Below, in pieces: positions 1 through 42,387 of a stretch of 42,387 nucleotides of DNA. The notes beneath the pieces are model-generated. The model had not been told where the DNA came from and did no database searches. It saw only the letters and a list, made by a program, of their open reading frames with translations. Where the stretch lies: assembly GCF_900609055.1 (NCBI RefSeq), contig NZ_UXAW01000045.1, positions 1 through 42,387 on the forward strand, written 5' to 3'. A program made the translations under genes and the position numbers. The stretch is from Pseudogemmobacter humi. Lineage in GTDB: Bacteria > Pseudomonadota > Alphaproteobacteria > Rhodobacterales > Rhodobacteraceae. Numbering within the stretch: the stretch's first letter is position 1; every line of letters starts with the position of its first letter.

Positions 1-1
1 G

Positions 2-306
2 ATCCCGCCCGCCCAGGTGAAGCCCTTCGTCAAACGCCAGAAGAGCGATGCGGGGATGCCGGGGCGATCTGCGAAGCCGCGGCGCGCCCGACGATGCGCT
101 TCGTGCCGGTGAAGAGCGAAGAGACGCGAGGAGCGGCGCCTCGCCACGGCGCTCGAACCAGTGGCGCACCATGGCTCGATGTTCCGTATCCGTGAACTGC
201 TGATCCGGCAGCGCACGCAGGCGATCAATGCCCTGCGTAGCCCGCCGCCCGCCGTGATCTCCTTCAACGGCATCGAAACCGATCAGCGGGCACCGGCCGT
301 AGCTTA
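2..306 (+). pseudogene. IS110-family transposase relic
   Basis: The plus strand carries broken pieces of an IS110-type (DEDD, RuvC-like) transposase. In frame from base 2 one reads PPAQVKPFVKRQKSDA. After a small frame change comes AICEAAARPTMRFVPVKSEE, and further on RIRELLIRQRTQAINAL. These are hallmark blocks of the N-terminal half of IS110 proteins, in the right order but separated by frameshifts and followed by unrelated sequence. The left side is cut by the window edge. No start, no C-terminal half and no intact reading frame are present, so this is dead IS debris next to the pca operon. Confidence 0.75.
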
Positions 307-347
307 AATCAGCCGGAAATCTGCCCACGGATCGGGGAGCAGATCAT

Positions 348-1121
348 TCAGAGCCCGGCGATGAACCCTTGTAGCAGCGCGGCCATTTCATCGCTGGCCT
401 CGACCGGCGGGATATGGCCGGTTTGCGGCAGGATATGCAGTCGGGCGCCGGGGATCAGCGCGGCCATCGCCTTGACGAGATCGGGCGGTGAGGCGCCGTC
501 ATCTTCGCCGCCGATCACCAGAACGGGCAGGCGCAGGGTGGCGGTGTTCGCGGTCAGATCAGCGCCCGCAAGCGCCTCACAGGCAGCAACATAGCCATCA
601 AGAGGTGAGCGGATCAGCATATTGCGCCATGGCGCCAGATCAGGGCCGTTGCAGAAGGCGGGGGCGAACCAGCGCTCCATCACCGGGTCGGCGATGGCCT
701 CGATCCCGCCCTTGCGGATGGTGTCGATCCGCGCAGCCCAGGCCTCTGCCGTGCCCATCTTCGGCGCGGTGTTCGACAGCACCAGGCCGCGCAGGAGGTC
801 CGGGCGCATGGATGCCAGCGCCTGCCCGATCATGCCGCCGATCGACAGGCCGACAAAGACCACCGGGGCACCGCCCGCCGCCCCGATCAGCGCGGCGGCG
901 TCTTCGGCGTAGCCCTCGACCGTGACTGCGCCGCCCAGATCGGAAAGCCCGTGGCCGCGCTTGTCAAAACGCACGGCCCGGATGCCGGGCAGGCGGGCGA
1001 CGATGTCGTCCCACAGATGCAGATCGGTGCCGAGCGAGTTGGCAAAGATCACCGTCGGGCCGTTTTCCGGCCCGTCGATGCGGTAATGCATGGCTCCCCA
1101 GGGGAGGGAAAGGGCGGGCAT
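348..1121 (-). CDS. pcaD: 3-oxoadipate enol-lactonase
   Basis: An alpha/beta hydrolase that opens beta-ketoadipate enol-lactone to beta-ketoadipate in the cytoplasm, at the point where the catechol and protocatechuate branches meet. The nucleophile elbow GLSIGGM puts Ser at residue 93. The oxyanion-side block FANSLGTDLHLWD and the late GGEDD...TGHIPP segment supply the Asp and His. The VLSNTAPKMGTAEAW block is typical of PcaD. The length of 257 aa fits the family. I chose the ATG at 1121, one base after the pcaF stop and behind a GGAAAGG ribosome site, rather than an upstream in-frame ATG inside pcaF. It is the last gene of pcaIJFD. Confidence 0.93.
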   Translation of the reverse strand: MPALSLPWGAMHYRIDGPENGPTVIFANSLGTDLHLWDDIVARLPGIRAVRFDKRGHGLSDLGGAVTVEGYAEDAAALIGAAGGAPVVFVGLSIGGMIGQALASMRPDLLRGLVLSNTAPKMGTAEAWAARIDTIRKGGIEAIADPVMERWFAPAFCNGPDLAPWRNMLIRSPLDGYVAACEALAGADLTANTATLRLPVLVIGGEDDGASPPDLVKAMAALIPGARLHILPQTGHIPPVEASDEMAALLQGFIAGL

Positions 1122-1122
1122 G

Positions 1123-2322
1123 TCAGACCCTTTCCGTGGCAATGGCGATGCCTTGCCCCACGCCGATGCACATGGTCGACAGCGCGCGTTTGCCCCCCGT
1201 CAGCGCCAGTTGCAGCGCCGCCGTGCCGGTGATCCGCGCACCCGACATGCCCAGCGGATGGCCAAGCGCAATCGCGCCGCCATTCGGGTTCACGCGGGTA
1301 TCGTCATCGGCAATGCCAAGCTGGCGCAGGGTGGCGACGCCCTGGGCGGCGAAAGCCTCGTTCAGCTCGATCACGTCGAAATCGGTCTGTTTCAGACCAA
1401 GGCGGTCGATCAGTTTCTGGCTGGCAGGGGCCGGGCCGATCCCCATGATCCGGGGCGGAACACCGGCGGTCGCCCCGCCCAGCACGCGCACAATCGGGGT
1501 TAGTCCGTGCTTCGCCGCAGCCTCCGCCGTGGCAAGGATCAGCGCAGCCGCCCCGTCATTCACGCCCGAGGCATTGCCCGCGGTGACGGAGCCCTTGGGA
1601 AACAAGGGCTTCAGCTTTGCCAGCGTCTCGATGGTGGTTGCGCGGGGGTGTTCGTCCTGCGCCACGATCAGCGGATCACCCTTCCTTTGCGGGATCGTCA
1701 CCGGGGTGATTTCCTGCGCAAGGCGGCCATTTGCCTGCGCGGCGGCCGCCTTGTTCTGGCTGGCCAGCGCCATCGCATCCTGCGCCTCGCGCGAGATGCC
1801 AAAGTCATCGGCGACGTTCTGCCCGGTCTGCGGCATGGAATCGACGCCATAAGCCGCGTTCATCGCCGGGTTCACAAAGCGCCAGCCGATGGTGGTGTCG
1901 TGGATCTCGGCCGCGCGGGAAAAGGCGGTCTCGGCCTTGGGCATCACGAAAGGTGCCCGCGACATCGATTCAACCCCGCCCGCGATCATCAGATCAGCCT
2001 CGCCCGCCGCGATCTGACGGGCGGCGACCAGCACAGCATCCATGCCCGAGCCGCACAGCCGGTTGATCGTGGTGCCGGACACGCCGACCGGCAGGCCCGC
2101 CAGCAGCGCCGACATGCGGGCGACGTTGCGGTTATCCTCGCCCGCCTGATTGGCGCAGCCGAAGACCACATCGTCGACGGCCTCCCAGTCAACCTTCGCA
2201 TTGCGCGCCATCAGCGCGCGCAGCGGCACCGCGCCCAGATCATCGGCGCGAACCGGGGACAGGCTGCCGCCGAAACGGCCAATCGGGGTGCGGATATAGT
2301 CGCAGATGAAAACGTCACGCAT
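1123..2322 (-). CDS. pcaF: beta-ketoadipyl-CoA thiolase
   Basis: A thiolase of 399 aa that cleaves 3-oxoadipyl-CoA with CoA to succinyl-CoA and acetyl-CoA. The nucleophilic Cys90 lies in NRLCGSGMDAV, the catalytic His355 in GGAIALGHPLG, and Cys385 in CIGVGQG. The N-terminus (DVFICDYIRTPIGRFGGSLS) is characteristic of PcaF/PaaJ rather than of biosynthetic acetoacetyl-CoA thiolases. It sits 3 bases after pcaJ and 1 base before pcaD, so it is translated within one operon. If methyl-branched 3-oxoadipyl-CoA were the substrate, the products would be acetyl-CoA and methylsuccinyl-CoA, which is relevant to the mcd operon downstream (inference). Confidence 0.95.
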   Translation of the reverse strand: MRDVFICDYIRTPIGRFGGSLSPVRADDLGAVPLRALMARNAKVDWEAVDDVVFGCANQAGEDNRNVARMSALLAGLPVGVSGTTINRLCGSGMDAVLVAARQIAAGEADLMIAGGVESMSRAPFVMPKAETAFSRAAEIHDTTIGWRFVNPAMNAAYGVDSMPQTGQNVADDFGISREAQDAMALASQNKAAAAQANGRLAQEITPVTIPQRKGDPLIVAQDEHPRATTIETLAKLKPLFPKGSVTAGNASGVNDGAAALILATAEAAAKHGLTPIVRVLGGATAGVPPRIMGIGPAPASQKLIDRLGLKQTDFDVIELNEAFAAQGVATLRQLGIADDDTRVNPNGGAIALGHPLGMSGARITGTAALQLALTGGKRALSTMCIGVGQGIAIATERV

Positions 2323-2325
2323 GGA

Positions 2326-2994
2326 TCACAGCTCCGGCACGATAAGGTCAGCGACGGTTTCCGGGATCACCAGTTCGGCCCCGGTCACGGCTTGCAGATC
2401 TTCCACCGAGATCGAGGGGAGTTTCTCGCGCAGCACAAAACGCCCCCCTTCAATGTCGATCACCGCAAGCGAGGTATAGATGCGCGTCACGCATCCCACG
2501 CCCGTCAGCGGCAGGGTGCAGGCTTTCACCAGCTTGGGCTTGCCGTCTTTGGTAACGTGGTCGGTGATGACCGCCACACGTTTCGCGCCATGAACCAGAT
2601 CCATCGCGCCGCCGACGGCAGGCACGCCCCTTGGCCCGGTGGACCAGTTCGCCAGATCGCCGTTCTCCGCGACCTCATAGGCGCCAAGGATCGCCACATC
2701 CAGATGCCCGCCGCGCACCATCGCGAAGCTGTCGGCATGGTGGAAAAACGCGGTGCCGGGCCTGATCGTCACGGCTTTTTTGCCGGCGTTGATCACGTCC
2801 CAGTCTTCCTCACCGGGTTTCGGGCTTTCGCCGAAATTCAGGATGCCGTTCTCGGTGTGAAAGATCGCCTCATGCCCTTTGGGCTGATATTGCGCGACTT
2901 TTTCCGGGAAACCGATGCCGAGGTTCACATAGGAACCCGCAACGATATCCTGCGCGGCGCGCCATGCGATCTGGTTGTTGGAGAGTTTTTCCAT
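2326..2994 (-). CDS. pcaJ: 3-oxoadipate CoA-transferase, subunit B
   Basis: The beta subunit (222 aa) of succinyl-CoA:3-oxoadipate CoA-transferase, which activates beta-ketoadipate with CoA taken from succinyl-CoA. It carries the catalytic glutamate (about Glu48) in the TENGILNFG motif of family I CoA-transferases, and the usual GGAMDLVHGAKRV and PLTGVGCVTRI blocks. It follows pcaI by 3 bases and precedes pcaF by 3 bases. The length and the separate A and B genes are those of bacterial PcaIJ, not the fused animal enzyme. Confidence 0.94.
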   Translation of the reverse strand: MEKLSNNQIAWRAAQDIVAGSYVNLGIGFPEKVAQYQPKGHEAIFHTENGILNFGESPKPGEEDWDVINAGKKAVTIRPGTAFFHHADSFAMVRGGHLDVAILGAYEVAENGDLANWSTGPRGVPAVGGAMDLVHGAKRVAVITDHVTKDGKPKLVKACTLPLTGVGCVTRIYTSLAVIDIEGGRFVLREKLPSISVEDLQAVTGAELVIPETVADLIVPEL

Positions 2995-2997
2995 CGC

Positions 2998-3729
2998 TCA
3001 GGCCTCCAGCGGGTAGGTTGCATTGGCGCGGTTCAGATCCTCTTCCTGATGCGGATGGGAGACCTGAACGATTTTCTGCACGAAGATACCGGGGGTGACG
3101 ATCACCTCGGGGTCAATCGCGCCCGGCGCAACGATATGGCTGGCCTGAACCACGGTTTGCGCCGCCGCCATACACATCAGAGGGTTGAAGTTCCGCGCCG
3201 CTGCCCGGTAGGTCAGATTGCCATGCCGGTCGGCAGTTTCCGCCTTCACCAGCGCGACATCGGCCTTGAGCCAGCGTTCACGCACGTAAGAGCGCCCCTC
3301 GAATTCCTCGACCGGCTTGCCCTTTGCAAGATCGGTGCCAAACGAGGTCGGCGTATAGAAGGCCGGGATCCCGGCGCCTCCGGCGCGGATACGCTCGGCG
3401 AGTGTCCCCTGCGGCACCAGTTCCAGCTCGATCCTGCCGGCCAGATAAAGTTCGGTGAACACCACCGGATCGGCCGAACGCGGGAAGGAACAGATCAGCT
3501 TTCTGACCATTCCGGCCTCGATCAACGCGGCAAGGCCCACATGCCCGTTCCCGGCATTGTTGTTGACCACGGTCAGCGCCTTCGGATGCCCGGTCGCCCT
3601 GAAGCGATCAATCAGCGCGTGGATCAGCTCAATGGGCGATCCCGCGCCCCCAAAGCCCCCGATCATGACAGTCATCCCGTCCTCGATGCCCGCCACCGCC
3701 GTGGCAAGGTCTGCGACTGTCTTGTCCAT
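2998..3729 (-). CDS. pcaI: 3-oxoadipate CoA-transferase, subunit A
   Basis: The alpha subunit (243 aa) of the beta-ketoadipate CoA-transferase and the first gene of pcaIJFD. The glycine-rich GGFGGAGSP at residues 23-31 and the later FYTPTSFGTDLAKGK and RAAARNFNPLMCMAA blocks are typical of the A subunit. A ribosome site (GGAAAGGATTCC) lies just upstream of the ATG. Its promoter region faces a broken IclR-type gene and holds a perfect 10-bp inverted repeat at 3805-3839, the expected kind of PcaR/PcaU-like operator. Confidence 0.94.
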   Translation of the reverse strand: MDKTVADLATAVAGIEDGMTVMIGGFGGAGSPIELIHALIDRFRATGHPKALTVVNNNAGNGHVGLAALIEAGMVRKLICSFPRSADPVVFTELYLAGRIELELVPQGTLAERIRAGGAGIPAFYTPTSFGTDLAKGKPVEEFEGRSYVRERWLKADVALVKAETADRHGNLTYRAAARNFNPLMCMAAAQTVVQASHIVAPGAIDPEVIVTPGIFVQKIVQVSHPHQEEDLNRANATYPLEA

Positions 3730-3804
3730 CTGGAATCCTTTCCCCGGGTCAGGTTTCGACCTGTGACGGGGATAGGCAGCGCCAGGACTTCCGTAAAGAT
3801 ACTT

Positions 3805-3839
3805 TGTGCGATATGGTTACTTTGTTCATATATCGCACA
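3805..3839. promoter_or_regulatory. Inverted repeat, likely IclR-type (PcaR/PcaU-like) operator
   Basis: TGTGCGATAT at 3805-3814 and its exact reverse complement ATATCGCACA at 3830-3839 are separated by 15 bases, between pcaI (minus) and the broken pcaR-like gene (plus). Long perfect 10-bp repeats in this position are what PcaU/PcaR-type IclR regulators use. That this is the operator is inference from symmetry and position. Confidence 0.6.
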
Positions 3840-3848
3840 TGAAAGCTG

Positions 3849-4173
3849 ATGATCATCCAGCAGCGCGACATGATGGCGGGCCTCGCCAGCGGCTTGCCGT
3901 GATCGAGGCGTTTGCCGCCACGCGACCGCGCCAGCCGATGGCCGAGGTCGCGGGGGGCTTCCGGCCTGGAGCGTGCCACCGCGCGACGGTGCCGGTTGAC
4001 CCTGACGCAGCAGGGCTATGCGGATTGGGACGGTCTGTCTGGCCTCCATGCCCCTGCCGCAGATCGTGCAGCCGATGCCGGAGCGATTGTCGGATCAGAT
4101 CGGCGAGAGCAGTTCGGTCGCCCTTCTGGCCCGTGACGAGACCGCCTGTGTCGCCCGCGCAGCGCAGCAAGGC
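3849..4173 (+). pseudogene. pcaR: Broken pcaR-like IclR-family regulator
   Basis: Three reading frames in succession carry a recognisable PcaR-type sequence. The first runs from an ATG at 3849 (QQRDMMAGLASGL). It is followed, after what looks like a one-base loss near 3895, by VIEAFAATRPRQPMAEVA. A second shift leads to GLERATARRCRLTLTQQGYADWDG, the winged-helix DNA-binding core. After a loss of roughly 15-20 residues comes LASMPLPQIVQPMPERLSDQ in a third frame. The end, ARDETACVARAAQQ, stops where the effector-binding domain should continue. So there are at least two frameshifts, an internal deletion and a missing C-terminal half. The gene points away from pcaIJFD, the classic regulator position. 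Confidence 0.8.
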
Positions 4174-4304
4174 CCAAGGGCCGGAGGCGCGTGGTGGCCA
4201 GACAGATGCCCCATCCTCTTCCTCCCGGCCATCGCTTTCGCAGAAACTGTCGTCTTCCGGCTTTGAGACTTAATGAGTCCGAAGCCTGGGGGTGGGACAG
4301 AAAA

Positions 4305-4332
4305 CGCCGCCCGGATCCACATCCGGGCGGCG
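4305..4332 (-). terminator. Rho-independent terminator after catA
   Basis: A perfect 12-bp stem (CGCCGCCCGGAT at 4305-4316, ATCCGGGCGGCG at 4321-4332) with a 4-base loop. On the minus strand it is followed directly by TTTTCTGT. It starts 22 bases beyond the catA stop, so it ends the catBCA transcript. Confidence 0.85.
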
Positions 4333-4354
4333 CGATAGTCGTATGGAAACCGGC

Positions 4355-5293
4355 TCAGGCGGCGGCGCGCTTGCGCTGTTCGTTGGCCTGATTGTCGACG
4401 CCGTCCAGCAACGGGGTCAGGTAGATGTCGAACTCGATCTCGGCGAACGGACCATTCAGCCCGTGTTCGCGGATGCTGTTCTCGTCGTTATGCTCCTTGA
4501 TCGCCGGCACGAGGCCCTCGCGGGTGGCATAGGCGAAGTCGTCGTTGATCAGCGGGTCACCCTCGATATTGATCTGGGTGGTCAGTTTCCGGTGGTTCGG
4601 GTCGCTGACGAAGAAGTGGATATGCGCCGGGCGCTGGCCGTGGCGGCCAAGCGCCGAGAGCAGACGCTCGGTCGGGCTGCCCGGGGGGACGCCATAGCCC
4701 GAGGGCAGGATGCTCTGGAACTTGTAGCGGCCGTTTTCATCGGCGATGATGGTGCGGCGCATGTTGAAGGGCGCTTGCAGGCCGGTGGGGTCGAAATGCG
4801 AGTAGAAGCCACGGGTGTCGCAATGCCAGACCTCGACCTTCGCGCCCGGAAGCGGCTTTTTGTCGGCGTCATGGACCACGCCATGCATGATGAGGGTCTG
4901 GCCGTCGAGGTCGCGGCCATCGTCGAGCCGCGCAAAGCCCACCGATTCCGGTGCTCCTGCCACGTAAAGCGGGCCTTCGATGGTGCGCGGCGTCGGGTTG
5001 TCGATGCCAAGCGCGGCATCAATGGCGTCAAGACGTTCATCGATGAAATGGTCCAGACCCAGACCGGGCGAGATCAGCCCGGCCTGACCTGCGGCGCCAA
5101 TGTCATTGAGCCAGGCGATCCCGGTCCAGTATTCATCGGGGGTGATGTTCAGATCGTCGATGGCCCTGAACAGATCCGTCATCAGGCGATGCGTGATCTC
5201 TTTCATCCGGGCATTGCCTTTGGAGTTATCAAGCCCGCTCAGCGTTTTGAGAAAGGATTGCACATCTGGGCGGTCGAAAATCTTGACGGTCAT
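4355..5293 (-). CDS. catA: Catechol 1,2-dioxygenase
   Basis: An intradiol ring-cleaving dioxygenase (312 aa) converting catechol plus O2 to cis,cis-muconate. All four non-haem Fe(III) ligands are visible at canonical numbering: Tyr164 (RGFY), Tyr200 (PSGY), His224 and His226 (RPAHIHF). An N-terminal helical dimerisation and lipid-binding region (about residues 1-100) precedes the beta-sandwich. It is the last gene of catB-catC-catA, 70 bases after catC, and is followed by a strong terminator. A good ribosome site (GGAGGAG) precedes the start. The sequence alone does not show whether methyl- or chlorocatechols are accepted. Confidence 0.96.
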   Translation of the reverse strand: MTVKIFDRPDVQSFLKTLSGLDNSKGNARMKEITHRLMTDLFRAIDDLNITPDEYWTGIAWLNDIGAAGQAGLISPGLGLDHFIDERLDAIDAALGIDNPTPRTIEGPLYVAGAPESVGFARLDDGRDLDGQTLIMHGVVHDADKKPLPGAKVEVWHCDTRGFYSHFDPTGLQAPFNMRRTIIADENGRYKFQSILPSGYGVPPGSPTERLLSALGRHGQRPAHIHFFVSDPNHRKLTTQINIEGDPLINDDFAYATREGLVPAIKEHNDENSIREHGLNGPFAEIEFDIYLTPLLDGVDNQANEQRKRAAA

Positions 5294-5363
5294 GGGTTTT
5301 CTCCTCCTGGATCGTCTGGAAACCGGGGCGCGCAGCTCCTCACACGCCCCATGAGTGGTGGGG

Positions 5364-5654
5364 TCAGCTGTCGTCCTCGCGGATCGAAGACGGATGGCGC
5401 AGAAGCGGCGTCACCTGTATTTCCATGAATTTGAACAGCGGCAGACCCACCAGGATCTCATGCAGTTCGGTATTGTCGCGCACATCGAAGATGCTGAAAT
5501 TCGCGTATTCCCCGGCAAGGCGCCAGATGTGGCGCCATTTGCCGCTGGCCTGCAATTCCTGCGAATAGGCCTTTTCGCGGGCGAGGATCTCCGCCGCCTC
5601 ATCTGCGGGCAGGTCGCGGGGAATACGGACATCCATGCGGACGTGAAACAGCAT
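5364..5654 (-). CDS. catC: Muconolactone delta-isomerase
   Basis: A small (96 aa) ferredoxin-like-fold enzyme that isomerises muconolactone to beta-ketoadipate enol-lactone; such enzymes assemble as decamers. The start MLFHVRMDVRIPRDLP, the WRHIWRLAGEYANFSIFDV core and the LPLFKFMEIQVTPLLRHPSS end match CatC closely, and the length is standard. It lies 12 bases after catB and 70 bases before catA, giving the catBCA order known from pseudomonads. Confidence 0.95.
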   Translation of the reverse strand: MLFHVRMDVRIPRDLPADEAAEILAREKAYSQELQASGKWRHIWRLAGEYANFSIFDVRDNTELHEILVGLPLFKFMEIQVTPLLRHPSSIREDDS

Positions 5655-5666
5655 CGGCTTCTCCTC

Positions 5667-6857
5667 TCAGCGGCTTTTGCGGGCGAACCCATCGCGGGCA
5701 AAAAAGGCGACCCGATCCTCATCCAATGCGATGCCAAGGCCGGGGGCGTTCGGCACTGTCAGCTCGAAATCACTGTAATCGAGCGGCTCTTGGAGGATTT
5801 CCTCGGTCAGAAGCAGCGGGCCGAACAGTTCGGTCCCCCAGTCGAGGCGCGGGAAAGTCGCAAAGAGATGGGCCGAGGCCACGGTGCCCGGCGCCCCTTC
5901 CAGCATGGTGCCGCCGTAAAGACCGATCCCCGCCGCATCGGCAATCGCCGCGGTGCGCTGCGCGTTGAAAAGCCCGCCATTCTGCTCGATCTTGATCGCG
6001 AACACATCGGCACCATGGACCCGGGCGATCTCGAACGCCGATTCCGGCCCGGTGATCGATTCATCGGCCATCAGCGCGGTCGGAAAGCGGCGCACAAGGC
6101 GCGACAGGCCCGGGGCGGTGGCGACCGGCTGCTCGACCAGTTCACAGCCGGCATCGGCCAGCGCCGCCATGCCCCAGGCCGCCTCGACCTCGTTCCAGGC
6201 CATGTTCACATCGACGCGTACGGCGGCACGATCCCCCAAAGCGCGTTTGATTTCCGCAACATGGGCGATGTCGGTCCGCAGATCCTTCGCGCCGATCTTC
6301 AGCTTGAAAATCCGGTGGCGGCGCAGGTCGAGCATCTTCCCGGCCTCGGCAATATCGCGCGCGGTATCCCCCGAGGCCAGCGTCCAGGCGACCGGCAGCC
6401 GGTCCCGCCGCCGCCCGCCCAAAAGTTCCGAAATCGGCAAGCCGGTGCGTTTGCCCTGTGCATCCAGCAGCGCGGTCTCAACCGCACTTTTGGCAAAGCG
6501 ATTGTCCTTCACCATCTTGCCGATCCGGGCCATCAGCGCCTGAACCCGGCCCGCATCCTGGCCGATCATCAGCGGCGCGAAATAGGTGTCGATCGCCAGC
6601 TTCATGCTCTCGGGGCTTTCGCCGCCATAAGCGAGGCCGCCAATGGTCGTGCCCTCACCGATCCCGGTGATCCCATCGCTACAGGTCACCTTCACCAGCA
6701 TCAGCGTCTGGCCGTTCATCACCGCAACCGAGAGTTTATGCGGGCGGATGGTCGGCAGATCGACAAGCAGGGTCTCGACCCGCTCGACACGGATGCCTGT
6801 GGCCGACTGGCTGCTTTGCGGGTGGGAGGCGATAATATGATTCATGGCGTGGATCAT
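5667..6857 (-). CDS. catB: Muconate cycloisomerase
   Basis: An enolase-superfamily enzyme (396 aa) cyclising cis,cis-muconate to muconolactone. It has the KxK acid/base motif (Lys185, Lys187 in FKLKIG), the Mg ligands Asp216 (RVDVN), Glu242 (VEQPV) and Asp265 (ADESI), and Lys289 on the opposite face (AIKIEQNGG). The start at 6857 has only a weak ribosome site; a second in-frame ATG at 6845 is possible, so the N-terminus is uncertain by four residues. It is the first gene of catBCA, transcribed away from catR across a 111-bp gap holding a CatR-type site. Confidence 0.94.
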   Translation of the reverse strand: MIHAMNHIIASHPQSSQSATGIRVERVETLLVDLPTIRPHKLSVAVMNGQTLMLVKVTCSDGITGIGEGTTIGGLAYGGESPESMKLAIDTYFAPLMIGQDAGRVQALMARIGKMVKDNRFAKSAVETALLDAQGKRTGLPISELLGGRRRDRLPVAWTLASGDTARDIAEAGKMLDLRRHRIFKLKIGAKDLRTDIAHVAEIKRALGDRAAVRVDVNMAWNEVEAAWGMAALADAGCELVEQPVATAPGLSRLVRRFPTALMADESITGPESAFEIARVHGADVFAIKIEQNGGLFNAQRTAAIADAAGIGLYGGTMLEGAPGTVASAHLFATFPRLDWGTELFGPLLLTEEILQEPLDYSDFELTVPNAPGLGIALDEDRVAFFARDGFARKSR

Positions 6858-6902
6858 GTGGCGCGCTTTCGCCCGCGTCCAAGATCATTTGCATTTGCTG
6901 TG

Positions 6903-6917
6903 ATACCTGAAAGGTAT
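6903..6917. promoter_or_regulatory. CatR/BenM-type binding site (ATAC-N7-GTAT)
   Basis: ATACCTGAAAGGTAT in the catB-catR gap is a perfect inverted repeat of the form ATAC-N7-GTAT, the established recognition site of the CatM/BenM/CatR group of LysR regulators. It lies about 45 bp upstream of catB and 52 bp upstream of catR, which suits activation of catBCA with cis,cis-muconate and autoregulation of catR. Confidence 0.8.
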
Positions 6918-6968
6918 TATCCTGCGCCTGACTCCATCCCAGGATGAGGTGCGGCAGGGGAGGGCAGC

Positions 6969-7877
6969 ATGGATCTTCGCCAGATGCGCTACTTCGTGGC
7001 CGTCGCGCGTGAGCGTAATTTCACCCGTGCCGCGCAGGTTCTGAACATCGCGCAGCCGCCGCTCAGCCGTCAGATCCAGTTGCTTGAGGAGGAGCTTGGC
7101 GTCCCCCTGATCCTGCGCGATACCCGCCCGATCCGGCTGACCGATGCCGGGCGGCTGTTCCATGAACATGCATTGCAGGTCTTGGGCCGGGTCGAGCAGA
7201 TGCGGGCTGCAACCCGCCGCGTGGGCCTGAACCAGAACCGCGTTCTGTCCATCGGCTTCGTCGCCTCGACCCTTTACGGCGGCTTGCCGACACTGGTGCG
7301 CAAGCTGCGCCAGCAGGTGCCGGATCTGGATATCCAGCTTCTGGAAATGCTCTCGGTGCAGCAGGTGCAGGCGCTGAAAGAGGGGCGCATTGATATCGGT
7401 TTCGGCCGTTTGCGTCAGAGCGATCCCAATGTGACCAGCACCGTGATCTATGAAGAGCGCCTTGCGCTGGCGCTGCCGCCGGATGCCCCGCTGGCGGCAG
7501 ATGAGGGGCCGCTGCCGCTTTCCAGCCTCGCGGGACAAAAGCTGATCGTCTACCCGAAAGAGCCACGCCCCAGCTATGCCGATCAGGTGCTGACCCTGGT
7601 GCAGGAGGCCGATATTCCGCTGGCCGAAGTGCAGGAAGTGCGCGAGATTCAGACCGCGCTTGGGCTTGTCGCCGCAGCGGCGGGGCTGTGCATCATCCCG
7701 GCCTCTGCCAGTCAGATGCGTTCGGATCTGACCTATCGGATGATCGAGGGCCCGCGCGCGGTTTCGCCCGTGATTGTCAGTCACCGCGCGGGGGACAGTT
7801 CGTCCTGGCTGCCTTTGGTGCAGGAAATGCTGGGTGACATTATCGACAGCGCACCGCCCTGGATGGAGCGTGACTGA
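6969..7877 (+). CDS. catR: LysR-family activator of catBCA
   Basis: A 302-aa LysR regulator. The N-terminal winged helix (MDLRQMRYFVAVARERNFTR, then AQPPLSRQIQLLEEELG, residues about 1-60) matches the CatR/BenM/CatM group. The C-terminal two-lobe periplasmic-binding-like domain (about residues 90-300) would bind cis,cis-muconate. It is divergent from catB with an ATAC-N7-GTAT site between them, the standard arrangement. The ribosome site GGGGAGGGCAGC precedes the ATG. The call over other LysR proteins rests on position, motif and the operator. Confidence 0.85.
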   Translation: MDLRQMRYFVAVARERNFTRAAQVLNIAQPPLSRQIQLLEEELGVPLILRDTRPIRLTDAGRLFHEHALQVLGRVEQMRAATRRVGLNQNRVLSIGFVASTLYGGLPTLVRKLRQQVPDLDIQLLEMLSVQQVQALKEGRIDIGFGRLRQSDPNVTSTVIYEERLALALPPDAPLAADEGPLPLSSLAGQKLIVYPKEPRPSYADQVLTLVQEADIPLAEVQEVREIQTALGLVAAAAGLCIIPASASQMRSDLTYRMIEGPRAVSPVIVSHRAGDSSSWLPLVQEMLGDIIDSAPPWMERD

Positions 7878-7894
7878 CCCTACCATATCAAAGA

Positions 7895-7909
7895 GGTATC
7901 CAAGAATAC
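7895..7909. promoter_or_regulatory. Dyad GTAT-N6-ATAC before the second lysR gene
   Basis: The 134-bp gap between catR and the second lysR gene holds GGTAT at 7895-7899 and ATAC at 7906-7909, with a further TACC at 7881-7884 facing GGTA. The half-sites equal those of the catB site but in a different arrangement. The same GGTAT-N6-ATAC form recurs at 9712-9727 in front of the monooxygenase. A LysR operator is plausible but unproven. Confidence 0.4.
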
Positions 7910-8011
7910 TTTTTTAGCGGGTTGTGGCAGGGTTTGGAATCCGCTTCCATCCGGGCTTCGGACGATCGCCCAAAGGCCATGTCGTTCCGGATTCCGCTCT
8001 GGGAGGAGATC

Positions 8012-8914
8012 ATGGAATTCCGGCAGCTCAGATACTTTCTTGCCGTGGCCGAGGAGTTGCATTTCGGCCGGGCGGCGACGCGTCTCGATATGGCGCAGCC
8101 GCCCTTGTCGCGCCAGATCGCCGCGCTGGAGGAGGATCTGGGCGCGCAGCTCTTTGACCGCTCGCGCAGTCAGATCCGGCTGACGCAGGCCGGGCTGGTG
8201 CTGCGCGAGCATGCGCGCCAGCTGATCGAGCGGGTTGACGCCGCGCGGCGCGAGACGCGGCTGGTCGGTGCGGGCGGTGCCGGGCGGCTTCGGGTGGCCT
8301 TTGTCGGATCGGCCTCGCATGGGCTGCTTCCGATGCTGATAAAGGATTACCGTTCTGCCTATCCCGATGTCGAACTGGCGCTTTCGGCGATGAACAATGC
8401 CGAATTGCAGCGTGCCCTTGTGACGCGCGAAATCGACATCGCGGTGGCGCGGCCCGAGTTGAAGGATGACGAATTCCGGCGCGAGCTGTTGTGCCGTGAG
8501 CGGCTGATGCTGGCGATCCCCGATAATTCTCCGCTGGCGGCGCAATGCGAGGTGCGTTTTGCCGATCTGAGCGGGCAGAATTTCGTGCTTTATCCGCGCA
8601 GGCCGCGCCCGGGCTATGCCGATCTGGTGCTGTCGATCTGCGAACAAGAGGGCGTGAAACCGGGCAATCTGGAGCTGACCCAGGATTTCCAAAGCGCGAT
8701 TTCGCTGGTTTCCGTGGGGGTTGGCCTGTCGGTGGTGCCGGAATCGGTCAGCAGCACCACGCGGCCCGGCGTGGTTTACCGCCATTACCAGGGCCATAAT
8801 CCAGGCACCGCGCTGACAGTGCATGCGCGGCTGGATAATCGCGCGCCGCAGGTGGTGAATTTCCTGGAGACCACCCGCAAATTCGTCCGCGCCGGGCAAA
8901 GCGGCGCGGCCTAA
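8012..8914 (+). CDS. LysR-family regulator (second, BenM-like)
   Basis: A 300-aa LysR protein with the N-terminal winged helix (MEFRQLRYFLAVAEELHFGR...AQPPLSRQIAALEEDLG) and a C-terminal effector domain, closely resembling CatR/BenM-type regulators. I chose the ATG at 8012 because it starts the conserved MEFRQLRYF block and follows GGGAGGAG; longer readings add an unconserved N-terminus. It ends by overlapping the convergent iclR gene by 4 bases. It probably controls the aromatic monooxygenase operon or shares muconate control with CatR. The effector cannot be read from the sequence. Confidence 0.85.
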   Translation: MEFRQLRYFLAVAEELHFGRAATRLDMAQPPLSRQIAALEEDLGAQLFDRSRSQIRLTQAGLVLREHARQLIERVDAARRETRLVGAGGAGRLRVAFVGSASHGLLPMLIKDYRSAYPDVELALSAMNNAELQRALVTREIDIAVARPELKDDEFRRELLCRERLMLAIPDNSPLAAQCEVRFADLSGQNFVLYPRRPRPGYADLVLSICEQEGVKPGNLELTQDFQSAISLVSVGVGLSVVPESVSSTTRPGVVYRHYQGHNPGTALTVHARLDNRAPQVVNFLETTRKFVRAGQSGAA

Positions 8915-9654
8915 AGCGCGGCGCGGTAGCCCAGCCGGACGGAAATCTGCTGCGCGGCCTCGATCGTCACCGAGCGGAAGGCGCGGGGCTGGCGGGCATG
9001 GCGCCCCTCGGGGACGGTCATCGACAAGACCGCCACCGCCCGTCCGGCATGGTCGAGCACGCGGGCGGCCAGGCACATGAGATCCGCATCCTCACCAACC
9101 GGGCCGCTGTCGAAACCGTCGCGGGCTATTCGTTGCAAATCCGCGACCAGTCGCTCGCGGCTGATCACAGCCCCGCCCGGCCGGCTGTGCTGATCCAGCC
9201 AGGCCTGCAACCGCGCCGGACTGAACGAGGCCAGATGCAGCCGCCCCGGCGGGGCCTCATGCAGCATCAGATGCGGGCCGATCACCGTGGGCGAGACATT
9301 GAGCGGGCGGCTGCCATCCATCGCCTCGACCAGCAAGAGGCGGCCATGGTCATGCATGGTCAGATGCAGCGTCTCGCCATGATCTGCCAGGAGCCGCGCC
9401 ATCACGGGCCGCGCCGCGCCGAGGAGGACCGAGCTGTCCTCCAGCGTGTGGTAAAGCGTGGCGACCAGCGGCCCCAGCCGATAACGCCCCCGCTGGATCT
9501 TGTGCAAAAGCCCGATTGCGGCCATCCCGTCTACCAGATCATGTGTGCCACTGACCGAGTTCTGGGTCAGCCGCGACAGGGCGGTCACACTGTGTTCGGG
9601 CTCTTCCGCCGTGAAACAGCGCAGCACATCGCCCAGTTTGCGGATGGTTTTCAT
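8911..9654 (-). CDS. IclR-family transcriptional regulator
   Basis: A 247-aa IclR-type regulator with an N-terminal winged helix (about residues 1-65: KTIRKLGDVLRCFTAEEPEHSV...) and a C-terminal GAF-like effector domain (about 75-245). I chose the ATG at 9654, which begins the conserved helix and has a GGGGGAA ribosome site; an ATG 18 bases upstream lies before that site. It is divergent from the HpaB-type monooxygenase with a 146-bp gap containing two inverted repeats, so the monooxygenase operon is its likely target. It is intact, unlike the IclR-type relic near pcaI. The effector is unknown; a phenolic compound would fit. Confidence 0.85.
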   Translation of the reverse strand: MKTIRKLGDVLRCFTAEEPEHSVTALSRLTQNSVSGTHDLVDGMAAIGLLHKIQRGRYRLGPLVATLYHTLEDSSVLLGAARPVMARLLADHGETLHLTMHDHGRLLLVEAMDGSRPLNVSPTVIGPHLMLHEAPPGRLHLASFSPARLQAWLDQHSRPGGAVISRERLVADLQRIARDGFDSGPVGEDADLMCLAARVLDHAGRAVAVLSMTVPEGRHARQPRAFRSVTIEAAQQISVRLGYRAAL

Positions 9655-9685
9655 CGCATCTTCCCCCCACATCCCCCGATGTCAC

Positions 9686-9704
9686 TTTCCGGTAATGCCG
9701 GAAA
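9686..9704. promoter_or_regulatory. Palindrome between iclR and monooxygenase
   Basis: TTTCCGG-TAATG-CCGGAAA is a perfect 7-bp dyad with a 5-base centre, in the divergent promoter gap and close to the iclR start. Symmetry and position suggest the IclR operator; there is no further proof. Confidence 0.5.
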
Positions 9705-9711
9705 AAGAACA

Positions 9712-9727
9712 GGTATTACCCGATACC
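9712..9727. promoter_or_regulatory. GGTAT-N6-ATACC dyad upstream of monooxygenase
   Basis: A perfect 5-bp dyad with a 6-base centre, 8 bases from the palindrome at 9686-9704 and 73 bases before the monooxygenase start. It repeats the arrangement seen upstream of the second lysR gene (7895-7909), so that LysR protein is a candidate binder. Confidence 0.4.
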
Positions 9728-9800
9728 TTCCGCCAAATTCCCCTGCCTGCAAAACTTCCCCGCAGGAGAGGGTGCGAGTCCGTGCCCGAGGGAGGAAGCG

Positions 9801-11354
9801 ATGAAAGACCAGACCACCGCCACCCGGACACCCTATACCGGGGCCGAATTTCTCGACAGCATCCGCGACAACCGCGAGATCTATATCCATGGCGAGCGGG
9901 TGAAGGATGTCACCACCCATCCGGCCTTTCGCAACTCTGCCCGGATGGTTGCGCGCTGGTATGACAAGCTGAACGCCGAAAAAGCCACGCTTGGCCGCCC
10001 GACCGATACCGGCTCGGGCGGGTGGACGCATCCGTTTTTCAAGGGCGCCAAAACCGCCGAAGACCTGATCGCGGGCCGTGACGCCATTGCCGCCACGCAG
10101 CGGGTGGCGAATGGCTGGATGGGCCGCTCGCCCGATTACAAGGCGGCGTTTCTGGGCACCTTGGGCGCGAATTCCGAATTTTACGGCGAATATGCCGGCA
10201 ATGCGAAAGCCTGGTATACCCGCACGCAGGAGCGGCTGGATTACTGGAACCACGCCATCGTCAATCCGCCGATCGACCGCCATCTGCCGATTGAAGAAAC
10301 CGGCGATGTCTATATGCAGGTCGAGAAGGAAACCGATGCCGGGCTGATCGTCTCTGGCGCGAAGGTCGTCGCCACCGGCTCGGCGCTGACCCATTGCAAC
10401 TTCATCGCCCATTACGGCATCCCGATCAAAGAGAAGAAATTCGCGCTGATCTTCACCGCGCCGATGGACAGCTCGGGCGTGAAGCTGATCAGCCGTGCCT
10501 CGTATGAGCTGAACGCGGCGGTGATGGGCACGCCGTTTGATTATCCGCTGTCGTCGCGGCTGGATGAAAACGACGCGATCCTTGTCTTCGACAAGGTGCT
10601 GGTGCCATGGGAAAACATCTTCATCTATGGCGATATCGCCAAGATCAACGCCTTCTTCCCGGCCTCGGGCTTTGTGCCGCGTTTCACGCTGCATGGTGCG
10701 ACCCGCCTCGCGGTCAAGCTGGACTTCATCGCGGGCCTTTTCGCGCTGGCGCTGGAGGCGACCGGATCGGGCGCTTTCCGTGGCCCGCAGACCGCGGTGG
10801 GAGAGGTTCTGGGCTGGCGCAATATGTTCTGGGCGTTTTCCGATGCGATGGTGAAAAGCCCGGTTCCATGGGCTGGCACCGACGGCTATGTGCTGCCGAA
10901 CATGAATTATGGCCTCGCCTCGCGGATCTTCGCGCCGATGGCCTATAACCGGATCAAGGAACTGATCGAGCGCAACGTGGCCTCGGGTCTGATCTACCTG
11001 CCATCCTCGTCGCTTGATTTCGCATCCGACGCCGTGCGCCCCTATCTTGAGCGGTTCGTGCGCGGCTCGAACGGGATGGTGGCGCTGGACCGGGTAAAGC
11101 TGCTGAAGCTGCTCTGGGACGCGATGGGATCGGAATTCGGCGGCCGTCACGAGCTTTACGAGACGAACTATGCCGGCAATTACGAAAACATCCGCATCGA
11201 GACCCTGCTGACCGCCCAGGCCACCGGCGAGATGGAGGTGCTGCAACAGGCGGTGCAGGACTATATGTCGGAATATGATCTGACCGGCTGGACCTCTCCC
11301 GACCTCATCAACCCCTGGGATGTGAACCGCCTGAAAGGTGGCTTCCAGCCCTGA
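9801..11354 (+). CDS. FADH2-dependent phenol/4-hydroxyphenylacetate-type monooxygenase, oxygenase component
   Basis: A 517-aa oxygenase of the HpaB/PheA1/TftD group of two-component flavin monooxygenases, which use FADH2 supplied by a separate reductase to hydroxylate a phenol next to its OH group. Family blocks are plain: [20 protein letters not shown] at the start, then [44 protein letters not shown] and [12 protein letters not shown]. The family includes 4-hydroxyphenylacetate 3-hydroxylase and phenol 2-hydroxylase. Because catechol-cleavage genes are adjacent and no homoprotocatechuate genes are seen, phenol (or cresol) to catechol is the likelier reaction; this is inference. The partner reductase is at 12051. 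Confidence 0.88.
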
Positions 11355-11365
11355 GAGGTCGAACC

Positions 11366-11394
11366 GGGGGCGGGGCCGTCAACACCCCGCCCTC
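11366..11394 (+). terminator. Intercistronic GC hairpin after the oxygenase
   Basis: GGGCGGGG (11368-11375) pairs with CCCCGCCC (11385-11392), extendable by two more pairs including one wobble, and is followed by TCTCTTTA. It lies between the oxygenase and the FAD-synthetase-like gene. It may stop part of the transcription and so keep the downstream flavin genes at lower dose. Confidence 0.5.
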
Positions 11395-11434
11395 TCTTTA
11401 CCAGTGACGGATTCTGTTTCGGGGAGAGGACAGA

Positions 11435-12064
11435 ATGGGGTTAGATTTTTCAGGGCAAAAGGTGCGGATCGTCACCGACCGCCAGATCGCGCTGCCCGCC
11501 AGCATCATCGCCATCGGGGCGTTTGACGGGGTTCATCGCGGCCACCAGGATCTGATCCGAACGGCGGTCACGGCAGCCCATGATCAGGGCCTGCCGGCGG
11601 TGATCTGGACCTTTGACCCGCCGCCCAAGGTGCATTTCGGGCGCGCAACGCAGCTTTGCCCGCTGTCGGAAAAGCTGTCGCGCATCGCGGCTCTGGGGCC
11701 GGATTATATCGTCGTCGCACCCTTCACCGCGCTTTATGCCAGCCGCAGCCCCGAGGATTTCATCGCCGATCTGGCGCGGATCAACCCGGTGGGCATCCAT
11801 GTCGGCGCGGATTTCCGCTTTGGCGCACGGCAGGCCGGAGACGTGTCGCTGCTGGCACAACATTTCCCGCTGGTCGAGGCTCAGGCCACCTGTTGCTGCG
11901 CGGGCGAGACCATTTCATCCAGCCGTATCCGGGCGCTGCGTGCGGCCGGAGAGATCGACGCCGCCCATGCATTGCTGGGCGGCCCCACGCCCTGGCAGAT
12001 CATGGGCGCGGCCTGGGCAACAGCCGATATGCGCCATGCGGAGGAACACGATGTCTGGAATTGA
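11435..12064 (+). CDS. Stand-alone FAD synthetase-like (RibF N-domain) protein
   Basis: A 209-aa protein matching only the N-terminal FMN adenylyltransferase half of bifunctional RibF. The nucleotidyltransferase signature HxGH is at residues 34-37 (GAFDGVHRGHQ). WTFDPPPKVHF, HVGADFRFGARQAGD and the ISSSRIR block follow in the right order. The C-terminal riboflavin-kinase domain is absent. Inferred role: making FAD from FMN to feed the neighbouring FADH2-dependent monooxygenase. It has its own ribosome site (GGGGAGAGGA) and overlaps the reductase gene by 14 bases, so the two are probably co-translated. It is not the housekeeping ribF. Confidence 0.8.
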   Translation: MGLDFSGQKVRIVTDRQIALPASIIAIGAFDGVHRGHQDLIRTAVTAAHDQGLPAVIWTFDPPPKVHFGRATQLCPLSEKLSRIAALGPDYIVVAPFTALYASRSPEDFIADLARINPVGIHVGADFRFGARQAGDVSLLAQHFPLVEAQATCCCAGETISSSRIRALRAAGEIDAAHALLGGPTPWQIMGAAWATADMRHAEEHDVWN

Positions 12065-12530
12065 TCCGCGCGAGCTGCGCAATGCCTGCGGCGGCTTTGC
12101 CACCGGCGTGACCGTCATCACCACGCGCACCGAAACCGGCGATCATGGCATGACTGCCAATGCTTTCATGTCGGTCTCGCTCGATCCGCCGCTGGTGACG
12201 ATCTCGCTCGACCACAAAAGCAAGATGCGTGAGCGCATCCGGGCCTCGGGGCGGTATGCGGTCAGCATCCTTGCGCATGACATGGAGCATGTCGCCTGGC
12301 ATTTCGCGGGCCGCCACAATGAGGATCTCGCAACGATCCTCGAAGACCGCCATGATCTGCCGGTGGTGCCCGGTGCCGCCGTGATCTTCGTGACCGAGGT
12401 CGCGCAAGAGATCGAGGCGGGCGATCATACCCTGTTCATCGGCCGCGTCCTGCATCTGGAACGGCGCGATGACAGCGAACCGCTGTTGTTTTGCAGCGGG
12501 AAATTCACTCGTGTCGCACAGCCAGTCTGA
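12051..12530 (+). CDS. Flavin reductase component (HpaC/PheA2 type)
   Basis: A 159-aa flavin:NAD(P)H reductase of the split-barrel FMN-binding family, supplying FADH2 to the oxygenase. Blocks: LRNACGGFATGVTVITTRT, GMTANAFMSVSLDPPLVTISL, and the C-terminal DHTLFIGRV...PLLFCSGKF. The length is standard. I chose the ATG at 12051 because it follows GAGGAA and starts the conserved region; the longer open frame upstream lies inside the FAD-synthetase-like gene. The operon order is oxygenase, FAD synthetase-like, reductase. Confidence 0.9.
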   Translation: MSGIDPRELRNACGGFATGVTVITTRTETGDHGMTANAFMSVSLDPPLVTISLDHKSKMRERIRASGRYAVSILAHDMEHVAWHFAGRHNEDLATILEDRHDLPVVPGAAVIFVTEVAQEIEAGDHTLFIGRVLHLERRDDSEPLLFCSGKFTRVAQPV

Positions 12531-12552
12531 CTGCGCCCCATTGTGGTTCCCC

Positions 12553-12577
12553 TGAGCTGCTGCCGGTTTCGTGGACA
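12553..12577 (+). repeat. 25-bp sequence identical to the IS3-type end at 42.3 kb
   Basis: These 25 bases (core CTGCTGCCGGTTTCGTGGAC) recur exactly, in the same orientation, at 42297-42321, where they adjoin the stop of an IS3-type transposase and look like its terminal sequence. No transposase follows here, so this is probably a solo IS end. The pair brackets the whole 29.7-kb second catabolic region. Confidence 0.6.
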
Positions 12578-12738
12578 CGAAGATAAGATCGTGACCAGGG
12601 AACTGGAGTGCGGATACGAGACGGATGTTCGCCCGCGAGCTCAAAGTCCGGCCGTAAGGCGGGTGATTGACCGTGGCGCTGCGGTAGCGCAGGCAGCCCG
12701 TGGTATCTATGTTGAACAGGACTGCCGCCCCGGCATTG

Positions 12739-13029
12739 CGGCCCGTCCAGCAGCATCTTCGGATTGCGCATCGCGGCGCGCACGATTTCCAGCTTCTGCC
12801 GCTCGGCCCGGGGCGGGATATGCGCCAGTCCGAAACGCCGCGGCGCCCCGGCCGCGCGCTCCTCTGATTGCCGTCGCCGGATACCGCCGAACAGTGCCAA
12901 CGGCTCACCCGTGTCGTCGATGTGCTGCGCCGCGATGGCAATGAGGTCAGCTTCGTCTCGACGCCCGGCGCTGGCCAGCGGCACGCCCGAGGCATCGGCG
13001 GCCTTTACGCGCATGGCGGCTTTCATGCG
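12739..13029 (-). pseudogene. Decayed sugar-type ABC transporter ATPase fragment
   Basis: On the minus strand a frame reads REPL-like GEPLALFGGIRRRQSEERAA, then RRFGLAHI and AERQKLEIVRAAMRNPKMLL, ending in LDGP where LDEPT would be expected. This order (linker, helix, signature area, Walker B) matches the first nucleotide-binding domain of CUT2 or BMP-type sugar ABC ATPases. The Walker A region, start and C-terminal half are missing and the signature is spoiled. The remaining bases of the 12531-13108 gap show nothing else I recognise beyond the IS end and the hairpin at 13074. Confidence 0.5.
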
Positions 13030-13073
13030 AAAACACGCCGGCGGCTGAGGCGGAATTGCGACCCACGACAGCA

Positions 13074-13101
13074 GAAAGGGCGCCTCCGGGGGCGCCCTTT
13101 C
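13074..13101 (-). terminator. Terminator hairpin after the E1 gene
   Basis: A perfect 11-bp stem, GAAAGGGCGCC (13074-13084) with GGCGCCCTTTC (13091-13101), and a 6-base loop, 8 bases beyond the stop of the minus-strand E1 gene. The stem ends in CTTTC on the minus strand, but no long T run follows. Confidence 0.65.
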
Positions 13102-13108
13102 GCCTTGT

Positions 13109-15802
13109 TCACTTCCGCCGCTTCGGGGCCGGGGTGCGGGGTGCGTCGCCAAGCGCCCGGGCGAGGATCTCCGCCTGTTCCTGCTCATGGCGCTCGATAT
13201 TCCCGCCCGCCGCCGCCGCCATCGGATCGCGTCCGACAAAGCGCAGCGCCCGCCCTGGGGCGATCTCATGCAGCCGATCACGCATCCAGCTCCAGGCACC
13301 CTGGTTCTGCGGCTCTTCCTGAACCCAGACGAGCTCCGCCTCGGGGTGGTTCGCGAGCAGATCGCGAAGCCCGGCCTCGGGGCAGGGGTAAAGCTGCTCG
13401 ATGCGGGCGATCGCGATATCCTCGCGACCGGCCTCGCGCCGCGCCGCCGCAATCGCATAAGAGAACTTGCCCGAACACAGGATCAGCCGCGCCGCGCCGC
13501 CGGTATCGGGCGCGATGACTGGCCGGAACGCGGTGCCGGCGCCGAAATCGGCCAGCGGCGAGGTGGCGGCCTTGTCGCGCAACAGGGATTTCGGCGCGAT
13601 CAGGAAAAGCGGTTTGCGCTCGGGCGCGAGGATCTGGCGCCGCAGGAGGTGGAAGAGGTTGGCGGGCGTCGAGGGATTGGCCAGCCGGATGTTCCCGTTG
13701 GCGCAGGATTGCAGGATACGCTCGATCCGGGCCGAGGAATGGTCCGGCCCCTGACCCTCCAGCCCATGCGGCAGCGCGATGACCAGCGCCGAGGGCAGCC
13801 GCCATTTCGCCTCGGCGGTGGTGATGAACTGATCGACCACGATCTGCGCGCCGTTGAGGAAATCGCCGAACTGGGCCTCCCAGATGATCAGGCGGTCAGG
13901 GTCGGCAAGGCTGGCGCCATATTCAAACGACAGGACGGCATATTCGCTCAGCGGCGAATTGATGGCCTCGAACCGGGCGCCCTGGCGGGCGGTCGCGTCC
14001 AGCGGAAAATGGCGGCGCGCGCTCGCGCGGTCATGCACCGCGAGATGGCGCTGCGTGAAGGTGCCGCGCACCGCATCCTGGCCGCTGAGCCGCACCGGCA
14101 CGCCCTCGGCCAGCAGGGTTGCGAAAGCGAGGGATTCCGCCGTGGCCATGTTGATGCCCTCACCGGAAATGAGGCTCTCCCGGCGCATCCGGTAGAAGGT
14201 CGCGACTTTCGGATCGGGGTCGAAATCGGCGGGGATGGTGGTCATATCGGCCGCAAGGCGGCGCAGATGCGCCTCGGGCAGCCCGGTTGGCTGCTCTGCC
14301 CCGCTTAGGATCGCCCCGCCTGGCATCACCGGGCCGGGGCCGAAGGTGATGGTCTGATCGCCCTCGTCATGGGCATTGCGGCCATCCTGCGAACGGAAGG
14401 CCTCGTCCAGACGGGTCTGGAAGGCCTCGCGCGCCGCACTGGCCCGTGTGAGCGCGGGCAGCGAGAGCGCGCCGACACGTTCGGCGAAATGCCGGGCCAG
14501 CGGCGGCAGGGTCTCAATCCGCTCCCACATGGCGGGCTGGGTGAAGCGCGGCTCGTCAAGCTCGTTATGGCCATAGCGACGATAGCAGACCATGTTGATC
14601 AGCGCGCCGCGCCCGCTGTGCCTGCGCCAGGCGATGGCGGTGCGCATGATGGCGGCGGCGGCGACCGGGTCTTCGCCGTTCACATGGAAGACCGGCAGGC
14701 CGTAAGCGCGGCCGATATCGGTCGGATGCAGGGTCGAACGCCCCTCTTCCGGCAGGGTGGTGAAACCGATCTGGTTGTTGACCACGATATGGATGGTGCC
14801 GCCGGTGCCATAGCCCGCCAGCCCGTCAAGCTGGAGCAGCTCGCTGACCAGCCCCTGGCCGGCAAAGGCGGCGTCCGTGTGCAGCATCAGCGCCAGCACG
14901 TCGCCGTCGCTGCGCCGTTGCCGCCGCGCCCGCGCCGCGCCCATCGCCACCGGGGCGACCACGGTCAGATGCGAGGGATGCGGCAGCACCCTGATATCCA
15001 TTTCCTGCCCGGCGATGCTCTGCCGGCTGCGCAGCCCGTTATGGTAGGGCACATCGCCGGTGAAATCGCTGTCGCCGGTGGTCACGTCGCGGCCCTTGAT
15101 CTCGGCGATCAGGGCGGGAAGCGACTTGCCGAAGACCGTGGCGAGCGAGGCCAGCCGCCCGCGATGCATGCCGCCGATCACCACCTCGCGGCAATCGGTG
15201 CGGGCGGCGGCATCCAATGCCTCGTTGAGCAGCACGAGCGAGCTTTCCGAGCCCTCGCTGCCGAAGCGCTTCTTGGTCGGCCATTTCACCTTCACCGTCC
15301 GCTCGAACGCATCCGCGAGCAGGATGGCGGTCAGCGCGCGCGTCAGCCCGTCCTCATCGGGTTCCGCGCCTATCCCGCGCTCCCATTCCTGCCAGAGCCA
15401 TTGCCGCGCGGTCTCATCATCGAGGTGGCCGGCCTGAAGGCTTGCCGAACCGCAATAGAAGGCCGAAAGCCGTTCGGCCGCGACCCTGGCGGGCAGGGCG
15501 AGGCTTTCGCCGGCCAGGGTCAGCCGCAACTCCTGGCCGGAGGTGAGGCGCAGGGCCTCATCAATGCGGGCGGATCGCGCCTCCGGGCGCAGCCCGAGCG
15601 GGTCGAGCCGGGCAATGGTATGGCCGCATTCGCGGTAGGCGAGGGCCAGCCATGTGCCGCCCAGTGCCGGATCGGCCGTCGCAACGCCGTCCATCGTCTC
15701 GAAATGGACGCGCCAGTCCGGGGGAACCGAGCCCGGATCGCGGCAATAGCGCCCGTAAAGATCAAGGAAATATCCGTTATCGCCTGAGAGGGCCAGGGTC
15801 AT
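13109..15802 (-). CDS. 2-oxoacid dehydrogenase E1 (SucA/DHTKD1-like)
   Basis: An 897-aa thiamine-diphosphate E1 of the 2-oxoglutarate dehydrogenase family. Family features in order: N-terminal E2-binding-like segment (GDNGYFLDLYGRYCRDPGSV), GGMHRGRLASLATVFGK, GDVPYHNGLRS, HPSHLTVVAPVAMG, LHTDAAFAGQG, IHIVVNNQIGFTT, and the C-terminal transketolase and E1 domains. It is shorter than usual bacterial SucA (about 930-990 aa). The stretch EEGRSTLHPTDIGR...HVNGEDP...YGHNELDEPRFTQP is nearer to DHTKD1 (2-oxoadipate dehydrogenase E1) than to E. coli SucA. No E2 or E3 genes are here, so it would borrow housekeeping partners. Because it is divergent from mct-mcd over a shared operator, a methyl-branched 2-oxoglutarate giving methylsuccinyl-CoA is my inferred substrate. 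Confidence 0.8.
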   Translation of the reverse strand: MTLALSGDNGYFLDLYGRYCRDPGSVPPDWRVHFETMDGVATADPALGGTWLALAYRECGHTIARLDPLGLRPEARSARIDEALRLTSGQELRLTLAGESLALPARVAAERLSAFYCGSASLQAGHLDDETARQWLWQEWERGIGAEPDEDGLTRALTAILLADAFERTVKVKWPTKKRFGSEGSESSLVLLNEALDAAARTDCREVVIGGMHRGRLASLATVFGKSLPALIAEIKGRDVTTGDSDFTGDVPYHNGLRSRQSIAGQEMDIRVLPHPSHLTVVAPVAMGAARARRQRRSDGDVLALMLHTDAAFAGQGLVSELLQLDGLAGYGTGGTIHIVVNNQIGFTTLPEEGRSTLHPTDIGRAYGLPVFHVNGEDPVAAAAIMRTAIAWRRHSGRGALINMVCYRRYGHNELDEPRFTQPAMWERIETLPPLARHFAERVGALSLPALTRASAAREAFQTRLDEAFRSQDGRNAHDEGDQTITFGPGPVMPGGAILSGAEQPTGLPEAHLRRLAADMTTIPADFDPDPKVATFYRMRRESLISGEGINMATAESLAFATLLAEGVPVRLSGQDAVRGTFTQRHLAVHDRASARRHFPLDATARQGARFEAINSPLSEYAVLSFEYGASLADPDRLIIWEAQFGDFLNGAQIVVDQFITTAEAKWRLPSALVIALPHGLEGQGPDHSSARIERILQSCANGNIRLANPSTPANLFHLLRRQILAPERKPLFLIAPKSLLRDKAATSPLADFGAGTAFRPVIAPDTGGAARLILCSGKFSYAIAAARREAGREDIAIARIEQLYPCPEAGLRDLLANHPEAELVWVQEEPQNQGAWSWMRDRLHEIAPGRALRFVGRDPMAAAAGGNIERHEQEQAEILARALGDAPRTPAPKRRK

Positions 15803-15901
15803 CTTTCGCGCAGCCTCTTGTCACTGTCCGGCCCCCGCCGCCGTGATCCTGTTCAGCGTTGCGGCAGGGTTCTGATGGGGAGATTACACATAGCGGATTG
15901 A

Positions 15902-15911
15902 TTGTCGACAA
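15902..15911. promoter_or_regulatory. Perfect palindromic operator TTGTCGACAA
   Basis: TTGTCGACAA (preceded by A) lies in the 149-bp gap between the E1 gene (minus) and mct (plus), 40 bases before the mct start. It is the most symmetric of six related sites in this region and has the TnGT...ACnA shape typical of GntR/FCD regulators. It would control both divergent units. Confidence 0.75.
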
Positions 15912-15951
15912 CATTGATGGCAATTATTGCGACGAAATAGCGAGACAGCCA

Positions 15952-17181
15952 ATGTATCCCTTGCTTGCCGGACTCCGCATATTCGAAGCAGCTTCCTTTG
16001 TCGCCGGGCCGTTCGCCACGCTGCAACTGGCCCAGCTTGGCGCCGAAGTGATTCGGATCGACCCGATCGGCGGCGGACCGGATTATCGCCGCTGGCCGCT
16101 TGCGCCCTCGGGGGACAGCTATTTCTGGGAAGGGCTGAACAAGGGCAAGAAATCCGTCGCGATCAACCTTTCCGCTCCCGAGGGGCGCGCCCTCGCGCAA
16201 GCGCTGATCGCCGCGCCGGATCGCGACGGATACGAGGCGGGGTGCCTTGTCACGAATTTTCCCGAAAAGGGCTTTCTCGCCCATGAGGCGCTGGCCCGGG
16301 GGCGCGGGGATCTGATCACGCTGCGGGTGACAGGCTGGCCCGATGGCGGTCAGGCGGTGGATTACACCATCAATCCGGCGGTCGGCCTGCCGATGATGAC
16401 CGGCCCCGCCGACCGGGCGGACGAGCCGGTCAACCATGTTCTGCCGGCCTGGGATCTGCTGACCGGGGCGGCGGTCTCGGTCGCGCTGATGGCCGCGCGA
16501 GAGCGCCGCCGCCTGACCGGGCAGGGCGGCGAGATCCGCATGCCGCTCAGCGATGTCGCGGCGACGACTCTGGCCAATCTGGGCATGCTGGCCGAGGTGC
16601 TCGGCAGCGGTCGGGATCGCGAAGCGGTCGGCAATACGCTGTTCGGCTCTTTCGGGCGCGATTTCGTCACCCGTGACGGCGTGCGGGTCATGCTCGTTGG
16701 GCTGACGACGAAGCAATGGCGCGCGATCCTCGCCGCGCTGGGTCTCCGGCAGGCGGTGGCGGCGGCCGAGGCAGAGCGCGGCCTTTCCTTCGATCCCGAT
16801 GCGGGGACGCGCTATCTGCACCGCGATCTGCTTGAACCGATGGTGGCGCGCGCGGTCGCGGCCCGGGACTGGGCTGCGCTGGAGCCGGAACTCGTGGCGC
16901 AGGGCGTCTGTTTCGGGCGCTACCGGACGCTGCTGGAGGCCAGCGGCGATCCGGTCTTCCGCGCGAGCCCGGCCTTTGCCGCCATCACCCAGCCGAGCGG
17001 CGAGACCTATCCCGCGCCGGGTTTCGCCGGCAGCCATGCCGATCTGCCGCGTCAGCCGCCCAGGCCCGCGCCGCATCTGGGCGCCGATACCGGCGCGGTT
17101 TTGCATGACTGCCTCGGCCTTCCCGAGCGCGAGATCGCGGCCCTTGCCGCCCGTGGCGTCGTGGCCGCCACCCTGCCCTGA
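15952..17181 (+). CDS. mct: 2-methylfumaryl-CoA isomerase (mesaconyl-CoA C1-C4 CoA transferase)
   Basis: A class III (CaiB/BaiF) CoA-transferase of 409 aa. It resembles Mct of the 3-hydroxypropionate bicycle, which moves CoA within mesaconate from C1 to C4. Shared blocks as I recall the Chloroflexus enzyme: GGGPDYRRWPL, GLNKGKKSVAINL, DYTINPAVGLPMMTGP and VNHVLPAWDLLTG, with the catalytic Asp at 168. It has the same length as that protein. I chose the ATG at 15952; an upstream in-frame start would run through the operator. It starts the mct-mcd-meh-lyase-hydroxyacid dehydrogenase operon. A plain intermolecular CoA-transferase for a C5 diacid is the alternative. Confidence 0.82.
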   Translation: MYPLLAGLRIFEAASFVAGPFATLQLAQLGAEVIRIDPIGGGPDYRRWPLAPSGDSYFWEGLNKGKKSVAINLSAPEGRALAQALIAAPDRDGYEAGCLVTNFPEKGFLAHEALARGRGDLITLRVTGWPDGGQAVDYTINPAVGLPMMTGPADRADEPVNHVLPAWDLLTGAAVSVALMAARERRRLTGQGGEIRMPLSDVAATTLANLGMLAEVLGSGRDREAVGNTLFGSFGRDFVTRDGVRVMLVGLTTKQWRAILAALGLRQAVAAAEAERGLSFDPDAGTRYLHRDLLEPMVARAVAARDWAALEPELVAQGVCFGRYRTLLEASGDPVFRASPAFAAITQPSGETYPAPGFAGSHADLPRQPPRPAPHLGADTGAVLHDCLGLPEREIAALAARGVVAATLP

Positions 17182-17207
17182 TCCGACAAGCGAAAGACCG
17201 AACCGAT

Positions 17208-18893
17208 ATGATCAAAGTCCCCGATCCCGTGCCTCTGCCGAGTGGCCCCGCGCTGAATGCTGTTGCCCGTGAGGCGGTCGCGGCGGCGAGGCACCGGCTT
17301 CAGCGCCTTCGCGCCGTGGTTGCGCAGCGCGTTACGCGCGACGGTCGGGTCGACCGCGCTCTGATGGATCATGACCAGCGCCTGGTGCATGGCCTCGCCT
17401 GGGCGGGCACATTGACCGCCTCGCTCGACGCCACCGCTGCCTGGCATGAAACGGCGCTGGCGGCTGGCCGGGCCGGCGCGGATGAGGACCGTCTCCTGCT
17501 GATCGGTTTTGCCGAATACCTTGGCCAGCTCGCGCATGGCATCGTCATGGGCCAGAACGAGATCGTCCGCGACGCCGAATACGGGCCGGAGGCGGGGGGC
17601 GCGGAATTTGCCGCCGATCCGGCGGTCGCCTGGTTCCTCGGCTGCGATCTGCGGGCGACGCGCGCCGCTCTCGCGGCCTCGCTGGCCGAGGGCGGGCAGG
17701 TCGCCGATACGCTGCATGACGAGCTTCTGGACCAGTTCCGCCGCGAGCTGAACCGCTTTGCCACCGACCGCATCCTGCCCGTGGCGCATCACCTGCATCT
17801 GCGCGACGAACTGGTTCCGCAGGCTCTGCTTGACGAGATGGCGGCGCTTGGCGTCTTCGGCCTGTGCATCGGCGAAGAGCATGGCGGCCTCGGCCTTGGC
17901 AAGCTCGCGATGGCGGTCGTCACCGAAGAACTGAGCCGGGCCTGGATCGCCGCAGGCTCGCTCGGCACCCGGGCCGAGATCGCGGGCGAGCTGATCTCGC
18001 ATGGCGGCACCGAGGCGCAGAAGGCGCGCTATCTGCCGGAAATCGCCGCGGGGCGCTGCCTGCCGGCAGCGGTGTTCACCGAGCCCGATACCGGCTCGGA
18101 TCTGGGCGCGGTCTCGACCCGAGCGATGCGCAGCGCAGAGGGAAGCTGGCAGATCCAGGGCGCCAAGACCTGGATCACCCATGCCGCGCGCAGCGATCTG
18201 ATGACGGTGCTGGTGCGCACCGATCCCGAAAGCCGCGACCATAACGGCCTGTCGATCCTGCTGGCGGAAAAGCCGCGCGGCAGCGAGGCCGATCCCTTCC
18301 CCGCCGAAGGGATGACCGGCAGCGAGATCGGCGTGCTCGGCTATCGTGGCATGCGCGAGTATGCGCTGTCCTTCGATGGTTTCACGGTGCCCGCAGAGGG
18401 GCTTCTCGGTGGTGTCGAAGCCCGGGGCTTCCGCCAGCTCATGCAGACCTTCGAGGGCGCCCGCATCCAGACCGCCGCGCGCGCCGTCGGTGTGGCGCGC
18501 CGCGCGCTTGAGCTTGCGCTTGCCTATGCGACCGACCGGCGCCAGTTCGGTCAGGCGCTGATCGGCTTTCCGAGGGTCTCGGACAAGATCGCGATCATGG
18601 CGACCGAGACGGTCATGGCGCGCGAGATGACCTATGCCGCCGCGCGGCAGAAGGATGGGGGCAGGCGCTGCGATATCGAGGCCGGCATGGCCAAGCTGAT
18701 CGCGGCGCGGGTGGCCTGGTCGGCGGCGGATGCCTCGCTTCAGATCCATGGCGGCAACGGCTATGCGCTGGAATTCGAAGCGAGCCGCATCCTCGTCGAT
18801 GCCCGCATCCTCAACATCTTCGAGGGCGCAGCCGAGATCCAGGCGCAGATCATCGCCCGCGGCCTTCTGAGCGGCGGAGGCAATGCGGTATGA
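17208..18893 (+). CDS. mcd: (2S)-methylsuccinyl-CoA dehydrogenase
   Basis: A 561-aa acyl-CoA dehydrogenase with the extra N-terminal helical region (about residues 1-160) that marks Mcd of the ethylmalonyl-CoA pathway. The ACAD core (about 165-560) carries Mcd-like stretches: LGVFGLCIGEEHGGLGL, GSLGTRAEIAGELI, FTEPDTGSDLG, KTWITHAARSDLMTVL, GYRGMREY, QTAARAVGVARRALE, LQIHGGNGYALE and NIFEGAAEIQAQ, the last with the candidate base Glu539. It oxidises methylsuccinyl-CoA to mesaconyl-CoA and passes electrons to ETF, which is encoded at 29.8 kb. It lies 26 bases after mct and overlaps meh by 4 bases. A second, anaplerotic copy elsewhere in the genome is possible. Confidence 0.9.
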   Translation: MIKVPDPVPLPSGPALNAVAREAVAAARHRLQRLRAVVAQRVTRDGRVDRALMDHDQRLVHGLAWAGTLTASLDATAAWHETALAAGRAGADEDRLLLIGFAEYLGQLAHGIVMGQNEIVRDAEYGPEAGGAEFAADPAVAWFLGCDLRATRAALAASLAEGGQVADTLHDELLDQFRRELNRFATDRILPVAHHLHLRDELVPQALLDEMAALGVFGLCIGEEHGGLGLGKLAMAVVTEELSRAWIAAGSLGTRAEIAGELISHGGTEAQKARYLPEIAAGRCLPAAVFTEPDTGSDLGAVSTRAMRSAEGSWQIQGAKTWITHAARSDLMTVLVRTDPESRDHNGLSILLAEKPRGSEADPFPAEGMTGSEIGVLGYRGMREYALSFDGFTVPAEGLLGGVEARGFRQLMQTFEGARIQTAARAVGVARRALELALAYATDRRQFGQALIGFPRVSDKIAIMATETVMAREMTYAAARQKDGGRRCDIEAGMAKLIAARVAWSAADASLQIHGGNGYALEFEASRILVDARILNIFEGAAEIQAQIIARGLLSGGGNAV

Positions 18894-19768
18894 ACGGACG
18901 GCCCGAAATGGAGACGGTCACGGATCTGGTGACGCCGAGGCTGATCGCCGGTCTGCGCGCGGTTCTGGATCAGGAAGGCGACGATCCCGCACGGCTGCCG
19001 CAATGCGGCCATTGGGCGCTTTGCCCGCCCCCGGTCACGGTCGCCGCCACCGGCGCCGATGGCCATCTGCGCCCGGGTGGCTTTCTGCCCGATACCGGGC
19101 TTCCGCGCCGCATGTGGGCCTCGGGCGAGGTGGAGTTCCGTCATCCGATCCGCGCCGGAATGACGGTGACACGCCATTCGGTGGTCAGCGGGATCACCGA
19201 AAAGACCGGGAAAAGCGGGCGCATGGTCTTTGTCACCGTTCTGCACCGGCTGACGGCGGCAGAGCGGCTTTTGATCAGCGAGCGGCAGACAATCGTTTAC
19301 CGTGCCGCCCCGAACCCTGCGCCGCCCCGGGACATGCCCGCAGCCGGGGAAACGGCTGTCGCCGGGGCGGAAGGCGCCGCACCGCGCGCGGCCGCTCTTT
19401 CCGCCTTGAGGGCGGATCAGGAAGCGGATTTCATCCGGACGGTGCTGCCGGATGAAATCATGCTGTTTCGCTATTCCGCCCTGACCTGGAACAGCCACCG
19501 CATCCACTATGACCGGCCCTATGCCACGGAAGGGGAATCCTATCCCGGCCTCGTGGTGCAGGGTCCGCTGACCGCGAGCCTGCTCGCGGATCTGGTAGCG
19601 CGGCAGATCGGCCCGGACCGGCTGCGCAGCTTTTCCTTCCGGGGGCTCGCTCCGGCGTTTTGCGGCCGCGCATTGCGGCTGTCCGGTGTGGTGCGGGGCG
19701 AGACGGTCGCCTTGCAGGCCAGCGGGCCCGACGGCGGGCTGGTGATGACGGCAGAGGGGAAAATATGA
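18890..19768 (+). CDS. meh: Mesaconyl-C4-CoA hydratase-like (MaoC/FAS1-like dehydratase)
   Basis: A 292-aa double hot-dog protein of the FAS1-like/MaoC dehydratase group that includes mesaconyl-C4-CoA hydratase (Meh) and itaconyl-CoA hydratase. The N-terminal half has HWALCPPP and GGFLPDTGLPRRMWASG. The C-terminal hot-dog carries the hydratase motif FRYSALTWNSHRIHYDRPYA (Asn201, His203, His206, Asp208). Expected reaction: 3-methylfumaryl-CoA (mesaconyl-C4-CoA) plus water to (S)-citramalyl-CoA. ATGA overlaps with mcd upstream and the lyase downstream show tight translational coupling. It is not the 343-aa Mch type that makes beta-methylmalyl-CoA. Itaconyl-CoA as substrate is possible but fits Mct and Mcd less well. 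Confidence 0.8.
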   Translation: MNGRPEMETVTDLVTPRLIAGLRAVLDQEGDDPARLPQCGHWALCPPPVTVAATGADGHLRPGGFLPDTGLPRRMWASGEVEFRHPIRAGMTVTRHSVVSGITEKTGKSGRMVFVTVLHRLTAAERLLISERQTIVYRAAPNPAPPRDMPAAGETAVAGAEGAAPRAAALSALRADQEADFIRTVLPDEIMLFRYSALTWNSHRIHYDRPYATEGESYPGLVVQGPLTASLLADLVARQIGPDRLRSFSFRGLAPAFCGRALRLSGVVRGETVALQASGPDGGLVMTAEGKI

Positions 19769-20592
19769 TCCTGAGCAATCTGCGCACCCTGCTGTTCTTG
19801 CCGGCGGATCGGCCCGACAGGCTGGAAAAGGCGGCGGCCAGTCCGGCGGGAGGGGTTATCCTCGATCTCGAAGATGGCGTGGCACCGGCTGCGAAAGACG
19901 CCGCCCGGGCGGGGCTGGCCGGGGCGGTTTCGCTCCTGCGGGCACTTGGTCGGCCTGTGGTGGTGCGGGTCAACGCCGGGGCAGGGCTCTCGCGCGACAT
20001 TGCCGCGATGGCGCCATGCTGGCCCGATGCGCTCATGCTGCCGAAGACAGAGCGCCCGGAGGATCTGGCAACACTGGCCGGTTTCCTCGCCGCCGCTCCG
20101 ACTGCGCTGCGGCGCATCTTCCTGCTGGAAAGCCCTGCCGGTGTGCTGAATGCCGCGACACTTGCCGCCCTGGCGCAGGAAGGCGATGCGCTTGCTTTCG
20201 GCTCCGAGGATTACGCCGCCGCGCTGTCGGTTCCGCCGGGGCGCGAGGAACTGGATTTTCCCGCACGCCAGGTGGCCCTGGCGGCGCGCGCGCATGGACT
20301 TGCCGCCTTCGGGGTGATCGGCTCGATCGCCGGGATCGCCGACCAGGATCTGTTCGCCCGCTCCTGCCTTGCCGCGCGCGGCGCGGGATTCACCGGCGCG
20401 CTGACCATTCACCCGGCCCAGGTCGCCACCGCAAATGCCGCTTTCGGTCCGGCCGGGCCCGAGATCGAATGGGCCATCGCGGTGATCGAGGATGCGGCCC
20501 TTGGCGGCGAGGGCGCCATCCGGGGCCGCGATGGCAGGATGATCGACCGGCCGGTGCTGGAGCGCGCCCGCGCGATCCTTGCGCGGCGCTGA
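19765..20592 (+). CDS. CitE/HpcH-family CoA-ester lyase, probable citramalyl-CoA lyase
   Basis: A 275-aa TIM-barrel lyase of the CitE/CLYBL/Mcl superfamily. Conserved features: LRTLLFLPADRPDRLEKA, the Mg and CoA-site motif ILDLEDGVAPAAKDAAR, VRVNAG, LPKTE, the metal-binding Glu in LLESPAGVLNA, GSEDYAA, and the closing ALTIHPAQV. In this operon it should cleave (S)-citramalyl-CoA to pyruvate and acetyl-CoA. The ATG overlaps the meh stop by 4 bases. Related enzymes cut malyl-CoA or beta-methylmalyl-CoA, so the exact substrate is inferred from the mct-mcd-meh neighbours. Confidence 0.82.
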   Translation: MILSNLRTLLFLPADRPDRLEKAAASPAGGVILDLEDGVAPAAKDAARAGLAGAVSLLRALGRPVVVRVNAGAGLSRDIAAMAPCWPDALMLPKTERPEDLATLAGFLAAAPTALRRIFLLESPAGVLNAATLAALAQEGDALAFGSEDYAAALSVPPGREELDFPARQVALAARAHGLAAFGVIGSIAGIADQDLFARSCLAARGAGFTGALTIHPAQVATANAAFGPAGPEIEWAIAVIEDAALGGEGAIRGRDGRMIDRPVLERARAILARR

Positions 20593-20608
20593 TGCGGGCG
20601 GGCCGCGA

Positions 20609-20618
20609 GGGGGGGGGG
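20609..20618 (+). other. Run of ten G in the ribosome-binding site
   Basis: Ten consecutive G residues (followed by AG) form the Shine-Dalgarno region 8 bases before the start of the FMN 2-hydroxyacid dehydrogenase. Such runs slip in replication, so spacing and translation of this gene could vary between cells. An assembly miscount in the homopolymer is also possible. Confidence 0.5.
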
Positions 20619-20626
20619 AGAACGCC

Positions 20627-21784
20627 ATGGGAAAATTCGGACACTACCTCGCGCTTGATGATTTCGAGACGGCAGCGAAGCGCCATTTGCCGCGCTGCAT
20701 CTACGGCTTCATCTCGGGCGGGGCGGAAACCTGTCTGAGCCGCGACGGCAATCGCAGCGCCTTTGCCGATTACCGCTTTGTGCCGAGGGTGCTGAACGAC
20801 ACCTTCGCGCGCGATCAGGCGGTCAGCCTGTTCGGCCGCGAAATCGCCTCGCCGATTGGCATCTGCCCGATGGGGGCGATCAATGTCGCAGCGCGCGGCG
20901 GTGATCTGGCGCTCGCCCTGGCGGCGGAAAAGGCGCGCGTCCCCTTCGTTCTGAGCGCGGCCTCGCTCACGCCGATGGAGCGCATCATCGAGGCCGCGCC
21001 GTCAAGCTGGTTTCAGGCCTATCTGCCGGGCGAGGAGGAGCGCATCCTGCCGCTGATGGACCGGGCGGCGCGCGCGGGTTTCGGCACGCTGGTCCTTACG
21101 GTCGATCTGTCGGTGCCAGGCAATCGCGAGAACAATATCCGCAACGGCTGGAACATGCCGCTGCGCCCCGGCCCGCGGCTGATGCTCGACGGGATCACTC
21201 ATCCGCGCTGGCTGCTGTCGACCGCCTTCGCCACGCTTGCCTTCGACGGCATGCCGCATTTCGAGAACATGGATGCCCGGCGCGGCCCGCCGATCCTGTC
21301 GCGCAACCTCTCGCGCGATATCGGCCGGCGCGAGGCGCTGAGCTGGGAGCATGTCCGCCTGATGCGCGACCGCTGGCAGGGCAGGCTCGTGCTGAAGGGG
21401 ATCCTCGCGCCCGAAGACGCCGTGACGGCGCAGAAGCTGGGCGTCGACGGGATCATCGTTTCAAACCATGGCGGGCGCCAGCTCGACGGGGCGCTGGAAA
21501 GCCTGCATGCGCTGCCCGCCATTGCGGCAGCGGCGCCGGGGCTGACGCTCCTGCTTGATGGCGGCGTGCGGCGCGGATCGGATGTGCTCAAGGCCCTGGC
21601 GCTTGGCGCAAGCGCCGTGCTGATCGGGCGGCCGATGCTTTACGCCGTTGCGGTGGCAGGGAGGCCCGGCGTCACCCATGCGCTCGGGCTGATCATGCAG
21701 GAAATCGACCGCAATCTCTCGCTTCTGGGCGTCACCGCGCCCGGCCAGATCACCCCGGCACTGTTGCGCCGCGCCGGGGTCTGA
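20627..21784 (+). CDS. FMN-dependent L-2-hydroxyacid dehydrogenase (LldD/glycolate oxidase family)
   Basis: A 385-aa flavoprotein oxidising an (S)-2-hydroxyacid to the 2-oxoacid. The active-site set is present: Tyr132 (QAYLP), Lys257 (LVLKGI), His281 and Arg284 in SNHGGRQLDGA, then the FMN phosphate loop LLDGGVRRGSDVLKAL and GRPMLYA. No membrane segment is obvious. It is the last gene of the mct operon. I chose the ATG at 20627, after a G-rich ribosome site. Likely role: forming the 2-oxoacid fed to the divergent E1 enzyme (inference). Lactate or mandelate as substrate cannot be excluded. Confidence 0.88.
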   Translation: MGKFGHYLALDDFETAAKRHLPRCIYGFISGGAETCLSRDGNRSAFADYRFVPRVLNDTFARDQAVSLFGREIASPIGICPMGAINVAARGGDLALALAAEKARVPFVLSAASLTPMERIIEAAPSSWFQAYLPGEEERILPLMDRAARAGFGTLVLTVDLSVPGNRENNIRNGWNMPLRPGPRLMLDGITHPRWLLSTAFATLAFDGMPHFENMDARRGPPILSRNLSRDIGRREALSWEHVRLMRDRWQGRLVLKGILAPEDAVTAQKLGVDGIIVSNHGGRQLDGALESLHALPAIAAAAPGLTLLLDGGVRRGSDVLKALALGASAVLIGRPMLYAVAVAGRPGVTHALGLIMQEIDRNLSLLGVTAPGQITPALLRRAGV

Positions 21785-21792
21785 GGCGGGGC

Positions 21793-21817
21793 GCCGGGCG
21801 TGGTCTACGCGCCCGGC
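21793..21817. terminator. Hairpin between convergent genes
   Basis: GCCGGGCG (21793-21800) pairs with CGCCCGGC (21810-21817) over a 9-base loop, just after the hydroxyacid dehydrogenase stop. It overlaps the end of the convergent small-subunit gene. There is no clear T run, so it is a candidate bidirectional terminator only. Confidence 0.4.
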
Positions 21818-22254
21818 ATATCCGGGGGGCGGCGCCAGATCGGGCCGCGGGCGCGCACCCGTTCCAGCATGCCGTTCGCCTCGTATTCCGGGGTGGCATG
21901 CGGGTCATAGGGCACGCTCTCCTGGCCGGGATAGCCCAGCTTTTCGCGGATTTCGTCGGCGAGGAAATAGGCGCCGGTCGCGGCGAGGCCGATGGCGTCG
22001 AAGGCGGCCCCGTCCGAGGCGAGCAGCCGTTCCGCCGCCTCACGGCCCGCCGAACCCGGGACGAGGCGCAGACCCCGGATCACATCCTCGCGCAGATCCG
22101 GCCGTGCCGCGAGGGCGCGGTCGAGCCAGAGACCCGAGATGTCGATGCTTTCGGCGCCGGGCAGGCGCCCCCAGGCCGGCAGCAGTTCGGCGGCGATGGC
22201 GCGGAAGGTTTCACGATCCGCCGGGGTCAGGGTATTGCCGGTGGTGTTCATCAT
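21805..22254 (-). CDS. Gluconate 2-dehydrogenase subunit 3-family small subunit (copy 1)
   Basis: A 149-aa protein of the gluconate 2-dehydrogenase subunit 3 / GMC gamma-subunit family. It has an N-terminal LTPADRETFRAIAAELLPAWG block and the conserved end TGAYFLADEIREKLGYPGQESVPYDP. In classical membrane-bound dehydrogenases this subunit carries a Tat signal that exports the catalytic subunit. Here no twin-arginine signal or membrane segment is visible, so the complex is probably cytoplasmic. It overlaps the upstream GMC gene by 4 bases (ATGA), as does the second pair at 33.6-35.6 kb. It probably stabilises the large subunit. Confidence 0.8.
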   Translation of the reverse strand: MMNTTGNTLTPADRETFRAIAAELLPAWGRLPGAESIDISGLWLDRALAARPDLREDVIRGLRLVPGSAGREAAERLLASDGAAFDAIGLAATGAYFLADEIREKLGYPGQESVPYDPHATPEYEANGMLERVRARGPIWRRPPDMPGA

Positions 22255-23924
22255 GCGGCCCTCACATTGCGGCGCTCATTGATCAGGTGGCGGGTCTGGC
22301 GCAGCGCGACCGACATGATCGTCGCGGTCGGGTTTACGCCCCCCGAGGTCGGGAAGGTGCTGCCATCGAAGATATAGAGATTGGGCACGTCATGGGTCTG
22401 GCCCCACTGGTTCACGACCGAGGTTTTCGGATCCTCGCCCATCTTGCAGGTGCCCAGGAGATGCCAGCCGGTGTCGCGCATCTGATGCACCACCGCCGTC
22501 TCGATGGCGCCCGAGGCCTCTGCCGCCTCCAGCAGGCGGTCGACATGGAATTTCAGCATATTGGTCGAATTCTCCGAGACCTTGTAGGCCAGTTTCGGCG
22601 CCGGGATGCCGTCGGAATCGGTCAGGTTCGGATCAAGGGTGATGCGGTTGCTTTCCTCGGGCAGATCCTCGCCGATGATGCCCCAGAGGAAGCCGCGTCC
22701 AAACCGGCGCTGCACCGTCTGTTGCAGGGCCGCGCCCCAGTTCCGGCCCAGGACATCGCCGCTGTCGGTGAAGGCGCGGCTCCCGAAGGCGCTGGTCGCG
22801 CCGAGCGGGCCGCCCGTCGGCATCGCGCCCCATTTGGCGCCCCGGATAAAGCCGCGTTTCTCGTCCGTCTCGTAGAATTCAAAAGATTCCACCGAATGGC
22901 CGAGCGGGCCGCGCCAGGACATCAGATCCTCGTCGACGATCCCCATCACCGCCGAGAACGGGTGCATCATCAGCCGCGTGCCGACGAGGCCGCTGGAATT
23001 TGCCAGCCCGTCGCGGAACCGCGCCGATTGAGACAGTTGCAACAGGCGCGGCGTGCCGATCCCGTTGGCGCAGAGGATGACGATACCGGCCTTCTGCCGC
23101 CGCTCGGTGCCGCCCGCATCGAAATAGACCACGCCCGAGGCGAGGCCGTTCCCGTCCACCTCGATCTCGCGCACCCGGCAGCCGGTCAAGAGCCGCGCGC
23201 CTGCCTTCTGCGCGGCGGGCCAGAGCGTGATATCGGCGGTGGATTTCGCGCCTTCCGGGCAACCGCTGAGGCAGGTGCCGCGCCGCTGGCAGGCATTCAG
23301 CCCGTTATGCGCCACCGAGGGGATCGCATTGGTTCCCGGCCACCAGTGCCAGCCCAGTTTGTCCAGCCCCCGCGCCGCCGCCATGCCGAATTCGCCGATC
23401 GGCAGGGCGGGGGTCGGAAAGGCCTTCTGCGCCGGATAGGCCGGGTTTCCGGGCACCCCCGAGACGCCGACGATCTCCTCGATCTCTTCCAGATAAGGCA
23501 GCAGTTCGAAATAGTCGAAAGGCCAGTCATCCGCGACCCCATCCAGCGAGCGCACCCGGAAATCCGAGGGCAGGAAGGGCGTCCAGTGCGCGCCGTAAAG
23601 CGTGGTCGAGCCGCCGACGCCCGCGAACATCAGCGGGTTGATGTCGGAATCGTCGGTGTTGATCGGGTAATCCTCGGCCCGGTCGCGCATATTCGGGTTG
23701 GGGTGCCATTGCTTCTGCGCCAGAAGCTCCCATTCCGGCTTGCGCCCGGGAAAGGCGTTGCGGTCCGGCCAGCCGCCCTGTTCAAGGCATAGGACCGAGA
23801 ATCCGGCCTCGGCCAGAAACCGCGCCGCGACGGCGCCCGAAGGGCCGGCGCCTACGATCACCACGTCGACCGCGCCTCTCTCCGGGCGTGTTCGGCTGGC
23901 GGATGCTTGCTGTGCTGTTGTCAT
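22251..23924 (-). CDS. GMC-family FAD oxidoreductase (copy 1)
   Basis: A 557-aa glucose-methanol-choline-type flavoprotein, closest in form to the large subunits of gluconate and FAD-glucose dehydrogenases. The dinucleotide fold is VVIVGAGPSGAVAARFLAEAG. The central cluster CQRRGTCLSGCP (C-x5-C-x3-C) resembles the Fe-S site of FAD-glucose dehydrogenase. The C-terminal region has TGWHLLGTCKMG and GVNPTATIMSVALRQTRHL. I chose the ATG at 23924, behind GGGGAGGGGG. No signal peptide is present and no cytochrome partner is adjacent. It oxidises an alcohol or polyol group of the unknown substrate. The gene starts beside the operator at 24044. Confidence 0.85.
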   Translation of the reverse strand: MTTAQQASASRTRPERGAVDVVIVGAGPSGAVAARFLAEAGFSVLCLEQGGWPDRNAFPGRKPEWELLAQKQWHPNPNMRDRAEDYPINTDDSDINPLMFAGVGGSTTLYGAHWTPFLPSDFRVRSLDGVADDWPFDYFELLPYLEEIEEIVGVSGVPGNPAYPAQKAFPTPALPIGEFGMAAARGLDKLGWHWWPGTNAIPSVAHNGLNACQRRGTCLSGCPEGAKSTADITLWPAAQKAGARLLTGCRVREIEVDGNGLASGVVYFDAGGTERRQKAGIVILCANGIGTPRLLQLSQSARFRDGLANSSGLVGTRLMMHPFSAVMGIVDEDLMSWRGPLGHSVESFEFYETDEKRGFIRGAKWGAMPTGGPLGATSAFGSRAFTDSGDVLGRNWGAALQQTVQRRFGRGFLWGIIGEDLPEESNRITLDPNLTDSDGIPAPKLAYKVSENSTNMLKFHVDRLLEAAEASGAIETAVVHQMRDTGWHLLGTCKMGEDPKTSVVNQWGQTHDVPNLYIFDGSTFPTSGGVNPTATIMSVALRQTRHLINERRNVRAA

Positions 23925-24043
23925 ATCCCCCTCCCCGGGCGCGACTTCCGATGCCTCGCCCTGTCTCCCCTGCGCGGGGCGACATCTGCGGTATTTTTCC
24001 CGCAATGGTCCGGCACGCTATGTTGACTGTTGTGTTGAAATGA

Positions 24044-24053
24044 TTGTCAACAA
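24044..24053. promoter_or_regulatory. Operator-like TTGTCAACAA
   Basis: ATTGTCAACAAT lies in the 168-bp gap between GMC copy 1 (minus) and the D-2-hydroxyacid dehydrogenase (plus). It differs from the palindrome at 15902 by one base. On the minus strand it overlaps TTGACA (24046-24051), a good -35 element for the GMC gene, which suits repression. Confidence 0.65.
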
Positions 24054-24092
24054 TAATGTGGAACAAATCGACAAGGAACGGACCAGGACGAG

Positions 24093-25508
24093 ATGGATGC
24101 TGAACGGGTAAGGGCACGGCTGCTGGAAGCGGTCGGGCCGAAGGGGCTGGTGAACGATCCGGCGCAGCTGCGGGCGATGTCGACGCCCTGGCGCGATTCC
24201 TGGCCCTCGGAGCCGCTGGCTGTGGTGATGCCGGGGGCGACCGCCGAGGTCAGCGCCGTGGCGCGGATCTGCCATGAGGAGGGCTGGCCGCTGGTGCCGC
24301 AAGGCGGCAATACCGGCGTCACCGGGGCAGGGCTGAGCCGCCCCGGCGGCCGGGACGTGCTGATCTCGCTGAAGCGGATGAACCGGCTGCGCAGCATGGA
24401 TGCCGGGGATGACATCATGGTGGCCGAGGCGGGCTGCATCCTTGCCGATCTCCAGGCGGCGGCGGCCGCGCAAGAGCGGTTTTTCCCGATGTCGCTCGGC
24501 TCTCAGGGAAGCTGCACCATCGGCGGCAATATCGCGACCAATGCCGGGGGCATCAATGCGCTGCGCTACGGCACCATGCGCCAGCTGGTCAGCGGGCTTG
24601 AGGTCGTGCTGCCCGACGGGCGGGTCTGGGACGGGCTTCGGAAGCTGCGCAAAGACAATACCGGTTATGATCTGAAGCATCTCTTCATCGGCTCGGAAGG
24701 CACGCTCGGCATCATCACCGCCGCCGCTCTGTTCCTGTCGCCGCGCCCGCGCGCGCGCTGCACGGCGCTGGTGGGGCTGGAAAGCCCGGCCATGGCCCTG
24801 CGCTGGCTGCGCCGGCTCCGGCACGCGATGGGCGAGCATCTGACCGCCTGCGAGCTGATCGAACGGATCTGCATCGAGGTCGCGATGCGCCATCAGCCGG
24901 GGCTCCGCGATCCGCTGGCGCAGCCTTGCCCCTGGTATGCGCTGGTCGAGGCCGGTTCCTGCGATGAGGCGGCGGCGCTTGACGAGCGCATCACCGCCTG
25001 TTTCGCCGCGGCTCTGGAGGCGGGCGAGGTGCTGGACGGGGTGATCGCGACCTCGCTCGCGCAATCGGATGCGCTCTGGGCGATGCGCGAGATGCTGGCC
25101 GAGGGGCATCGCCATGAGGGGATATCGTTCAAGCACGATGTCTCGGTGCCGGTCTCGCAGGTGCCGGTTTTCATCGACCAGGCGGGTGAGGCCCTGGCGG
25201 CGCGCTTTCCGGGGATCAGGCAATTCGCCTTCGGCCATATCGGCGACGGCAATATCCACTACAACAGCCTTCAGGCGGCGGGGGAGCCGGCAGCGGACTG
25301 GGCCCCGCGCCTGCCCGAGGTCAACCGCATCGTGCATGACATCGTGCATCGGCTTGGCGGTTCGATCAGTGCCGAACATGGGATCGGCCAGCTCCGGCGG
25401 CAGGAATTGCCGCGCTACAAACCGGCCGTCGAGCTTGAGATGCAGCAGCGCATCAAGGCGGCGCTCGACCCGCTTGGGCAGATGAATCCGGGCAAGCTGT
25501 TCCTCTGA
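24093..25508 (+). CDS. FAD-linked D-2-hydroxyacid dehydrogenase (GlcD/D2HGDH family)
   Basis: A 471-aa vanillyl-alcohol-oxidase-type flavoprotein. FAD-binding blocks are PLVPQGGNTGVTGAGLS and GSQGSCTIGGNIATNAGG. The metal-binding substrate site is GHIGDGNIHYN with SAEHGIGQLRR near the C-terminus. The family includes D-2-hydroxyglutarate, D-lactate and glycolate dehydrogenases, many of which give electrons to ETF or a quinone. With the L-specific FMN enzyme at 20627, both stereoisomers of a 2-hydroxyacid could be converted to one 2-oxoacid. A hairpin separates it from the convergent transporter gene. Confidence 0.88.
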   Translation: MDAERVRARLLEAVGPKGLVNDPAQLRAMSTPWRDSWPSEPLAVVMPGATAEVSAVARICHEEGWPLVPQGGNTGVTGAGLSRPGGRDVLISLKRMNRLRSMDAGDDIMVAEAGCILADLQAAAAAQERFFPMSLGSQGSCTIGGNIATNAGGINALRYGTMRQLVSGLEVVLPDGRVWDGLRKLRKDNTGYDLKHLFIGSEGTLGIITAAALFLSPRPRARCTALVGLESPAMALRWLRRLRHAMGEHLTACELIERICIEVAMRHQPGLRDPLAQPCPWYALVEAGSCDEAAALDERITACFAAALEAGEVLDGVIATSLAQSDALWAMREMLAEGHRHEGISFKHDVSVPVSQVPVFIDQAGEALAARFPGIRQFAFGHIGDGNIHYNSLQAAGEPAADWAPRLPEVNRIVHDIVHRLGGSISAEHGIGQLRRQELPRYKPAVELEMQQRIKAALDPLGQMNPGKLFL

Positions 25509-25514
25509 GCGGTG

Positions 25515-25542
25515 CCTGTCGCGGCTTCAGAACCGCGACAGG
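25515..25542. terminator. Bidirectional terminator hairpin
   Basis: CCTGTCGCGG (25515-25524) and CCGCGACAGG (25533-25542) form a perfect 10-bp stem with an 8-base loop between the convergent D-2-hydroxyacid dehydrogenase and transporter genes. The right arm lies in the last codons of the transporter. No long T run follows. Confidence 0.6.
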
Positions 25543-25973
25543 ACCACCCCGGCAAAGACGAAGAGCACCGAGAGGAGGCGCGCCGGGCTGACCGGGCGCG
25601 CCGCGGTGCCGAAGGCGCCGATCATGTCGATGATCACCGCGCCGAGCAATTGCCCCGCCACCACCATGGCAAAGGTCGAGACCACGCCGATCACCGGCAC
25701 CGAGAAGATCACGCCCAGCATGTAGAGCGGCCCGAAAAGCCCGCCGATCCACAGAAACCAGCGCAGCGGTTCGGCGCCGGCCAGCAGGCGGTATTCGCCC
25801 GACATCAGGGTGGTGGCGATCAGCAGAAGGGTGCTGAGCGAAAAGCTGATCGTGCTGGCCAGAAGCGGGCTGTGCACTGCCTTGCCAAGCTGCGCGTTGA
25901 TCGGCGCCTGGACCGCCAGAGCGACGCCCGCGCCAAGCGCAAATGTCATACAAAGCGCGAGGGGAAAACTCAT
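25527..25973 (-). CDS. Small DMT-family membrane transporter (YdcZ/DUF606 type)
   Basis: A 148-aa inner-membrane protein with about five hydrophobic helices: ALCMTFALGAGVALAVQAPI, then STISFSLSTLLLIATTL, WFLWIGGLFGPLYMLGVIFS, IGVVSTFAMVVAGQLLGAVII and LLSVLFVFAGVVLS. The NAQLGKAV stretch after helix 1 is typical of DUF606/YdcZ-type drug/metabolite transporters, which act in pairs. I chose the ATG at 25973, behind AAGGA, instead of one 9 bases upstream. It follows the first rraA-like gene by 21 bases. Export or uptake of a pathway metabolite is a guess. Confidence 0.75.
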   Translation of the reverse strand: MSFPLALCMTFALGAGVALAVQAPINAQLGKAVHSPLLASTISFSLSTLLLIATTLMSGEYRLLAGAEPLRWFLWIGGLFGPLYMLGVIFSVPVIGVVSTFAMVVAGQLLGAVIIDMIGAFGTAARPVSPARLLSVLFVFAGVVLSRF

Positions 25974-25994
25974 GCCGGGCATCCTTGTCGCCGG

Positions 25995-26684
25995 TCAGGC
26001 GTGGCGCAGGCTCGCCGCGATGCCGGTAAAACTTTCGCCGGCTCTGAGGCGGGCAGAGAAGGCATTGTCCCGCGCATCCAGATCTTCGGCGGTTGCAAGA
26101 ACCCGTTCGGCGGCGCCGGCGGGAATGGCGATGACGCCGGTGTCGTCAATCACCACCAGGTCGCCCGGAGTGACGCAGATGCCGCCGCAGATCACCGGCT
26201 CGTCAAGGCTGACCACCCGCACCCGCCCCTTGCCCGAGCGGGGCGTGAGGCAGCGGCTTGCCAGGGTAAAGCCCAAGCGGCGAATCTCTTCGATATCGCG
26301 CGCGCCGCCATCGACCACCGCCCCGGCGGCGCCGCGCAGCGACATGGTTTCGGCCGCAAGCCCGCCCAGGGTCGAGATCTCGACCCCGCCCATATCGGCG
26401 ACGAGGATCTCGTCCGGGCCGACGCTGTCAAAGCCGCGCCCCACCGCGAAATCCTCAAACCGGAAGCTCCCGTAGGGGGCGGCCTGTTCCTGCATGGTGC
26501 GGGCGAAACCGGCGATACGGCCCTGGCCGGAGTGCCGCGCGAGGCCGGTCATGATCCCGGGCAGACCGAGTTGGTCCAGCGCATCCGCGATCGTCGCGCT
26601 CGCCAGGGCGCGGGCGCGCGCCAGCAGTTCGGCATCGCCGCCACTCCGACCGGAGCCGGCGGTCTTTTGGACATGATTCGTCAT
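25995..26684 (-). CDS. RraA-family aldolase-like protein (copy 1)
   Basis: A 229-aa protein of the RraA / 4-hydroxy-4-methyl-2-oxoglutarate (HMG/CHA) aldolase family, which splits such acids to pyruvate plus a second 2-oxoacid using a divalent metal. The catalytic pair Arg129-Asp130 sits in VVDGGARDIEEIRR, the phosphate/pyruvate-loop-like DMGGVEISTLGGLAAE is intact, and GDLVVIDDTGVIAIP is conserved. I chose the ATG at 26684, which overlaps the stop of the upstream paralogue (ATGA). RraA proteins without aldolase activity regulate RNase E, but the conserved Arg-Asp and the catabolic setting favour an enzyme. Confidence 0.8.
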   Translation of the reverse strand: MTNHVQKTAGSGRSGGDAELLARARALASATIADALDQLGLPGIMTGLARHSGQGRIAGFARTMQEQAAPYGSFRFEDFAVGRGFDSVGPDEILVADMGGVEISTLGGLAAETMSLRGAAGAVVDGGARDIEEIRRLGFTLASRCLTPRSGKGRVRVVSLDEPVICGGICVTPGDLVVIDDTGVIAIPAGAAERVLATAEDLDARDNAFSARLRAGESFTGIAASLRHA

Positions 26685-27334
26685 TCCGACACCATCCGGT
26701 CCCTGATCCTGCGCTCGATGGCGGCGTCGCGATCCTCGATGGCTTCGGCGATAGTCAGCACATCGTCGACGCGGCCGCGCGGCACCACCACGACCCCGGT
26801 GTCGTCGACGAGAACCAGGTCCCGCGGCGCGATGCTGACCTCGCCGCACAGAACCGGCTCGTGGCGCGAGAGGATGCGCATCCGGCCGCGCCCGCTGCGG
26901 GGCGTGACATGCCGGCTGGCCACCGTGATATCGGTCGCGATCAGCTCATCGACATCCCGGCAGGCGCCGTCGATCACCACGCCCGCGGCGCCGCGCGAAT
27001 GCAGGATCAGCCCGGCAAGACCGCCGAAGGTCGAGGTCTCTGCCCCGCCCATCGCGATCACCAGCACCGCATTGCGCCCGATTTCGTTGAAGATCGGGAA
27101 GACCGCGAAATCGGCCTCGCTGAAACTGCCAAGCTCGCCCGTCTCGGCGCTGACCGTTTCGGCAAAGCCCGCGATGCGGCCGCTGCCCGATCGGCGCGTG
27201 ATCCCATTGACGACGCCCCGGATGCCGGAGCGGTCAAGCGCGTCGCTGAGGGTTGCCGTGCTGAGCGCGGCCAGCCGTCTCAGAACCTCTGCATCCGCGC
27301 ATTCCTGATCTGTGCTTTCAATCTGTGCCGACAA
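26681..27334 (-). CDS. RraA-family aldolase-like protein (copy 2)
   Basis: A 217-aa paralogue of the gene just downstream. The catalytic Arg126-Asp127 are in VVIDGACRDVDEL; MGGAETSTFGGLAG and RDLVLVDDTGVVVVP are conserved. Expected activity: retro-aldol cleavage of a 4-hydroxy-2-oxo diacid (for example 4-hydroxy-4-methyl-2-oxoglutarate to two pyruvates) and/or oxaloacetate decarboxylation. It is the first gene of the rraA-rraA-transporter unit, with an operator at 27401 upstream. Two tandem paralogues suggest a hetero-oligomer or two stereochemical substrates; neither can be decided from sequence. Confidence 0.8.
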   Translation of the reverse strand: MSAQIESTDQECADAEVLRRLAALSTATLSDALDRSGIRGVVNGITRRSGSGRIAGFAETVSAETGELGSFSEADFAVFPIFNEIGRNAVLVIAMGGAETSTFGGLAGLILHSRGAAGVVIDGACRDVDELIATDITVASRHVTPRSGRGRMRILSRHEPVLCGEVSIAPRDLVLVDDTGVVVVPRGRVDDVLTIAEAIEDRDAAIERRIRDRMVSE

Positions 27335-27366
27335 GACCGGGCAACCCTCTCATATCTTCCGAGAGC

Positions 27367-27410
27367 AGCCTAATATTTGCCGGAAATATCGTCAACCTTA
27401 TTGTCGATAA
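27367..27410 (-). promoter_or_regulatory. Promoter and operator of the rraA unit
   Basis: On the minus strand TTGACG (27390-27395), a 17-base spacer and TAGGCT (27367-27372) make a plausible sigma-70-type promoter for the rraA genes. The operator variant TTGTCGATAA (27401-27410) lies 5 bases upstream of the -35. Apart from this, the 27335-27460 gap shows nothing recognisable. Confidence 0.5.
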
Positions 27411-27460
27411 TCTTGGGGGCGAATTTGCTGCATCGCAGCTTCACTCCCACATATATGATT

Positions 27461-28129
27461 TCACAGCCGATTCACGCGCTTATAGGCTTCGAGCGCCGGA
27501 TACATATGCTGGGTCACGGTCTGGATGAACCGCTCGCGGTCGCCGCGCTCCAGGGCATCGATCATCCGGTTGTGATCCTCGTAGGAGTTGCGCAGATGGT
27601 TGGAATCACCCAGGGCGAACCAGTGGATCGGCGAGGTGCGCAGCCAGAACTGATCGAGCGTCTCCACGAGGAACCGGTTGCCGCTGGCGGCATGGATCAG
27701 CGAGTGGAAATCGGTATTGATGCGCGAGGATTCTTCCTTGTCGCCGGTCTCGGCGGCGGCGAGATAGGCGGCATTCAGCCGGCGCAACTCTGCGATGAAT
27801 TCCGGCGCGGCCGGCATCGGCACCCTGGCCGCGACCTCGCGTTGCAGGATCTCGCGCATCTCGTAAAGCTCTTCCAGCTCGCCGATCGAGAAGTCCCGCA
27901 CGATCACGCCCTTGTTGGGGCGGCGCTCGACAAGGCCCATCCGGTCCAGCTCGACAAAGGCGCTGCGGATCGTGTGCCGCGTGGCGCCAAAGCGCTCGTT
28001 CAGTTCTTCTTCGACAAGATGCTCGCGCGGGCGGTAGCGGCCGAAGATGATCGCTTCCCGCAGGGCATTGCACAGCGCAGTCACTTTGTCGTCGCCAGAT
28101 CTGTTCTCAGAGCTTTTTCGGGGCATCAT
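27461..28129 (-). CDS. GntR-family (FCD) transcriptional regulator
   Basis: A 222-aa FadR/FCD-type regulator. The winged helix (about residues 14-78) has ALREAIIFGRYRPREHLVEE, RFGATRHTIRSAFVELDRMG and the wing RPNKGVIVRDF. The all-helical FCD domain (about 85-215) carries the metal and ligand residues in NTDFHSLIHAAS, EDHNRMIDAL and TQHMYPALE. I chose the ATG at 28129, after AAGGA. Its position between two operator-bearing promoters, and six copies of an ATTGTCGAC-type site in the surrounding region, make it the likely controller of the whole 13-41 kb regulon. The ligand is probably a dicarboxylate-like intermediate (inference). Confidence 0.87.
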   Translation of the reverse strand: MMPRKSSENRSGDDKVTALCNALREAIIFGRYRPREHLVEEELNERFGATRHTIRSAFVELDRMGLVERRPNKGVIVRDFSIGELEELYEMREILQREVAARVPMPAAPEFIAELRRLNAAYLAAAETGDKEESSRINTDFHSLIHAASGNRFLVETLDQFWLRTSPIHWFALGDSNHLRNSYEDHNRMIDALERGDRERFIQTVTQHMYPALEAYKRVNRL

Positions 28130-28410
28130 ATATCCTTCACCGAAACTATCTTCTTCCTGTCTGCCGCGCTGGCCGAAAGCCATCCGGCCGGGAAGATCCG
28201 GGGCCGCATCGCAGTTGCGCTCCCGAATTGTGCGTCCCGGCAGAATTTTCGCCGTTTACCGCAGGCAGGGGGAGGTCAACAAGCATGCAGTAAGGTCCGG
28301 CCGCTTTGCCGCCGGGTTTCATGCCGGTTCTGCCGGGCGAAACAGGGTCGGACGGGGGTTCGGCGGGCAAGCGGTCTTCCTTTCCTGCGGTCCAGGGCGA
28401 TCAAACGCGG

Positions 28411-28470
28411 TTGACACAGTTCAGCATATCGCTTTACGGATAACAATAAGGACGACACAATTGTCGACGA
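28411..28470 (+). promoter_or_regulatory. Promoter element and operator before the SDR gene
   Basis: The 406-bp gap 28130-28535 separates the divergent gntR and SDR genes. TTGACA (28411-28416) is a good -35, with only a weak -10 about 17 bases later. TTGTCGACGA (28461-28470, preceded by A) is a variant of the shared operator and would lie just downstream of the transcription start, the position for a repressor. I see nothing coding in the rest of the gap. Confidence 0.55.
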
Positions 28471-28535
28471 TCTTATCGTCCGAATCGCGAATGGTGCCGG
28501 GCGAAGCGATAAGAAACCGATCCGGGGAGGGATTC

Positions 28536-29282
28536 ATGGGGCGTCTGAGTGGAAAGAAAGCCATTTTCATTGGCGCGGCAACCGGTATCGGCCGGGTCAC
28601 GGCTGCGAAATTCGTCGAGGAGGGCGCGAGCCTTGTGATCCTCGATATCAACGCCGGGGCCGGGGCCGCCAGCGCCGCCGAGGCTGGCGCGGGTTTCGTT
28701 CAGTGCGACATCTCGAATGAGGAAAGCGTGGCCGCCGCGATCCGGCAGGCAGCCGAACAGCTTGGCGGTATCGACATTCTGGTGAACAATGCCGCGCTGC
28801 AATATTCCGGCGAGGTCACCTCTTTCGATGTCGGCCTCTGGGACCGCATCTTCGCGGTGAACACGCGCGGGGTCTTCCTCGCCTGCAAATACGCCGTGCC
28901 TTATCTTGAGAAATCGAAAGCGGCCTCGATCGTTTCGACCGCCTCGCTGGCGGGGCTGCGCGGCGGTCCGGGGATGACCGCCTATTCGGCGACCAAGGGC
29001 GCGGTGATCGCCTTCACCACCGCGCTTGCGATGGAGCTGGCGCCGAAGAAGATCCGCGTCAATGCGATCTGCCCGGGCTGGGTCGATACCCCGTTCAACG
29101 GGCCGGCCATCGACTTCATGGGCGGCACCAAAGTGCAGGAAGAGGTGATCCGGCAGATCGTGCCGCTCGGCCGCCAGGGCGTGCCGGCCGAGATCGCGCC
29201 GCTCTTCGTCTATCTCGCCTCGGACGAATCGATCTTCATGACCGCGCAGTCGATCGTCATCGACGGCGGCGTCTACAACTGA
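28536..29282 (+). CDS. Short-chain dehydrogenase/reductase
   Basis: A 248-aa classical SDR. The NAD(P)-binding glycine motif is FIGAATGIGRVTAAKF with Asp in the second strand (VILDIN), suggesting NAD. NNAALQYSG follows, then catalytic Ser in STASLAGLRGG and Tyr-x3-Lys in MTAYSATKGAV, and the PGWVDTPFN loop. I chose the ATG at 28536, behind GGGGAGGG. It begins the large operon that continues through glcG-like, etfBA, dgcB-like and the second GMC pair. It oxidises or reduces a hydroxyl/keto group of the unknown substrate. Confidence 0.88.
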   Translation: MGRLSGKKAIFIGAATGIGRVTAAKFVEEGASLVILDINAGAGAASAAEAGAGFVQCDISNEESVAAAIRQAAEQLGGIDILVNNAALQYSGEVTSFDVGLWDRIFAVNTRGVFLACKYAVPYLEKSKAASIVSTASLAGLRGGPGMTAYSATKGAVIAFTTALAMELAPKKIRVNAICPGWVDTPFNGPAIDFMGGTKVQEEVIRQIVPLGRQGVPAEIAPLFVYLASDESIFMTAQSIVIDGGVYN

Positions 29283-29288
29283 TCCGCC

Positions 29289-29308
29289 GGCCCCCCGGAA
29301 AGGGGGCC
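29289..29308 (+). terminator. Intercistronic GC hairpin
   Basis: GGCCCCC (29289-29295) pairs with GGGGGCC (29302-29308) over a 6-base loop, directly after the SDR stop. There is no T run, so it is better read as an RNA-stabilising or attenuating hairpin than as a full terminator. A looser GC hairpin also follows the next gene (about 29755-29783). Confidence 0.4.
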
Positions 29309-29355
29309 TGCGGAGCGCCGGTCCGTGCCGGCCGAATTCAACGGGAGGAAATCTG

Positions 29356-29748
29356 ATGAGCTATAACGACCGGATCAGCGCCGCTGTCGCGGCGGGTGTG
29401 GCAAAGGCGAAGGAACTCGGCTCGCCGAGCAGCATCGCCGTGCTTTGCGCGGGCCGCAATCTCGTGGCGTTCCAGCGTATGGAAGGCGCGCTTCTCGCCA
29501 GCATCGAAATCTCGCAGGGCAAGGCCTATACCGCCGCCTCGCTGCGGCTGAATTCGGGCGATGTCACCCAGGCCGTGCAGCCCGGCGGGCCGTTCTACGG
29601 CATGGAACACACCCAGCGTCAGCCGATGGTGGTCTTTGCGGGCGGCCTCTATGTCGCGAAGGACAGCTTCACCGGCGCGGTCGGTGTGGCCGGCGGCACG
29701 CTTGAACAGGATGTTGCCGTGGCCGAGGCCGTAGCTGCCGCTCTCTGA
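29356..29748 (+). CDS. GlcG/HbpS-family (DUF336) protein
   Basis: A 130-aa protein of the GlcG/HbpS family: an N-terminal helix (DRISAAVAAGVAKAKEL), then the sheet region AVLCAGRNLVAFQRMEGALLAS, the KAYTAASLRL helix, and GGLYVAKDSFTGAVGVAGGT followed by the EQDVAVAEA helix. GlcG accompanies glycolate oxidase genes, and HbpS binds haem, but the biochemical role of most members is unknown. No signal peptide is seen. It has a GGGAGG ribosome site and sits between the SDR and ETF genes, so a role linked to oxidation in this pathway is inferred. Confidence 0.8.
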   Translation: MSYNDRISAAVAAGVAKAKELGSPSSIAVLCAGRNLVAFQRMEGALLASIEISQGKAYTAASLRLNSGDVTQAVQPGGPFYGMEHTQRQPMVVFAGGLYVAKDSFTGAVGVAGGTLEQDVAVAEAVAAAL

Positions 29749-29817
29749 CAGAAGGGGCGGCCCGCTTCCGGCCGGCTGCCCCGCATAAGTTCCGTATCAA
29801 AAGACAAGGGCGCGCAT

Positions 29818-30585
29818 ATGCATGTAGCGGCTATTCTCAGGCTTGTTCCCGATACGAGGGAAGAGCTTGAAGTCGACGCTTCCGGCCGGGATATCGACCG
29901 GGAATGGGTCGGGATGAGACTCTCGGAATTCGACGATCAGGCGCTGGAAGAGGCGGTGCTGCTGAAAGAGCGCAGCGGCGCGAAAGTGACCGCCATTGCG
30001 CTGGCGGGCGAGGGTGTCGACCGGCTGTTGCAGACCGCGGTTGCGCGCGGCGTCGATGAGGTGGTCCGGGTGGTGCATGACATCGCGGACAGCCGCGACA
30101 CCGCCCGCCAGGTCGAAGCCCTGGCCGGGGCCTTGCACCGCATCGGGGCCGATGTGGTTCTGACCGGCGTGATGACGCCGGAGGATATTCTCGGGCAGCT
30201 TGCGGGCACCCTTGCCGGCCGGCTGGGCTGGCCGGTGTTCAACGCCGTCACCTCGGTAGCAGCCGAAGGCGATGGCCTGCGCCTGCGCCAGGAGTATTCC
30301 GGCGGGCGCGCCGCCATTTTCGATGTGAGCGGCCCGGTGGTGATCGGGGTGCAGTCGGCCTCGCAGGCGCCGCGCTATGTGGCAGGCTCGAAACTCCGCC
30401 AGGCGGCGGGAACGCCGATCGGCCAGGAAGAGATCCCGACCCGGGCACCTGCGGCAGCCGCCGCGATCACGGGGCTCTCGCTGGTCGAGGCGGGGGGGCA
30501 GGCGGTGTCGCTCGAAGGGGATGCCACCACCATCGCCGGCAAGATCATCGCGATCCTGTCCGAGAAAGGCCTGATCGGAGCGTGA
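29818..30585 (+). CDS. etfB: Electron transfer flavoprotein, beta subunit
   Basis: A 255-aa EtfB (FixA-type) subunit: N-terminal AAILRLVPDTREELEVDASG, the FDDQALEEAVLLKE helix, then ALAGEGVDRLLQTAVARGVDEVVRV and DVVLTGVMTPEDILGQLAGTLA, the AMP-binding area. With EtfA it accepts electrons from FAD dehydrogenases such as Mcd and perhaps the D-2-hydroxyacid dehydrogenase. It shares a 3-base spacing with etfA and is followed by a DgcB-like membrane acceptor, an order known from dimethylglycine catabolism operons. It is divergent enough from housekeeping ETF to suggest a dedicated copy. Confidence 0.9.
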   Translation: MHVAAILRLVPDTREELEVDASGRDIDREWVGMRLSEFDDQALEEAVLLKERSGAKVTAIALAGEGVDRLLQTAVARGVDEVVRVVHDIADSRDTARQVEALAGALHRIGADVVLTGVMTPEDILGQLAGTLAGRLGWPVFNAVTSVAAEGDGLRLRQEYSGGRAAIFDVSGPVVIGVQSASQAPRYVAGSKLRQAAGTPIGQEEIPTRAPAAAAAITGLSLVEAGGQAVSLEGDATTIAGKIIAILSEKGLIGA

Positions 30586-30587
30586 GC

Positions 30588-31562
30588 ATGAAAATTCTCG
30601 TCTACATCGAACAGATTGCCGGTCAGACCGCAGGGATCACCGGCGAGCTTCTGACGCTGGCGCGCGGGCTGGCCGAGCGGACCGGCGGTCACGTCGAGGC
30701 GCTGATCGCCTCGGATGCGCCCGAAAGCATCGGGGGAAGCCTTGCCGGCGCCGATCTGGTGCTGACCGCCGCGGATCCGGCTTTCGCGCAGTATAATCCC
30801 CAGGCCCAGGCCGCGCTGATCGAGGCGGTGATCGCCGCGCGCGCGCCGGATCTGGTCCTCTTCGGCTATACGACCATGGGCATGGATCTCGCGCCCTGGC
30901 TTGCGGCCCGCACCGGGCGCCCGCTGGCCGGCTATTGCATCGGGCTGGAGCCCGATGGGGCCGGGCTGAAGGCACGCAGCCAGATCTATGGCGGCAAACT
31001 GATCGCCGATGTCGAACTGCCTTTGCCCGCCATCGTGGTCATGGCGCCGGGCGCGGTGCGCGAGGCGGAAGGCCGCGGCGACGAACCCGCGCGTGAGGCC
31101 GTCGCCGTGCCGCCCGGTCTTGCCGGGGGAGCGGTGCGCTTCGTTTCCGCTCAGGCCCCGGACGCTAATGCCATCGACATCACCCAGGTCGAAAAGCTGG
31201 TCTGTGTCGGGCGCGGTATCGGTGAACAGGACGCCATCGAAGAGGCACGCGGCCTTGCTTCCGCGCTGGGGGCGGAACTGGTTTCCTCGCGTCCGCTGGT
31301 CGATCTGGGCTGGATGCCGAAAGAGCGTCAGGTCGGCAAGTCGGGCCGAACGGTCAAGCCGCGCCTCTATCTGACGCTGGGGGTCTCGGGTGCGCCCGAA
31401 CATCTGGAGGGCATGTCGGCCGCCGATCTGATCATCGCGGTCAATACCGACGCGAATGCGCCGATCTTCCAGGTCGCGCATTACCGCGCGGTGGTGGATT
31501 GCGCCGATCTGATCCCCGAAATCGTCGATGAGCTGGAACGTCAGGGCCTGTCGCATGCCTGA
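30588..31562 (+). CDS. etfA: Electron transfer flavoprotein, alpha subunit
   Basis: A 324-aa EtfA. The C-terminal FAD domain contains the hallmark VGRGIGEQDAIEEARGLASAL, then GWMPKERQVGKSGRTVKPRLY and LGVSGAPEHLEGM...IIAVNTDANAPIFQVAHYRAVVD. The N-terminal domain (MKILVYIEQ...) is shortened relative to typical EtfA but complete. A GTG at 30582 overlapping the etfB stop is an alternative start; I prefer the ATG at 30588 with GGAG 7 bases upstream. The dgcB-like ATG lies inside its last codons, so the two are translationally coupled. Confidence 0.9.
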   Translation: MKILVYIEQIAGQTAGITGELLTLARGLAERTGGHVEALIASDAPESIGGSLAGADLVLTAADPAFAQYNPQAQAALIEAVIAARAPDLVLFGYTTMGMDLAPWLAARTGRPLAGYCIGLEPDGAGLKARSQIYGGKLIADVELPLPAIVVMAPGAVREAEGRGDEPAREAVAVPPGLAGGAVRFVSAQAPDANAIDITQVEKLVCVGRGIGEQDAIEEARGLASALGAELVSSRPLVDLGWMPKERQVGKSGRTVKPRLYLTLGVSGAPEHLEGMSAADLIIAVNTDANAPIFQVAHYRAVVDCADLIPEIVDELERQGLSHA

Positions 31563-33507
31563 TCGTGCGATCCTGCTGGCCTGTGTGACCCTGCTGGCCT
31601 TCGCCATCGCGGGCTGGCGCTTTGCGCAGGTCTTCAGGCCGGTCTTCCGGGGCGGCCCTGCGGCCCGTTTCGACCAGCCTCGCCGGCGGCTGAAGGGCGT
31701 GCTGGGCGATATCGGCCTGCATCGCCGCCTGTTCCGCTATCGCTGGTCGGGGATCCTGCATGCCTTCATGATGAGCGGCTTTCTCGTCCTGCTGACGGTC
31801 ACGCTGGAAAGTTTCGTCAGACCCTTCTTTCCGGGTTTCAGTCTCGATGCGATCGGCGGCAGCACCGGGCTTGCCCTGGTGCAGGAGATCTTTGCCGGCT
31901 TCATCCTGATCGCGCTTTCGATGGCGATCTGGCAGCGGCTGGTGTGGAAGCCCAAACGCTTTCGCACCTCCAGCGCGAAGGACGCCTGGATCATCTATGC
32001 GCTGGTCGGCACCATCGTCGCAAGCCTGGTGCTGGAGGCCGCCTGCCATCAGATCCTGCAAGGCGGCGTCTCGCCCTGGCGCCCGGTCTCCGGCACGCTC
32101 GCGCGGATTCTGACGGCGCTCGGCATGGGGCAGAGCGGTGCGGCCGTCGTCGAGCCCGCCGCCTACTGGCTGCATGTCGCGGCGATCCTGAGCTTCCTCG
32201 TCTATATCCCTGGCTCCAAACACCGGCATATCTTCACGGCAGCCTTCAACATCTATTTCCGTCCGCTCGACCGCGCGCAGGAACTGCCGAAGACCGATCC
32301 CGATGCCGCTTCCGTCGGCGTCGTCACCATCGAGGATTTCTCCTGGAAGCATAAGCTGGATCTGGTCTCCTGCACCGAATGCGGGCGCTGCGAGGCGGCC
32401 TGCCCGGCCAATGCCGCCGGCCTGCCGCTGTCGCCGAAGCTGATCGTCACCGGCCTGCGCGACCATATGATCGCCGAGGAGAAAGCCGCCTGCGAACACA
32501 CGCCCATCGTCGGCAATGTGATCCCGGAAGAGACGCTTTTCGCCTGCACCACCTGCCGCGCCTGCATGGATGCCTGCCCGGTCTGGATCGAGCCGATGAG
32601 CAAGATCATCGAACTCCGCCGCACCGCCGTCGAGGAAGGCAGCGTCGAGCCGATGCTGCAAACCGCGCTGAAGAATTTCCAGAACAGCGGTAATTCGCAG
32701 GGCAAACCCGCCCGCCAGCGCCCCCGCTGGGCCAAGGGCCTCGACTTTGCGATCAAGGACGCGCGCGAAGAGCCGGTGGATATCCTCTGGTTCGTGGGCG
32801 ACCATGCCTCCTACGATCCGCGCGTGCAGGAGATCACCCGCAAGGTGGCGAAACTCCTGCATGAGGCCGGGGTCGATTTCGGCATCCTGCACGACGGCGA
32901 GACCAATGCCGGCAATGACGTGCGTCGCATCGGCGAGGAGGGCATGTTCCAGGACCTCGCCCAGGCCAATGTCGAGGCGATCAATGGCTGCACCTTCAAC
33001 CGCATCCTGACCACCGATCCGCACAGTCTGAACGCGCTGAAGAACGACTACCGCCAGTTCGGCACCGATTACACCGTGGTTCACTATACGGAGTTGTTGG
33101 TGGAACTGGTCGGCAGCGGTGCGCTGACGCTGGAAGTGCCGGAGGATGGCGCCGCCGTGACCTATCACGACCCCTGTTATCTGGGCCGCTATAACGGCGT
33201 TTTCGACGCGCCGCGCGATCTGATCCGGATGGCGGGCTATGAGGTCCATGAAATGGCGCGCAACCGCGAGAACAGCTTTTGCTGCGGCGCGGGCGGCGGG
33301 CGGATCTGGATGGACGATTCCGCCATGACCGAGCGCCCCAGCGAAAGCCGGATCAAAGAGGCGCTGTCCATCGGCAATGTGACGGCCTTCGTCGTCGCCT
33401 GCCCGAAGGATCTCATCATGTATTCCGCCGCCGTCCAGGCCCTGGGCGTCGGCGATCGGATCCGCGTGACCGATATCGCGGATCTGCTTATCCCGCGCGC
33501 CGCCTGA
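31555..33507 (+). CDS. DgcB-like membrane Fe-S protein, probable ETF:quinone oxidoreductase
   Basis: A 650-aa protein in three parts. There are about five membrane helices (AILLACVTLLAFAIAGW, ILHAFMMSGFLVLLTVTL, IFAGFILIALSMAIW, WIIYALVGTIVASLVLEAA, WLHVAAILSFLVYIPG). Next come two 4Fe-4S clusters (Cys273/276/279/283 and Cys331/334/337/341). A C-terminal heterodisulfide-reductase-like part has the CCG motifs HDPCYLGRYNG and FCCGAGGGRIW. DgcB-type proteins next to EtfAB are thought to pass electrons from ETF into the quinone pool. It begins inside the end of etfA and is followed by the second GMC gene, so it is the likely exit for all flavin electrons of this region. Confidence 0.85.
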   Translation: MPDRAILLACVTLLAFAIAGWRFAQVFRPVFRGGPAARFDQPRRRLKGVLGDIGLHRRLFRYRWSGILHAFMMSGFLVLLTVTLESFVRPFFPGFSLDAIGGSTGLALVQEIFAGFILIALSMAIWQRLVWKPKRFRTSSAKDAWIIYALVGTIVASLVLEAACHQILQGGVSPWRPVSGTLARILTALGMGQSGAAVVEPAAYWLHVAAILSFLVYIPGSKHRHIFTAAFNIYFRPLDRAQELPKTDPDAASVGVVTIEDFSWKHKLDLVSCTECGRCEAACPANAAGLPLSPKLIVTGLRDHMIAEEKAACEHTPIVGNVIPEETLFACTTCRACMDACPVWIEPMSKIIELRRTAVEEGSVEPMLQTALKNFQNSGNSQGKPARQRPRWAKGLDFAIKDAREEPVDILWFVGDHASYDPRVQEITRKVAKLLHEAGVDFGILHDGETNAGNDVRRIGEEGMFQDLAQANVEAINGCTFNRILTTDPHSLNALKNDYRQFGTDYTVVHYTELLVELVGSGALTLEVPEDGAAVTYHDPCYLGRYNGVFDAPRDLIRMAGYEVHEMARNRENSFCCGAGGGRIWMDDSAMTERPSESRIKEALSIGNVTAFVVACPKDLIMYSAAVQALGVGDRIRVTDIADLLIPRAA

Positions 33508-33566
33508 GAAGGGCGCGAGGGCTCCGGCCAAGACATTTCAATTCGTCACTCAGGGGAGGCAAGACG

Positions 33567-35201
33567 ATGGCGAAAAATCCAGGCGGACGCGACGAAGTCG
33601 CCGACGTTCTCATCATCGGGGCAGGGGCCTCGGGGTCTGTTGCCGCGGCGCATCTGGCCAAAGCCGGTTTCAGCGTGGTCTGCCTTGAGCAGGGCCGTAA
33701 GATCGACGCGTCCGAATATTTCGGCGACAAGCCGGAATGGGAGGTCACCTCGCAAAAGCAGTGGCACCCCAACCCGAATGTCCGCGATCTCGACACCGAT
33801 TATCCGATCAATACCGACGAATCCGATGTCAACCCGCTGATGTATAACGCGGTCGGCGGCTCGACGATCCTGTACGCCGCGCATTGGCAGCGCTTCATCC
33901 CCTCGGATTTCCGGGTGAAGACGATGGACGGCATCGCCGATGACTGGCCCTTCACCTATGAGGATCTGGCGCCCTTCTACGATCAGATGGAAGAGGAGAT
34001 GGGCGTCTCGGGTCTGAGCGGCGATCCGGCCTATCCGGCGGGCAAGGCGCCGCCGCTGCCGCCTTTGCCGATCAACAAGATCGGGCGCAAGGCGGCCGAG
34101 GGGATGAACAAGCTCGGCTGGCACTGGTGGCCGAGCCCGAACTCGATCCCCTCGAAACCCTACCGCGGCCGCAACGCCTGCGTTCGGCGCGGCACCTGTC
34201 TGACCGGCTGCCCGGAAAAGGCCAAAGCCTCGATGGATCTGGTTTACTGGCCCGATGCCATCGCGGATGGCGCGCGGCTGATCACCGGCGCAAGGGTCTC
34301 GAAGATCGAGACCAATGAGCAGGGGCTGGCGACCGGGGCGATTTACGTCGACCGCAGCGGGCGCGAGCGCCGCCAGCGCGCCAATGTTGTGATCATGTGC
34401 GCGAACAGCATCGGCACGACGCGGCTTTTGCTGCTGTCGGCCACCGGCAAAGCGTCGAACGGGCTGGGGAATTCCTCGGGCCTGCTGGGGCGCAATCTGA
34501 TGATGCACCCCTATGCGGCGGTGAACGGCCTGTTCGACGAGCCGATGGAGAGCTGGCTCGGCCCCTCGGGCCAGGTGATCCATTCGATGGAATTCGCCGA
34601 AAGCGATCCCTCGCGCGGGTTCCTGCGGGGCGGCAAGTGGCAGGTGATGCCCTCGGGCGGGCCGCTCGGCCTGCGGGCGGGCTACAGCGGCAAGGCGCTG
34701 GACGATGCCTGGGGCGCGAATTTCCACAAGAACACCCTGCGCACCTTCGGCCGCAGTTTTGAGTGGGGCATCATCGCCGAGGATCTGCCGGAATATGAGA
34801 ATCGGGTGGTGCTGGACAGCACGCTGACCGATTCCGATGGTATCCCCTCGCCGAAGATCCTTTACCGCAACGCTGAGAATACCAGGAAGCTCCTCGATTT
34901 CCACGTTGCCCGCGCGCGGGAGGCGATGGAGGCCGCCGGCGCCATCGAGATCAGCCATACCTCGCTGATGCGCGATTGCGGCTGGCACCTCATGGGCACG
35001 GCGCGGATGGGCAACGACCCGGAAACCTCGGTCGTCGACCAGTGGTGCCGCAGCCATGACGTGCCGAACCTCTACATCATGGACGGCTCGACCTTCGTGA
35101 CCTCGTCCTCGGCCAACCCGACGGCGACCATCACCGCCATCGCGTTGCGCGCGACCAAACATATGATCGCCAACCGTCGCAACCAGGAGGTCGCAGCATG
35201 A
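33567..35201 (+). CDS. GMC-family FAD oxidoreductase (copy 2)
   Basis: A 544-aa paralogue of the GMC enzyme at 22251-23924. It has the FAD fold LIIGAGASGSVAAAHLAKAG, the cysteine cluster CVRRGTCLTGCP (C-x5-C-x3-C), and the C-terminal CGWHLMGTARMG with NPTATITAIALRATKHM. Shared unusual stretches such as QKQWHPNPN, DYPINTDES and NPLMYNAVGGST show that the two copies come from a common ancestor. There is no signal peptide. It lies 59 bases after the dgcB-like gene with a CAGGGGAGG ribosome site, and overlaps its small subunit by ATGA. The substrate is an unknown alcohol or sugar-like compound. Confidence 0.85.
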   Translation: MAKNPGGRDEVADVLIIGAGASGSVAAAHLAKAGFSVVCLEQGRKIDASEYFGDKPEWEVTSQKQWHPNPNVRDLDTDYPINTDESDVNPLMYNAVGGSTILYAAHWQRFIPSDFRVKTMDGIADDWPFTYEDLAPFYDQMEEEMGVSGLSGDPAYPAGKAPPLPPLPINKIGRKAAEGMNKLGWHWWPSPNSIPSKPYRGRNACVRRGTCLTGCPEKAKASMDLVYWPDAIADGARLITGARVSKIETNEQGLATGAIYVDRSGRERRQRANVVIMCANSIGTTRLLLLSATGKASNGLGNSSGLLGRNLMMHPYAAVNGLFDEPMESWLGPSGQVIHSMEFAESDPSRGFLRGGKWQVMPSGGPLGLRAGYSGKALDDAWGANFHKNTLRTFGRSFEWGIIAEDLPEYENRVVLDSTLTDSDGIPSPKILYRNAENTRKLLDFHVARAREAMEAAGAIEISHTSLMRDCGWHLMGTARMGNDPETSVVDQWCRSHDVPNLYIMDGSTFVTSSSANPTATITAIALRATKHMIANRRNQEVAA

Positions 35202-35623
35202 GCGCGCTCACCCAGACCGAACGCGATATCCTTGCGGGGATCGCCGACTATCTGATCCCCGAAGCCGAGGGGATGCCTTCTGCAAGCCAGGTGAACCTGG
35301 CGTCTGAGCTTGCTGACCGGGTCTTTGCGGTGCGCCATGATCTGGTCGGGCCGGTCAGGGGGGCGCTTGGCAAGGTGCCGGGCCTTGCGGGAGAGGTGGC
35401 GGCGAAAAAGCTTGCCGACATCGATCCCGAAGGGTTCCACGCCATCACCACCGTCGCCTCGGCCGGCTATTTCATGTCGCCGAAAACGCGCGAGGCGCTT
35501 GGCTATCCCGGCCAGGAATCGCGGCCCTTCGATCCCGACAAGACCACCGATTACCTTGAGGACGGGTTGTTGCAGCCGGTGATCGACCGCGGTCCGATCT
35601 ACAAGCCGACCCCGGGCCTCTGA
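35198..35623 (+). CDS. Gluconate 2-dehydrogenase subunit 3-family small subunit (copy 2)
   Basis: A 141-aa small subunit pairing with GMC copy 2. The start (MSALTQTERDILAGIADYLIPEAEGMPSA, split by little else) and the end (AGYFMSPKTREALGYPGQESRPFDPDKT) match copy 1 and the G2DH subunit 3 family. As in copy 1, there is no Tat signal, so an assembly or stability role in the cytoplasm is more likely than export. A 9-bp GC hairpin follows, before the amidohydrolase gene. Confidence 0.8.
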   Translation: MSALTQTERDILAGIADYLIPEAEGMPSASQVNLASELADRVFAVRHDLVGPVRGALGKVPGLAGEVAAKKLADIDPEGFHAITTVASAGYFMSPKTREALGYPGQESRPFDPDKTTDYLEDGLLQPVIDRGPIYKPTPGL

Positions 35624-35634
35624 CCCCGGCGAAA

Positions 35635-35662
35635 GCCCCGGGCGGCAGGATCTGCCCGGGGC
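35635..35662 (+). terminator. Intercistronic hairpin
   Basis: GCCCCGGGC (35635-35643) pairs perfectly with GCCCGGGGC (35654-35662) over a 10-base loop, 12 bases after the small-subunit stop and 36 bases before the amidohydrolase. Without a T run it may only attenuate or stabilise the operon RNA. Confidence 0.45.
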
Positions 35663-35697
35663 ATACGACCTGACCGAGCCAAAGATCGGATGCGAAG

Positions 35698-36555
35698 ATG
35701 AGCGATATTCCCGTCGATATTCCGCCCGCCCTCCCGAGCGCGCCGAAAACCCGCGCCCCCGCCGGCACTACGGATACCCATTTCCATATCTTCGGGCCGA
35801 AGGACAAATATCCGCTCAGCCCGCAACGGATGTATGAGCCCGCGCTGGCCGATGTCGACCAGTATCTGGCAATGGCCGAAATTGTCGGGATCGAGCGGGT
35901 GGTGATCGTGAATGGCAGCCCCTACGGCGCCGATAACCGCTGCATCCTCGACGCGATCCAGACCTTTGGCGCGCATCGGGCGCGCGGCGTCGCGGTGGTG
36001 GAGAACGATATCAGCGACGCCGGTCTGCGGGCGCTGCACGATCAGGGCATTCGGGGCATCCGCTTCAATCTGATCACCAATATGACCACGATCGGCGATC
36101 TGCGGCAAACCATCGGACGGCTGGCGGCGCATGGGCTCCATGCCCAGCTTTGGCTGAAAAGCCATGTGCTGGAGGATATTCTGTCGATCATCGACCAGAT
36201 CGACGTGCCGGTGGTGCTGGACCATATGGGCCAGGTGCCGACCTCTCTCGGCATGGATCATCCGCATTTCCAGAACATGATGCGGCTTCTTGAGACCGGC
36301 AAGGTCTGGGTCAAGATGATCGGCTACCGGGTGTCAGAGGGCGCGCCCTTTGACGATCTGCGCGCGCCGGTGGCCGAGATCATGCGCCGCATCCCTGAAC
36401 GCATGATCTGGGGCACGGACTGGCCGCATCCCTTGCTGAAGGGCATGCCGATGCCCGATGACGGCAGGATGCTGGATCTGCTGGCAAGCTGGTGCACAGA
36501 GACGCAGCTGAAGCAGATCCTCGTCGACAACCCCGCCCGGCTTTACGGGTTCTGA
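35698..36555 (+). CDS. Amidohydrolase-2 family lactonase/pyrone hydrolase-like
   Basis: A 285-aa TIM-barrel hydrolase of the amidohydrolase-2 family, in the subgroup holding 2-pyrone-4,6-dicarboxylate hydrolase (LigI) and sugar-acid lactone isomerases and lactonases. Active-site features: TDTHFHIFGP (His28, His30), LDHMGQVP (His176) and the final WGTDWPHP (Asp241). It probably opens or moves a lactone made by the GMC dehydrogenases. It ends one base before the maleate-isomerase-like gene, so the two probably act in succession. LigI itself is not certain, since no protocatechuate 4,5-cleavage genes are present. Confidence 0.8.
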   Translation: MSDIPVDIPPALPSAPKTRAPAGTTDTHFHIFGPKDKYPLSPQRMYEPALADVDQYLAMAEIVGIERVVIVNGSPYGADNRCILDAIQTFGAHRARGVAVVENDISDAGLRALHDQGIRGIRFNLITNMTTIGDLRQTIGRLAAHGLHAQLWLKSHVLEDILSIIDQIDVPVVLDHMGQVPTSLGMDHPHFQNMMRLLETGKVWVKMIGYRVSEGAPFDDLRAPVAEIMRRIPERMIWGTDWPHPLLKGMPMPDDGRMLDLLASWCTETQLKQILVDNPARLYGF

Positions 36556-36556
36556 G

Positions 36557-37315
36557 ATGGCGGGCGGGATCAGCGCCCCGAATGCGGCCCCTTCGGTGGC
36601 TGAAATCCGTCTGGGCTTCGTGCTGCCCGGCGTGAACACGATTGTCGAGCCCTGGTATGCCTCGGCGCTGCCCCGGGGCTTCAACGCGCATTTCGCGCGC
36701 ATGCTGCTCCCGGCCCGGCTCACCCCCGAGGCGGTGCGGCAGATGGACGAAGAGGACGGAGCCCGCGCGCTGCGCCAGATCGCCTCAGTGCGCCCGCATG
36801 CCGCGATCTATGCCTGTTTCGCCTCATCGGTGGTGCTGGGGGTGGCGGCGGATCGCGAGCTTGCGCTGAGCAGCACGCGCCTGACCGGCGCTCCGGCAGA
36901 GACGGCGGCCGGCGCCTCGTTCAAAGCGATGCGGGCGCTCGGGATGCGGCGAATCGCGGTGGTCTCGCCCTATGCCGAAGAGATCGACCGGGCGGAACAT
37001 GCCCTGCTGGAAGAGGCGGGTTTTGAGGTCATCGCCTCGCGCAGCTTCGGGATTACCGGCAGTTTCGAGCTTGCGGGCCTTTCGGCCGCCGGGATGATCC
37101 GTGCCGGGCAGGAGATCGCCCCCGGCGCGGATGGCCTTTTCCTGTCCTGCATGAACACGCCCTCGCATCTGGCGATTGCGGAACTTGAACGCGAGACCGG
37201 CCTGCCGGTCGTCACGGCGACCTCGGCGACGCTCTGGGCCGCATTGCGCCTTGCGGGTTTCGCCGGCGATCCGGAGAGAATCGGCCGCCTCGGCGCCGCC
37301 GCCTTCCCGGGCTGA
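36557..37315 (+). CDS. Asp/Glu racemase superfamily protein, maleate cis-trans isomerase-like
   Basis: A 252-aa two-domain protein resembling maleate isomerase and arylmalonate decarboxylase. The two catalytic-type cysteines are Cys87 (AIYACFASS) and Cys198 (LFLSCMNTPSH), one in each half, as in maleate isomerase. The N-terminal block RLGFVLPGVNTIVEPWY also fits. It could turn a cis-enediacid (maleate- or citraconate-like) into the trans form. If the product were mesaconate or a relative, it would connect to the Mct/Meh enzymes, but that link is inference. It follows the amidohydrolase by one base. Confidence 0.72.
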   Translation: MAGGISAPNAAPSVAEIRLGFVLPGVNTIVEPWYASALPRGFNAHFARMLLPARLTPEAVRQMDEEDGARALRQIASVRPHAAIYACFASSVVLGVAADRELALSSTRLTGAPAETAAGASFKAMRALGMRRIAVVSPYAEEIDRAEHALLEEAGFEVIASRSFGITGSFELAGLSAAGMIRAGQEIAPGADGLFLSCMNTPSHLAIAELERETGLPVVTATSATLWAALRLAGFAGDPERIGRLGAAAFPG

Positions 37316-37419
37316 GAACCGCTCCGGCAATGAGATCCCCCCTCCGGCCCGCCGGTTTGCGGGGGAGTGCCCGCCTGTTTCCCAGGAATGACGCATCTGA
37401 CCCGATCAGGCGATGTTTT

Positions 37420-37465
37420 TTGTCGACCTGTGTGACGATTATTAGATTTACAAGATTGTCGACTA
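37420..37465. promoter_or_regulatory. Two operator copies before the ABC transporter
   Basis: TTGTCGACCT (37420-37429) and ATTGTCGACTA (37455-37465) lie 36 bases apart in the 199-bp gap before the binding-protein gene. The second overlaps TATATT (37464-37469), a possible -10. The left half TTGTC is shared with all other sites in the region. The spacing would place two dimers on about the same face only approximately. Confidence 0.6.
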
Positions 37466-37514
37466 TATTGCCGCCTGTTAGTGTTGCCAAAGTCACGTCA
37501 TGAGGGAGGAACAG

Positions 37515-38624
37515 ATGACTGGCGAAGAAAACGGGATGGAAAAACCCATCGAGACGGCCAGCGGTGCAGGCTTTTCCCGGCGCTCGCTTCTGCGGGGCCT
37601 TGGGGCGCTGACGGCCGGGACCGCGGCAATCGGCAGCATGCTGTCCACGGCAAAGACGGCCTGGGCGCAAGAGGTTCCGACCGCATCAGGCACCGGCAAG
37701 AAGGTTCGCGTCGGCCTGCCTCTGAACTACGGCCCCTTCAACCAGCCCTGGCGCCGCGGCTGCGCGGCCATCGCCCGCATCGTCGAGGAACGCGGCGGTG
37801 AACTGGTCACGGTGCGCGGCGAGCCGAGCAAACAGTCCGAACAGCAATCCGAGCTGCAACTTCTGGACCAGGGCATCGACGTGCTGGTTCTGGGTATCTA
37901 TCAGACCGAATCCGAGACCGCCTTCATCGTCGACCAGGCGCGCGAGCGTGGCATCAAAACGGTCGGTTTCGCGGTCTCGGTCAAGGATTCCCCGGCGGTG
38001 ATCGAGGATGACTGGACCGTCGGCGTCAATATGGGCTACCTCGTCCATAACGCGCTGAAGCGTCAGGGCACCATCGTTCAGACCGCCGAGGATCGCGGCT
38101 TCTATGCCGGCTTCGACAAGATGAATGACGCGGTCGAACTGATGACGCGGTTCGAATCGCGGATGAATGTGCTGCCCTTCATGTCCGGCTCGGTCTCGAC
38201 CAGCGACCAGATCTCGAAAGGCCGCGACAACGTGCTTGCGCTGTTGCAGGCCAATCCCGATCCGGCCTCGCTCCAGGCCATCGTCTCCTGGTGGTGGCCG
38301 CTTGCGGTCGGCGCCTCGCAGGCTTTGCGCACCATGCCCGACCGCGAGATCCTGATCGCGAGCCATTACTTCTCGGAGCAGCTTCTGGGCGAGATGGCCT
38401 CGCCGGGCAGCCGCATCGGCTTCGCGACCGACACGCCCTGGGCCTATATGGGCGAAAAGGTGGCCGAGCTTGCGATGCGCCTTGGCCGCGACGAAGAGGT
38501 CGAGAACATCGTCTACCGCTCGCCGGTGACGACGATCCGGCCGGATCAGGCTTCGGAGACGCTTGATGCGCTGCTGGCCGAGGATCAGGCGGCCATCGCA
38601 CTTCTGGCCAATTACGGCGGCTGA
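37515..38624 (+). CDS. Sugar-type ABC transporter substrate-binding protein (CUT2), Tat-exported
   Basis: A 369-aa periplasmic binding protein (RbsB/type I fold). The Tat signal is clear: SRRSLLRGLGALTAG (Arg22-Arg23), hydrophobic stretch, and cleavage after about AWA (residue 51). The mature part starts KKVRVGLPLNYGPFNQPW and has QLLDQGIDVLVLGIY, ARERGIKTVGFAVSV and VGVNMGYLVHNAL, typical of ribose-like binders. I chose the ATG at 37515, after GAGGGAGGAAC. It captures the inducing substrate of the regulon. Tat export of a CUT2 binder is less common than Sec export. A stem-loop follows, before the permease. Confidence 0.87.
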   Translation: MTGEENGMEKPIETASGAGFSRRSLLRGLGALTAGTAAIGSMLSTAKTAWAQEVPTASGTGKKVRVGLPLNYGPFNQPWRRGCAAIARIVEERGGELVTVRGEPSKQSEQQSELQLLDQGIDVLVLGIYQTESETAFIVDQARERGIKTVGFAVSVKDSPAVIEDDWTVGVNMGYLVHNALKRQGTIVQTAEDRGFYAGFDKMNDAVELMTRFESRMNVLPFMSGSVSTSDQISKGRDNVLALLQANPDPASLQAIVSWWWPLAVGASQALRTMPDREILIASHYFSEQLLGEMASPGSRIGFATDTPWAYMGEKVAELAMRLGRDEEVENIVYRSPVTTIRPDQASETLDALLAEDQAAIALLANYGG

Positions 38625-38640
38625 GCCGCAGCCGACCTGC

Positions 38641-38671
38641 CGGCCGCCCGCGCATGCGTCGTGGGCGGCCG
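38641..38671 (+). other. Intercistronic stem-loop after the binding-protein gene
   Basis: CGGCCGCCC (38641-38649) pairs with GGGCGGCCG (38663-38671) over a 13-base loop between the binding-protein and permease genes. Such hairpins commonly protect the upstream mRNA and lower read-through, giving more binding protein than membrane components. Confidence 0.55.
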
Positions 38672-38731
38672 CTGCTTCATATCGGAAGCCGGGTCAATCA
38701 GCGTTCAGGGCAGCGTTTCGGAGAGAAAAAC

Positions 38732-39736
38732 ATGGCGACGAGTGCCACCAACAATCAGATCAAATCAACCGGGTCGAATGAGACGGCCCTTATCCGCCTG
38801 CTCAGGACCTGGGGTACGATCATCGTCATCGCGCTGGTCGGAATCGGGTTTGCAATCGCCTCGCCCTATTTCGCGACGGTTTCCAATTTCAACAATATCC
38901 TGTTCGCGATGATCGTCTCCGCGCTCGTTTCCATCGGGCTGACCTATGTGATCGTCGCCGGCAGTTTCGACCTGTCGATCGGGCTGACCGTCACCACGAC
39001 CTCGATCGTCACCGCCTTCCTGATCCCGGTCACGGGGCCCTTCCTCGCGGTTGTTCTGGCGCTGGCGGTGGCCTGCTGCATCGGCCTCGTGAACGGGCTG
39101 CTCGTCACTTACGGCCGGCTGTCGGGTATCGTCGTCACCCTGGGGATGAGCTTCGTTCTGGGCGGGCTGAACCAGTATGTGACCAATGGCTACCAGATCG
39201 CGGTGGATTACCGCGAAGAGGCCTTCCGCTGGATCGGGCAGGGCCGGATCGGACCTATCGCCGTGCCGGTGATCATCCTTCTCCTGGTCTTCCTGCTGGG
39301 CTGGATCGTGCAGGCCCGCACCCGCGCCGGGCATTACATGTCGGCGGTCGGAGACAATCCGATGGCGGCCTATTACTCGGGCATTCCGGTCTATCGCTGG
39401 GTGATCTTCTCTTTCATCCTCGCGGCGCTGATGTGCGGGGTGGGCGGCGTGATCCTGACCTCGATCTCCTCCTCGGCGCAGCCGGTGGGCGGGCAGGGCT
39501 ATCTGCTCGAAGCCTTCGCGGCGGTCTATCTGGGTGCGACCATCCTTGGCAAAGGCAAACCGCATGTGCTTGGCACGCTGATCGGGGTGCTGTTCCTCTA
39601 TATGGTCAGTTCCGGCATGAACATGGTCGGGGTGCCGTTTGCCGCGCGCCAGCTGTTCAACGGCCTCGTGCTGATCCTCGCGGTGGGCGCCAATGCGATG
39701 CTGAACCGTGAAGAAATTCACCTGAAGTTCATCTGA
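38732..39736 (+). CDS. Sugar-type ABC transporter permease (RbsC-like)
   Basis: A 334-aa inner-membrane permease of the CUT2 family with about eight to ten helices (for example IIVIALVGIGFAIAS, ILFAMIVSALVSIGLTYVIV, LAVVLALAVACCIGLVNGL, VPVIILLLVFLLGWIV). Family marks are AGSFDLSIGLTV, LVTYGRLSGIVVTLGM, SAVGDNPMAAYYSGIPV (the ATPase-contact loop) and LEAFAAVYLGATILGKGKPHVLGTLIG. I chose the ATG at 38732, after GGAGAGA, rather than an upstream in-frame start inside the hairpin region. It lies 107 bases after the binding protein and 8 before the ATPase. Confidence 0.92.
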   Translation: MATSATNNQIKSTGSNETALIRLLRTWGTIIVIALVGIGFAIASPYFATVSNFNNILFAMIVSALVSIGLTYVIVAGSFDLSIGLTVTTTSIVTAFLIPVTGPFLAVVLALAVACCIGLVNGLLVTYGRLSGIVVTLGMSFVLGGLNQYVTNGYQIAVDYREEAFRWIGQGRIGPIAVPVIILLLVFLLGWIVQARTRAGHYMSAVGDNPMAAYYSGIPVYRWVIFSFILAALMCGVGGVILTSISSSAQPVGGQGYLLEAFAAVYLGATILGKGKPHVLGTLIGVLFLYMVSSGMNMVGVPFAARQLFNGLVLILAVGANAMLNREEIHLKFI

Positions 39737-39744
39737 GGCCCCCG

Positions 39745-41265
39745 ATGACCTGGCAAAACCAATCCCCCGTCGTCGAGTTGCGCGCGATTTCCAAAGATTT
39801 CGCCGGCACCCCGGTCCTGCGCGGCATCGATCTCGCCTTTCATCCCGGCGAGATTCACGGCCTTCTGGGCGAGAACGGGGCCGGCAAATCGACCCTGATC
39901 AAGATCCTGACCGGGGTTTATGCCCAGTCGGGCGGCTCTGTCGTGATCGAGGGCCGGGAGGTCAGGATCACCACCCCGAAGGATGCGCAGCGCCTCGGGC
40001 TCGGCGCGCTTTATCAGGATGCCGAACTGGTTCCCTCTTTCACCATCGCCGAGAATATCCTTCTCGGCCACGAGCCGGGCGGGGTGACGATCAGCCGCCG
40101 CGCCATGGTCGAAGAGGCGGGGCGCATCCTGCGCGAGATGGGGCTCGACCTCGACCCTTCGCGCCGTGCCGCAAGCCTCAGCGCCGCCGAGATGCAGCTT
40201 GTGATGCTGGCCACGCTGATGCACCGGCGCTTCCGGCTGATCGTGCTCGACGAGCCGACCGCGCGGCTTTCGGCCCAGGAAACCGCGCTGCTGTTCGAGG
40301 TGATCCGCAACTTCCAGCGTCAGGGCGTGGCCATCATCTATATCTCGCACCGGCTCAATGAGATCAAAGAGCTCTGCGACCGGGCTACGATCCTGCGGGG
40401 CGGCATGATCTCGGCGACGCTTGAGGCCGCAGATATCACCGAGGACGAAGTGACCCGGCTGATGGTCGACCGCAATCGCAGCGAGCTGGAGGTCAGCAAT
40501 CCCGGTTATGCCCGCGAGGGCCAGGGTCTGCGGCTTGAGGCGCTGGCGACGGCGCGGCTGAAACCGCTCGATATCGAGGTGCGCCCTGGCGAGGTTCTCG
40601 GCATCACGGGGCCGATCGGCGCCGGGATGGAAGAGATCGAGCGCTCGCTGGGCGGGTTGACCGCGCATAGCGGCCGCATCGTGATCGGTGGCACGGAATG
40701 CCGGATCAGCGATCCGATCTCGGCCCGCAAGGCCGGCATCGCGATCATCCCCGAAGACCGGCGCAAACAGGCGCTTTTCCCCAATATGTCGGTCAGCGAC
40801 AATGTCTCCATGCCGGTTCTGCGCAGTCTCGCGCGGGCGGGCATCGTCACGAACGGCGCGAAACGGCGCTACGGCGAGGAGGTGATGAACCGCCTCAACG
40901 TCAATCCGCGCCAGCCGCTGAAAGCGATCCGCTTCTTCTCCGGCGGCAATCAGCAAAAGGCGGTGATCGGCAAATGGCTTCAGGCCGATGCGCGGGTCTA
41001 TGTTTTCTCCGAACCGACCGCGGGCGTCGATGTCGGCGCCATCGCCGAGATCTACGAGGTGATCCTGCGCGTCGCCTCGGAAGGGGCGGCGGTGCTGGTG
41101 ATCTCGTCAAGCCTGCGCGAGATACTCGCGCTCTCGGAAAGCATCATGGTGGTATATGCCGGCGAGCAGGTTTGCCGCCTTCCGCGCTCAGCCTTCAACT
41201 ACGACAGTCTGCTTGCCACGACCATGACCGGCAAACTGTCCGCGACACCGGAGGCGGTGCAATAG
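39745..41265 (+). CDS. Sugar-type ABC transporter ATPase (RbsA-like, two NBDs)
   Basis: A 506-aa double ATPase of the CUT2 family. NBD1 (about residues 8-245) has Walker A GENGAGKST at 42-50, an unusual signature LSAAEMQ, and Walker B LIVLDEPT. NBD2 (about 255-500) has the customary degenerate Walker A (GITGPIGAGMEEI), the signature FSGGNQQKAVIGKWL, and Walker B VYVFSEPTAGVD, in which the usual Asp before Glu is Ser422. Whether this weakens the second site is unknown. It is the last gene of the transporter operon and of the regulon. Confidence 0.92.
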   Translation: MTWQNQSPVVELRAISKDFAGTPVLRGIDLAFHPGEIHGLLGENGAGKSTLIKILTGVYAQSGGSVVIEGREVRITTPKDAQRLGLGALYQDAELVPSFTIAENILLGHEPGGVTISRRAMVEEAGRILREMGLDLDPSRRAASLSAAEMQLVMLATLMHRRFRLIVLDEPTARLSAQETALLFEVIRNFQRQGVAIIYISHRLNEIKELCDRATILRGGMISATLEAADITEDEVTRLMVDRNRSELEVSNPGYAREGQGLRLEALATARLKPLDIEVRPGEVLGITGPIGAGMEEIERSLGGLTAHSGRIVIGGTECRISDPISARKAGIAIIPEDRRKQALFPNMSVSDNVSMPVLRSLARAGIVTNGAKRRYGEEVMNRLNVNPRQPLKAIRFFSGGNQQKAVIGKWLQADARVYVFSEPTAGVDVGAIAEIYEVILRVASEGAAVLVISSSLREILALSESIMVVYAGEQVCRLPRSAFNYDSLLATTMTGKLSATPEAVQ

Positions 41266-41478
41266 CCCGGCGACCCGCGGAGGATATCGCTTCGCAGCTT
41301 CGCCATGCCGCCGCCGCCGGGGCCAATCCCGTGGCGGTCTCGCGTACGTGGATATGGAAGGCATGTCCGAAGAGGACTCCCTGGCCTGATCTTCGGTCGC
41401 AGCGCGCCGTGGTGATGAGGCTGATGATCGTCGGATAGCCCGCGCGCCGGATCATCCGGACTTCGCGGGCGCAAAGGC

Positions 41479-41517
41479 TGCGATCCCATGGCGCGGATGC
41501 CGCGGGATGGGATCGCA
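41479..41517. repeat. Long inverted repeat after the ABC operon
   Basis: TGCGATCCCAT (41479-41489) and ATGGGATCGCA (41507-41517) form a perfect 11-bp stem, with a further inner CGCGG/CCGCG pairing. It lies about 215 bases after the ATPase stop and has no T run. It could be an IS end, a recombination scar or a Rho-independent stem. I recognise no gene in the surrounding 41266-41725. Confidence 0.4.
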
Positions 41518-41725
41518 TCGGCCACGGGTATTTCGACATCGGTCGCCTTCCTCGCTATTGGGGGCGGCTGGTATGCCCTGCCACACCGTTCGCTCGACAT
41601 TGATCATGCGAGTGGCGCCGGCGATTGTCCTGGCCTTCCTGTTTCTGAACTCCTGGTGCCCGACCGTCATACCCCCGGGGCTTTCATTCGATCTCAGTCC
41701 GGATTTCTCCCTTTCCCCGCTTTTG

Positions 41726-41869
41726 TCAGGGCACGCGGGCGGCCTCTGGCGTGCCGGGTGCCGTGAAGCGGTTCATGAGTGCGCTACGGATCCGGACCCC
41801 GGCATCTTGCCGGTAGAAGTCTCTGGCCATGATGCATTCGCCCAAGAGCGTGAGGTCGAGCAGGTGAGC
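41726..41869 (-). pseudogene. Transposase C-terminal fragment (DDE type, family unassigned)
   Basis: A 47-residue minus-strand frame reads LLGECIMARDFYRQDAGVRI, then SALMNRFTAPGTPEAARVP and a stop. It resembles the C-terminal tails of DDE transposases that end in forms like MARDFDRQ...LNRFTALGTP. No catalytic domain is present upstream in any frame. I cannot name the IS family with confidence. Confidence 0.35.
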
Positions 41870-41931
41870 CACGACGCTTCAGGGACTGACTGTAACTGCG
41901 CCGGTTCGTCGCCTGGAAAACAGGGGCAGGT

Positions 41932-42330
41932 TTGATCGAGATCGGGGTTCCTGAGAAGGCGATTGCTGTTCACACGTCAGGAGAGCCAAATCCTGCGTTT
42001 CACACGCTGGCCTATGACCCCGAGATCGAGGTTCTGGTGTTCAAGCTGGCCGTGGCGACCGGCTTAGACGCACCTGGAGCATGGACGCTGGTTTCGGTGC
42101 GCCCGTCGCGTGGGCAGGATTTTGGTTTGCAGATCGTGGTCCGGATCATGCGGGTGCATCCGCTGGTGCGCCTGTTGCATGGGACCGAGCCGCTGTTGGA
42201 CTGGGGCTATGTCTTCATGTCGGACCCGGAGTTGCAGGTCGGGTTGGATGAAGCGGCCGCAGATCTGAAAGCGGTGCGCGAAGGGATCGCGGTTCTTGAG
42301 CTGCTGCCGGTTTCGTGGACAGCAGGTTAA
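41932..42330 (+). pseudogene. Unrecognised ORF running into an IS3-type end
   Basis: A 132-codon frame opening with TTG, whose last codons (from 42297) lie in the IS terminal sequence. The native C-terminus is therefore lost if the gene is real. The body (LAYDPEIEVLVFKLAVATGLD, WTLVSVRPSRGQDFGLQIVV, DWGYVFMSDPELQVGLDEAA) looks like coding sequence but matches no family I know. There is no clear ribosome site. It may be the middle of a gene cut at both sides by insertion elements. Confidence 0.35.
42297..42321 (+). repeat. IS3-type terminal sequence (copy 2)
   Basis: This is the same 25 bases as at 12553-12577, in the same orientation. Here it lies 5 bases outside the stop codon of an IS3-type transposase entering from the right, the expected place of the IS terminal inverted repeat. 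The left arm is visible only; the rest of the element is outside the window. Confidence 0.65.
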
Positions 42331-42387
42331 GCTAGCATAGCGCGGGCCTCGAACTCCATTGGGCTGAGGTAGCCCAGTTTCGAATGC
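42327..42387 (-). mobile_element. IS3-family transposase OrfB, C-terminal end (partial)
   Basis: On the minus strand the edge of the window encodes HSKLGYLSPMEFEARAMLA and a stop. This is the characteristic C-terminus of IS3-family OrfB transposases (RRxHSxLGYLSPxEFE). The remainder lies to the right of the window. Confidence 0.85.

Follow-up and report, generated by a model that had tools for sequence, protein, structure and literature searches.

The window, meaning the entire 42,387-nucleotide stretch analysed here, comes from contig NZ_UXAW01000045.1 of Pseudogemmobacter humi. Four of its forward-strand genes are consecutive, as the original prediction held: mct (15952-17181), mcd (17208-18893), which codes for a (2S)-methylsuccinyl-C1-CoA dehydrogenase homologue, meh (18890-19768), which codes for a MaoC-type protein and proposed mesaconyl-C4-CoA hydratase, and a gene (19765-20592) for a CitE-like, putative (S)-citramalyl-CoA lyase. 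The predicted ATGA overlaps can be read at the mcd/meh and meh/lyase junctions, each spanning four bases, and 26 bases separate mct from mcd. The operon extends beyond position 20592, where a gene for an FMN-dependent, LldD-like 2-hydroxyacid dehydrogenase (20627-21784, forward strand) starts 34 bases past the lyase stop codon. This protein, a candidate maker of a 2-oxo acid, matches PRK11197 with 269 bits (cut-off 376 not reached).

Divergent from mct and 149 bp upstream of it is sucA2 (13109-15802, reverse strand), which codes for a paralogue of the 2-oxoglutarate dehydrogenase E1 subunit that we propose acts on a methyl-2-oxoglutarate. SucA2 passes the cut-off of the E1 model NF006914 (899 bits versus 764) and shares with SucA/OdhA its family, length, N-terminal segment and conserved histidines. 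E. coli residues F227, H260, H298 and H729 are retained, and we take H260 and H298 to be substrate-binding residues. However, the protein is only 42% identical to the other SucA of the genome, and a branch with 100/100 support separates it from six canonical SucA sequences. It departs at ten columns that are fixed in canonical SucA, including M258G and K296P near the histidines, lacks the canonical His313 and is variable at Ser302. There is no sucB neighbour of its own. The single E2o above cut-off in the genome is on contig C101 adjoining the housekeeping sucA, and a match on contig C98 (248 bits) falls below the cut-off.

The divergent promoter region between sucA2 and mct (15803-15951) carries a palindrome, TTGTCGACAA, at 15902-15911. 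The genome of 4.47 Mb has 11 sites within one mismatch, five of which are at promoters in the window. The other four operator-like copies are located between the genes for GMC oxidoreductase 1 and a GlcD-like protein (ATTGTCAACAAT, 24043-24054) and upstream of rraA2 (27400-27411), an SDR gene (28460-28471) and an ABC transporter (37455-37466). The palindrome appears to tie the operon to a GntR gene, the transporter, ETF genes and oxidoreductases, and not to the catechol genes of the contig.

The surrounding genes, assigned by Pfam or other family searches, include transport and oxidation genes. They code for GMC oxidoreductase 1 (22251-24005, reverse strand), a GlcD-like FAD-dependent D-2-hydroxyacid dehydrogenase (24093-25508, forward strand; TIGR00387, 240 bits, below cut-off), two RraA-like proteins (25995-26684, with its start at 26684 or at a GTG at 26849, and 26681-27334, both reverse strand) and a protein with GntR and FCD domains (27461-28183, reverse strand) that could be the regulator of the set. 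The remainder are on the forward strand: an SDR dehydrogenase (28491-29282, starting at ATG 28491 or 28536), ETF beta and alpha subunits (29818-31562) that might accept electrons from Mcd, a membrane Fe-S/CCG protein (31528-33507) that might link ETF to quinone, GMC oxidoreductase 2 (33546-35201), a lactonase-like PF04909 amidohydrolase (35698-36555; 178 bits against the 4-sulfomuconolactone hydrolase model, cut-off 500 not reached) and the transporter itself (37500-41265), with Peripla_BP_4 binding protein (37500-38624), BPD_transp_2 permease and ABC_tran ATPase.

Mcd is an enzyme of the ethylmalonyl-CoA pathway. The window protein (561 amino acids) matches PDB 6es9 over residues 8-554 (E 3.5e-173) and includes the N-terminal extension. 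All seven residues of the published methylsuccinyl-C1-CoA pocket (Arg252, Ala285, Phe287, Arg376, Glu380, Arg421 and Glu535) are retained, as are 13 of the 15 PdMCD positions compared, including all three arginines. In the tree, 12 canonical ethylmalonyl-CoA sequences are separated at 100/100 with the window protein outside them. The proposed placement in the Mcd clade therefore holds for homology and pocket, although the protein is sister to the canonical clade and not inside it. The genome has a canonical Mcd on contig C129 and Ccr on contig C69, whereas the window is on contig C94 and its set is unlinked to Ccr. Thus, the window set is an extra one.

Mct and Meh are known from the second cycle of the 3-hydroxypropionate bicycle. 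For the window Mct, TIGR04253 (2-methylfumaryl-CoA isomerase) is clearly ahead of all other families, with 373 bits (curated cut-off 725 not reached), and PDB 8apq is matched with an E value of 7.7e-103. In the alignment, the protein retains Asp165, Arg47, Tyr136, Asp135, Asn100 and Phe101, among them the catalytic aspartate and the mesaconate-binding arginine and tyrosine. The family assignments of Mct and Mcd, made by eye in the original prediction, are borne out in part, whereas Meh and the lyase are weak in family searches. Meh has weak Pfam MaoC/FAS1_DH matches above the cut-offs and drew no family in the NCBIfam search, but is homologous to a characterised C4 hydratase, its nearest PDB entries, both with E values of about 3e-48, being 8huc and 8khg (named itaconyl-CoA hydratase). 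The lyase belongs to Pfam HpcH_HpaI, with RipC as its best NCBIfam match (122 bits, cut-off 375 not reached). Its PDB matches 3qll, 1sgj, 5ugr and 8khl all fall between E 1e-27 and 1e-21, so that by sequence it is indistinguishable from other CitE-like lyases and its putative citramalyl-CoA substrate is taken from gene context.

Taken together, the operon and sucA2 probably represent the lower part of a GntR-type catabolic regulon that converts a methyl-branched compound to pyruvate and acetyl-CoA. The ABC transporter would import a small compound of this kind, and the upper enzymes (SDR, GMC and lactonase-like proteins) would yield a 2-hydroxy acid. This would be oxidized by the FMN or FAD 2-hydroxyacid dehydrogenase to a methyl-2-oxoglutarate, most simply 3-methyl-2-oxoglutarate, from which SucA2, working with the housekeeping E2o and E3, would form (2S)-methylsuccinyl-C1-CoA by decarboxylation. 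On chemical grounds, 3-methyl-2-oxoglutarate would yield exactly this C1 ester. Mcd would then produce mesaconyl-C1-CoA with ETF as the acceptor, and Mct would shift CoA from C1 to C4 to give mesaconyl-C4-CoA, a step that chemical reasoning requires between a C1-type Mcd and a C4 hydratase. Finally, Meh would hydrate this ester to citramalyl-CoA, which the lyase would cleave to acetyl-CoA and pyruvate. The route from methylsuccinyl-C1-CoA to these products by four consecutive genes, as first predicted, is thus supported at the level of sequence. The substrates, above all that of SucA2, and the direction of flow are what we infer from gene identities, pocket residues, synteny and the common palindrome.

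The same genes recur elsewhere. Six other strains carry sucA2, mct and mcd inside a stretch of about 21 kb: Mesorhizobium ORS 3428 (L043/L044), a Hyphomicrobiales MAG (L049), a genome of the same genus (L096), Azospirillum brasilense (L099), A. ramasamyi (L108) and Pseudorhizobium flavum (L100). In four of these six (L044, L096, L100 and L108), meh and the lyase gene are present as well. The FMN dehydrogenase has a 38% identical family member adjoining SucA2, Meh and lyase in the same-genus genome, the GlcD-like protein is 56% identical to an FAD oxidoreductase of the Azospirillum SucA2-Mcd-Mct clusters, and a protein 60% identical to the PF04909 amidohydrolase adjoins SucA2 in the Hyphomicrobiales MAG. 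ETF genes are also found in SucA2 or Mct clusters of both Azospirillum species, P. flavum and locus L103. The four genes originally predicted as an operon are thus part of a larger block. The E1o paralogue in divergent orientation and the 2-hydroxyacid dehydrogenases, which had not been noted, recur with it in other genomes and provide a likely source of methylsuccinyl-C1-CoA.

It is also conceivable, albeit unlikely, that SucA2 acts on another 2-oxo acid such as 2-oxoglutarate or 2-oxoadipate, and merely adjoins four genes that are fed by beta-oxidation or a CoA transferase. A scan based on Mct alone recovered SucA2 at 3 of 20 loci (two strains), most Mct-Mcd loci lacking it; in sphingomonad Mct loci there is a thiolase that shares about 45% identity with pcaF, and L103 carries a CoA-transferase-type gene. 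Genome G559 argues against a strict link between sucA2 and mct: its SucA2 is 61% identical and adjoins an RraA about 60% identical to RraA-like protein 1, yet its one full-length Mcd match (53%) is unlinked and Mct has no match at E 1e-20. However, the SucA2-Mct-Mcd linkage recurs in differing gene orders, and SucA2 lacks an E2 partner of its own and departs from canonical SucA at the ten columns noted above.

The methylsuccinyl-CoA might instead originate from methylaromatics, which we consider very unlikely. The contig carries catA, catB, pcaD, pcaIJ and pcaF (348-6857), which could convert 4-methylcatechol to 4-methyl-3-oxoadipyl-CoA. Thiolase would release acetyl-CoA and methylsuccinyl-C1-CoA for the four genes to drain, and the sphingomonad thiolases fit this scheme. 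The mml pathway (PMC6449761, citing Marin 2010) likewise ends in methylsuccinyl-CoA with CoA beside the methyl-bearing carbon, but requires methylmuconolactone isomerases. A search of the genome for MmlI returned no match, and neither did the control genomes; nor did Pfam identify a muconolactone isomerase in either of two short ORFs that lie between pcaI and catA. Moreover, the cat/pca genes form a plain catechol set with an adjoining LysR gene, the window has no copy of the palindrome before 15901, whether one mismatch is allowed for the 10-mer or two for the 12-mer, and sucA2 is left without an account.

We give less credence still to the idea that the window's Mct homologue transfers CoA between molecules, activating imported free mesaconate or methylsuccinate as an intermolecular CoA transferase. 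Position 43 is proline, as opposed to the leucine or isoleucine reported for intramolecular transferases, and Arg75 is replaced by serine. The proline, together with identity at only 6 of the 11 contact positions listed, also weighs against our main model. The tree (Mct set without L061, at 25% identity; L071 was below 270 bits in the locus scan; L044, L085, L097 and L083 were left out of trees as duplicates or cut copies) places the protein in a sister clade, outside the branch with C. aurantiacus Mct. The anticipated membership in the Mct clade is therefore only partly realised, by a sister-clade protein with catalytic and binding residues retained but without Leu/Ile43. Pro43 occurs in four of six SucA2-linked and 11 of 13 Mcd-linked sequences. 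However, all six SucA2-linked sequences retain Asp165 as well as the two residues that bind the far carboxylate, Arg47 and Tyr136 (Tyr136 is Phe in one of the 13 Mcd-linked ones), and the Azospirillum set carries a C. aurantiacus-side Mct with Ile43, as if the two types were interchangeable.

We consider a partial 3-hydroxypropionate or other assimilation cycle unlikely, since the genome has canonical Mcd and Ccr in addition to this extra set, whose operator is common with transport and oxidation genes. This agrees with the originally predicted catabolic use in place of CO2 fixation or acetate assimilation.

The proposed catabolic pathway resembles several known systems in part. The window Mcd is homologous to that of the ethylmalonyl-CoA pathway, with the same pocket residues and the same C1 ester expected, but is followed by Mct, a C4 hydratase and a lyase, whereas that pathway proceeds by a C1 hydratase and methylmalyl-CoA cleavage. 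The conversion of mesaconyl-C1-CoA via the C4 ester and citramalyl-CoA to pyruvate and acetyl-CoA is that of the second 3-hydroxypropionate cycle, from which the window differs in its entry from methylsuccinyl-CoA by Mcd and in its sister-clade Mct. A pseudomonad itaconate/methylsuccinate cluster (PMC12290011) has a related hydratase and lyase, but relies on a CoA transferase, an (RS)-C4-specific dehydrogenase and a methylsuccinate isomerase, where the window has a C1-type Mcd and Mct. A scan of the window proteins found no itaconate CoA transferase, MmgE/PrpD isomerase or C4-type dehydrogenase. ThnP of anaerobic naphthalene degradation (PMC11659651) catalyses a catabolic intramolecular CoA shift beside an adjoining acyl-CoA dehydrogenase, but is a family I transferase with another substrate.

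A literature search for methyl-2-oxoglutarates under several spellings returned only unrelated work. We are evenly divided on whether these genes represent an undescribed pathway, in which a dedicated E1 with housekeeping E2o and E3 oxidizes a methyl-2-oxoglutarate and a C1-type Mcd and an intramolecular CoA transferase continue, and which forms a portable module in several alphaproteobacterial groups that is plasmid-borne in some. According to PMC12290011, no pathway other than the ethylmalonyl-CoA pathway was known to contain a C1-type methylsuccinyl-CoA dehydrogenase, and it had until recently been unclear where environmental methylsuccinate comes from. If our model is correct, C1-type Mcd would have a second, catabolic role, an intramolecular CoA transferase would be used outside CO2 fixation, and a natural methyl-branched 2-oxo acid would be suggested as an overlooked carbon source.

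The operon predicted from the sequence is present as four consecutive open reading frames on the forward strand, mct (15952-17181), mcd (17208-18893), meh (18890-19768) and a lyase gene (19765-20592), and the claimed ATGA overlaps can be read at the mcd/meh and meh/lyase junctions. A fifth gene on the same strand, coding for an FMN-dependent 2-hydroxyacid dehydrogenase (20627-21784), starts 34 bases after the lyase gene. A divergent gap of 149 bases separates mct from sucA2 (13109-15802, reverse strand), a second gene for 2-oxoglutarate dehydrogenase E1 (E1o) that is transcribed away from mct.

Mcd had been assigned to the (2S)-methylsuccinyl-CoA dehydrogenases of the ethylmalonyl-CoA pathway. 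It shares 293 of 544 aligned positions (54%) with the P. denitrificans enzyme (PdMCD) and matches it at 13 of the 15 positions named in the structure paper (PMC5798300), among others Arg252, Ala285, Phe287, Arg376, Glu380, Arg421 and Glu535; the two changes are Ser283 to Pro and Lys379 to Arg. Although identity and pocket residues favor the assignment, phylogeny places the protein outside the canonical clade. In a tree of 33 rows, a 100/100 branch sets off a canonical group of 12 (PdMCD, the other Mcd of the source genome and those of ten genus-mates), and the window protein belongs to a set of 15 rows (98/94) that includes all six SucA2-linked Mcd proteins. A second (2S)-methylsuccinyl-CoA dehydrogenase, PDB 8ciw, groups in this tree with the Mct-adjacent Mcd of Paraburkholderia and Variovorax. 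We take 8ciw to be a Pseudomonas enzyme, and published work on it may touch on a catabolic pathway that pairs Mcd with Mct. On a Paraburkholderia D15 plasmid (L103:2578-12532), genes for Meh, lyase, ETF, an 8ciw-type Mcd and Mct accompany one for an acetyl-CoA hydrolase/transferase, a set that is likely a route for free methylsuccinate.

The identity of Mct is likewise only partly borne out. Identity to C. aurantiacus Mct is 46% (185 of 402), and of the 11 positions named in PMC9813914 six are conserved (Asp165, Arg47, Tyr136, Asp135, Asn100 and Phe101). The others are changed (Leu43 to Pro, Ile74 to Leu, Arg75 to Ser, Arg104 to Lys, and Glu133, described there as a backbone contact, to Ala). 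That paper gives Leu or Ile at position 43 as conserved among the intramolecular Mct enzymes it names, a mark that is absent from the window protein because it aligns Pro to this position of C. aurantiacus Mct. A quick tree of 48 rows groups window Mct with 21 others (98), on the opposite side from C. aurantiacus Mct; the latter's side also holds the Azospirillum protein, whose gene belongs to a cluster of this type. The nearest solved structure to Meh in a PDB comparison is the P. aeruginosa-type itaconyl-CoA hydratase, which also hydrates mesaconyl-C4-CoA according to PMC12290011. The lyase is CitE-like as predicted, but its sequence does not single out citramalyl-CoA lyase among the CitE-like lyases.

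Elsewhere in the source genome (4.47 Mb, 143 contigs, completeness 100) lie a canonical Mcd (contig C129, 56% identity to window Mcd) and another SucA (C101, 42% identity to SucA2), and thus mcd and sucA2 of the window are paralogues. A Ccr above the family cut-off is found on C69. The single E2o above the cut-off adjoins the other SucA on C101, and therefore SucA2 would need to borrow it; a weaker second E2 match on C98 (248 bits) is under the cut-off. In an unrooted tree of 14 rows, a 100/100 branch parts eight SucA2 proteins, from the window and other loci, from six canonical SucA; two Azospirillum SucA2 form a separate deep line. The housekeeping protein falls into one group with SucA of Ruegeria TM1040, so the source genome probably belongs to Rhodobacterales. 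The six closer SucA2 proteins retain E. coli F227, H260, R263, H298 and H729, have lost H313 and vary at S302. Ten columns fixed in the six canonical proteins are fixed to another letter in these six, including M258G, K296P and E728D, which lie beside conserved His residues. With H260 and H298 presumably binding the far carboxylate, this residue pattern fits a dicarboxylic 2-oxo acid with an altered middle part.

The palindrome TTGTCGACAA sits in the sucA2/mct gap. Its 10-base form, with one mismatch allowed, has six sites in the window (seed site included) versus 0.54 expected from shuffles, and five of the six are intergenic according to gene calls under which non-coding DNA makes up 10% of the sequence. 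These five precede sucA2/mct, GMC1/glcD, rraA2, an SDR gene and an ABC transporter. A 12-base form with one mismatch has 11 sites genome-wide, five of them on the window contig, and none in a backward-read control; the binomial value of 3e-8 is too favorable, because sites of the window itself served to define this form. In the proposed catabolic regulon, this shared site links mct and sucA2 with oxidoreductase and transporter genes, but not with the catechol ortho-cleavage genes: the palindrome is absent ahead of these (348-6857) and of the hpaB-type genes (9801-12530). The likeliest regulator is the product of a GntR/FCD gene (27461-28183), a role we infer; two LysR genes and one IclR gene, the latter recognized by eye, are also present. 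Palindrome-like sequences of the ATTCAT(3)ATGAAT type, unlike the window operator, lie between sucA2 and mct in Mesorhizobium ORS 3428 (L043:3170-3355) and a Hyphomicrobiales MAG (L049:6100-6320), and IclR genes adjoin sucA2 in L044, L096 and L100. The regulon includes an arylmalonate decarboxylase/EutA/maleate isomerase-like protein (36557-37315) that is under family cut-offs.

The catechol region comprises pcaD, pcaF, pcaJ, pcaI, catA, catB and a LysR gene, and muconolactone isomerase was not recognized in the pcaI-catA gap. At 8911-12530, genes for an HpaB-2-like monooxygenase, a stand-alone RibF-like FAD synthetase domain and an HpaC-like flavin reductase occur in a row, with an IclR-like gene, recognized by eye, divergent; an FAD-making enzyme within a flavin monooxygenase operon is unusual.

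The same four genes occur together elsewhere, in other orders. A genus-mate (L096) has Mcd-Mct, then RraA-SucA2-IclR-FMN dehydrogenase-Meh-lyase. Plasmid searches matched Mct in 24 records and SucA2 in 21, nine of them shared (eight Azospirillum and Pseudorhizobium flavum), and gene layout was read for P. flavum and two of the eight. Azospirillum ramasamyi carries EtfA-EtfB-lyase-Meh-GlcD-aldehyde dehydrogenase-ApbA-TRAP transporter, divergent from SucA2-Mcd-LysR-SDR-Mct. A. brasilense has this layout, but without Meh and lyase within the 32 kb seen. In P. flavum, MmgE/PrpD-Mcd and SucA2-IclR are followed at a distance of 14.5 kb by a stretch with Mct, an ABC transporter, Meh, lyase, EtfB, EtfA and ETF-QO; the MmgE/PrpD gene adjoins Mcd and SucA2 (L100:8998-12094), and methylsuccinate isomerase belongs to this family. 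RraA-like genes accompany SucA2 in three genomes (L084:1197-1829, L096:12062-12709 and window 25995-27334).

A contig scan with Mct as sole query found 21 loci, or 20 once one at 25% identity was left out. A full Mcd (at least 500 bits) is present in 11 of the 20 and SucA2 in three (two Mesorhizobium ORS 3428 contigs and the Hyphomicrobiales MAG), whereas several sphingomonad loci carry Mct-Meh-acyl-CoA dehydrogenase-thiolase-CaiB-Mcd. In the sphingomonad clusters L042, L046, L047, L051 and L059, one from Croceicoccus estronivorus, the thiolase is PcaF-like and the transferase CaiB-type; here methylsuccinyl-CoA looks like a product of beta-oxidation, whose substrates might be fragments of terpenoids or steroids. 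Mct scores at least 270 bits in 48 of the 49 loci read widely. For the 29 outside the family sample, Mcd in 18 and SucA2 in eight are not frequencies, since L096, L099, L100 and L108 were chosen for Mcd or SucA2 matches.

Occurrence within the genus is patchy, with a second Mcd in two of 13 genomes. With a limit of E <=1e-230, so strict that more distant members may be missed, SucA2 turned up in 2 of 385 genomes from the class and in 1 of 394 from the family; both counts include the genome of the window. Mct matches at 1e-60 occur in 67 of 394 family genomes, own included; among 20 such loci read widely (L062-L081), 17 have a Meh and none has Mcd or SucA2 nearby, and this Meh-Mct pair standing alone is probably a different use of Mct. 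Genome G559 counts against a SucA2-Mct link: its SucA2 adjoins an RraA gene, its one full-length Mcd match is distant, and a genome search gave no Mct match at 1e-20. This genome might use ethylmalonyl-CoA enzymes, or its SucA2 may act otherwise.

PMC12290011 describes methylsuccinate use through a CoA transferase, C4-specific dehydrogenase, isomerase, hydratase and lyase, and states that the ethylmalonyl-CoA pathway had been the sole known setting of the C1 methylsuccinyl-CoA dehydrogenase. For catabolism, ThnP already provides a case of intramolecular CoA transfer (PMC11659651). Our literature search, in which few subscription papers were covered, found nothing on Mcd plus Mct in catabolism, nor on a methyl-2-oxoglutarate dehydrogenase.

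In the pathway we propose, an FMN or FAD enzyme would oxidize a 2-hydroxy acid to a methyl-2-oxoglutarate, which SucA2 with E2o and E3 would convert to methylsuccinyl-CoA; this E1o link is the bold part of the proposal. By our reasoning, 3-methyl-2-oxoglutarate would yield the C1 ester suggested by the Mcd pocket, and Mct would be needed for that reason; the 4-methyl isomer would yield the C4 ester, making Mct superfluous. Mcd and the FAD enzyme would be well matched by ETF, whose genes occur in the window regulon and in four other clusters. Mcd, Mct, Meh and the lyase would in turn deliver pyruvate and acetyl-CoA. Adjoining SucA2 in the Hyphomicrobiales MAG (L049) is a 60% identical counterpart of the regulon's lactonase-like gene, amid sugar-type ABC transport, Gfo/Idh, SDR, xylose-isomerase-like and enolase-superfamily genes, a hint that the source of the route may be sugar-like or a lactone.
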